Assembly (NCBI RefSeq): GCF_003687455.1
Contig: NZ_PHOA01000013.1
Coordinates: forward strand, 1-38,056
DNA length: 38,056 nucleotides
Direction: 5' to 3'
Source of the DNA: Kocuria tytonicola
GTDB taxonomy: Bacteria; Actinomycetota; Actinomycetes; Actinomycetales; Micrococcaceae
Notes under the pieces: generated by a model
The model's database searches: none
What the model was told of the DNA's origin: nothing
What the model saw: only the letters and a program-made list of their open reading frames with translations
Shown: in pieces, positions 1 to 38,056 of the stretch
Layout: every line of letters starts with the position of its first letter
Position numbering within the stretch: position 1 is the stretch's first letter
Made by a program: the position numbers and the translations under genes

Positions 1-402
1 GAACAGGGGGTGTGCGGGCACGCGCTCGGGGTTCGTGCCGTCCAGGGCGGTCCGGGCCCACTCGGGGTCGCGGGAGAGCACCTTCTGCAGCAGGAACTCG
101 AACTCGTAGCGCAGCTGCCCCGTGCTCACGGTGATGGACAGCGGCTCGGAGCTCGCCTCCCGCACCAGCCGGGTGCGGTCGAAGCTGTAGCCGCGGCGGT
201 CGGCCTCGTCCGCGACGCCGTGCAGGTACGTGGCCACGAACAGCACCGGGTCGCTCGTGGCCCGGAAGCGCTGCAGCTGCGGGTGGCGGGTGTAGCCCTT
301 CGTCTCTCCCCGCAGCACCTTCTGGGCCAGCAGCCCCTCCCGCCAGCACGCCACCAGGGCGCGGCGGTCCAGCAGGGACGGGTGAACTGACCACAGACGC
401 AT
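1..402 (-). CDS. Pyrimidine dimer DNA glycosylase family protein (partial, C-terminus off window)
   Basis: The reading frame starts at an ATG (position 402 reading leftward) and runs off the left edge, so 134 N-terminal residues are visible. It opens MRLWSVHPSLLDRRALVACW, continues with LLAQKVLRGETKGYTRHPQL, and has the pattern of the Pyr_excise family (T4 endonuclease V-like: MRLWS-hP-LD--GL---WRE-LLAQ-VL-G-T-GY--HPQL-RF). Family members are taken to remove UV-induced pyrimidine dimers or to act as AP lyases; the specific activity here is inference. T4 endonuclease V uses an N-terminal Thr as nucleophile; here the equivalent N-terminus starts MRL, as in most cellular homologues. It is divergent from the DedA gene across a 104-bp gap. 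Family assignment is from remembered sequence pattern only. Confidence 0.75.
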   Translation of the reverse strand, partial: MRLWSVHPSLLDRRALVACWREGLLAQKVLRGETKGYTRHPQLQRFRATSDPVLFVATYLHGVADEADRRGYSFDRTRLVREASSEPLSITVSTGQLRYEFEFLLQKVLSRDPEWARTALDGTNPERVPAHPLF

Positions 403-506
403 GCCCCCATTCAACCGTGGAACACCCCGGAACCTCCAAGCCGGTCCCCAGCCCGCTCCCGTAGCGTGGGGACCTCCCCTGACGACCACGCGCGGAGAAC
501 TCCCTC

Positions 507-1178
507 ATGCCCCTGCCCCTCACCCTGGCCGCCACAGCATCCGAGCAGAGCACGCAGCTCTCCGGCATCGCCGGTTGGGTGGTGGACGTCATGGAGACCA
601 TCGGGGCACCCGGCGCGGGACTGCTCGTGGCGCTGGAGAACCTCTTCCCGCCGTTGCCCTCCGAGGTGATCCTCCCGCTGGCAGGCTTCACCGCGAGCCA
701 GGGCGGCTTCACGGTGGCGGGCGCGATCTTCTGGACCACCCTCGGCTCGGTCGTGGGGGCCGCCGCCCTCTACTGGATCGGTGCGGTCCTCGGACGACGC
801 CGCCTGCGCACCGTGGTGGACCGCATGCCGCTCGTGGACCTCGCGGACCTGGACCGCACCGAGGCGTGGTTCGACCGCCACGGCCGCAAGGCCGTGTTCT
901 TCGGGCGGATGATCCCCATCTTCCGTTCCCTGATCTCCGTGCCCGCCGGGATCGAGCGCATGCCGCTGGGCATCTTCCTGCTCCTCAGCGCCACCGGGTC
1001 CCTGATCTGGAACACCGTCTTCGTGCTCGCGGGGTACTACCTGGGGGAGAACTGGCACGTCGCGGAGCAGTACGCCGGGGTGTTCTCGCGCGTCGTGGTG
1101 GTCGCGGTGGTTTTCTTCGTGGCCTGGTGGGTCCTCCGGCGCGTCCGCCGCAACCGGGCGGCGCACGGATCCGTCTGA
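507..1178 (+). CDS. DedA family membrane protein
   Basis: This 223-residue protein has the DedA/SNARE-associated architecture. A re-entrant segment follows the conserved ENLFPPLPSE motif (about residues 48-57), then comes the G-x-x-x-G-rich helix AIFWTTLGSVVGAAALYWIG. The signature FFGRMIPIFRSLISVPAG (about 131-148) contains the Arg and Pro typical of the family. At least four hydrophobic segments are visible, ending with a C-terminal helix (VVVAVVFFVAWWVL) and a basic tail. DedA proteins act in the inner membrane and are linked to phospholipid translocation and envelope or pH homeostasis; substrate cannot be told here. GGAGAA lies about 7 bases before the ATG. Length is normal for the family. 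Confidence 0.9.
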   Translation: MPLPLTLAATASEQSTQLSGIAGWVVDVMETIGAPGAGLLVALENLFPPLPSEVILPLAGFTASQGGFTVAGAIFWTTLGSVVGAAALYWIGAVLGRRRLRTVVDRMPLVDLADLDRTEAWFDRHGRKAVFFGRMIPIFRSLISVPAGIERMPLGIFLLLSATGSLIWNTVFVLAGYYLGENWHVAEQYAGVFSRVVVVAVVFFVAWWVLRRVRRNRAAHGSV

Positions 1179-1323
1179 GGGGCGAGCCGCCGGCGGGGCG
1201 GGGTCCGCGTGGGAGCCGGCCGGGCGGCGTCGTGGCGGGAGCGTGGTGTGTCCAACGTAACAGGTGTGAATTTTCGGCCGTCAGCCACCTCGTATTCACC
1301 GTTTGACCAGTAGCATTGTCCGT

Positions 1324-1959
1324 GTGGCGCGCCCCCGGAAGTTCGATGAGACCACCCGTTCGGCACTGATCCGCGACGCCGCTGAGCAGATCCTGGCCGG
1401 CGGCGTCGAGTCCGTCTCCCTCCGGCCGCTCGCCGCGAAGCACGGCTGCTCCACCACTGCCATCTACACGATGTTCGGCAGCCGGGACGCGCTGATCGCG
1501 GCGGTGCGCGAGGAGGCCGTCCAGAGCTACCGCCTCGCCCAGGGGTCCGCCATCGCCGACCGCGCCCCCCTGGCCAACCTCCTCGAGATGGGGAGGGCCA
1601 GCAGGACGTGGGCACTGGCCTACCCGGAGCTGTACCACGTGATGCTGGGCCGGGGTGAGGCCTGGGCGAGGACCGTTGCCGAGGAGAGCAGCGCGAGGCA
1701 GCGGGAGTACATCGTCGAGGCCATGCGGCCCATGAACGAGCTGATCCGCCTGGGCATCCGGGAGGGGTCGTTCCACGACGTCCCGGTGTCGCGGATCGGG
1801 GCCACCCTGTGGACGGGTGTGCACGGGTGGATCGCCATCGAGATGACCCGGCCCGTGATCCCGGATCCGGAGGTCGACGCCGATGCCGCCTACGACCAGC
1901 ATGTCACCGCGCTGCTGCGCGCCTGGCACGTGGACACCCCGTTGGAGCACCGTCCCTGA
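1324..1959 (+). CDS. TetR/AcrR family regulator with WHG-type C-terminal domain
   Basis: A helix-turn-helix of TetR type covers about residues 10-50 (ALIRDAAEQILAGG...SLRPLAAKHGCSTTAIYTMFGSRDALI). The ligand-binding domain resembles TetR_C_33/WHG (ALAYPELYHVMLG; LWTGVHGWIAIEM). I start it at GTG 1324 (VARPRKFDE) because a -10-like TAGCAT at 1312-1317 sits six bases upstream, suggesting a leaderless transcript. The same frame is open to TTG 1303, which would add seven residues and has no ribosome binding site. The arms GTGAAT (1266-1271) and ATTCAC (1294-1299) flank the promoter and might be an operator. No obvious target gene is adjacent; the next gene is a separately spaced aminotransferase. 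Confidence 0.85.
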   Translation: MARPRKFDETTRSALIRDAAEQILAGGVESVSLRPLAAKHGCSTTAIYTMFGSRDALIAAVREEAVQSYRLAQGSAIADRAPLANLLEMGRASRTWALAYPELYHVMLGRGEAWARTVAEESSARQREYIVEAMRPMNELIRLGIREGSFHDVPVSRIGATLWTGVHGWIAIEMTRPVIPDPEVDADAAYDQHVTALLRAWHVDTPLEHRP

Positions 1960-2018
1960 GGAGTCAGCCGGGATGGAAGTGCCCGCACCGGTCCGCGCGC
2001 CCGCGTGGCACGGTCCCC

Positions 2019-2042
2019 GCAGCCGCAGCCGCAGCCGCAGCC
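2019..2042. repeat. Hexanucleotide tandem repeat (GCAGCC)4
   Basis: Four perfect GCAGCC units, with two further bases of the same phase before them, lie in the gap between the TetR gene and the aminotransferase. The frame of the aminotransferase is open through the repeat, which would give an Arg/Ser/Pro-rich extension, but coding there is unlikely. Such tracts can slip during replication. Confidence 0.85.
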
Positions 2043-2130
2043 CCGGACTCCGGGTGCCGCCCTCGGACCGCGGCGCGGCACAGCCGCCCACGGTGGCGGA
2101 CGGCGGCGGGGCCGGTGGGAGAATGGCGGC

Positions 2131-3339
2131 ATGAGCACTTCGGAGACCTTCTCGTTCCGCATTGCCGACCGTCTGCGCGGGGTGGACTCCTCACCCGTGC
2201 GTGACCTCCTGGACGTGGTGTCCAGGGAGGGGGTGATCTCCTTCGCGGGCGGTGTCCCGGACCCCGAGTACTTCGAGGTGGCGGACATCAAGGCGGCCTA
2301 CGACTGGGTGTTCGAGCACCAGCCCCAGCGCGCCCTGCAGTACGCGTCCAGTGAGGGGGAGCGGGAGTTGCGCGAGCAGGCCGCCCGCCGCATCAGCCGC
2401 CACCTGCCCACCACGGCGGAGCAGATCCAGGTGACCACGGGATCCCAGGAGGGGCTGTTCGTGGTGGCCCAGGCGCTCGTGAACCCGGGGGACACCATCC
2501 TGGTGGAGCGCCCCACGTACCTGGCCGCGGTGCAGGCCTTCGACCTCAACGGCGCGCACATGGTGGGCGTCCCCACGGACGAGCACGGTGTGCTCCCGGA
2601 CGAGCTGGAGCGGCTCATCGGGGAGCACGCCCCGAAGTTCGTGTACCTCATCCCCTCCTTCCAGAACCCCTCCGGCATCTGCATGTCCGTGGAGCGGCGC
2701 CAGGCCGTGGCGGACGTGCTGCGGCGCACGGGCACCGCCCTGGTGGAGGACGACCCGTACGGCGAGCTCTGCTACACGGGCGAGCCCCTGGCGCCCATCG
2801 CGTCCCTGCCGGGGATGTCCGCCCAGACCATCCTGCTGAACTCGGTCTCCAAGATCATCGCACCGGGTGTGCGCGTGGGGTGGATGCGCTCCGAGGGCCC
2901 CATCCAGTTCACGCTCACGGTGGCCAAGCAGGCCATCGGGCTGCAGTCCCCGGTCCCGGACCAGCTGGCGGTGGCCCGCTACCTGGAGACCGCCGACGTC
3001 GAGGCGCACCTCGAGCGCGTCCGTCCCGTCTACGCCGAGCGGGCCCGCGCGATGTACGCGGAGCTCGAGACGGTGCTGCCCGCCGGTGCGCAGATCACCC
3101 GCCCGGACGGCGGCATGTTCCTGTGGGTGCGCCTGGGGCACGGGATCGACCCCACCCGCCTGCTGCAGCTGGCCGTGGCGGAGGGGGTGGCCTTCGTGCC
3201 GGGGGAGTCCTTCTACGCCCACGACCCCGACACCTCCACCATGCGGCTGTCCTTCGTGACCCACGGACCCGAGAAGATCCGGGAGGGCGTGGACCGGCTG
3301 CGCCGCGCCCTGGAACGCTACGAGGCCGAACGGGGCTGA
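2131..3339 (+). CDS. PLP-dependent aminotransferase (class I/II, MocR/2-aminoadipate type)
   Basis: The 402-residue protein is a fold-type I aminotransferase without an N-terminal GntR domain. It resembles the LysN/2-aminoadipate or valine-pyruvate group: VISFAGGVPDPEYF near the N-terminus, TTGSQEGLFVVAQALVNPGDTILVERPTY, LIPSFQNPSG, VEDDPYGELCY and the Schiff-base lysine K241 in SVSKIIAPGVRVGWM. The Asp of VEDDPY should contact the pyridine nitrogen and the Arg of GVRVGW the PLP phosphate region. ATG 2131 is preceded by GGGAG and gives the family-typical start; the same frame extends upstream to GTG 2005, but that part is low-complexity and encodes the GCAGCC repeat. Substrate is not predictable. 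The carnitine-acyltransferase-like gene follows after 45 bp in the same direction, so co-transcription is possible, although a palindrome overlaps the stop codon. Confidence 0.9.
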   Translation: MSTSETFSFRIADRLRGVDSSPVRDLLDVVSREGVISFAGGVPDPEYFEVADIKAAYDWVFEHQPQRALQYASSEGERELREQAARRISRHLPTTAEQIQVTTGSQEGLFVVAQALVNPGDTILVERPTYLAAVQAFDLNGAHMVGVPTDEHGVLPDELERLIGEHAPKFVYLIPSFQNPSGICMSVERRQAVADVLRRTGTALVEDDPYGELCYTGEPLAPIASLPGMSAQTILLNSVSKIIAPGVRVGWMRSEGPIQFTLTVAKQAIGLQSPVPDQLAVARYLETADVEAHLERVRPVYAERARAMYAELETVLPAGAQITRPDGGMFLWVRLGHGIDPTRLLQLAVAEGVAFVPGESFYAHDPDTSTMRLSFVTHGPEKIREGVDRLRRALERYEAERG

Positions 3340-3349
3340 CCGGTCAGCC
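3334..3349. repeat. 16-bp perfect palindrome over the aminotransferase stop codon
   Basis: GGCTGACC is followed directly by its reverse complement, and the TGA stop lies inside the left arm. There is no T-tract. It may be a weak terminator, an mRNA-stabilising hairpin or a protein-binding site ahead of the acyltransferase gene. Confidence 0.5.
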
Positions 3350-3384
3350 GACCGCCGCCGCCCCGCCCGCCGAAAGGACACCCG

Positions 3385-5205
3385 ATGAGCGTCAAGCCGC
3401 TGCCCGTCCCGTCCCTGGAGGACACGCTGTCCCGGTTCCTCACCGCGGTGGAGCCCCTCGTGGACGGGGACACCCTGGAGCGCACCCAGCGTGAGGCGCG
3501 GCGTTTCGGCTCCGAGGAAGGCCCCCGGCTTCAGCAGGCCCTGGAGGAGTTCGCCCGCGCGGAGGACACCGAGGGGCGCAGCTGGCTGTCTCGGCAGTGG
3601 CTGGACGGCTACCTCACGGTCCGCACGCCCCTGCCGCTGAGCACGAGCGTGGGCTTCCAGATCACCGGGGACTTCGGCGCGCCGGGTCCCGGCCGTGCCG
3701 CCGAGCTCGTCCACCGCGCCGCGCAGGTGCACCTGCGGCAGCTGCGCGGGGAGACCCCGCAGGAGGTCGACCCCCGGGGCAACCCCGTGAGCATGGACCA
3801 GTGGGAGTGCCTGGTCGGCGGGATCAGGCACCCCCGTCCGGAGCGGGACGAGATCCGCGGACCGGGACGTGCGGCGTCGTCCCCCGGGGCGGGGGCCGGT
3901 GGCGCGGAAACGCGCGCGGCTGCCGCGCCCACGGCCGACGACGCCGCGATGCACGGCACGCACGGCACCGGCACCTCCGCGGGGGAGACCGTGGAGATCG
4001 GGGTGATCCACCGCGGGCGGCTGTACGCGGTGCCGGTGAGCACCGCACGGCTCGAGCCCCTGCCGCTGCGCTCGCTCGCGGCGGGGCTGCGCGCGGTGCT
4101 CGAGCGGGACGAGCCGCGCGAGCACGAGCTGCCGTTCGGAGCGCTGTCCTACCTGGGCAGCGGCACCGCCGCGCCGCTGCTGGAGCGGCTCACCGAGAAC
4201 CCCCACAACGCCGGGGTGTACAAGCGCATCACGCGCATGCTGTTCATGGTGAACGTGGTGGAGGCCGCCGCGGAGACGGGTGAGCACCTGGAGCGCGCGG
4301 CGTTCGAGGTGGGCCACGCGTGGGCCTACAAGCCCATCACGTACGAGGTGTGCCTGGAGGACGACTGGCTGGCCATGCTCGTGGAGCACAGCACCGTGGA
4401 CGGCGCCACCATCCTGGCCGTGGCGGGCGCGCTGCAGGACGCCGTGGTCCCGGACGAGCCGCCCGCCGCGGGGGTCCCGGCTCCGGAAGCGCTCGCGTGG
4501 CAGCTGGACGCGCCGCTGCGCGACGAGCTGGTGAGCGCGGTGGCGGAGTACCGTTCCCGGTCCGCCCTGCTGGGCGTGCACCGCGTGTTCACGCCCCGCC
4601 CGCACCGTGCGGAGCTGCCCTTCCGGATCAGCGACGACGCCGCGCAGCAGTTCATCATGCTCCTCGCCCAGCTGACCACGTACGGCAGGGTGCGCGGCGT
4701 GTACGAGGCCGTGGACATGCGCGAGTTCCGGGCGGGGCGCACCGAGTGCCTGCGCCCCGTGACCCCGCAGGCGGTGGAGTTCGTGCGCGCCCTGCACGAG
4801 GGCACGGCCACCGAGGAGCTCTTCCGCGCGGCGCTGAACGCCCACCGCGACTGGGTCAAGGCCTGCAAGCGCGCCCACGGCGTGGACCGCCACCTGCTGG
4901 GCCTCGCCATGACGGCGGAACGGCTGGGGGAGCGTTCCCCGTTCTTCGACTCCCCGGCGCTCGCCGCGCTGCGCCACGACTTCCTGTCCACCACGTCGAT
5001 CGGTGGGCCGGACCGGATCGTGCGGTTCGCCTTTGCGCCCACCACGCCCGAGGGGTTCGGTGTCACCTACACCGCGTGGCCCGAGGGCTACGAGTTCTGC
5101 GTGAACCACCGCCGGGACACCAGCGAGGACCTGGAGGGCTTCGCGCACCACCTCACGACGGCCGCGCGGACGCTGTGGGAGTTCGTGGGGACGTTGCAGG
5201 TCTAG
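3385..5205 (+). CDS. Carnitine/choline O-acyltransferase family protein
   Basis: The 606-residue protein follows the eukaryotic carnitine acetyltransferase plan from end to end. The N-terminus has LPVPSLEDTLSRFLTAVEPL and WLSRQWLDGYLTVR. The catalytic His is H335 in VEHSTVDGATI. The TYGRVRGVYEAVDMREFRAGRTE block matches the TYE...GRTD carnitine-site region, and FLSTTS (533-538) matches the LSTS motif, followed by FAPTTPEGFGVTYT. It should transfer acyl groups between CoA and a small quaternary-amine alcohol, probably in the cytosol. Between about residues 150 and 205 lies an Ala/Gly/Pro-rich segment (RAASSPGAGAGGAETRAAAAP) that looks disordered. AAAGGA lies 8 bases before the ATG. A downstream MHS transporter (ProP-like group) would fit uptake of carnitine or betaine, but that is inference. 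Bacterial members of this family are uncommon compared with fungal and animal ones. Confidence 0.88.
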   Translation: MSVKPLPVPSLEDTLSRFLTAVEPLVDGDTLERTQREARRFGSEEGPRLQQALEEFARAEDTEGRSWLSRQWLDGYLTVRTPLPLSTSVGFQITGDFGAPGPGRAAELVHRAAQVHLRQLRGETPQEVDPRGNPVSMDQWECLVGGIRHPRPERDEIRGPGRAASSPGAGAGGAETRAAAAPTADDAAMHGTHGTGTSAGETVEIGVIHRGRLYAVPVSTARLEPLPLRSLAAGLRAVLERDEPREHELPFGALSYLGSGTAAPLLERLTENPHNAGVYKRITRMLFMVNVVEAAAETGEHLERAAFEVGHAWAYKPITYEVCLEDDWLAMLVEHSTVDGATILAVAGALQDAVVPDEPPAAGVPAPEALAWQLDAPLRDELVSAVAEYRSRSALLGVHRVFTPRPHRAELPFRISDDAAQQFIMLLAQLTTYGRVRGVYEAVDMREFRAGRTECLRPVTPQAVEFVRALHEGTATEELFRAALNAHRDWVKACKRAHGVDRHLLGLAMTAERLGERSPFFDSPALAALRHDFLSTTSIGGPDRIVRFAFAPTTPEGFGVTYTAWPEGYEFCVNHRRDTSEDLEGFAHHLTTAARTLWEFVGTLQV

Positions 5206-5447
5206 TTGCCCGTGTCCGGCTCCCGGCCCTGCACGTCCGTCAGGGCGCCGATCCCGCCGTCCGCGGGCTGCGGCTGGGTGCGCTGGTCCGCGGGGCACGC
5301 CTGCTCCTGCCCGCGGGCCATGCCCACGGTGCGCTCGTGCGCGGTCTGGTCCTTGACCGGTGCCGGCGTGCCCCGTCCGGTGAGTCCGTGTGCTCGCCGC
5401 AGTTGACGGTGTGCGGTCCGGGTCACATAGTGGCAGGCAGGAGTCAC
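5202..5447 (-). CDS. Possible small hypothetical protein
   Basis: A leftward frame of up to 81 codons occupies most of the gap between the acyltransferase and the MHS transporter. Its last ~60 codons end almost entirely in G or C, as real genes in this window do, while the other frames there do not look protein-like. The protein is Gln/Asp/Pro-rich (KDQTAHERTVGMARGQEQ), probably disordered, with no domain I recognise. The start is unclear: GTG 5447 overlaps the promoter of the transporter gene, and an internal ATG at 5321 would leave 39 residues. The stop overlaps the acyltransferase stop by three bases. Treat as a candidate. Confidence 0.3.
   Translation of the reverse strand: MTPACHYVTRTAHRQLRRAHGLTGRGTPAPVKDQTAHERTVGMARGQEQACPADQRTQPQPADGGIGALTDVQGREPDTGN
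5403..5431 (+). promoter_or_regulatory. Putative sigma70-type promoter of the MHS transporter operon
   Basis: TTGACG (5403-5408) and CATAGT (5426-5431) are separated by 17 bp. Transcription would begin near 5438, leaving a ~70-nt leader before ATG 5510. Confidence 0.5.
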
Positions 5448-5509
5448 AGCGCGGTGGCCCAGTGAGCGCCGCGCGGTCCCGTTCCCTCCTCCCCGATCCA
5501 GAGGTTGCC

Positions 5510-6913
5510 ATGTCCCACATCGTCAGCGGCCCCGAGGGCCCCGCCGGCCACGGCACCGCGGACCACACGCCGGGTGCTCCGGCGGTCCGCGCGCACGATC
5601 CCCGCAAGGCCCGCCGGGCGCTCATCGGCGCCTACGTGGGAACGTCCCTGGAGTGGTACGACTTCTTCCTGTTCGGCACCACCGCCTCCATCGTCTTCGC
5701 GCCGCTGTTCTTCGGCGGTGACGATCCCGTGCTCAGGACCATCCAGTCCTTCCTGCTCTTCGGCATCGGGTTCATCGCGCGTCCCATCGGCGCGCTGCTC
5801 GCCGGGCACTTCGGGGACCGGCTGGGCCGGCGCACCATCCTGATGGTCACCATCGTGGTCATGGGGGTGGCCTCCGCTCTGATCGGCGTGCTGCCCACGT
5901 ACGAGACGGCGGGCATCGTGGCGCCCGTCCTGCTGGCCGCGATGCGCTTCGTCCAGGGCATGGCCGCCGGGGGTGAGTGGGGCGGGGCCACCCTCATGGC
6001 CGTGGAGAACGCCCCCGAGGGCAAGCGCGGCTTCTACGGCGCGGTGGTGCAGCTGGGCTCTCCCACGGGCACCATCCTCTCCTCGATGATCGTCGCCGCG
6101 GTGGTGGCGCTGTCCGGGGAGAAGTTCCTGGAGGGCGCGTGGCGCATCCCGTACCTGCTCTCGATCCTGCTGGTGGTCGTGGGCGTCTGGATCCGGCTGC
6201 GCGTGGACGAGACGGACGACTACAAGGACGCCCAGGCCGCCCGCGCCGCCTCCTCCGAGAAGGAGGGCCTCCCGGTCCTGGAGATCCTCCGCACGGTCCC
6301 CGGGCGGCTCGCCATCGGCGTGGGCACGTACCTCTTCGGCAACGCCGGGTTCTTCGTGCTGACCACGTTCATGATCAGCTACGCCACCCAGCAGCTGGGT
6401 GTGCCCTCCACCGTGATCCTCACCGCGATCACGTGGGGCGCCGTGGCGGAGATCGTGACCATGACGATCGCGGGCAAGGTGGCGGACCGGACCTCCCCGT
6501 CCATCGTGGTGGTGGTGGGCTACGCGATTGCCGCGGTCCTGGCGTTCCCCATCTTCTGGCTCGTGGACACGCGCAGCACCGTGCTCATCACCGCAGCCAT
6601 GGTGCTGGGCATCGGCTTCGCCTCCATCCCCTACGCCCCCGTGGGCACCGTGCTGACCCAGCTCTTCCCCGTGAAGGTGCGCTACTCGGCCATTGCGCTG
6701 TGCGCCAACATCGCGGGCGTCGTGGCAGGGTTCATGCCCGCGCTCGCCGCATGGATCCTGGGGGTCACCGGTGGGACGTCCACCGGGCCCACCCTCCTGC
6801 TGCTGGCGCTCGCTCTGATCTCCCTGGCGTCGTCGATCGGCGCGCGTCGCGTGATCCGCCGGGACGAGGAGCAGAACGTGGACCAGATCTCGGGAGACCT
6901 GCTGAACCGGTGA
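5510..6913 (+). CDS. MFS transporter, metabolite:H+ symporter (MHS) family
   Basis: This 467-residue protein has about 12 hydrophobic segments and the MHS hallmarks: GTSLEWYDFFLFGTTA in helix 1, the loop GDRLGRRTILM between helices 2 and 3, and RFVQGMAAGGEWGGA followed by ENAPEGKRGFYGA. The family (ProP, ShiA, KgtP, citrate carriers) imports carboxylates or betaine-type osmolytes with protons. Substrate cannot be assigned. ATG 5510 follows AGAGG; the frame is open further upstream, but that part is not conserved-looking. Only 25 bp separate it from the amidohydrolase gene, and the SDR gene follows, so the three probably form one operon driven from the TTGACG/CATAGT promoter. This context suggests that it imports the substrate of the amidohydrolase. 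Confidence 0.92.
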   Translation: MSHIVSGPEGPAGHGTADHTPGAPAVRAHDPRKARRALIGAYVGTSLEWYDFFLFGTTASIVFAPLFFGGDDPVLRTIQSFLLFGIGFIARPIGALLAGHFGDRLGRRTILMVTIVVMGVASALIGVLPTYETAGIVAPVLLAAMRFVQGMAAGGEWGGATLMAVENAPEGKRGFYGAVVQLGSPTGTILSSMIVAAVVALSGEKFLEGAWRIPYLLSILLVVVGVWIRLRVDETDDYKDAQAARAASSEKEGLPVLEILRTVPGRLAIGVGTYLFGNAGFFVLTTFMISYATQQLGVPSTVILTAITWGAVAEIVTMTIAGKVADRTSPSIVVVVGYAIAAVLAFPIFWLVDTRSTVLITAAMVLGIGFASIPYAPVGTVLTQLFPVKVRYSAIALCANIAGVVAGFMPALAAWILGVTGGTSTGPTLLLLALALISLASSIGARRVIRRDEEQNVDQISGDLLNR

Positions 6914-6938
6914 CCCCGGTGGAGACGAGGAGCAACGC

Positions 6939-8600
6939 ATGAACGAGCAGCCCGCACGCAGCATCACCGTCCTGGACGCCGTGGTGCACCGCCCCGGCGG
7001 CCGGTACCGTTCCGCACCGGAGTCCGTGGTGGTCCGGGACGGCGTCATCGCCTTCGTGGGGGACGCCGCAGAGGCACGACGCCGCACGGCACCGGGTGCG
7101 CCGGTCGTGGACGCGGGCGGGCGGTACCTCATGCCCGGTCTCATTGAGACCCATGGCCACCCGGGGCTCTACGCCCGCCTGGCCCTGAACGCGGACTGCC
7201 GCCCGTCCGTGACACCGCGAGCGGGCGACGTCGTCGCGGTGATCCGGGAGGCCGCCGAGCAGACGGAACCGGGGCAGTGGGTGATCGGCTGGGGCTACGA
7301 CGAGCACCGCATGGACGGGGGCGGCCCCACCCGCGCGGACCTGGACGAGGCCGCCCCCGAGCACCCGGTGTACCTCAAGCGCACGTGCGCCCACATGGCC
7401 CTGGTGAACACCGCGGCCCTGGAGCGCATGGGCATCACCGCGGACACCCCCGACCCCGCGGGCGGGTGCATCGTGCGGGACGCGGCCGGGGAGGCCACGG
7501 GTCTGCTGCAGGAGACGGCCATGTCCCTGGCGGACCTGCCCGTGAGCGGCGCGGACGAGCTGCTCGCGGGGATGCGCGTGGCCCAGGAGGACTTCGCCGC
7601 GTGGGGGCTCACCACGGTGCACGACATGAGCACCGGGCCTCTGGAGATGGGGACCTACCTGCGGCTGCAGGAGGCCGGAGAGCTCACCACCCGCTTCCGA
7701 CCGTGGTACTTCGCCCTGAAGCTCGGGGACTTCCACGGCAGCTACGACGAGGTGATCGGCACCGGGATCCGCAGCGGGCTCGGGGACGACATGGTGCGGA
7801 TCCAGGGGATGAAGTTCATCCTGGACGGCTCCGTGGGCGGGAGGACCGCGGCGGTGGCGGAGCCCTTCGAGGGCACCGACTCCCGCGGGATCCTCTACTA
7901 CGAGACCCCCCAGATCCTGCCCATGGCGGCCCAGGCGCTGCGCAACGGGCTGCGGCTGGCCATCCACGGGATCGGGGAGCGCGCCGTGGAGCAGGCGCTG
8001 GACCTCATCGAGGGGGCGGGCCGGGAGGTCGCCCGGGAGGCCGAGGACCCGGAGGTGGCCTACGAGCAGGCGGTCACGCGGCGTCGTCACCGGGTGGAGC
8101 ACTGTGCGCTGCCCACGGAGCAGGACCTGCGGCGGCTGGCGGAGGGGAAGATCATCGCGGCGGCCTCCACGGCGTTCGTGCACGAGCTCGGGGACTCCTA
8201 CGTGAAGAACCTGGGACCGGAGCGCATGGCGCGCACGTACCCCATGCGTACCCTGCTGGACCGGGGGATCGTGGCGCCGTGCAACTCGGACTTTCCCGTG
8301 ACCACCGCCAACCCGTGGCTCGGGATCTCCGCTTGCGTGACCCGCAGGACGGTGTCCGGGCAGGTCACGGACACCGCGCAGAACATCACCGTGGCCGAGG
8401 CCCTGGACGCGTACACCGTGGAGGCCGCGAAGGCGTCCTTCGAGGAGCGCAGGACGGGCTGTATTGCGGAGGGGTTCCTGGGAGACTTGGTGCTGCTGGA
8501 CCGTCACCCCTTCGAGGTGGACGTCCGAGAGCTGCAGGACATCACCGCGGAGCTGACCGTGTGCGACGGGCGGATCGTGCACCGCACGGACTCCGTCTGA
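6939..8600 (+). CDS. Amidohydrolase family protein (YtcJ-like, Amidohydro_3)
   Basis: The 553-residue protein is a metal-dependent TIM-barrel hydrolase of the YtcJ type. It has the N-terminal composite-domain strand VVRDGVIAFVGDA, the metal-binding H72-G-H74 in MPGLIETHGHPGLY, LDGSVGGRTAA, AIHGIGERAVEQALDLIE, RHRVEHC and the late Asp motif PCNSDFPV. These proteins hydrolyse N-acyl or amide-like substrates; the true substrate is unknown. GAGGAG is present before the ATG. It lies between an MHS importer and a short-chain dehydrogenase, consistent with uptake, hydrolysis and then oxidation of a released alcohol or ketone. An exact copy of the 11-mer GCGGCGTCGTC lies at 8078-8088, encoding part of VTRRRHRVEH. 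Confidence 0.9.
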   Translation: MNEQPARSITVLDAVVHRPGGRYRSAPESVVVRDGVIAFVGDAAEARRRTAPGAPVVDAGGRYLMPGLIETHGHPGLYARLALNADCRPSVTPRAGDVVAVIREAAEQTEPGQWVIGWGYDEHRMDGGGPTRADLDEAAPEHPVYLKRTCAHMALVNTAALERMGITADTPDPAGGCIVRDAAGEATGLLQETAMSLADLPVSGADELLAGMRVAQEDFAAWGLTTVHDMSTGPLEMGTYLRLQEAGELTTRFRPWYFALKLGDFHGSYDEVIGTGIRSGLGDDMVRIQGMKFILDGSVGGRTAAVAEPFEGTDSRGILYYETPQILPMAAQALRNGLRLAIHGIGERAVEQALDLIEGAGREVAREAEDPEVAYEQAVTRRRHRVEHCALPTEQDLRRLAEGKIIAAASTAFVHELGDSYVKNLGPERMARTYPMRTLLDRGIVAPCNSDFPVTTANPWLGISACVTRRTVSGQVTDTAQNITVAEALDAYTVEAAKASFEERRTGCIAEGFLGDLVLLDRHPFEVDVRELQDITAELTVCDGRIVHRTDSV

Positions 8601-8668
8601 GCCGCGACACCCGTGGCCCGGCACACTGCCCGCCAAGGATCCACAACCTGAGATCGAAGGAGATCATC

Positions 8669-9469
8669 ATGTCCGAGAATCCTGCTGTGCCCCCGATGCT
8701 GAACGCCGAGTGGGTGGAGAAGGCCACGCCCGAGCGCTTCGCCGGGCAGACCGTGGTGGTGACCGGAGCGGCGTCGGGCATCGGCCGTGCCGTGGCCACG
8801 CGTGTGGTGGCGGAGGGCGGCCGCGTGGTCGCGGTGGACCTCGCCGAGGACGGGCTGAAGAGCCTCGCGGAGGAGCTCGGTGAGAACCTCGTGCCGGTCA
8901 CCGCGAACCTCACAGAGGAGGACGCCGCGCAGAAGGTCGTGGCCGCGGCGGACGGGCGGGTCGACGCGCTCGTGAACAACGCCGGCATCATGGACAACTT
9001 CGCCCCGGTGCACGAGGTCACGGACGCCACGTGGCAGCGCGTGTTCGCCGTGAACGTGGAGGCCATGATGCGCCTGACCCGCGCGGTGGTCCCGCTCATG
9101 CTCGAGGCCGGGCGCGGCAGCGTGGTGAACCTGGCCTCCGAGGCGGGGCTGCGCGGTTCCGCCGCGGGCATCGCCTACACGGCGTCCAAGCACGCGGTGA
9201 TCGGCATGACCCGCAACTGCGCGTTCATGTACGCCACCTCCGGGCTGCGCTTCAACGTGGTGGCTCCGGGCGGCGTGGCCACGGGCATCCAGATCCCGAA
9301 GGACGCCTCGCAGTTCGGCGGCGCGCGCCTGGCCACCGTCCAGGCGAACATGCCGGGCGTGGCCAGCGCGGCCCACCTGGCGTCCTCCATCTGCTTCCTG
9401 GCCAGCAACGACGGCGTGAACGTCAACGGCGCCGTCCTGCCCTCCGACGGCGGGTGGTCCGCGGTCTGA
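8669..9469 (+). CDS. Short-chain dehydrogenase/reductase (SDR)
   Basis: A classical SDR of 266 residues: cofactor motif TGAASGIG (32-39), NNAG (103-106), catalytic Ser157 in NLASEAG, and Y170-x3-K174 in YTASKHAV. Asp57 after the second strand (VVAVDLAE) favours NAD over NADP. The C-terminus PSDGGWSAV has the usual GG motif. An exact AAGGAG box precedes ATG 8669. It starts 68 bp after the amidohydrolase gene and is probably the last gene of that operon, ending at a strong bidirectional terminator. The natural alcohol or keto substrate cannot be read from the sequence. Confidence 0.93.
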   Translation: MSENPAVPPMLNAEWVEKATPERFAGQTVVVTGAASGIGRAVATRVVAEGGRVVAVDLAEDGLKSLAEELGENLVPVTANLTEEDAAQKVVAAADGRVDALVNNAGIMDNFAPVHEVTDATWQRVFAVNVEAMMRLTRAVVPLMLEAGRGSVVNLASEAGLRGSAAGIAYTASKHAVIGMTRNCAFMYATSGLRFNVVAPGGVATGIQIPKDASQFGGARLATVQANMPGVASAAHLASSICFLASNDGVNVNGAVLPSDGGWSAV

Positions 9470-9503
9470 GTCCGCCCTCGCGGGTCCCGGTCCGCCGCCC
9501 GGT

Positions 9504-9550
9504 ACGACGATCCCCGCGTCACCCTCTCCGGGTGGTGCGGGGATCGTCGT
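9504..9550. terminator. Bidirectional hairpin terminator between the SDR and thioesterase genes
   Basis: Two perfectly complementary 14-nt arms (9504-9517 and 9537-9550) enclose a 19-nt loop that itself contains ACCC/GGGT. It lies between converging genes. There is no long T-tract. Confidence 0.75.
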
Positions 9551-9567
9551 CGTCCGGGGATGTGCCG

Positions 9568-10008
9568 TCAGGCCTGCACCTGGGACTTCGGGGCCGGTGG
9601 GGTGGTGCCCTGGCCGGTGAAGTAGGCGACCACGCGACCGTCGGCCTCCAGCACGACGTCGCAGATCTGGTTCCTGCCGAAGCTCACCCGGCGCGTGGCG
9701 GTGGCCGTGATGGTCTGCCCGGTGTGCGCGGGGGCCGTGAACGTGATCTCGGCGTTGCGCGTGACGATCGGCGCGCCCGCGGTGGCGCAGCAGTAGGCGA
9801 GCGTGGTGTCCGCGAGCGTGAACAGATACCCGCCGTGGCAGATGCCGTGGCCGTTGGCCATGAAGTCCGTGACGGCCATGGACATGCTCACCTTCCCCTG
9901 CTCGATCTCCCCCAGCTCGATCCCCAGGTGCAGCGGGGCGGGGTCGTTGCGGAGGATCTCGTGCAGCAGCTCGCGGATGGCGTTCATGTCGGTGGGATCG
10001 GCGTACAT
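9568..10008 (-). CDS. PaaI-family hotdog thioesterase
   Basis: The 146-residue protein carries the PaaI signature NGHGICHGGYLFTLADTTLAY, with N52, H58, G59 and D67 in the places of the PaaI catalytic and oxyanion residues. PaaI-type enzymes hydrolyse hydroxyphenylacetyl-CoA and related acyl-CoAs, often to rescue CoA when phenylacetate breakdown stalls; no other paa gene is visible, so the substrate is open. AAGGA lies upstream of the ATG. A longer upstream reading frame exists but is low-complexity. A possible -10 (TACAGT, complement of 10095-10100) would give an ~80-nt leader in the 256-bp gap shared with the divergent AraC gene. Confidence 0.9.
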   Translation of the reverse strand: MYADPTDMNAIRELLHEILRNDPAPLHLGIELGEIEQGKVSMSMAVTDFMANGHGICHGGYLFTLADTTLAYCCATAGAPIVTRNAEITFTAPAHTGQTITATATRRVSFGRNQICDVVLEADGRVVAYFTGQGTTPPAPKSQVQA

Positions 10009-10264
10009 GGTGGTCCTTCGGTCGAGGCTCGGCCCGCAGCGGCGCGGACCCGGGGGCCGTGCCCGAGGGCGGGCGGGCGGCGCGGTCTGAGAACACTGTA
10101 GGGGCAGGCAATGCCCCGGCCGCCCCGGTGACAGCACCGTGGGAGGACGACGCCGCGCGGCGCCTTCCCCGCCCCGCTCGCCTGGGCGGTGCCGACGCGA
10201 GCGGCGGGCGTAGCATGCGAGCACGGGCCTGCCGGGCTGCAGGGTGGATCGGAGAGGGGGGTGC

Positions 10265-11215
10265 ATGGCCGGTCAGGGAGTCACGGGTCGCCACGCGGGT
10301 CTCACCATGACCCAGTGGCGGACCATCATCAATGCCTCCTTTGCGGCCGTGCGGATCACTGCGCCCGCGGAGAACGAGTTCCGTGCGGACCTCACCACGG
10401 TGGAACTGGACGACGTCCACCTCTTCGACATGACCACCGGCGCCCACCGCGTGCAGCGCACCCCGGAGCTCGTGGCCCGGGATTCGGGGGAGTACCTCAA
10501 GCTGAGCCTGCAGCTGGAGGGGGCAGCCCGGCTGCGCCAGGACGGGCGGGAGTGCGTGCTGCGCCCGGGAAGCCTGGGGCTCTATGCGGCGTACCGGCCG
10601 TACGAGCTGGTGTTCGACGGCCCCCAGCACAGCATGGTCATGACATTCCCCCGCTCGGTGGTGCAGCTGGTTCCCGCGCAGCTGGACACTGTCACGGCCC
10701 AGCGCATCAGCCAGGACGAGGGCCTGGGCCGCGTGGCCGTCCCTCTGTTCCGCAACCTCGCGCACAACATGGACGTGCTCCACGGGCCGCACGCCCGCAA
10801 ACTCGTGCGCTCGGCCCTGGACATGCTGGTCAGCGTGCTCTCCGCGGAGGTCCTGGACCCCGCACAGGAAGGCGCCGGGGACCTGCTCGTGCAGCAGGCC
10901 ACCGCGTACATCGCGGACCACCTGGCGGACCCGGAGCTCTCCCCGGGCTCGATCGCCCGCGCGCTCTACGTCTCGGTCCGGCAGCTGCACAGCCGTTTCG
11001 CCGCCCAGCACCTCACCGTGGTCGCCCACATCCGCGCCGTGCGCCTGGCCGCCATCCGCGCGGACCTCGCGGATCCGGCGCACCGCGCGGAGACCGTGCA
11101 CACCATCAGCGCCCGCCACGGCCTCGTGGACCCCGCCCACGTGAGCAAGAGCTTCAAGGCCGAGTTCGGGGAGACGCCCTCCGCCTACCGGCGCCGCCTC
11201 TTGGCGCAGTCCTGA
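10265..11215 (+). CDS. AraC family transcriptional regulator
   Basis: The 316-residue protein has an AraC_binding_2-type N-terminal domain (residues about 30-190; LKLSLQLEGAARLRQDGRECVLRPGSLGLYAAYRPYELVF) and a C-terminal double helix-turn-helix from about 215. The HTH has LSPGSIARALYVSVRQLHSRFA and, in the second HTH, ISARHGLVDPAHVSKSFKAEFGETPSAYRR. It is related to the FeaR/NphR-like group, which often controls aromatic or amine catabolic genes. I chose ATG 10265 because GGAGAGGGGG precedes it; GTG 10244 is an alternative seven codons upstream. A direct repeat with a 21-bp period lies 25 bp beyond its stop codon, in front of the aldehyde dehydrogenase gene, and is its most likely binding site. 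Confidence 0.9.
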   Translation: MAGQGVTGRHAGLTMTQWRTIINASFAAVRITAPAENEFRADLTTVELDDVHLFDMTTGAHRVQRTPELVARDSGEYLKLSLQLEGAARLRQDGRECVLRPGSLGLYAAYRPYELVFDGPQHSMVMTFPRSVVQLVPAQLDTVTAQRISQDEGLGRVAVPLFRNLAHNMDVLHGPHARKLVRSALDMLVSVLSAEVLDPAQEGAGDLLVQQATAYIADHLADPELSPGSIARALYVSVRQLHSRFAAQHLTVVAHIRAVRLAAIRADLADPAHRAETVHTISARHGLVDPAHVSKSFKAEFGETPSAYRRRLLAQS

Positions 11216-11239
11216 GCTCTCATCACACCACCCAGGTGG

Positions 11240-11271
11240 CGGGGTTGTCGCTCCGTGCATCGGGGTTGTCG
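11240..11271 (+). promoter_or_regulatory. Candidate AraC-type operator: 11-bp direct repeat, 21-bp period
   Basis: CGGGGTTGTCG occurs at 11240-11250 and again at 11261-11271. A spacing of 21 bp is two helical turns, the phasing typical of AraC-family half-sites. It lies between the AraC gene and the aldehyde dehydrogenase gene (start 11384). Confidence 0.55.
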
Positions 11272-11383
11272 TGGACTGCCGGTCACGTGTGAGATCGGCG
11301 CGCACCCGTGTGATTCCCGGCACAATGGGAGCAGTCGCCCGAGCGCGCCCGCGCCGGCCCCATCTACCCCACGAGGAGCCCCC

Positions 11384-12790
11384 GTGAACACCTGTCAGGA
11401 CCTGCTCTCGGCCATCACCGACCCGTCCGGCCGCGAGATCCTGGACCCCGCCACCGGCGAGGTGGTCGGCCGCGCCCACGAGTCCACCACCGCGGAGCTC
11501 GACGCCGCCGTGGCCGCCGCCCGTGCGGCCCAGCCGGACTGGGCGGGACTGGGTCACGCCAGGCGCTCCGAGTGCCTCCACAAGGCTGCGGACGCCGTGG
11601 AGGCGAACGCCGAGGCGCTCGCGGAGCTGCTCTCCCGCGAGCAGGGCAAGCCCGTGAAGAACGGTCCGAATGCAGCGTTCGAGGTGGGCGGCTGCGTGGC
11701 GTGGCTGCGGGCCAGCGCGGACTTCCCGCTGGAGCCCGAGGTGCTCGTGGACGACGAGTCCGGCCACGCCGAGATGCACTACGTCCCGCTCGGCGTCGTG
11801 GGGGCCATCGGGCCGTGGAACTGGCCCATGATGATCACCGTGTGGCAGGTGGCCTCGTCCCTGCGCATGGGCAACACCGTGGTGGTCAAGCCCTCCGAGT
11901 ACACCCCGCTGTCCGTGCTGGGCCTGGTGCACGTGCTCAACCAGGCGCTGCCCGCGGACGTCCTGCACGTGGTCCCCGGCGGCGGTGAGGTGGGCAAGGC
12001 CCTGTCCTCCCACGAGGGCGTGGACAAGATCATGTTCACGGGCTCCACCAGGACCGGTCAGGCCATCATGCGATCCGCAGCGGACGGTCTGGCGCGCCTC
12101 ACCCTGGAGCTCGGCGGCAACGACGCCGGCGTGGTCCTCCCGGACGTGGACCCCCGGGCGATCGCCGGTGACCTCTTCTGGGGCGCCTTCATCAACACCG
12201 GCCAGACGTGCGCCGCCCTCAAGCGGCTGTACGTCCACGAGGACGTGTACGACGCCGTGTGCGAGGCGCTCGTGGACGTGGCGCGCCAGATGCCCATGGG
12301 CAACGGGCGCGAGGAGCAGAACGTGCTCGGCCCGCTGCAGAACAGGCAGCAGTACGACATCGTGGCGGGTCTGGTGGAGGACGCCAGGAACGGCGGCGGC
12401 CGGGTGCTGATCGGCGGGGACCCGCAGGAGGACCAGCCCGGGTACTTCTACCCCACCACGCTCGTGGCGGACCTGCCCAACGACAACCCCCTGGTCACGC
12501 AGGAGCAGTTCGGCCCGGCCCTGCCCATCGTGAAGTACTCGGACGTGGAGGACGCCATGGCCATGGCCAACGGCCTGGACGTGGGGCTCGGCGCCTCGGT
12601 GTGGAGCTCCGACACCGAGAAGGCAATGGCGGTGGCCCAGCGGCTGGAGGCCGGCACCGTGTGGATCAACAAGCACGGCGGCGTGGACCCCCGCATCCCG
12701 TTCGGCGGCATCAAGAAGTCCGGCTTCGGCCTGGAGTTCGGTGTCGAGGGGCTCAAGTCCGTGGCGGCCAGCAAGGTCATCTCCCGCTGA
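11384..12790 (+). CDS. NAD(P)-dependent aldehyde dehydrogenase
   Basis: A complete ALDH superfamily member of 468 residues: cofactor-site GPWNWP with N146, K169 in VVVKPSEYTP, FTGSTRTGQ (219-225), general base E242 in LELGGND, and nucleophile C276 in NTGQTCAALKR. The C-terminus has the IPFGGIKKSGFG motif. It oxidises an aldehyde to the acid; the ELGGND variant does not fix the substrate. GTG 11384 is chosen because ACGAGGAGC precedes it; the frame is open upstream to 11255, but that covers the regulatory repeat. Two GC-rich hairpins follow the stop. The AraC gene upstream is its probable regulator. Confidence 0.93.
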   Translation: MNTCQDLLSAITDPSGREILDPATGEVVGRAHESTTAELDAAVAAARAAQPDWAGLGHARRSECLHKAADAVEANAEALAELLSREQGKPVKNGPNAAFEVGGCVAWLRASADFPLEPEVLVDDESGHAEMHYVPLGVVGAIGPWNWPMMITVWQVASSLRMGNTVVVKPSEYTPLSVLGLVHVLNQALPADVLHVVPGGGEVGKALSSHEGVDKIMFTGSTRTGQAIMRSAADGLARLTLELGGNDAGVVLPDVDPRAIAGDLFWGAFINTGQTCAALKRLYVHEDVYDAVCEALVDVARQMPMGNGREEQNVLGPLQNRQQYDIVAGLVEDARNGGGRVLIGGDPQEDQPGYFYPTTLVADLPNDNPLVTQEQFGPALPIVKYSDVEDAMAMANGLDVGLGASVWSSDTEKAMAVAQRLEAGTVWINKHGGVDPRIPFGGIKKSGFGLEFGVEGLKSVAASKVISR

Positions 12791-12818
12791 GCCTGCTCCA
12801 CCGTGCACGACGGCGTGG

Positions 12819-12894
12819 GCGCCCCGGACAGCTCCGACGGTCCGGGGCGCGCGCACGTGATGGTGCCCGGACGGGGTCGTCGTCGTTTCCGGGC
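12819..12894 (+). terminator. Tandem hairpins after the aldehyde dehydrogenase gene
   Basis: Hairpin one has perfect 11-nt arms at 12819-12829 and 12840-12850 (10-nt loop). Hairpin two has 7-nt arms GCCCGGA (12865-12871) and TCCGGGC (12888-12894). Both lack T-tracts, which is common in high-GC actinobacteria. Confidence 0.6.
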
Positions 12895-13018
12895 GCGGCC
12901 GAGGAAGGGGGCGGGCGCGGCGTCGCCGGAGGCCGTCAGGAACTTTCCGCGGGAATGGTGTGGCAGGGATAGGTGTTGCACAACCGACATGGCAACCGAT
13001 CTCGCCGGAGGGAACCGC

Positions 13019-14101
13019 ATGCCCACCCTGTACGACCCCATCACCGTAGGAGCCTTCGAGCTCAGGAACCGCGTGGCCATGGCGCCGCTCACCCGGATGC
13101 GCTCCGACGAGGACGGCGTGCCCAAGGACATGAACGTGGAGTACTACGCGCAGCGTGCGTCCGTGGGCCTGCTCGTCACCGAGGGCACGTCCCCCGCCGT
13201 GACGAGCCGCGGGTTCTGGGGCCAGGCCGGGATCGAGACCGCCGAGCAGGCCCTGGGCTGGTCCCGCGTGGCGGAGGCCGTGCACGAGAAGGGCGGCGTG
13301 GTGTTCATGCAGGTCATGAACGCCGGTCGCGTGTCCCATCCCGAGCTCACGGGCGGGTCCACCCCTGAGGCCCCGAGTGCCGTGGGCGTCGACCAGAGCA
13401 CCCACGTGCCCAGCGGCAAGCGGCCCATCCCCGTTCCCCGCGCGCTCGAGGCCGACGAGCTCCCCCGGATCCGGCAGGAGTTCGTCTCCGCCGCCCGCCG
13501 CGCCGTGGACGCCGGGATCGACGGCGTGGAGATCCACGGCGCGAACGGCTACCTGCTCCACGAGTTCCTGGCCCCCTCCGCCAACCACCGCACGGACGAG
13601 TACGGCGGCTCCCCGGAGAACCGGGCGCGCTTCGTCGTGGAGGTGGTGCGCGCCGTCGCCCAGGAGATCGGGGCGGAGCGTGTGGGCCTGCGGATCTCGC
13701 CGGAGCACAACGTGCAGGGCGCCGTCGAGGACGACCACGACGATGTCCGCGCCACCTACGCCGCGCTGTTCTCCGGCCTGCGGGACCTGGGACTGGCGTA
13801 CCTGTCCGTGCTGCACAGGGACATCGACGGGGAGTTCGTGCAGGAGCTGCGCGGCCAGTTCGACGGCGCGTTCTACCTCAACAGCGGCTTCAGCGAGTAC
13901 ACCGAGCTGGCCGAGTCCGAGCACATCATGGCGGCTGACCTGGCGGACGGTGTGATGGTCGGGCGTGAGCTGGTCGCCAACCCGGACCTGGTGCAGCGCT
14001 GGCGGGACGGTCTGGAACTGAACACGCCGGACCCCAAGACCTTCTACCTGGGCGGCCCGAAGGGGTACGTGGACTACCCGTTCGCCACGGAGCGGATCTG
14101 A
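13019..14101 (+). CDS. Old Yellow Enzyme family NADH:flavin oxidoreductase
   Basis: The 360-residue FMN TIM-barrel protein opens MPTLYDPITVGAFELRNRVAMAPLTR. It has the substrate-anchoring H173-x-x-N176 and proton-donor Y178 in EIHGANGYLLHEF, then PSANHRTDEYGGSPENR and the phosphate-binding MVGRELVANPDLV. It should reduce activated C=C bonds (alkene reductase), in the plant/bacterial OPR-like branch. The segment usually written QLWH-x-GR reads QVMNAGRVSHPE (98-109), so the usual Trp and His are Met and Asn. CGGAGGGAA precedes ATG 13019. The gene is separated from the ALDH gene by two hairpins and probably has its own promoter. Confidence 0.92.
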   Translation: MPTLYDPITVGAFELRNRVAMAPLTRMRSDEDGVPKDMNVEYYAQRASVGLLVTEGTSPAVTSRGFWGQAGIETAEQALGWSRVAEAVHEKGGVVFMQVMNAGRVSHPELTGGSTPEAPSAVGVDQSTHVPSGKRPIPVPRALEADELPRIRQEFVSAARRAVDAGIDGVEIHGANGYLLHEFLAPSANHRTDEYGGSPENRARFVVEVVRAVAQEIGAERVGLRISPEHNVQGAVEDDHDDVRATYAALFSGLRDLGLAYLSVLHRDIDGEFVQELRGQFDGAFYLNSGFSEYTELAESEHIMAADLADGVMVGRELVANPDLVQRWRDGLELNTPDPKTFYLGGPKGYVDYPFATERI

Positions 14102-14108
14102 GCCCAAG

Positions 14109-14148
14109 CCGCGTGCCTCGTGCGAGCTGATGAGGACGCGGCACGCGG
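14109..14148 (+). terminator. GC-rich hairpin after the Old Yellow Enzyme gene
   Basis: Perfect 9-nt arms CCGCGTGCC (14109-14117) and GGCACGCGG (14140-14148) directly follow the stop codon. No T-tract is present. Confidence 0.5.
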
Positions 14149-14166
14149 GGCCTCTGGCCGGCTGGG

Positions 14167-14195
14167 TTGACTCCGGGAAGTGGAGGCAGTAGGTT
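14167..14195 (+). promoter_or_regulatory. Sigma70-type promoter of the cold-shock gene
   Basis: TTGACT (14167-14172), a 17-bp spacer and TAGGTT (14190-14195) form a good consensus promoter. The predicted start near 14202 leaves a leader of about 150 nt before the cold-shock ATG. Confidence 0.6.
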
Positions 14196-14201
14196 GAATA
14201 T

Positions 14202-14352
14202 CAGTTGTTGAAGTTTCGTTTTGTATTTTAAGCAGTACCCACCAACCATGGTGCGGCGGTTTTTTTGAAGAAACGTTCATGGCAAGCATCGCAACGCCGA
14301 GCCCCCGAAATTCGGGATGTGCTCACTTTCTTGCAGAAAAGGCAGGTCTGAC
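14202..14352 (+). promoter_or_regulatory. Long AT-rich 5' leader of the cold-shock gene
   Basis: This stretch is conspicuously AT-rich for the window. It holds a small hairpin (CACCA 14240-14244 with TGGTG 14249-14253) followed after six bases by seven Ts (14260-14266), which looks like an early terminator or pause site. A second palindrome, CCCGAA-A-TTCGGG, lies at 14304-14316. The ribosome site is AAGGCAGG, 7-8 bases before ATG. Long structured leaders are known to control cspA-type mRNAs by temperature; that this one does so is inference. Confidence 0.5.
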
Positions 14353-14559
14353 ATGACTACTGGCACCGTCAAATGGTTCAACGCTGACAAGGGCTTCGGC
14401 TTCATCGCCCCCGAGGACGGCTCTGACGACGTCTTCGCCCACTTCTCCGGCATCAACTCCGGCGGCTTCCGCTCGCTCAACGAGGGCGACAAGGTGGAGT
14501 TCGAGGTGCAGCAGGGCGATCGCGGCCTGCAGGCCACGAACATCTCGGTGATCTCCTGA
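14353..14559 (+). CDS. Cold-shock protein, CspA family
   Basis: A 68-residue single cold-shock domain: [18 protein letters not shown] carries RNP1 (KGFGFI) and [10 protein letters not shown] carries RNP2. Length and the aromatic surface residues are typical of CspA-type RNA chaperones that bind single-stranded RNA and melt secondary structure. The segment DDVFAHFS and the C-terminal NISVIS are usual for actinobacterial members. It is monocistronic: its own promoter and ~150-nt leader are upstream and a 26-bp terminator stem is downstream. Constitutive versus cold-induced expression cannot be read from sequence. Confidence 0.96.
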
Positions 14560-14588
14560 TCATCATTTCCTGAACGGCGAGCAGCCGT

Positions 14589-14644
14589 CGGAAAACCACG
14601 AAGACGCCCTGCCGTTATCGGCAGGGCGTCTTCGTGGTTTTCCG
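14589..14644. terminator. Bidirectional intrinsic terminator with 26-bp perfect stem
   Basis: The arms at 14589-14614 and 14619-14644 are perfectly complementary around a four-base loop. Each strand ends with a GG-TTTT run, so it can terminate transcription of the cold-shock gene (+) and of the GMC gene (-), whose stop codon lies 4 bp away. Confidence 0.9.
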
Positions 14645-14647
14645 GGA

Positions 14648-16252
14648 TCACCCGCCCAGCAGCATCCGCGCCCCCTTCTCCCCGATCATGGCGGAGGGGG
14701 CATTGGTGTTGCCGTTGGTGATGAACGGCATCACGGAGGCGTCCACCACCCGCACGCCCGCCATGCCGTGCACCTGCAGGGTGGCGGGGTGCACCACGGC
14801 CAGCTCGTCCGTTCCCATGCGGCACGTGCCCACCTGGTGGTGGTAGGTGGTCACGGCCCGGTCCATGTAGGCGTCCTCGGCCGCCTCGTCCATCTCGCCC
14901 TCACCGGGGTAGATCTCCCGGGCACCCCACTCATCCGCCAGGGGCGGGGCCGCAACCATGGCACGCCCCTGCCGCAGGGAGACCCGCAGCGCCTCCCGGT
15001 CCCGGGGGTCCGAGAAGATGTTGGGGTCGTAGTTCGCCGGGTCCGTGCTGCTCGGCCCGGTCAGGGTGATCCGGCCCCGCGAGTACGGGCGGGTGAGGCC
15101 CGTGTGCAGCGTGAACGCGTTGGCCGGGCCCTGCATCCAGTCGTCGTACATGGGAACGCAGAAGTGGAGGGGCTGGGTGTCCGGGCGGTCCTGGTCCGCG
15201 GAGGAACGCCAGAACAGGTGGGTCTGGGTCACGGCGATCTCGTCCTCCGGGTGCTCGATGGGCCGGGCCGTGGCCTCCGCGATCACCGGCACCAGGAGGT
15301 GGTCGTGCAGGTTCTCCCCCACGCCGGGCAGGTCCAGCACCGGTTCGATCCCCACCTCCCGCAGGTGCTCCGCCGGGCCGATCCCCGAGCGCATGAGGAT
15401 CTTGGGGCTGTCGAGTGCCCCGGCACACAGCACCACCTCGTCCGCGGAGATCACCTCGCCCCCGTTGTCCTGACCCGCCGTGGGCTCGGAGGCGTCCACG
15501 CCCTCCACCTCGGCGATCGCCCCGGCGTGCAGCTGCACCCCGGTCACTCGGCCGTCCGCCACCATGAGGCGCTCCACCACGGCACCCGTGCGCACCTCGA
15601 TGGCGCCGCGCGCCACCCACGGCTTCGCGTGGGACGTGTACGTGGTCACCCTCCTGGTGCCCCGCACCGTGAGCTGCTCCTGGGAGATGCCCTCCTGCGG
15701 CCCCGCGTTGTAGTCCTCGTTGAACGGCACCCCCACGGCCTCGGCCGCCGCGATGATCGCGTCGAAGATCGGGCTGCGCTGGTAGCTGCCCACCACGGGA
15801 ACGAGACCGTCGGTGCCGCGGGGTGCCGCGGCGTCGTCGTCCTTGGTGGGGCCCTCGTAGGCCTCCAGTGCCTCGAACACCGGGGCGACGTCGCTCCACG
15901 CCCAGCCGTCGCAGCCCGCCGCCGCCCAGTCGTCGTAGTCGAGCGGGTTGCCGCGCACCCAGATGGCGGCGTTGAGGGCGTGGGAGCCGCCCAGCACCCG
16001 CCCCCGCGGCCAGTGGATGACCCGGCCGGACGCGTGCTCCTGGGCCACGGTGAAGTAGTCCCAGTCCTCCCGTCCGTGCCACAGCTCGCCCATGCGGGAG
16101 AGGGAGGCGATGGCCGGATTGGTGTCCTCCCCACCGGCTTCCAGGAGGGTGACGCGGTGCCCGGCCTCCGCCAGACGCCCGGCAACGATGGATCCTGCGG
16201 TTCCTGCGCCCACCACCACGATGTGGCGGGGGGCCTGTGCTGTGCTGGTCAT
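14648..16252 (-). CDS. GMC family oxidoreductase (choline dehydrogenase-like flavoprotein)
   Basis: The 534-residue protein has the FAD Rossmann motif [10 protein letters not shown] (12-21), the first GMC signature region [18 protein letters not shown] (84-101), the second signature [18 protein letters not shown], and the C-terminal active-site pieces [11 protein letters not shown] (His base) and [16 protein letters not shown] (Asn partner). It should oxidise an alcohol with FAD; choline, glucose-type and other alcohols are all possible. ATG 16252 gives the normal start just before the FAD fold, although its GGGAG is very close. Upstream the frame stays open but is low-complexity. A loop at about 137-146 ([10 protein letters not shown]) is encoded by an exact copy of the 11-mer described in the findings. 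Confidence 0.9.
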
Positions 16253-16628
16253 GCTCCCAGTGTGTGGGGTGTGCCACAGCGTGTGTGGGTGTGGAGTGCA
16301 GAGGTGTTGGGGATGCGTGCGGGCCCGGCGCGGGACGCCTCCGAGCCGCCAGAACACACACCCCCCTGACGCGCGCACTCCCCGTCCCCAGCCCTCGCTG
16401 CAAAAACTGAGCAACTGCGGATTTTCGCCGACGCCGCTGCGTTTGCTCCACTTCGCAGCTCGCCGTGGGGCCCGTGTCGGCATCCTGCATCGCCCCCTCT
16501 GCCCGGAACCGACCGTGCGGAGACGACCTGGCCGCGTGGCACTCCCGGTAGGATCAGCGGTGTTGCCAGGGGATTCTCCGCGCGTGTGGTCGGGTGCGCG
16601 GCCGTTCGCCTTACCCCGGAGCCTGTTC
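16253..16628. other. 376-bp divergent intergenic region (GMC oxidoreductase / MFS)
   Basis: No gene is convincing here. A GT-rich tract with alternating CACACA/GTGTGTG runs lies at about 16258-16300, just upstream of the GMC start. A locally AT-richer patch is at 16400-16430. A possible -10 (TAGGAT, 16549-16554) would serve the MFS gene with a ~70-nt leader. Control sites for both genes must lie here, but no clear operator was found. Confidence 0.5.
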
Positions 16629-17849
16629 ATGACATCATCGCGATCCGCCCTGTCCCTGCCCGCCGTGGGTGGCTGGCCCTTCCTCGTCACCGCACTGATC
16701 GGCCGTCTCCCCGCCGCCACGGTGCAGCTGGGGCTCCTGCTCTACGTGAGCGGAGCCGGTCTGGGTCTGGGGCTCGCCGGAATGACCGTGGCCGCGGCGG
16801 GCCTGGGCTCCGCGATCGGTGCGCCCGCGGTGGGCAGACTCGTGGACCGGTTCGGCCCCCTGCCCGTGGTGCTGGGTGCCACGGTCGTCCAGCTGATCGG
16901 CATGGGCTCCTTGCTCGCCGTGGTGCTCCACGACGCCCCGCACGCACTCATCCTGGTGTGCGCCGCCGTGATCGGCTCGGCGAACCCGCAGGTGGGCGCG
17001 ATTGCGAGGGCGCGCTGGTCGGCGCTGGCGCGGCGGCGTCGTCTGCCGGGGCTCGTGAGCAGGGCGCTGGGGTACGAGACCGCGTGCGACGAGGTGGGCT
17101 TCATCCTGGGGCCCGTGATCGCGGGTGTGCTGCTGGGGCTGTTCGGGCCGAACCCCGCACTGCTGCTGCTCATGGGGTGGGTGGTGCTGGGGCAGGGGTG
17201 CTTCATCGTGTACCTGCTGCGACGGCGCGGGCTCACCGTGGACACCCACACCATGGACGTGACGGACGGGATCGCACCGCGGATCCGGTGGACCCTGGTG
17301 CTGCCGCCCATGCTCGCGTGCCTGTGCGTGGGCACGGTGTTCGGCTCCACCCAGACCGCGCTCGCCGCCATCAACGCGGCGCGCGGCACCGAGGGCTACA
17401 CGGGGGTCATCTACGGCTGCATGGGTGTGGGCAGCGCCCTGGCCAGCGTCCTGGTGTCCCGGCTCCCGCAGCGGCTTCCGCTCTCCCTGCGCGTGGTCGT
17501 GGGTGCGGTGCTGGTGTCCACGACGTCGCTGCTGCTGCTCAGCATCCCGGGCCCCCTGGTGCTCGGCGTCCTGTTCGCCCTGGCCGGGCTGGGGGTGGGG
17601 TCCATGCTCGTGAGCGCATACACGCGGGGCGAGCACGCAGCACCGTCACACCGGATCGCGAGCGTGATGACCACACTGACCACATGCCTGGTGCTGGGGG
17701 TGTCCTTCGGCTCGGCGCTCGGTGGAGTGCTGTCCGAGGTGCCGCAGCGGGGGTTCCTGCTGACCCTGGGCGCCGGGCTCACGGGACTCGTGGCCGCGGT
17801 GGCGATGCACGTGACGCGGCCGCGGGAGGTCGCGCGCCGGGTGGTGTGA
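16629..17849 (+). CDS. MFS transporter
   Basis: A 406-residue protein with about 12 hydrophobic segments, beginning LPAVGGWPFLVTALIGRLPAA. It has a motif-A-like loop, GRLVDRFGPLPVVLGA, after the second helix and a Gly/Ala-rich fifth helix (GFILGPVIAGVLLGLFGPN). It resembles small actinobacterial MFS exporters of uncertain substrate. ATG 16629 follows a weak CCGGAG. The D-serine ammonia-lyase gene begins 47 bp downstream in the same direction, so the pair is probably co-transcribed and the protein could move D-serine or a related amino acid. This is context only: the known enteric D-serine permease DsdX is of a different family (GntP). Confidence 0.85.
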   Translation: MTSSRSALSLPAVGGWPFLVTALIGRLPAATVQLGLLLYVSGAGLGLGLAGMTVAAAGLGSAIGAPAVGRLVDRFGPLPVVLGATVVQLIGMGSLLAVVLHDAPHALILVCAAVIGSANPQVGAIARARWSALARRRRLPGLVSRALGYETACDEVGFILGPVIAGVLLGLFGPNPALLLLMGWVVLGQGCFIVYLLRRRGLTVDTHTMDVTDGIAPRIRWTLVLPPMLACLCVGTVFGSTQTALAAINAARGTEGYTGVIYGCMGVGSALASVLVSRLPQRLPLSLRVVVGAVLVSTTSLLLLSIPGPLVLGVLFALAGLGVGSMLVSAYTRGEHAAPSHRIASVMTTLTTCLVLGVSFGSALGGVLSEVPQRGFLLTLGAGLTGLVAAVAMHVTRPREVARRVV

Positions 17850-17896
17850 GCGCCGCCGCGGTGGCTCCCCAGGCGGGCCCGGGCCATGATGAACCC

Positions 17897-19318
17897 ATGA
17901 CTGCGGATTCCGGACCCACCGCCACCACACATCAGGGGAGCACCGGAGCGGCTGTCCCCCGTGAACAGCCTGCGAACCTGCCGCTCGGGGGCGAACTCGT
18001 GGACCGCCTCGCCCGTGAGGAGCCCCTCACCTGGTGGAACCCCGCGGTGACGGACACCGCGAGCGGACTGGCAGCCTCCGGGATCGACCCCGCGATGGTG
18101 GCCGACGCGGCCGCCCGCCTGGAACGGTTCCGCCCCTGGATCGCGCAGACCTTCCCGGAGACCGCTGCGGCGAAGGGGCTCATCGAGTCCCCGCTGCAGG
18201 AAGCGACCGCGTGGGCGCGTGGTGCGGGGATCCGTGAGGGCCGGGTGCTGCTCAAGCGTGACGACATCCTGCCGGTGAGCGGTTCTGTCAAGGCTCGCGG
18301 GGGTGTGCACGAGGTGCTGCAGCACGCCGAATCCCTCGCCGTGGCGCACGGTCTGCTTCCGGGCCCGCCCCACCCCCCGGAGGAGGTGCCGGACTACGCC
18401 GTCTTCGCCACCGAACCCTTCCGCCGGCTCATGGGCGCGCACCGCGTGGTGGTGGGCTCCACGGGGAACCTGGGGCTGTCTATCGGGATCATCTCCGCGG
18501 CACTCGGCCTGCAGGCCACGGTCCACATGTCCACGCACGCGCAGCAGTGGAAGAAGGACCTGCTGCGCTCCCGGGGTGTGGAGGTCGTGGAGCACAGCAC
18601 GGACTACACGCAGGCGGTGGCGGCGGGTCGTGAGGCGGCCGAGGGGGACGAGTCCGTGCACTTCGTGGACGACGAGCACTCCCTGAGCCTCTTCGCGGGC
18701 TACGCCGTGGCCGGGTCCCGCGTCGCCGTGCAGCTGCGTGAGCGGGGCATCCCGGTGGACGCCGAGCACCCGCTGGTGGTGCACCTCCCGTGCGGCATCG
18801 GCGGCGCCCCGGGCGGAGTGGCCTACGGGCTGAAGCGGGAGTTCGGGGACGCCGTGCACTGCGTGTTCGTGGAGCCCACGCAGGCGCCGTGCATGCTGCT
18901 GGGTGTCCACACGGGGCGCCACGACGACATCTCGGTGGCCGAGCTGGGGCTGAGCACCCGCACCGTGGCGGACGGACTGGCCGTGGGCAGGCCCTCCGGG
19001 TTCGTGGGCCGCGCGGTGCAGGGCCTGATCGCGGGCTACGTCACGGCCTCGGACGAGCAGATGCTCGCCCGGGTCAAGAGCCTGTCCTCCTCTGAGGGCG
19101 TGATCGTGGAGCCGTCCGCGGCGGCCGCGCTCGAGGCCGTCCACCGGGTCGCCACGGCCTCGGCGGCAGGCGCGGCGGGCGACTGTCGGGCACGGGGGGT
19201 GCCGGCGGGCCATGACGACGCCGCCGCGCCGGAGATCCCCGTCGGCGCCACCCATCTCGCGTGGCTCACGGGCGGCGGCATGCTCCCGGATGAGGTCCGC
19301 GCGCGCTACACGGGGTGA
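17897..19318 (+). CDS. dsdA: D-serine ammonia-lyase (D-serine dehydratase)
   Basis: The 473-residue fold-type II PLP enzyme carries the DsdA signature LKRDDILPVSGSVKARGG, with Schiff-base lysine K132, then GSTGNLGLSIGIISAALG, HMSTHAQQWKKDLLRSRGVEV and HLPCGIGGAPGGV (phosphate-binding loop). The end is THLAWLTGGGML. It converts D-serine to pyruvate and ammonia in the cytosol, relieving D-serine toxicity and yielding carbon. It is about 30 residues longer than the E. coli enzyme as I recall it; part of the excess is an Ala/Gly-rich insert (ATASAAGAAGDCRARG) before the last motif, containing a GHDDAAAPE stretch encoded by the repeated 11-mer. A tetrapeptide frame (17886-17900) overlaps the start as ATGA. 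No LysR-type dsdC neighbour is present. Confidence 0.92.
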   Translation: MTADSGPTATTHQGSTGAAVPREQPANLPLGGELVDRLAREEPLTWWNPAVTDTASGLAASGIDPAMVADAAARLERFRPWIAQTFPETAAAKGLIESPLQEATAWARGAGIREGRVLLKRDDILPVSGSVKARGGVHEVLQHAESLAVAHGLLPGPPHPPEEVPDYAVFATEPFRRLMGAHRVVVGSTGNLGLSIGIISAALGLQATVHMSTHAQQWKKDLLRSRGVEVVEHSTDYTQAVAAGREAAEGDESVHFVDDEHSLSLFAGYAVAGSRVAVQLRERGIPVDAEHPLVVHLPCGIGGAPGGVAYGLKREFGDAVHCVFVEPTQAPCMLLGVHTGRHDDISVAELGLSTRTVADGLAVGRPSGFVGRAVQGLIAGYVTASDEQMLARVKSLSSSEGVIVEPSAAAALEAVHRVATASAAGAAGDCRARGVPAGHDDAAAPEIPVGATHLAWLTGGGMLPDEVRARYTG

Positions 19319-19458
19319 GCGGGCGGCGTCGTCCTCCGGGCAGGCGTGGCCCGGAGCCCGGCTGAGATGGCCTCCCCGTTCTGCGGGCCGTGGCCGCCGA
19401 GGGAACGGCTGAGACCTCCCGCACAGGAAGGTGCACACAGTGCAAGTACTGCCGTACG

Positions 19459-20133
19459 ATGAGCACCATGACCGCCCAGCTGATTCCCTCGTGCCGCACC
19501 AGGGCCACGGGTGAACCCGCGGACAAGCGTGAGGTCATCCGGCTGCGCAACAGGCGGTCCATCATCACGGCGGCGGGTGAGCTCGCCACGGAGCGGGGCA
19601 TCGCGGGAGTGGGCGTCAACGATCTCGCCGCGCGGGCGGGCGTCTCCCGCCGCACCATCTTCAACCACTTCCCATCCGCGCAGGACGCCGTCTTCGAGTA
19701 CCTCTCGGGCCAGGTCACGGGCTTGATCGACCGCATGCTGCGGGAGCTTCCGGCGCCGGACCCGGGTGCGGGCACCGAGCTGGGGGACGTGTACCGGCAG
19801 CTGATGGAGGCCCTGCGCACCCCCACGCTGCTGGACGAGCTGCAGCCCGTGTTCTCCGTGGACCGCCAGGACACCCCGGCGGCATCCCTGTGGGAGTTCC
19901 GGGTGACCCGCACAGCGGTGGACCGCCTGGCGGACGTGCTGCGGGAGCGGCTGCCGCAGTACACGCCGTTCCAGATCCACCTGGTGGCCACCACGCTCAT
20001 CAACTCCCTGGTCGAGTGCCTCGACGAGTGGCTCGCCCGGACGGACGGTGCCCTGGACGAGGCCGCCCGGCGCACCTGGAGCGAGCTGCTGGCCACTGCG
20101 CTGGCCGTGCTGGGGCGAGGCTTCGATGCGTGA
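19459..20133 (+). CDS. TetR family transcriptional regulator
   Basis: The HTH lies at about residues 28-72 (NRRSIITAAGELATERGIAGVGVNDLAARAGVSRRTIFNHFPSAQDAV), a standard TetR motif. The C-terminal ligand domain is of no subfamily I can name. Two starts are close: ATG 19459 and ATG 19468. TACGAT at 19455-19460 looks like a -10 box, which would make ATG 19468 leaderless and the protein 221 residues; I give the longer form. Around the promoter are TGCA/GTAC-type half-sites (GTGCA 19431-19435, GTGCA 19440-19444, GTAC 19446-19449, GTAC 19454-19457) that could be its own operator. The MMPL-esterase gene follows 138 bp later and is its probable target. An exact 11-mer GCGGCGTCGTC follows the stop codon. 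Confidence 0.85.
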   Translation: MSTMTAQLIPSCRTRATGEPADKREVIRLRNRRSIITAAGELATERGIAGVGVNDLAARAGVSRRTIFNHFPSAQDAVFEYLSGQVTGLIDRMLRELPAPDPGAGTELGDVYRQLMEALRTPTLLDELQPVFSVDRQDTPAASLWEFRVTRTAVDRLADVLRERLPQYTPFQIHLVATTLINSLVECLDEWLARTDGALDEAARRTWSELLATALAVLGRGFDA

Positions 20134-20166
20134 CGCCGCGGCGTCGTCGAGCAGCACGGGGTGACC

Positions 20167-20197
20167 GTCCCAGACCACCCACCACGGGGTGTGGGAC
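20167..20197. repeat. Inverted repeat before the MMPL-esterase gene
   Basis: GTCCCA (20167-20172) and TGGGAC (20192-20197) flank a CAC/GTG-rich centre in the 138-bp gap between the TetR gene and its likely target. It may be the operator or a transcript hairpin. Confidence 0.35.
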
Positions 20198-20271
20198 CCC
20201 ACCACTGACTTCACCGGCCGCCGTGCGCGGCCCACACAGCACGATTTTCCCGATTCGCTAGGAGAACTTCC

Positions 20272-23200
20272 GTGGCACGACTTCTGTACCGGCTGGGCAA
20301 GGGCGCAGCCGCTCACGCGTGGGCGGTGATTCTGGTGTGGGCCGCCGTCCTGGCGCTGGCCGTGGGCGGGGTGGCCCTGTCCGGGGTGCACCTGAGCAAC
20401 GCCATCACCATTCCCGGCACCGAGACCCAGAACCTCGCGGACCGGCTCAAGGCGGAGATGCCCGAGGCCAACCAGGGAACCGGCCGCGTGGTGTTCTCCA
20501 CGCAGGACGGCTCCGAGTTCACGCAGGCCCAGAAGGACGGCATCGCCGAGGCCCTGAAGCGGGTGGACGGGGTGGACGGTGTGGACTCCACCGTGAACCC
20601 GTTCGAGCGCCAGCAGCAGCTGGACGACGGCCGCCAGAAGCTCAAGGACGGCCGCGCGCAGCTGGACCAGGGCGAGCAGCGGATCGCCCAGCTCAAGAAG
20701 AGCCTCCCGCCGGGGGTCAGTGCCGAGCAGGTGCTCAAGCAGCGCGGCATGGACCCGGCCCAGATCGAGAAGCAGAAGGCGCAGCTCGAGGAGGGGGAGA
20801 AGACCTACGACCGCATGGGCGACTACCGTGTGGTCTCCAAGGACGACAACTCCGCGATCAGCGTGGTCACGTTCACGGTGGAGCAGAACGCCGTGGAGGC
20901 GGACACCAAGACCGAGGTCATGGACGCCGTGCGCAACCACCCCGTGAAGGGCGTGGACGCCGAGTTCTCCCAGGAGATCGCCCAGGACATCTCCTCACTG
21001 GTGGGCCCGGCGGAGATCATCGGCGTGGTGATCGCGGCCATCGTCCTGCTGCTCATGCTGCGCGCCGTGGTCCCGGCCGTCCTGCCCGTGCTGACCGCCC
21101 TGCTGGGGGTGGCCGTGGCGGCGTCCGCCACGCTGGCGTTCTCCGGCGTGATCGACATGATGTCCGTGACCCCCATGCTCGGTGTGATGCTGGGGCTGGC
21201 CGTGGGCATCGACTACTCGTTGTTCGTGCTCAACCGGCACCGCCAGCAGCTGCGCACGGGCATGTCCGTGCGGGAGTCCATCGGGATGGCCGTGGGCACC
21301 TCCGGCACCGCGGTCTTCTTCGCGGCGCTCACGGTGATCGTGGCGCTGGTGGCACTCAACGTCGCGGGCATCCCGTTCCTGGGGCTGATGGGCACGGCCG
21401 GCGGTCTGGCCGTGGCCGTGGCACTGCTCATGACCCTCACCCTCACTCCCGCCCTGCTCTCTCTCGCGGGCAAGCGGGTGCTCCCGAAGAAGGCGCGCAC
21501 CGCGGCACCGCGTGAGGACCAGATCGACCCGCACGACGTGCCGCTGCACCTGCGGCACCCCTGGATCACCACGCTCGCGTGCGTGGCCGTGCTGGTCGTC
21601 CTGGCGCTGCCCGCCCAGAGCATGCGTCTGGGGCTGCCGGACGCCTCCACCGAGGCGCAGGACAGTACCCAGTACAAGGCCTACCAGCGCATCGCGGAGG
21701 ACTTCGGTGCGGGGGAGAACGGCCCCATCGCCGTGGTCGTGGATCTCCCGGAGGGCCTCTCGGAGGCGCAGGCCAAGGACAAGATGGACGCGGTGGCGGA
21801 CCGGCTCGCGGACCAGGAGGACGTGGCGAACGTCCTGCAGGGCAGCACCACGGACGACCGCACCACCGGAGTGATCCAGGTGATTCCTTCGTCCGGCCCG
21901 GCGGAGGCGGCCACCGAGGAGCTCGTGGGCAGCATCCGCGGTCTCAACGACGGTCTGGAGAAGGACGAGGACGTTCACGTGGGCGTGGCCGGGACCACGG
22001 CCGCGAACATCGACGTGTCCCAGCTGCTCGGTGAGAAGCTGCCCCTCTACCTGGGGGTCGTGCTCGTCATCTCGCTGGTGCTGCTGCTCATGGTGTTCCG
22101 CTCCATCCTGGTCCCGGTGATCGCCACGGTGGGCTTCCTGCTCTCCGTCCTGGCGTCCTTCGGTGCCGTGGTGGCGGTCTACCAGTGGGGCTGGGGCGGC
22201 GCGCTGTTCGGCGTGCACGATCCCGGGCCCATCCTGAGCTTCCTGCCCACCCTGATGGTCGGCATCCTCTTCGGCCTGGCCATGGACTACCAGCTCTTCC
22301 TGGTCTCCGGCATGCGTGAAGCATACGTTCACGGGCATGCGCCCCGTCAGGCCGTGGTGTACGGCTTCAAGGCGGGCCGTTCGGTGGTCACCGCCGCGGC
22401 AATCATCATGATCTCGGTGTTCGCGGGCTTCATCTTCGCGGACCTCGCCATGATCCGGCCCATCGGCTTCGCCCTCGCGGGCGGCGTGCTCCTGGACGCC
22501 TTCGTGGTGCGCATGCTGCTGATCCCCGCGGTCATGCGGCTGCTCGGGGACAAGGCCTGGTGGATCCCGCGCTGGCTGGACCGCATCCTGCCGCGCGTTG
22601 ACGTGGAGGGTGAGTCCCTCGCCCGCGAGGGCGCCGCCGCCGGTGCCGTCTCCGGTGCCACCGAGCAGGACGACGACGCCGCACGCCGCGCCCGCGCGCG
22701 GGGTCGCCACCGCGCGGAGACCGCCCACCGCCACCGGGCTGCCGGCCAGCGTGCTTCTGATCGCTCTGCCACCGAGCAGGGTGTTCCTCACCGGGGCGCC
22801 CAGGGTTCGGCCACCGAGGGAGTCGAGGACTCGACCGGCGCGCTGGATGAGGCCGCGGGGTCGGGACGTGAGGGGACACCTCGCGCGGCAGAGCGCGCAA
22901 CCGGTCCGGCGGGCGCCGCGGGAGCCGGTGCCACGGCAGCAGCGGCGCTCGGCACGGCGGCTCAGGGTGCAGCGCACCCCGCGCCGGAGAAGGAGACGGG
23001 CGCCCCCCGTTCCGGGACCACCGGCACGCCGGCTGCGGCCCACGCGGCCCGCCACACGGCGTCGTCCCCGGAGCACGAGGAGGGCGCGGTGCCCACCGAG
23101 AGCGATCGGGTCCGTGCCCTGCGCCACGGCCGTCACGCGGCGGCGTCGGCGGACCACGCCGTGGCCGCCGTGGACGTGACCCTCGTGCCCGCGGATGCCG

Positions 23201-24123
23201 CCCTGCGGCTGACCAACCAGGGGCTGCGGGTGCTGCCCAACGTGTGGGAGTCCGAGGACAAGCTGCTCGCCTCCCTGGCCGCCGAGGACCGTGAGGAGGC
23301 CGCGCCGCACCGGGGCATGCACAAGCGTGCGGAGTTCCGGAAGGTCATGGTGGCGGGGTACCCGGTGGTCGTCGCGCGTCCGAAGGCGGCGCTCGCCCGT
23401 ACGGACGCGCCCGTGGTGATCCACTGGCACGGCGGCGCGTACGTGCACCCCGTGACCACCACGCACTGGCGGTGGATCGACGCCCTGATCCAGCGCACGG
23501 GTGCCACGGTGCTCGTGCCGGGCTACGGTCTCGCCCCGGACCACACGGTGGACGAGGCACTCGTGCTGGCCGACGGCGTGTGGGACCTGGCGCGCACGCT
23601 GGGCACCCGGGTGCTCGTCTCCGGCGACTCCGCGGGTGGCGGTCTGGCGGTGGCCCAGGCCATGCGGCTGCGCGACGCCGCGGCATCGCCCGCCCGGGAG
23701 ACGCACCCGGGGGCGGCACCGTCCGTCCCGGCGACGCCCGAGGGCCTGATCCTGATCTCCCCGTGGGTGGACGTGACCGTGAGCAACCCCGAGATCGAGG
23801 AGTACCGGGACGTGGACCACATGCTGGACACCGAGGGCCCCCGGGCCGCGGGCCGCTGGTGGGCGGGCACCCGTGAGGTGACCGACCCCGTGGTCAGCCC
23901 CGCGTTCGGGGACGTGCACGGGCTGCCGCGCACGTTCGTGCTGCAGGGGGACCGGGACATGCTCTACCCGGACACCATGGAGTTCGTCACGGACCTCGTG
24001 CGTGCCGGTGTGGACACCACCACGGTGGTGTGTGAGGGTGGCCCGCACGTGTACGCGCTGATGGTCTGGTCCGACCGCGCCACCGAGGACCTGGACCGGG
24101 TGGTGCGCTGGATGGGTCACTGA
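20272..24123 (+). CDS. MMPL/RND family transporter fused to a C-terminal HSL-type alpha/beta hydrolase
   Basis: One uninterrupted frame of 1283 codons encodes three parts. Residues 1 to about 785 form a full MMPL exporter: a first helix, a periplasmic loop with a Gln/Lys-rich coiled-coil stretch (about 110-185), helices 2-6, a second loop, and helices 8-12. The paired proton-relay motifs are GID314Y315SLF and AMD672Y673QLF. About 790-1000 is a low-complexity Ala/Gly/Arg/His linker. From about 1005 to the end is an esterase of the hormone-sensitive lipase family: oxyanion motif H1053-GGAY, nucleophile elbow GD-S1120-AGGG, Asp1229 in GDRDMLYPD and His1259 in GGPHVYAL. All four catalytic elements are intact. 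MMPL proteins export lipids or hydrophobic compounds; by their topology the esterase should face the cytosol. GTG 20272 follows TAGGAGAA. A TetR gene precedes it and a palindromic terminator follows. Confidence 0.9.
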   Translation: MARLLYRLGKGAAAHAWAVILVWAAVLALAVGGVALSGVHLSNAITIPGTETQNLADRLKAEMPEANQGTGRVVFSTQDGSEFTQAQKDGIAEALKRVDGVDGVDSTVNPFERQQQLDDGRQKLKDGRAQLDQGEQRIAQLKKSLPPGVSAEQVLKQRGMDPAQIEKQKAQLEEGEKTYDRMGDYRVVSKDDNSAISVVTFTVEQNAVEADTKTEVMDAVRNHPVKGVDAEFSQEIAQDISSLVGPAEIIGVVIAAIVLLLMLRAVVPAVLPVLTALLGVAVAASATLAFSGVIDMMSVTPMLGVMLGLAVGIDYSLFVLNRHRQQLRTGMSVRESIGMAVGTSGTAVFFAALTVIVALVALNVAGIPFLGLMGTAGGLAVAVALLMTLTLTPALLSLAGKRVLPKKARTAAPREDQIDPHDVPLHLRHPWITTLACVAVLVVLALPAQSMRLGLPDASTEAQDSTQYKAYQRIAEDFGAGENGPIAVVVDLPEGLSEAQAKDKMDAVADRLADQEDVANVLQGSTTDDRTTGVIQVIPSSGPAEAATEELVGSIRGLNDGLEKDEDVHVGVAGTTAANIDVSQLLGEKLPLYLGVVLVISLVLLLMVFRSILVPVIATVGFLLSVLASFGAVVAVYQWGWGGALFGVHDPGPILSFLPTLMVGILFGLAMDYQLFLVSGMREAYVHGHAPRQAVVYGFKAGRSVVTAAAIIMISVFAGFIFADLAMIRPIGFALAGGVLLDAFVVRMLLIPAVMRLLGDKAWWIPRWLDRILPRVDVEGESLAREGAAAGAVSGATEQDDDAARRARARGRHRAETAHRHRAAGQRASDRSATEQGVPHRGAQGSATEGVEDSTGALDEAAGSGREGTPRAAERATGPAGAAGAGATAAAALGTAAQGAAHPAPEKETGAPRSGTTGTPAAAHAARHTASSPEHEEGAVPTESDRVRALRHGRHAAASADHAVAAVDVTLVPADAALRLTNQGLRVLPNVWESEDKLLASLAAEDREEAAPHRGMHKRAEFRKVMVAGYPVVVARPKAALARTDAPVVIHWHGGAYVHPVTTTHWRWIDALIQRTGATVLVPGYGLAPDHTVDEALVLADGVWDLARTLGTRVLVSGDSAGGGLAVAQAMRLRDAAASPARETHPGAAPSVPATPEGLILISPWVDVTVSNPEIEEYRDVDHMLDTEGPRAAGRWWAGTREVTDPVVSPAFGDVHGLPRTFVLQGDRDMLYPDTMEFVTDLVRAGVDTTTVVCEGGPHVYALMVWSDRATEDLDRVVRWMGH

Positions 24124-24142
24124 CCCGCACGGCGCCGAACAG

Positions 24143-24182
24143 AGCAGTGGGCCCGCAGGAGATCTCCTGCGGGCCCACTGCT
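24143..24182. terminator. 40-bp perfect palindrome, bidirectional terminator
   Basis: Positions 24143-24162 are exactly the reverse complement of 24163-24182 with no spacer. It lies between the converging MMPL-esterase and Hsp20 genes, 19 bp after one stop and 14 bp after the other. As RNA it forms an ~18-bp stem with a tight loop. Confidence 0.85.
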
Positions 24183-24196
24183 GTCTCAGGTGGAGC

Positions 24197-24670
24197 TCAG
24201 TTCTCGGAGTCCTCCGAGGACTCGGGCGACTCGTCCTTGTGCCCGTGCTCCAGCACCACGCCGTCCTGGTTCTGACCGGTGGCCACCTGGATCTTGCGGG
24301 GCTGGGACTTGGGGGAGACCGGGATGGTCACGGTCAGCACGCCGTTGTCGTAGGCGGCCGTGATGTTCTCGGTGTCGATGCCCTGGCCCAGGTTCAGCTG
24401 GCGCACGAAGGAGTGGTTGCGGCGCTCCCGCACGATCCACTTGGTGTCCTTCTCCGCGGAGGGCAGACGGCGCTGTGCGCGGATGGTCAGCAGCTGGCCG
24501 TCCACGTCCACGTCCACGCTGGTGGGGTCGATGCCCGGCAGGTCCGCGGCGAGGTAGTAGTTGGAGCCCCGGCGGAAGAGGTCCATGGGCATCTGCTCCA
24601 GCCCGTTGCGGGTGGAGAGCACCTGGTTGGCGAAGTTCTGGACCTCGGAGAACGGATCGAAAGTAGCCAT
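24197..24670 (-). CDS. Small heat-shock protein, Hsp20/alpha-crystallin family
   Basis: A 157-residue protein with a short N-terminal arm (MATFDPFSEVQNFANQVL), an alpha-crystallin domain at about 38-135 (NYYLAADLPGIDPTSVDVDVDGQLLTIRA; AAYDNGVLTVTIP is the family signature), a KIQV segment in the place of the IxI motif, and an acidic C-terminal tail (DESPESSEDSEN). It holds unfolded proteins in the cytosol as an ATP-independent chaperone. The AAGGA box is 9 bases before ATG 24670; an in-frame ATG at 24679 is too close to it. Two HAIR elements and a TGGCAC-N17-TATATT promoter lie upstream, so repression by HspR is likely. Confidence 0.95.
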   Translation of the reverse strand: MATFDPFSEVQNFANQVLSTRNGLEQMPMDLFRRGSNYYLAADLPGIDPTSVDVDVDGQLLTIRAQRRLPSAEKDTKWIVRERRNHSFVRQLNLGQGIDTENITAAYDNGVLTVTIPVSPKSQPRKIQVATGQNQDGVVLEHGHKDESPESSEDSEN

Positions 24671-24753
24671 GACGGTCATTCCTTCCCTGTGCAGCACATC
24701 CGTGGTGTGCCCCGCTGCCCTGCTCGTCCCGCGGACGTGGAGCCATCACGTTT

Positions 24754-24774
24754 CTTGAGTCCTTCTGACTCAAC
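24754..24774. promoter_or_regulatory. HAIR element 1 (HspR operator) of hsp20
   Basis: CTTGAGT-N7-ACTCAAC differs from the HspR consensus CTTGAGT-N7-ACTCAAG by one base. It lies just downstream of the predicted hsp20 transcription start, where a bound repressor would block transcription. Confidence 0.85.
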
Positions 24775-24781
24775 TACGAAA

Positions 24782-24810
24782 AATATAGCACTCACCTCGA
24801 CGGAGTGCCA
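24782..24810 (-). promoter_or_regulatory. Promoter of hsp20
   Basis: Read leftward, TGGCAC (complement of 24805-24810), 17 bp and TATATT (complement of 24782-24787), preceded by TGC as an extended -10. Transcription would start near 24775. It lies between the two HAIR elements. Confidence 0.6.
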
Positions 24811-24827
24811 GAGCTTGGGGCACAAAT

Positions 24828-24848
24828 CTTGAGTGGCCACCGCTCAAG
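24828..24848. promoter_or_regulatory. HAIR element 2 (HspR operator)
   Basis: CTTGAGT-N7-GCTCAAG, one base from consensus, lies upstream of the hsp20 -35 and about 175 bp before the divergent ChaB-type gene. It could therefore serve both. Confidence 0.8.
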
Positions 24849-25023
24849 GCGGAATCCTGCGCCCTGTGGCGGGGGTTTGCCGCTCCGGCGGCTCCCCGGC
24901 TGCCTGCTGCGCCCTGGTGACCCGCGGAAGCCGGGCCACGGCGCCCCGAAAGGGTGGGCCACGGCGTCGTCGGCATCCGTAGGATGGTGGCCCCAGAGAT
25001 CCGAACCGCGTCAGGAGGACCCC

Positions 25024-25443
25024 GTGCCCAAGGCGAAGAAGAACGGCCGCGCGCGGCAGGACGAGATCCCGTCCACGCTGCAGCGCTCCGACGAGAAGGC
25101 GCAGGACACGTTCGCGCAGACCTGGGACTCCGCCCAGGACGAGTACCACGACGACGCCCGTGCCGCACGCACCGCGTGGGCGGCGGTCAAGCACACCCAC
25201 GAGAAGGTGGGGGACCACTGGGAGCCCAAGGAGGAGAACGGTCCGTCCGACGACAGTGCCGAGAAGGGCGGCCTGAACTCGGAGGACACCGCCGGGGGAG
25301 TGGACGCCCACGCCTCCAAGGAGCATCTCTACGAGATCGCGCAGGAGCTGGACGTGCAGGGCCGCTCGGGGATGACGAAGGACGAGCTGGTGGACGCCAT
25401 CGAGAAGGCGAACGACAAGAGGACGCGGGACGCCCGGCAGTAG
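25024..25443 (+). CDS. ChaB family protein with C-terminal Rho-N/SAP-like domain
   Basis: The 139-residue protein has a ChaB domain (residues about 10-70: EIPSTLQRSDEKAQDTFAQTWDSAQDEY ... AWAAVKHTHEKVGDHWEPKE), an acidic linker, and a C-terminal Rho-N-like helix-extended-loop-helix (about 100-130: EHLYEIAQELDVQGRSGMTKDELVDAIEKA). The pair suggests a small nucleic-acid-associated stress protein; ChaB itself has no firmly known function and the old cation-transport name is doubtful. GTG 25024 is chosen because AGGAGG lies 7 bases upstream and the sequence MPKAKK starts as in relatives. It is divergent from hsp20 around two HAIR elements, so heat-stress control is plausible. Confidence 0.88.
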   Translation: MPKAKKNGRARQDEIPSTLQRSDEKAQDTFAQTWDSAQDEYHDDARAARTAWAAVKHTHEKVGDHWEPKEENGPSDDSAEKGGLNSEDTAGGVDAHASKEHLYEIAQELDVQGRSGMTKDELVDAIEKANDKRTRDARQ

Positions 25444-25467
25444 CCACTCCCCGAGCGTCCACGGTGA

Positions 25468-25524
25468 CTGGGGTGCAGTTCCACCCACGAGAGCGCCGAC
25501 ACTGCGGGCAGAACTGCACCCCAG
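25468..25524. repeat. 57-bp inverted-repeat element between converging genes
   Basis: The 14-nt outer arms (25468-25481 and 25511-25524) are perfectly complementary; pairing continues inward with two mismatches to about 18 bp around a ~20-nt loop. It works as a terminator between the ChaB-type gene and the GNAT gene, but the large loop and conserved-looking GGGGTGCAGTT ends also resemble a dispersed intergenic repeat. Confidence 0.6.
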
Positions 25525-25552
25525 AACCTTTCGAGGGCGCGCAGGGAACGCG

Positions 25553-26032
25553 CTACAGCTGACGCGCCAGGAACACCGATGCGGTGGTGGACTCGTGGAA
25601 GGACTCCACGGGCTGGTAGCCCCGGTTGCGGAACATCGCGATGCCCTCGGTCATCTCGGGGTTGAGGGACACCACCGCCGTGACCGCGCCGAACGCCCGG
25701 ACCTTGTTCTCCAGGGCGCGCACGAGGGTGCGGGCGTGGCCCTTGCCGCGGTGCGCCGGGGCGACCCAGATCCGGCGCAGCTCCACACGCTCCTCGTCCA
25801 GCTTCCGGACCGCGCCGCACGCGATCACCTCCCCCGTGACGAGGTCCGTCATGAGGAAGAAGTCCCCGTGGGGCGGGGTGACGTCCTGGGCCCCGGTGAC
25901 CTCCGTGAGCTCGGGGTCGAAGCCGCCGTCGATCCGGTGGTCGAGCTCGCTGAAATAGGCGCTCAGGGCCTGCCGCGTCTGCTCACTGGCGGCCTGACCC
26001 TCCACGATGCGGACCGGTTCGGTGGCGTTCAT
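25553..26032 (-). CDS. GNAT family N-acetyltransferase
   Basis: The 159-residue single GNAT domain shows VELRRIWVAPAHRGKGHARTLVRALE, where motif A (R-G-K-G-H-A) binds the acetyl-CoA pyrophosphate, followed by AVVSLNPEMTEGIAMFRNRGYQPVESF. It transfers an acetyl group to an amine of unknown identity. ATG 26032 has only a weak ribosome site (GGTGGG). A longer in-frame extension overlaps the divergent kinase gene and is unlikely. The intergenic space to that gene is only 61 bp, so their promoters lie back to back. Confidence 0.9.
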   Translation of the reverse strand: MNATEPVRIVEGQAASEQTRQALSAYFSELDHRIDGGFDPELTEVTGAQDVTPPHGDFFLMTDLVTGEVIACGAVRKLDEERVELRRIWVAPAHRGKGHARTLVRALENKVRAFGAVTAVVSLNPEMTEGIAMFRNRGYQPVESFHESTTASVFLARQL

Positions 26033-26081
26033 CCCACCATCGTGACAGCTGCGTGTCCTGTTCACCAGCACCCGCGTGGGG

Positions 26082-26087
26082 TAGTTT
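26082..26087 (+). promoter_or_regulatory. Putative -10 box of the PfkB kinase gene (leaderless start)
   Basis: TAGTTT ends six bases before GTG 26094. No ribosome binding site is visible, so translation is probably leaderless. Confidence 0.4.
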
Positions 26088-26093
26088 TCGTGC

Positions 26094-27056
26094 GTGACCG
26101 ACACCCGTTCCAGCGCGAAACCGCGCCTCTCCGTCCTGGTTCCCACGCCGCTGCTGATCACGGAGATCACCGAGCCGGCCGCGTACCGCAACCGCAGCCC
26201 GCACGAGTCGGACGTGCACATGCACCCCGGTGGCCAGGGACTGTGGGTGGCCCGCATGGCGGGATCCCTCGGAGCGGACGTCTCGGTGAACGGCCCGTTC
26301 GGCGGGGAGCTGGGTGCGTTGATCCGCTCCATGCTGGACGGGCTGGGCATGCAGGTCAACGCCGTGCGCTACGGGTACGGCAACGGCGGCTACGTGTACG
26401 ACCTGCGGGGCGACGACCGCGAGACCGTGGCCCACATGCCGCCGCCGGAGCTGTCCCGGCACGAGCTCGACGATCTCTACGGCACGGCGTTCGTGGACGC
26501 CCTCGCCTCGGACGTTCTCACGGTCACGGGGTCCGAGCCCGGGGACGTGGTGCCGGCGTCGTTCTTCGGCCGTCTCATCCGGGACACCCGGGACGCCGGG
26601 ACCACCGTGGTGGCGGACCTCAGCGGCGCGCCCGCGCTCGCGGCCGTGGACGCCCACGTGGACGTGCTGAAGATCAGCCACGAGGAGGTGCGGGACCTGG
26701 ACCTCGCCCCGGACGACACCCCCGAGTCCCTCGTGGCAGCCGGGTGGGCGCTCGTGGAGCGGGGCGCGGGCGCCGTCGTCGTCTCCCGGGCCAAGGACCC
26801 GGCGCTGCTCGTGGAGCACGACGCGGTGCGCGAGGTCTCGGCGCCCTCGATCACCCCGCTGGACCACCGCGGCGCGGGGGACTCCATGACGGCCGGCATC
26901 TCCGTGGGGCTGGCCCGCGGCCTCGACCTCGTGGACGCCGTGGCACTCGGGGCCTCCGCCGGCGCGCTCAACGTGGCCCGGCGCGGCCTGGGGACCGGGA
27001 ACCGGACCACCATCGAGAAGTTCGCGCGGCAGATCACGGTGCGCACCGTCTCCTGA
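26094..27056 (+). CDS. PfkB family carbohydrate kinase (1-phosphofructokinase-like)
   Basis: The 320-residue ribokinase-fold kinase has the N-terminal substrate region HPGGQGLWVARMAGSLGADVSVNGPFGGELG and the ATP/anion-hole signature DHRGAGDSMTAGISVGLARG, with catalytic base D263. It lacks the typical NPA(x)D sugar-binding opening of ribokinase; LVPTPLLITEITEP instead resembles the hexose-phosphate branch. The phosphorylated substrate is undetermined. The GTG start is preceded by TAGTTT and no ribosome site. No sugar transporter is adjacent. Confidence 0.88.
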   Translation: MTDTRSSAKPRLSVLVPTPLLITEITEPAAYRNRSPHESDVHMHPGGQGLWVARMAGSLGADVSVNGPFGGELGALIRSMLDGLGMQVNAVRYGYGNGGYVYDLRGDDRETVAHMPPPELSRHELDDLYGTAFVDALASDVLTVTGSEPGDVVPASFFGRLIRDTRDAGTTVVADLSGAPALAAVDAHVDVLKISHEEVRDLDLAPDDTPESLVAAGWALVERGAGAVVVSRAKDPALLVEHDAVREVSAPSITPLDHRGAGDSMTAGISVGLARGLDLVDAVALGASAGALNVARRGLGTGNRTTIEKFARQITVRTVS

Positions 27057-27117
27057 GGCCCGGGGGCCCCGCAACCCAGACCTCCCACCCTGGTCCGGTT
27101 GACGGGCGCGTGCCACC

Positions 27118-27978
27118 ATGGACCCCATGCACATCCTGGTCACCAATGACGACGGCATCTCGTCCCCGGGGCTGGCGGTTCTGGTGCGGGCCGCGCTGGA
27201 CCGCGGGCACACCGTCACGGTGGCCGCGCCGGCCGAGGAGTACTCGGGTGCGAGCTCGTCCTTGTCCGGCGAGGAGATCGACGGGCGGATCGCCCTGGTG
27301 CCCGCGGACCCCCCGCACATGCCCGAGGGCGTGGAGTGCGTGGGGGTGCGGGCCGCCCCCGCCCTGATCGCGTTCCTCGCGTCCTACGGGGCGTTCGGCC
27401 CGCGCCCGGACATGGTGCTCTCGGGCGTGAACCTGGGTGCGAACACGGGCAAGGCCACGCTGCACTCGGGCACCGTGGGCGCCGTGCTCACGGCCGCGTC
27501 CCACGGCATCCCGGGCATTGCGGTCTCCGTCACCTCGGGCGCCCCGCAGCACTGGGAGACGGCGCTGCTGGTCACGCGCTTCGCCCTGGAGCGCTGGGAG
27601 GGCCGGGCCTGCCACGAGTGGATCCTCAACCTCAACGTCCCGGACGTGGCCCCCGAGCGGCTGCGAGGTCTGAGGCCCGCGCGGCTCGCGAGCTTCGGCG
27701 CGGTGCAGGCGCAGATCGGGCGCGGGGACGAGAAGCACATCGCCGTGACCTACAGCGCGGAGACGGGCCCCGAGGAACCGGACAGTGACCACCACCTCCT
27801 CACCCACGGCTGGGCCACCGCCACCCTGCTGCGCGCGCCGGTGGACGATCCCCACCAGGACCTGCGCACCGTCACCCCCGCGGAGCTCGGCATCGCGGAC
27901 CCCGCTGCGGACGACGCCGCCGCAGCCTCCCCGGGGAGCGTCACCGTGGACGCCGCCACGGTCATGCGCCGGACCTGA
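27118..27978 (+). CDS. surE: SurE family 5'/3'-nucleotidase
   Basis: A SurE homologue of 286 residues with all metal ligands: D11-D12 in HILVTNDDG, S43 in APAEEYSGAS, and N105 in SGVNLGANTG, followed by LHSGTVGAV. SurE dephosphorylates nucleoside 5'- or 3'-monophosphates and has a role in stationary phase. ATG 27127 gives the usual MxILxTNDDG start and may be the true one; ATG 27118 adds three residues. The C-terminal ~30 residues (IADPAADDAAAASPGS) are low-complexity, extend past the usual family end, and include an exact copy of the 11-mer motif (27910-27920). A TTGACG at about 27099 could be part of its promoter. Confidence 0.93.
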   Translation: MDPMHILVTNDDGISSPGLAVLVRAALDRGHTVTVAAPAEEYSGASSSLSGEEIDGRIALVPADPPHMPEGVECVGVRAAPALIAFLASYGAFGPRPDMVLSGVNLGANTGKATLHSGTVGAVLTAASHGIPGIAVSVTSGAPQHWETALLVTRFALERWEGRACHEWILNLNVPDVAPERLRGLRPARLASFGAVQAQIGRGDEKHIAVTYSAETGPEEPDSDHHLLTHGWATATLLRAPVDDPHQDLRTVTPAELGIADPAADDAAAASPGSVTVDAATVMRRT

Positions 27979-28170
27979 GGCTCACCGGTCCCCTGCCGGC
28001 GATCACGGCGGCCACCGGGGCCGTCCCGCCCCCGCGGAGCCCGGTTCCCCACGCTCCATGCACGCGTACGCGACGAGGGGATAGTCTTCCCGCCAGGAGA
28101 ACTCGCCCGAGCGCCGTCGGCCACTGACCCAGGACGTGAGCGGGCACGAACCAGCTGCGGAGGCTTGACG

Positions 28171-29838
28171 ATGGCATCGACACGAGCGGCGGACACGCAA
28201 CCGAGCGACGTCGGGGGCGCACCCGCGCCCCAGCGGCGGGACTGGGTGGCGCTCGGGGCACTCGCCGCGGGGCTCGGGATGATCGTGCTGGACGGCACGA
28301 TCGTGGGCGTGGCCCTGCCCGCGATCATCTCCGACCTGCACCTGGACCTCACGGACGCCCAGTGGGTCAACAGCCTCTACGCGGTGCTGCTCGCGGCACT
28401 GCTGCTGTCCACGGGCAAGCTCGCGGACCGGTGGGGACGCAAGACCATGTTCATGGCGGGGCTGCTGGTGTTCGCCGGGGGCAGCCTGCTGGCGGCGCTG
28501 TCCGGGACGGCGGGGGCGCTGATCGCGTCCCGCGCGGTGCAGGCGCTGGGCGCGGCGTTCATCATGCCGTCCACGCTGTCCACGGTGAACGCGCTGTTCC
28601 GCGGCAAGTACCGGGGGCCCGCGTTCGGCGTGTGGGGCGCGGTGATGTCCGGTGCGGCGGCCATCGGCCCGCTCGTGGGCGGCGCACTGACCCACTGGGC
28701 GTCCTGGCACTGGATCTTCCTGGTGAACCTGCCTCTCGCCGCGATCATTGCGTTGGTGGGCTGGCGCAGCATCACCAACACCCGCAGCGACGTGCGCGAG
28801 CGCGGCGCGGACGTGGACGGCGCCATGCTCAGCGCCCTGGCGTTCGGTGCGCTGGTGTTCGCGATCATCGAGGGCCCGGCCATCGGCTGGCTCACCCCCA
28901 CGGCGGACTTCTCGATCTTCGGCTGGGTGTGGCCGGCCACCGCGTCCGTGTCCGTCGTGGCAGTGGCGCTCGCGGTGGGACTCGTGGCGCTGGCGCTGTT
29001 CGTCGTGTGGGAGCGCCACCGGGCCCGCGTGCGCCGTTCCGCCCTGCTGGACCTGAACCTCTTCCAGGTGCGCACGTTCTCGTGGGGCAACCTCACGGCC
29101 GCCATGGTGGCCGTGGGTGAGTTCGCGATCATCTTCGTGCTGCCGCTCTACCTCACCAACGTGCTGGGGCTGAACATCATGCAGTCCGGCCTGGTGCTCG
29201 CGGCCATGGCGATCGGCGCGTTCATCTCCGGGGCGTCCGCGCGGCACCTCGCGGCGCGGTTCGGCGCTCCCGGGACGGTGCTGATCGGCCTGGGACTCGA
29301 GGTGGTGGGGGTCGCCGTGCTCGCGCTGCTCATGGGGCCCAGCACCTCGGCGTGGCTGATCGCCCTGCCGCTCGTGGGCTACGGCGTGGGCCTGGGGCTC
29401 GCCTCCGCGCAGCTCACCGGCACCGTGCTGCGGGACGTTCCCGTGGCGTCGTCGGGCCAGGCGTCCGCCACGCAGAGCACCGTGCGCCAGATCGGCTCGG
29501 CGCTGGGCACCGCCTTCGCGGGCGCGGCGCTGTCCGTGTCCATGGGGCTCACCCTGCCCGCCGCGCTCGGTGAGACCGGCCTGCAGCCCGGGCAGGCGGA
29601 CCAGCTCGCGGAGGCCACCCGCCAGTCCGCGGGCGGCATGATCCCGCAGCTGCGGGAGCAAGCCGCCCAGCAGCCCTTGGGCCCGGAAACGCAGCACGTC
29701 GTGGACGCCCTTGCCACCGGGTTCACCCACGCCACGCAGTGGGCGCTCGCGATCGCCACGGGATTCATCGTGCTGGGCTTCGTCGGCGCACTCCAGGTCC
29801 GCCGGGCCGCGCGCCGGGAGGAGAAGGACGCCGCCTGA
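28171..29838 (+). CDS. MFS transporter, DHA2 (EmrB/QacA-like) family
   Basis: The 555-residue protein has about 14 hydrophobic segments, D41 in the first helix (GMIVLDGTIVGVALPAI), motif A GKLADRWGRKTMFMAG (82-97), and motif C-like GAVMSGAAAIGPLVGGAL in helix 5, all typical of drug:H+ antiporters with 14 helices. It probably exports lipophilic or cationic compounds; substrate is unknown. CGGAGG is seven bases before ATG 28171; TTG 28165 is an alternative. A -10-like TAGTCT lies near 28082. There is no adjacent regulator gene, which is unusual for this family. Confidence 0.92.
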   Translation: MASTRAADTQPSDVGGAPAPQRRDWVALGALAAGLGMIVLDGTIVGVALPAIISDLHLDLTDAQWVNSLYAVLLAALLLSTGKLADRWGRKTMFMAGLLVFAGGSLLAALSGTAGALIASRAVQALGAAFIMPSTLSTVNALFRGKYRGPAFGVWGAVMSGAAAIGPLVGGALTHWASWHWIFLVNLPLAAIIALVGWRSITNTRSDVRERGADVDGAMLSALAFGALVFAIIEGPAIGWLTPTADFSIFGWVWPATASVSVVAVALAVGLVALALFVVWERHRARVRRSALLDLNLFQVRTFSWGNLTAAMVAVGEFAIIFVLPLYLTNVLGLNIMQSGLVLAAMAIGAFISGASARHLAARFGAPGTVLIGLGLEVVGVAVLALLMGPSTSAWLIALPLVGYGVGLGLASAQLTGTVLRDVPVASSGQASATQSTVRQIGSALGTAFAGAALSVSMGLTLPAALGETGLQPGQADQLAEATRQSAGGMIPQLREQAAQQPLGPETQHVVDALATGFTHATQWALAIATGFIVLGFVGALQVRRAARREEKDAA

Positions 29839-30003
29839 GCGGACGTGTCGGGGCTGCCGCTCTGACTGGCTGCTGGCTCTCCGCGGACGGCCCGGTGGAC
29901 AACCCCGCGGGACCGGCTCCGCGCGCATCCTCACCGGGGTGCGGTGCGGGCACAGTGGCCGAACGGCCATTGTCCGCGCCCGCCCGGTCTGAGACGGTGG
30001 AAG

Positions 30004-30020
30004 ACCGGGAGATTCCCGGT
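30004..30020. repeat. Small palindrome before the membrane-protein gene
   Basis: ACCGGGA-GAT-TCCCGGT has 7-bp perfect arms 27 bp before ATG 30048. It could be an operator or a leader hairpin. Confidence 0.4.
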
Positions 30021-30047
30021 GGAACAACCGGAGCAGGTGAGACGGCC

Positions 30048-30428
30048 ATGTCCACGAGCGAACCGAGAACCGTCAGCGGACAGCAGGCCAGCAGGGCAGA
30101 AGCAGCCGGTGCCTCACGGTCGCAGCCCTGGGAACCACAGGGCAGGCGCAAGCAGATCCTGATGGCCGATCCGTACTACCCCCATACAGTGTTGCGCGCA
30201 GTGTTTCTGGCTGCAGTGATTTTTCTCGCCATGATGGGGCTGTCTCTGGTGTTGGCGCTGACGATCTGGCCGCATGAGATCGACCGGAGTTCGCTGGTGG
30301 CGCCTTCCATCTATGCGGTCATCTTTGCCGGTGGACAGCTTGCCCTGCACCGGTTCCGGGTGGGTCGACTCGAAGCGTGGGGGCGGATTCCGCCCAGGGG
30401 TGAAGCCAGGAGAATGCGGGGCGGGTGA
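30048..30428 (+). CDS. Small hypothetical membrane protein
   Basis: 126 residues: a hydrophilic N-terminus (about 1-45), a membrane helix at about 50-72 (AVFLAAVIFLAMMGLSLVLALTI), a second at about 83-100 (VAPSIYAVIFAGGQLAL), and a basic tail (RVGRLEAWGRIPPRGEARRMRGG). No family is recognised. Codon third positions include many A/T (CAT, GTT, TTT, TAT), unlike the surrounding genes, which hints at later acquisition or weak selection. A GGAG-containing stretch precedes the ATG. It converges on the NUDIX gene with only 8 bp between stops. Confidence 0.6.
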   Translation: MSTSEPRTVSGQQASRAEAAGASRSQPWEPQGRRKQILMADPYYPHTVLRAVFLAAVIFLAMMGLSLVLALTIWPHEIDRSSLVAPSIYAVIFAGGQLALHRFRVGRLEAWGRIPPRGEARRMRGG

Positions 30429-30436
30429 CTCCGGCC

Positions 30437-30928
30437 CTAACGGTGAGACCAGCTCCCCATCCCTCGCACCGCCGGCAGCGCGTACCAGCGGGCCAGCGGT
30501 GCGAGGTCCTCGACATCCTCCACCCCGTCCAGGGGCTGCCACCGCAGCTCGTCGATCTCGGCGGCCGGAGCAGGGGTCTCGGTGAGCGGTACGGAGCTGA
30601 CGAACACGTGGCTGTTCAGCCCGTGGCCGGGCTCGTTCGCGGCGTCCGAGTGCCACTCGCCCACGGGGGCCAGCTCCTCCGGTGACAGCTCGATCCCCAG
30701 TTCCTCCCGGACCTCGCGGACCCCGGTCTCCAGGGCGGTCTCTCCCGGCTCGGGTTTGCCGCCCGGGAACATGAACATGCTGGTCCCGCGCTTGCGCACC
30801 GTGAGCACGTGGCCGTCCGAGGCGCGGCGCAGCACCACGCCGGTGACCGTGATGACGGGCCGTGCGGCGTCGTCGTCGGGGGCGGAAGCGGGGCCGGAGG
30901 CGGGGAGAGCATCATGGGAGGCGGACAC
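30437..30928 (-). CDS. NUDIX hydrolase
   Basis: The 163-residue protein contains a perfect Nudix box, G57-x5-E63-x7-REVREELGI (57-79), which binds Mg2+ and cleaves a nucleoside-diphosphate-linked substrate. FMFPGGKPEPGE suggests a MutT/ADP-ribose-type member, but substrate is not predictable. The N-terminal ~22 residues (SASHDALPASGPASAPDDDAARP) are low-complexity and encoded partly by the repeated 11-mer (30864-30874). The GTG start at 30928 is six bases after a TAGACT -10-like box, so a leaderless mRNA is likely. It is divergent from the nitronate monooxygenase gene by 22 bp. Confidence 0.92.
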   Translation of the reverse strand: MSASHDALPASGPASAPDDDAARPVITVTGVVLRRASDGHVLTVRKRGTSMFMFPGGKPEPGETALETGVREVREELGIELSPEELAPVGEWHSDAANEPGHGLNSHVFVSSVPLTETPAPAAEIDELRWQPLDGVEDVEDLAPLARWYALPAVRGMGSWSHR

Positions 30929-30950
30929 CCGCCCAGTCTAAGGAGACACC

Positions 30951-31973
30951 GTGACCGACCCGCTGACCGACCTGCAGGTACCGATCGTCCAGGCGCCCAT
31001 GGCGGGCGGCCCGTCCACCCCGGCGCTCGCGGTGGCCGTGACGCGCGCCGGTGGGCTGGGGATGCTCGCCGCGGGGTACAAGACCGCGCAGGCCATGGCG
31101 GAGGAGATCCGGGTGGTCGCCGCGCACACGGACCGCTTCGGGGTGAACCTTTTCGTCCCGGAGCAGGACCCGTCCGATCCCGCGAACCTCGCCGCGTACG
31201 CACAGGCCCTCGCCCCGCTCGCCGCGGAGCTGGGCATCCCGGCTCCCGCGGTGGGCGAGTACACGGACGACGACTACCCCGCCAAGCTCGACCATCTCGT
31301 GGCCCATCCCGTGCCGCTGGTCTCCTTCACGTTCGGTCTGCCGAGTGCGGCGGACGTGGCCCGGCTGCGGGAGGCGGGCAGCGCCGTCGTCCTCAATGCC
31401 ACCACCGCCCGGGAGGTGACGGCCGCCGCCGAGCTCGCTCCGGACGCCATCGTCGTCCAGGGCACCGAGGCCGGCGGGCACCGCGCCACCCACGGCCAGG
31501 CCGCGGAGCCGGAGGACATCACCACGACGGCGCTGCTCACCGCCGCGCGCGAGCTCACCGGGATTCCCCTGGTTGCCGCGGGCGGTGTGGCCCGCCGCGA
31601 CGACGCCGCGGACCTGCTGCGCCGCGGGGCCCGGGCCGTGCAGGTGGGCACGCTGTTCCTCACCGCGCAGGAGGCGGGGACCAAACCCGCGCACCGCGAG
31701 GCCCTGCTGAGCGCAGCCGGCGGGGAGACCGTGGTGACCCGGGCGTTCTCCGGACGGGCCGCACGCGCGCTGCGCAACCGCTTCACCGACCGCATGGCGG
31801 GGGCCCAGGTGAAGGGCTACCCCCAGGTGCACTACATGACGGCCCCCCTGCGGGCGGCCTCGAAGGACGACGCCCAGGGCCTGAACCTGTGGGCCGGCAC
31901 GGGCTTCGCGGCGTGCCGGGCCACGACCGCGGAGGACGTCGTGGCCCAGTTCCGCGGGCTCTCGGCGAAGTGA
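30951..31973 (+). CDS. Nitronate monooxygenase family protein (FMN-dependent)
   Basis: The 340-residue NMO/2-nitropropane-dioxygenase TIM barrel shows PIVQAPMAGGPSTPALAVAVTRAGGLGMLAAGY at the N-terminus, FTFGLPS, VVQGTEAGGHRATHG (with the catalytic-region His), IPLVAAGGVARRDDAADLLRRGARAVQVGTLFL (FMN-phosphate loop), and a C-terminal SGRAARALRNRFTDRM. Such enzymes oxidise toxic alkyl nitronates such as propionate-3-nitronate. AGGAGA lies 6 bases before GTG 30951. The gene is monocistronic or reads towards the TetR-SMR genes 45 bp downstream, which have their own operator. Confidence 0.92.
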   Translation: MTDPLTDLQVPIVQAPMAGGPSTPALAVAVTRAGGLGMLAAGYKTAQAMAEEIRVVAAHTDRFGVNLFVPEQDPSDPANLAAYAQALAPLAAELGIPAPAVGEYTDDDYPAKLDHLVAHPVPLVSFTFGLPSAADVARLREAGSAVVLNATTAREVTAAAELAPDAIVVQGTEAGGHRATHGQAAEPEDITTTALLTAARELTGIPLVAAGGVARRDDAADLLRRGARAVQVGTLFLTAQEAGTKPAHREALLSAAGGETVVTRAFSGRAARALRNRFTDRMAGAQVKGYPQVHYMTAPLRAASKDDAQGLNLWAGTGFAACRATTAEDVVAQFRGLSAK

Positions 31974-31989
31974 AAGATCCCCGCTTGCT

Positions 31990-32011
31990 ACCTACCATAC
32001 GTATGGTAGGT
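31990..32011. promoter_or_regulatory. TetR operator: 22-bp perfect palindrome
   Basis: ACCTACCATAC is followed directly by its reverse complement, GTATGGTAGGT. It ends 7 bp before the TetR start codon and contains -10-like hexamers (TACCAT, TATGGT). Binding here would repress the whole TetR-SMR-SMR operon. Confidence 0.85.
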
Positions 32012-32018
32012 TTACGGC

Positions 32019-32528
32019 ATGACCACGAAACCTGAGATCCTCGACGGCGCGCTGGAGGTCCTGCGCGCCGGCGACACCCTGACGCTGGATGCCGTCGCGA
32101 AGCGCGTGGGCATCACCAAGCCCGGCGTGGTGCACCACTTTCGCACCAAGGAGGCGCTGGCCGTCGCCGTGGTGGAGCACCTCCTGGACGCGTGGGAGGC
32201 GGAGCTGGTCCGGCGTGCGGGCCCGGACGCCACGGCCACGGACCTGCTCCGCGCCTACGTGGAGCACACCCTGCTGGGCTCCATGGACCCCGCGGACCTC
32301 GCCCTGATGGCCGAGCCCAAGCTGCAGGAGAAGCTCTCGGCCCGCTGGGCCCGGCGCATGAACGCGTGGTTCGGGACGATCACGGACCCCCGCCTGCTGG
32401 CGGTGCGGCTGATCGCGGACGGCGCCTGGGTGGACCGGTGCCTGGGGGTCCTGGATGCGGACGAGACCCGGCGCGGCGCCGTCGTGCGGGTGGCCGTGCA
32501 GCTCATGGAGGAGGCGAGAACCCAGTGA
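32019..32528 (+). CDS. TetR family regulator of the SMR efflux operon
   Basis: A 169-residue TetR protein with the HTH at about residues 5-48 (EILDGALEVLRAGDTLTLDAVAKRVGITKPGVVHHFRTKEALAVAV) and a short ligand domain. Its ATG is 7 bp after a perfect palindromic operator, so it is probably autoregulated with a very short or absent leader. Its stop overlaps the start of the first SMR gene by 4 bp (GTGA), showing translational coupling. The likely inducer is the toxic cation exported by the SMR pair. Confidence 0.92.
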   Translation: MTTKPEILDGALEVLRAGDTLTLDAVAKRVGITKPGVVHHFRTKEALAVAVVEHLLDAWEAELVRRAGPDATATDLLRAYVEHTLLGSMDPADLALMAEPKLQEKLSARWARRMNAWFGTITDPRLLAVRLIADGAWVDRCLGVLDADETRRGAVVRVAVQLMEEARTQ

Positions 32529-32872
32529 AGAAGTGGATGTTCCTGGTGGCGGCGATCGCCATGGAGGTGACCGGATCCATCTCGCTCAAGGCGGCCATGG
32601 AGCACCCCGTGCTGTACGCGGTGGTCACCGTGGGGTACGCGGGGTCGTTCATCTCGCTGTTCATGGCCCTGCGCAACGGCATGAACCTGGGAGTGGGGTA
32701 CGGCATCTGGGGCGCCACGGGTGTGGCGGCAACTGCCGTGCTCTCCCTGCTCATCTTCCACGAGCCCATCACCCTGCTCATGGGGATCGGGATCGTGGTG
32801 GTGATGGCCGGTGTGCTGCTGATCGAACTCGGGTCCCAGGCGGCCCAGAAGAAGGCTGAGGTGTCCTCATGA
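32525..32872 (+). CDS. SMR family multidrug efflux protein, subunit 1
   Basis: The 115-residue protein has four hydrophobic helices. The essential proton/drug-coupling glutamate is E14 in IAMEVTGSISLKAA. The loop NGMNLGVGYGIWGATGVAATA matches the SMR helix-3 region (Y-x-x-W-x-G). The C-terminal tail (GSQAAQKKAEVSS) is hydrophilic. GTG 32525 overlaps the TetR stop, and its TGA overlaps the next SMR ATG by four bases. Adjacent unequal SMR genes usually encode a heterodimer (EbrAB, YkkCD type) that exports quaternary or aromatic cations with protons. Confidence 0.93.
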   Translation: MKKWMFLVAAIAMEVTGSISLKAAMEHPVLYAVVTVGYAGSFISLFMALRNGMNLGVGYGIWGATGVAATAVLSLLIFHEPITLLMGIGIVVVMAGVLLIELGSQAAQKKAEVSS

Positions 32873-33198
32873 CCGGTGCTGCTCTGCTCGCCCTTGCCGG
32901 GGCGATCGTCAGCGAGGTGACCGGAACCGTCTCGCTGCGCCTGGCCACCGGCGGCGGCAAACGGTGGTGGGTGGGCGCGATCGTCGGGTACGTCCTGGCG
33001 TTCGTGCTGCTCAGCGTGGTGCTCTCCCACGGCGTGCCCCTCGGGGTGGCGTACGGTGTCTGGTCCGCCACGGGTGTGGGGCTCACGGCGATCATCAGCC
33101 GCGTGTTCTTCAAGGAGCCATTCACCTGGGTCATGGGCCTGGGACTCGCGCTCATCATGGGCGGTGTGCTGCTCATCGAGTTCGGCGGGGGCCACTGA
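32869..33198 (+). CDS. SMR family multidrug efflux protein, subunit 2
   Basis: The 109-residue protein has four helices, with the coupling glutamate at E16 in GAIVSEVTGTVSLRLA and the helix-3 segment HGVPLGVAYGVWSATGVGLTA. It lacks the hydrophilic C-terminal tail of its partner and ends EFGGGH just after helix 4. The loop after helix 1 contains GGGKRWW, more basic than the AMEHP in the partner, as expected if the two subunits insert in opposite orientations. It is coupled by ATGA overlap to the first SMR gene. Confidence 0.93.
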   Translation: MTGAALLALAGAIVSEVTGTVSLRLATGGGKRWWVGAIVGYVLAFVLLSVVLSHGVPLGVAYGVWSATGVGLTAIISRVFFKEPFTWVMGLGLALIMGGVLLIEFGGGH

Positions 33199-33240
33199 GC
33201 ACTCGTACCGGCCGGGCCCCGGGGATAGTGTGAGGACAGG

Positions 33241-33276
33241 GCCGCAGCCCGGTGGAACACCGTGCCGGGCTGCGGC
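33241..33276 (+). terminator. Hairpin between the SMR operon and the DyP peroxidase gene
   Basis: Perfect 12-nt arms (33241-33252 and 33265-33276) surround a 12-nt loop. No T-tract follows. A -10-like TAGTGT at 33224-33229 lies upstream, so if that is the DyP promoter the hairpin sits in its 5' leader instead. Confidence 0.55.
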
Positions 33277-33319
33277 GTGCCGAGTGACCAACCCCGACCG
33301 ACCACCGCAGGGAGACCCC

Positions 33320-34249
33320 ATGACCACCCAGAAGATCGTGGCCGCCCCGGCCAAGGCCGCCATGTTCCTGGTCCTGACCGTCAACGAGGGCGCGGAGTCC
33401 CAGGTGGCGGACGTGCTCACCGAGGTGTCGGACCTCACCAAGGCCGTCTCGTTCCGGGTCCCCACGAGCGAGCTCATGTGCGTGGTGGGCGTGGGCTCGG
33501 ACGCGTGGGACCGGCTCTTCGACGCGCCCCGACCTCAGGACCTGCACCCCTTCCGGGAGATCGCCGGGCCCGTCCACACCGCGGTGGCCACGCCGGGTGA
33601 CCTGCTGATCCACCTCCGGGCCGGCACCCAGGACGTGTGCTTCGAGCTCGCGAAGCACCTCATGAAGCGTCTGGGCCCGCACGTGCACGTGGTGGACGAG
33701 GTCCACGGCTTCAAGTTCTTCGAGGAGCGGGATCTGCTGGGCTTCGTGGACGGCACCGCCAATCCGGAGGGCGACGCCGCCGTCGCGGCCGCCCTCGTGG
33801 GGGACGGTGACCCCGCCTACCGCGGTGGCAGCTACGTGCACGTGCAGAAGTACCTGCACGACATGGCCGCGTGGGAGGCCCTCTCGGTGGAGGAGCAGCA
33901 GCGGGTGATCGGCCGCTCCAAGCTGGAGGACATCGAGATGCCGGACGAGGAGAAGCCCGCCAACTCGCACGTGGCCCTCAACGACCTCGACGACGTGGCC
34001 GGCCGCCCGCGCGAGATCGTGCGGGACAACATGCCCTTCGGGCGTGTGGGCTCCGAGGAGTTCGGCACGAACTTCATCGGCTACGCCGCGGACCCCTCGG
34101 TGACCGAGACCATGCTCCAGAACATGTTCCTGGGCAACCCGCGCGGCACCTACGACCGCATCCTGGACTTCTCCACCGCGCAGACCGGCGGCCTGTTCTT
34201 CGCACCGCCGCAGTCCTTCCTGGACGACCCCTCCAGCGTCAGCGCCTGA
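33320..34249 (+). CDS. Dyp-type peroxidase (YfeX-like class)
   Basis: The 309-residue haem peroxidase of the DyP superfamily has the GxxDG motif at G141-F-V-D144-G145-T (distal Asp that activates H2O2) and the proximal haem ligand region NSHVALND with H217. The distal Arg is expected in the PFGRVGSEEFGTNFIGY block. The sequence KRLGPHVHVVDEVHGFKFFEERDLLGFVDG is typical of class B/P members. GGGAGA precedes ATG 33320. There is no twin-arginine signal and no encapsulin gene or cargo-like C-terminal tail in view (it ends DDPSSVSA), so it is probably free in the cytosol. Natural substrate unknown. Confidence 0.93.
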   Translation: MTTQKIVAAPAKAAMFLVLTVNEGAESQVADVLTEVSDLTKAVSFRVPTSELMCVVGVGSDAWDRLFDAPRPQDLHPFREIAGPVHTAVATPGDLLIHLRAGTQDVCFELAKHLMKRLGPHVHVVDEVHGFKFFEERDLLGFVDGTANPEGDAAVAAALVGDGDPAYRGGSYVHVQKYLHDMAAWEALSVEEQQRVIGRSKLEDIEMPDEEKPANSHVALNDLDDVAGRPREIVRDNMPFGRVGSEEFGTNFIGYAADPSVTETMLQNMFLGNPRGTYDRILDFSTAQTGGLFFAPPQSFLDDPSSVSA

Positions 34250-34257
34250 GAGAAGAA

Positions 34258-34291
34258 CCCGCCGCGCCCTCCCCACGAGGTGCACGGCGGG
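34258..34291. terminator. Weak hairpin between DyP and the aromatic hydroxylase gene
   Basis: CCCGCCG (34258-34264) pairs with CGGCGGG (34285-34291) between two converging genes. The loop is 20 nt and there is no T-tract. Confidence 0.4.
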
Positions 34292-34310
34292 CCCAGTCCG
34301 GGGCGGGCCG

Positions 34311-36197
34311 TCAGCCCTTGCGGAGGAACCTCCCGAAGAACTCCGCGAGCTCGGCGGTGGCGTCCAGGGGCAGCACGGCGGCCACGTAGTGGTCCGGGCG
34401 GACCACCACCACGGCGCCGTCGCGGCTGATCTTCCGGAGGTCGAAGATGTCCTCACCGGGGATCGCGGCGTAGACGCGCTCCCAGTAGTTCAGTTCGAGC
34501 GGGCCCACCCGGGGCTTGAACGCGCGTGGGACGGCATTGATGTCCACCTGGTCGTAGGGCTGCTGGTAGGTGACGTCCACGTCGAAGAGCGTGGCCTCAC
34601 CCTCGCCCTCGCGGCGGTAGGCCACCAGCGGGGACGCGGGGTCGTTCTGCAGCCACTCGGCGAACGCCGCGGTGGGGGAGTTCGCCCCGGCCACGGCGGA
34701 GTCCGCGTACACGTGGATGCGCCAGCGCCCGTCCGCGGTGGCCTCGTGGCCCTGGTGGACCACCATGGCGTCGCACACGCGCTGGACCCGGGCGGACTTG
34801 AAGCGCTTGCCCACGGGCCAGCCCTGCGCGAGGTCCTGGTGCTCGGTGTCGGCGACGATCAGCGAGGGCTGGTACTCGGTCATGAATCCCGCGGGGAACT
34901 CGGCCGTCTTGACGTAGAACTCCTCCAGGTACTTGGGGTCCGGGAGCTTGTCCTGCGGGGTGGCCATGAGCGTGGACCACTCGCGGTCGAAGTCGATCAG
35001 GTTCTTGGCGATCACCTGGCGCTCCTCCGAGTAGGTGTCCAGGAGGGACGCGTCCGCCCGCCCGGAGAGCACCGCGCCGAGCTTCCAGCCCAGGTTCCAG
35101 CCGTCCTGCATGGACACGTTCATGCCCTGCCCGGCCTTCGCGGAGTGGGTGTGGCACGCGTCCCCGGCAATGAACACCCGGGGGCAGCGGGTGCCGCGGT
35201 CCTCAGTGTCCACGTCGTCGAAGTGGTCCGTGAGGCGGTGTCCCACCTCGTACACGGAGGACCACGCCACGGACTTCACGTCCACGGAGTACGGGTGGAT
35301 GATCTGGTTGGCCCGCCGGATCACCTCCTCGATGGGGGTCTTGCGGATCTCGTGGTTGTCGTCCTCCGGCACCTCGCCCAGGTCCACGTACATGCGGAAC
35401 AGCAGCCCGCCCTCGCGGGGGATGTGCAGGATGGAGCCGTGCACGGAGTTGATCGCGCACTTGGTGCGGATGTCCGGGAAGTCGGTGTTGGCCAGCACGT
35501 CCATGACGCCCCACGCGTGGTTCGCACCCTGGCCCTCGAGCCTGCGCCCGATCGACTTGCGCACGCGGGACGCGGCGCCGTCGCACCCGAAGACGTACTT
35601 GGCGCGCACGGTGCGCTCCTCGCCCTCGCGGGGGCCGGCCACGTGGCGGACGGTCACGGCCACGGGGTGCTCGTGCTCCTGGTCGATCTCCAGGCCCACG
35701 AACTCGATGCCGTAGTCCGGCTCGATCCTCCCCGGGCCCCGCTTGGCGGAGCGCAGGAAGTAGTCCATCACGCGGGCCTGGTTCACGATCATGTGCGGGA
35801 ACTCGGAGACCCCGTGGGGGTCGTCCGCGGGGCGCCCGGTGCGCACGATGTTCTGCGGGTTCGTGGGGTCCGGGTTCCAGAAGCACATCTCGCGCAGCAT
35901 GAAGGCTTCCTGGATGATCTCCTGCGCGAAGCCGAAGGACTGGAAGGTCTCCACGCTGCGTGCCTGGATGCCGTCCGCCTGACCGATCTCCAGGCGCCCG
36001 GGGCGCCGCTCGATCAGCCGCGTGCTCACCTCCGGGTACTGGGAGAGCTGCGCGGCGGCGATCACGCCGGCCGGGCCGGACCCCACGATGAGCACGTCCA
36101 TGGTGTCCGGGAGCTCCTGGGCGCGGTCCACGCCGTACCCGCGGGCCTCCTCGATCCGGGGGTCCTCGGAGACGTATCCGTTCTGATGAAAGAGCAT
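34311..36197 (-). CDS. FAD-dependent aromatic monooxygenase (MobA-like, 3-hydroxybenzoate 4-hydroxylase or phenol hydroxylase group)
   Basis: The 628-residue class A flavoprotein hydroxylase has the FAD motif VLIVGSGPAG (35-44), the ELGQADGI-type region LEIGQADGIQARSVETFQSFG, KYVFGCDGAASRVRKSIG (DG motif), RVFIAGDACHTHSAKAGQGMN (GD motif), and a C-terminal thioredoxin-like dimerisation domain (from about 445; AQGWPVGKRFKSARVQRVCDA). Across its length it matches my memory of Comamonas MobA, including LVVVRPDHYVAAVLPL near the end. It should hydroxylate a phenolic ring using NAD(P)H and O2; exact substrate is inference. AGGAGAAGG precedes ATG 36197. It is divergent from the FAH-RraA gene, and both carry the same 13-bp repeat at their -10 boxes. 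Confidence 0.88.
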   Translation of the reverse strand: MLFHQNGYVSEDPRIEEARGYGVDRAQELPDTMDVLIVGSGPAGVIAAAQLSQYPEVSTRLIERRPGRLEIGQADGIQARSVETFQSFGFAQEIIQEAFMLREMCFWNPDPTNPQNIVRTGRPADDPHGVSEFPHMIVNQARVMDYFLRSAKRGPGRIEPDYGIEFVGLEIDQEHEHPVAVTVRHVAGPREGEERTVRAKYVFGCDGAASRVRKSIGRRLEGQGANHAWGVMDVLANTDFPDIRTKCAINSVHGSILHIPREGGLLFRMYVDLGEVPEDDNHEIRKTPIEEVIRRANQIIHPYSVDVKSVAWSSVYEVGHRLTDHFDDVDTEDRGTRCPRVFIAGDACHTHSAKAGQGMNVSMQDGWNLGWKLGAVLSGRADASLLDTYSEERQVIAKNLIDFDREWSTLMATPQDKLPDPKYLEEFYVKTAEFPAGFMTEYQPSLIVADTEHQDLAQGWPVGKRFKSARVQRVCDAMVVHQGHEATADGRWRIHVYADSAVAGANSPTAAFAEWLQNDPASPLVAYRREGEGEATLFDVDVTYQQPYDQVDINAVPRAFKPRVGPLELNYWERVYAAIPGEDIFDLRKISRDGAVVVVRPDHYVAAVLPLDATAELAEFFGRFLRKG

Positions 36198-36300
36198 GCC
36201 TTCTCCTGCGTTCTGCGGTGGTGTGGGCCGAGGGCCCGTCCCGGGCGGAGCCACGGTGCCCGCTGCCCGGTGGATCGGTGGAGTCCACGTCTGTTGCCTG

Positions 36301-36313
36301 GATCATATACGAT
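36301..36313. promoter_or_regulatory. 13-bp operator-like repeat on the hydroxylase -10 box
   Basis: GATCATATACGAT; its complement contains TATGAT (36302-36307), the likely -10 of the hydroxylase gene, with TGTTAC (complement of 36325-36330) 17 bp upstream. It differs by one base from the repeat at 36471. Confidence 0.6.
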
Positions 36314-36454
36314 GTGTGGCCCACGTAACAGGGGGCGTTGCCCGCATGGCGACGCCGCCCGGCCCAGCCTCGCTCGGGCCATTCCCGCCCCGGATTTCCG
36401 GACCTCGGGAGACAGCTCACGGCTTTCCGGGGAGAATGGTGTGACGTGAACCAC

Positions 36455-36483
36455 TTGCCCGCCCCGGCAGGATAATATACGAT
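36455..36483 (+). promoter_or_regulatory. Promoter of the FAH-RraA gene overlapped by the same repeat
   Basis: TTGCCC (36455-36460), 17 bp, TACGAT (36478-36483). The last 13 bases of this region (GATAATATACGAT, 36471-36483) repeat the element at 36301 in the same orientation. The 325-bp gap between the two genes holds nothing else I can identify. Confidence 0.6.
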
Positions 36484-36522
36484 TTCGAATAACATTCTGC
36501 CGACCACGAGGAGGCGGTCCCG

Positions 36523-38055
36523 GTGACCGAGAACCCCCAGAACGCCCAGAGCACCCTCGGCGGGACCCACGGTGCGCAGCCGGTCCCCGTGCGGCCCGGC
36601 AAGATCATCGCGGTGCACGTGGCCTACGAGTCCCGTGCCGCGCAGCGCGGCCGCAAGCCCGCCGTGCCCTCCTACTTCCTCAAGCCCGCGAGCTCCCTGG
36701 CGGGTTCGGGTGCCGCCGTGGAGCGCCCCGCCGGCACCGAGCTGCTGGCCTTCGAGGGGGAGATCGCCCTGGTGGTCGGCACGCCCGCCCGCAACGTCTC
36801 CCTCGAGGACGCCTGGGACCACGTGGCGGCCGTGACGGCCTCCAACGACTGGGGCCTCTACGACCTGCGCGCCGCGGACAAGGGCTCCAACCTGCGCAAC
36901 AAGGGCCGGGACGGCTACACCTCCCTGGGTCCCTCGCTCCTCGACGCCCGCGAGGTCTCCCCGGAGCAGCTGCGGGTGCGCACGTGGCTCAACGGGGAGC
37001 TGGTGCAGGAGGACACCACCGCACCCGAGAACATGATCTTCCCCCTGGCCCAGTTCGTGGCGGACCTCTCCCAGCACGTGACGCTGGAGGAGGGGGACGT
37101 GATCCTCACCGGAACCCCCGCGGGCTCCTCCGTGGCCCGGCCCGGGGACGTCGTGGAGGTGGAGGTCGATGCGCCGTCGGCCCCCGGAGCGCCGTCGTCC
37201 GGTCGCCTGGTGAGCCGCGTGACCGAGGGGACCGAGCCGTTCGACGAGGGCCTGGGAGCCATGCCCGCCGTGGACGACACCCAGCGCGAAGAGGCGTGGG
37301 GGTCCCGCGCGGCCGCCGGTCTGCCCGAGCAGGGCGCCGCGCACGCGCTGAGCCCGCAGCTGCGCGCGAAGCTCGAGAAGGCCCCCACCGCGGGACTCTC
37401 CGCCCAGCTGCGCAAGCGCGGGCTGAACAACGTGGTGGTGGCGGACGTCTTCCCGCAGACCCCCGGCAGCAAGCTCGTGGGCCCCGCCAAGACGCTGCGC
37501 TTCGTGCCCAACCGCGAGGATCTCTTCACGACCCACGGCGGGGGCTACAACGCCCAGAAGCGCGCGTTCGACGCCGTGGGCGAGGGTGAGGTGATCGTGA
37601 TCGAGGCCCGCGGGGAGACCGGTTCCGCGACCCTCGGTGACGTCCTCGCGCTGCGCGCCCGCCACAACGGTGCGGCCGGCGTGGTCACGGACGGCGGCGT
37701 GCGCGACTACGCCGCGGTGCAGGAGATCGGGCTGCCCGTGTTCTGCAAGGGCCCCAACCCCGCGGTGCTCGGCCGGCGCCACGTGCCGTGGGAGTCGGAC
37801 GTGGCCGTGGCCTGCGGCAACGTCACCGTGCTCCCGGGTGACGTGGTCGTGGGGGACGACGACGGCGTCGTCGTGATCCCGCGCGCGCTCGCCGAGGAGG
37901 TGGCCCAGGACGCCCTGGCCAAGGAGCACGAGGACGGCTGGGTGGCCGAGCGTGTGGCCGAGGGCCACCCGGTGGACGGGTTGTTCCCGCCCACCGGGCA
38001 GTGGAAGGAGAAGTTCCAGCAGTGGCTGTCCGAGAACCCTCTGCCCTCCGAGTGA
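36523..38055 (+). CDS. Fumarylacetoacetate hydrolase (FAH) domain fused to RraA/HMG-CHA-aldolase-like domain
   Basis: The 510-residue protein has two catalytic domains. The FAH domain (about 25-245) shows FEGEIALVVG (metal Glu pair), ASNDWGLYDLRAADKGSN, KGRDGYTSLGPS and FPLAQFVADLSQHVTLEEGDVILTGTPAGS. The RraA-like domain (about 280-475) carries TAGLSAQLRKRGLNN, GPAKTLRF and D-x20-R-D (GDVLALRARHNG...TDGGVRDYA), the class II HMG/CHA aldolase signature. FAH-type proteins hydrolyse, hydrate or decarboxylate ring-cleavage products; RraA-type aldolases split or decarboxylate oxaloacetate-like or 4-hydroxy-2-oxo acids. Together they could do two late steps of an aromatic meta-cleavage route (homoprotocatechuate-like). 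GAGGAGGCGG precedes GTG 36523. The stop is one base from the window edge, so an operon probably continues. Confidence 0.87.
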   Translation: MTENPQNAQSTLGGTHGAQPVPVRPGKIIAVHVAYESRAAQRGRKPAVPSYFLKPASSLAGSGAAVERPAGTELLAFEGEIALVVGTPARNVSLEDAWDHVAAVTASNDWGLYDLRAADKGSNLRNKGRDGYTSLGPSLLDAREVSPEQLRVRTWLNGELVQEDTTAPENMIFPLAQFVADLSQHVTLEEGDVILTGTPAGSSVARPGDVVEVEVDAPSAPGAPSSGRLVSRVTEGTEPFDEGLGAMPAVDDTQREEAWGSRAAAGLPEQGAAHALSPQLRAKLEKAPTAGLSAQLRKRGLNNVVVADVFPQTPGSKLVGPAKTLRFVPNREDLFTTHGGGYNAQKRAFDAVGEGEVIVIEARGETGSATLGDVLALRARHNGAAGVVTDGGVRDYAAVQEIGLPVFCKGPNPAVLGRRHVPWESDVAVACGNVTVLPGDVVVGDDDGVVVIPRALAEEVAQDALAKEHEDGWVAERVAEGHPVDGLFPPTGQWKEKFQQWLSENPLPSE

Positions 38056-38056
38056 C

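Follow-up and report, generated by a model that had tools for sequence, protein, structure and literature searches.

The window, by which we mean the whole 38,056-nucleotide stretch of Kocuria tytonicola DNA analysed here, contains a single open frame on the forward strand (20272-24123) that runs over 1283 codons from a GTG start to a TGA stop. A preliminary description of this DNA had claimed one continuous frame of this length, and no internal stop was found in it. In the encoded protein an MMPL/RND exporter is followed by a 186-residue linker and then by an HSL-type esterase. A gene for a TetR-family regulator lies upstream in the same direction (both +). The features of the locus are as follows.

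19432..19444, no strand: palindrome TGCAC-ACA-GTGCA, putative TetR operator (conserved position; TACGAT box alongside, 19455-19460)
19459..20133, +: TetR-family regulator (two possible ATG starts, 19459 and 19468; PF00440 2.6e-11, synteny)
20260..20264, +: Shine-Dalgarno-like AGGAG before the start of the fusion gene
20272..24123, +: fusion gene, 1283 aa (open frame, Pfam, comparison with relatives)
20272..22611, +: MMPL/RND exporter part, residues 1-780, ending VDVEG (PF03176 1.3e-88; PDB MmpL3 1.2e-47)
21211..21213, +: Asp314, first GxDY proton-relay motif (column invariant in 28 MMPLs)
22285..22287, +: Asp672, second (AMDY) motif (column invariant in 28 MMPLs)
22612..23169, +: linker, residues 781-966, rich in Ala/Gly/Arg/Glu/His (length and sequence vary among relatives)
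23170..24120, +: HSL-type alpha/beta-hydrolase (esterase) domain, residues 967-1283 (PF07859 3.1e-34; Est8 6.9e-29, profile)
23428..23436, +: HGG oxyanion-hole motif, HGGAY at 1053 (alignment)
23629..23631, +: predicted catalytic Ser1120, GDSAGG at 1118 (alignment)
23956..23958, +: predicted catalytic acid Asp1229 (alignment)
24046..24048, +: predicted catalytic His1259 (alignment)

The start of the fusion gene is supported by the AGGAG together with the same VARLLYRLG start, both of which are common to all eight loci compared (window included). An antisense frame of 1041 codons (20995-24120) mirrors the fusion gene. Since it had no Pfam match at E 0.1 and the codon-position score preferred the + frame, we took it to be a by-product of high G+C content and rejected it as a gene.

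The exporter part scored 297.5 bits against PF03176 (cut-off 20.5), with two stretches matched, that is both repeats. The proton-relay aspartates claimed earlier were found at the positions given, D314 within AVGIDYSLF and D672 within GLAMDYQLF, and we take these residues of the two membrane halves to lie in TM4 and TM10. The 28-sequence alignment in which both columns are invariant includes seven fusions. The family profile and the relay aspartates are shared with MmpL3 and other MMPL-type RND exporters, the best PDB match being 7nvh (MmpL3, 1.2e-47), and the exporter part may have their 12-helix layout. In the hydropathy profile, calculated for the window sequence, 12 helices fit only if two long peaks represent two helices each. 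The NCBIfam model for MmpL3 (NF052608) gave 200.4 bits against a cut-off of 1400, indicating that this exporter belongs to a different subfamily. A further difference from these exporters is the cytosolic tail, which in the Kocuria fusion is an enzyme. The S. aureus pump FarE, discussed below, is not known to have an esterase domain. No hydrophobic segment was found after residue 780, and from this and MMPL topology as we know it, it follows that the esterase should be cytosolic, in agreement with the original proposal. The linker measured about 186 residues rather than the roughly 210 first given. In Kocuria sp. cx-455 the whole fusion protein has 1154 aa.

The esterase part matched Abhydrolase_3 (PF07859) at 119 bits against a cut-off of 25, and the profile was matched in 7/7 fusions. 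The HGGAY, GDSAGG, Asp1229 and His1259 elements that had been described were all present, and the serine-acid-histidine triad and HGG motif were invariant in 7/7 fusions, and thus showed none of the degeneration that, if found in most homologues, would have told against the original proposal. These elements are common to HSL-family esterases such as Est8 (6y9k), with the difference that the acid column holds Asp in the fusion and Glu in the four solved HSL structures compared. Solved relatives are mostly stand-alone chains of about 300-350 aa, whereas the Kocuria enzyme sits behind a pump. Named NCBIfam HSL equivalogs all scored below their cut-offs (LipY 88.9/450, LipP1 62.4/350 and chloramphenicol hydrolase 41.9/500 bits), and the esterase tree settled no sister group for the fused enzyme. 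The steryl acetyl hydrolase profile of Say1 (PF10340) was matched by all seven fused esterases (best 3.8e-11). In yeast lacking the sterol deacetylase Say1, cholesterol is reported to be acetylated and cholesteryl acetate to be secreted (PMC8857485). Since PF10340 also matched the six standalone relatives tested as controls and Abhydrolase_3 scored far higher, the match is not a specific sign, and we rejected sterol specificity. Both the window and K. rhizophila TA68 have an internal start ahead of the esterase, accompanied by a Shine-Dalgarno-like run. As these are only two of the seven fusions and the places differ, the internal start was judged not to be conserved and separate translation of the esterase was discarded.

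Among 27 Kocuria genomes, eight hold the fusion as one intact frame, one of them as a single contig; two hold a fusion cut by contig ends (one in K. atrinae, which also has frame breaks), and none was found in the other 17. Close relatives therefore do not all carry two separate genes, and a local sequencing error or false fusion was rejected. The only stop within a linker was seen in K. atrinae (L010), after a frame shift and six bases before the contig end. In G001, taken as K. atrinae by similarity, an esterase fragment, in two overlapping frames, was found close to the end of a different contig. K. atrinae may thus carry a broken copy, or these may instead be poor contig ends. In G007 the contig ends within the MMPL (L012), after residue 573, and no close esterase was found in that genome (best 1.5e-5). 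An MMPL match (E 2.6e-115 or better) was present in 27/27 Kocuria genomes. The trees of the exporter and esterase parts are compatible with a single origin within one clade of Kocuria, and with a whole HSL-type esterase having been gained once. Between the two subclades identity is 77% for the MMPL part and 54-56% for the esterase. Both domains are under purifying selection and the linker far less so, with dN/dS over six species pairs of 0.08-0.26 (MMPL), 0.06-0.50 (esterase) and 0.29-0.96 (linker).

The claim of TetR control was supported by synteny and by the conserved palindrome. A TetR gene was detected upstream of the MMPL gene in 23 of 51 MMPL loci. Of the 46 loci examined for the palindrome, 22 have an exact copy no more than 1.3 kb upstream, among them all eight other Kocuria loci of the fusion clade (L005-L012). 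The motif alone was not enriched in its own genome (8 matches, against 27 for the reversed control), and so only its conserved position counts; the palindrome at 19432-19444 is probably the TetR operator. Exact palindrome matches at standalone-esterase loci were taken as coincidence; at the two inspected, L088 and L067, they lie inside the esterase frame. In Rothia, Arthrobacter and Cellulomonas, TetR and palindrome are likewise found with MMPL genes that lack an esterase, and both therefore appear to predate the fusion.

As far as the samples of the order and the phylum could be checked, they contained no second MMPL-esterase fusion, two of these searches taking matches at E 1e-30 or better. 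The literature searched contained no described example. The order sample yielded four long esterase frames (L122-L125), all without MMPL. Among the matches listed, the 24 MMPL frames of at least 1080 aa other than the window's had 3' tails of 5-82 aa and no esterase, and in one sample search no esterase frame except the window's was long enough for both domains (longest other 965 aa). A candidate in Arsenicicoccus piscis (L031) was set aside because its length comes from a coiled-coil-like repeat insert ahead of the first GxDY and not from a C-terminal domain. No esterase relative was found in the DNA flanking 43 unfused MMPL loci, leaving little operon precedent for the fusion. The nearest unfused pairing was at L132, where some 4 kb separate MMPL and esterase and the two are oppositely oriented. 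Two of eight Kocuria loci with the standalone relative have two further genes nearby, a GMC oxidoreductase (62%) and an ALDH (76% and 75.5% identity with that of the window), and a third has a partial GMC (64%).

Our best reading, which we put forward tentatively and short of an even chance, is a ligand-induced protein that hydrolyses an amphiphilic ester and then pumps out the product. An MMPL pump for amphiphilic molecules, long under TetR control, would have received an HSL-type serine esterase, added whole at its cytosolic C-terminus. An entering amphiphile would cause TetR to let go of the promoter. At the inner face of the membrane the tethered esterase would then cut an ester of fatty-acyl or short-acyl type, and the pump, driven by protons, would expel the product, for example a free fatty acid or a deacylated amphiphile. 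Fusion would fix the enzyme:pump stoichiometry and give the esterase access to the membrane. The interpretation first offered is thereby supported in part; the roles it suggested, processing just before export, detoxification or acyl transfer, are hypothetical. Both the TmaT step described below and the yeast Say1 case serve as precedents for a link between ester chemistry and export. A stricter version, in which one chain processes and pumps in a background free of mycolates and modification of the cargo by the esterase (or acyltransferase) is obligatory for export, we regard as rather doubtful. Related logic is found in S. aureus, where the MmpL-type pump FarE and the TetR-family FarR confer inducible linoleic acid resistance (PMC10019231, PMC12671165). 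The pump gene adjoins its regulator as in Kocuria, but the two are transcribed in opposite directions and FarE expression requires FarR (PMC10019231), whereas the Kocuria TetR and MMPL genes both lie on the + strand.

The main rival, which we consider unlikely, is envelope-lipid maturation, in which the exported molecule would be an acylated lipid or pigment of the cell's own and the esterase would remove a transport-gating acyl or acetyl group, the reverse of the TmaT step. In C. glutamicum, acetylation by TmaT is reported to promote trehalose corynomycolate transport, and a putative deacetylase is placed in the periplasm (PMC8698533). The TmaT-CmpL system of Corynebacterineae thus ties ester chemistry to MmpL-type transport, as proposed for the fusion, and differs from it in its separate acetyltransferase, mycolate substrate and periplasmic deacetylase, the Kocuria esterase being expected in the cytosol. 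The closeness of the solved MmpL3 pumps (1.2e-47) and the presence of an MMPL match in every Kocuria genome, as a housekeeping exporter might show, favour this rival. Against it, the TetR gene and operator-like site suggest inducible rather than housekeeping use, a cytosolic esterase does not match a periplasmic deacetylase, and to our knowledge Kocuria has no mycolates.

Less likely again, the MMPL part may do no more than anchor the esterase in the membrane and share its promoter with it, the two acting on unrelated or parallel substrates in ester catabolism or xenobiotic hydrolysis. The ALDH and GMC genes near standalone relatives would suggest ester-alcohol catabolism, and the length and weak constraint of the linker also speak for this reading. 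However, a soluble esterase has no need of a 12-helix anchor, the invariance of both relay aspartates indicates that the pump seems to have been kept working, and the fusion was kept while identity between the MMPL parts fell to 77%. It is very improbable that stop-codon loss joined two genes without new function, or that the assembly is wrong, since the single origin, the lower conservation of the esterase between subclades and the K. atrinae breaks in linker (L010) and esterase fragment (G001) stand against eight assemblies, the esterase dN/dS, an intact triad in 7/7 fusions and the position of those breaks at contig ends of draft assemblies.

Several points also weigh against the reading of hydrolysis followed by export. 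MMPL pumps are mostly thought to draw their cargo from the membrane, and a cytosolic enzyme therefore need not feed the pump. The divergent arrangement of FarE and its dependence on FarR are not matched by the co-directional Kocuria genes. Occurrence in one clade reflects shared descent and not repeated selection for fusion; the possible broken copy in K. atrinae, the internal start in two of seven fusions and the scarcity of operon precedent count on the same side.

We know of few cargoes for MMPL exporters outside mycolate-making bacteria. In a natural fusion the partner enzyme is given by the protein itself. This offers a hint at the chemistry, an ester, and allows a clean genetic test in Kocuria rhizophila, a species widely kept in laboratories. 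Because other Micrococcales have the module of TetR, palindrome and MMPL with no esterase attached, a cargo identified here would inform a wider, unassigned exporter family.

The draft genome that carries the fused reading frame spans 2.6 Mb in 239 contigs, and the closest named relatives of the window are Kocuria species.

20272-24123, + strand: fusion gene, product of 1283 aa

Searches of the 1283-aa product against Pfam returned PF03176 (MMPL, 1.3e-88) and PF07859 (Abhydrolase_3, 3.1e-34). Among solved structures, its first part matched MmpL3 (1.2e-47) and its second part matched HSL-type esterases, best Est8 (6.9e-29 with a profile). The key residues named in the preliminary description, D314, D672, Ser1120, Asp1229 and His1259, were all correct. 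The acid column of the triad holds Asp in all seven fusions aligned and Glu in the four solved structures shown in the structure alignment. The antisense strand carries a mirror frame of 1041 codons, which had no Pfam match; this result, like those for the internal starts and for the remaining four long MMPL frames, was consistent with the proposed reading.

Were the single frame a sequencing error, close relatives might all be expected to carry two separate genes. We searched two overlapping samples, 51 related loci and 27 Kocuria genomes. The esterase was found in the MMPL frame in six of the 51 loci (K. rhizophila TA68, two K. marina, K. tytonis, K. carniphila and Kocuria sp. cx-455). Contig ends interrupt two further loci, L010 of K. 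atrinae and L012 of a Kocuria MAG; in the former, a frame shift within the linker is followed by a stop six bases short of the contig end. Since the K. atrinae breaks sit at contig ends, they leave the odds of the readings unaltered. In the remaining 43 loci, none of the frames of at least 80 aa, within up to 6 kb of DNA per side, matched the esterase. An MMPL match was present in every one of the 27 Kocuria genomes, and eight, counting the genome of the window, encode MMPL and esterase in one frame of 1164-1321 aa; one of these eight assemblies consists of just one contig (2,697,540 bases). Among the 19 genomes lacking an intact fusion, two (G001 and G007) are interrupted by contig ends, and in the other 17 the esterase matches (E 0.001) all lay apart from the MMPL match, or there were none. 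The fusion is no local artefact; the architecture is real, is retained in eight genomes and, as far as we searched, is restricted to one Kocuria clade. Searches of the open-licence PMC literature turned up no account of such a fusion or of this gene in Kocuria, although subscription journals or database annotation could hold one.

In the MMPL tree, seven fused and two contig-cut rows form one clade (100/100), which the unfused K. coralli adjoins. In the esterase tree, eight fused rows and the G001 fragment form one clade (100/100), with a label count of two changes because that fragment was scored as standalone; in this tree the fused esterases have no clearly resolved sister group. In eight other Kocuria genomes there is a free-standing relative with 38-42% identity, and no relative at that likeness was found in the fused genomes of the 27-genome sample; more distant hydrolase relatives (33% or less) turn up in both of these groups of genomes. 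Because the standalone proteins begin, by inspection, at about the same place as the fused esterase domain, the fusion probably arose by appending a whole esterase gene. In L132, a locus from the same family (genome G166), about 4 kb separate a standalone esterase relative (6018-6935, - strand) from a TetR-MMPL pair whose MMPL frame starts at 10846 (+ strand); the intervening frames resemble a two-component system.

Across six species pairs (NG86), dN/dS was 0.08-0.26 in the MMPL part and 0.06-0.50 in the esterase; it was 0.29-0.96 in the linker, whose length ranges from 72 to 200 residues across the seven intact aligned fusions. Two of the seven show, at differing positions, an internal start accompanied by a Shine-Dalgarno-like run. 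The linker (window 22612-23169) carries GRHRA in five of the seven and a second motif, GRHA, closer to the esterase, in four; the carniphila and cx-455 linkers have neither. Past residue 780, every 19-residue window in the seven fusions had a Kyte-Doolittle mean of at most 1.45, so linker and esterase appear soluble. MMPL topology puts the C-terminal tail in the cytosol, and together with the hydropathy this makes linker and esterase look cytosolic.

With blastp at 1e-8, a TetR gene was found upstream of MMPL in all eight other Kocuria loci of the fused clade; the total over the 51 related loci was 23. Of 46 loci, 22 contained the exact palindrome TGCAC-N3-GTGCA in the 1.3 kb that precede the MMPL start, among them loci of Rothia, Arthrobacter, Cellulomonas and Arsenicicoccus, and four loci had tandem copies 17-18 bases apart; five of the 51 were left out because the DNA covered did not include that start. 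The window holds a single exact copy, and five matches with one mismatch versus 2.1 expected. In its own genome the palindrome was not enriched (8 versus 27 for the reversed control), so the operator argument relies on conserved position. A TACGAT box and the start codons of TetR follow it directly, so that it occupies a place where a TetR controlling its own gene would be expected to act; in several Micrococcales, where it precedes TetR-MMPL pairs, it is a probable TetR operator. Two other loci drew attention: L029, recorded as Vibrio cholerae, is 96% identical over 6.1 kb to the MMPL locus of Arthrobacter sp. B1805 (L028) and is probably a mislabelled or contaminated assembly; the Arsenicicoccus piscis MMPL (L031, 6001-9522) has a very long Q/K/L/A/G coiled-coil-like repeat insert before the first GxDY.

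Two genes upstream of the fusion may bear on the esterase's ancestry.

11384-12787: aldehyde dehydrogenase (ALDH) gene
14648-16171: GMC oxidoreductase gene

Genes similar to both lie near the standalone esterase relative in two of eight Kocuria loci, and a third locus has a partial GMC; this hints that ancestors of the esterase served ester-alcohol catabolism. In the stretches of the cx-455 fusion locus that were covered (L011 and L096) no such GMC gene was found, so the association may be chance. Upstream of the fusion, window 10307-16171 has the look of a cluster for alcohol/aldehyde oxidation (AraC-type regulator, ALDH, FMN oxidoreductase, GMC oxidoreductase); window 34314-38052 encodes a phenol-hydroxylase-type FAD monooxygenase and a two-domain FAA hydrolase/RraA-like protein, which look like aromatic degradation genes.

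Our reasoned guess at the mechanism, which we hold at somewhat under even odds, is that an ester would be cut first and the product then pumped out. Equally, removal of an acyl group could gate the export of a lipid, in effect TmaT acetylation run backwards (PMC8698533). FarE-FarR of S. aureus shows that a pump of the MmpL type, paired with a regulator of the TetR family, can provide inducible fatty-acid resistance (PMC10019231; PMC12671165). The TetR-palindrome-MMPL module is also found elsewhere without the esterase, so the pump should have a cargo of its own, and an esterase at its cytosolic tail would extend that cargo range to esters.
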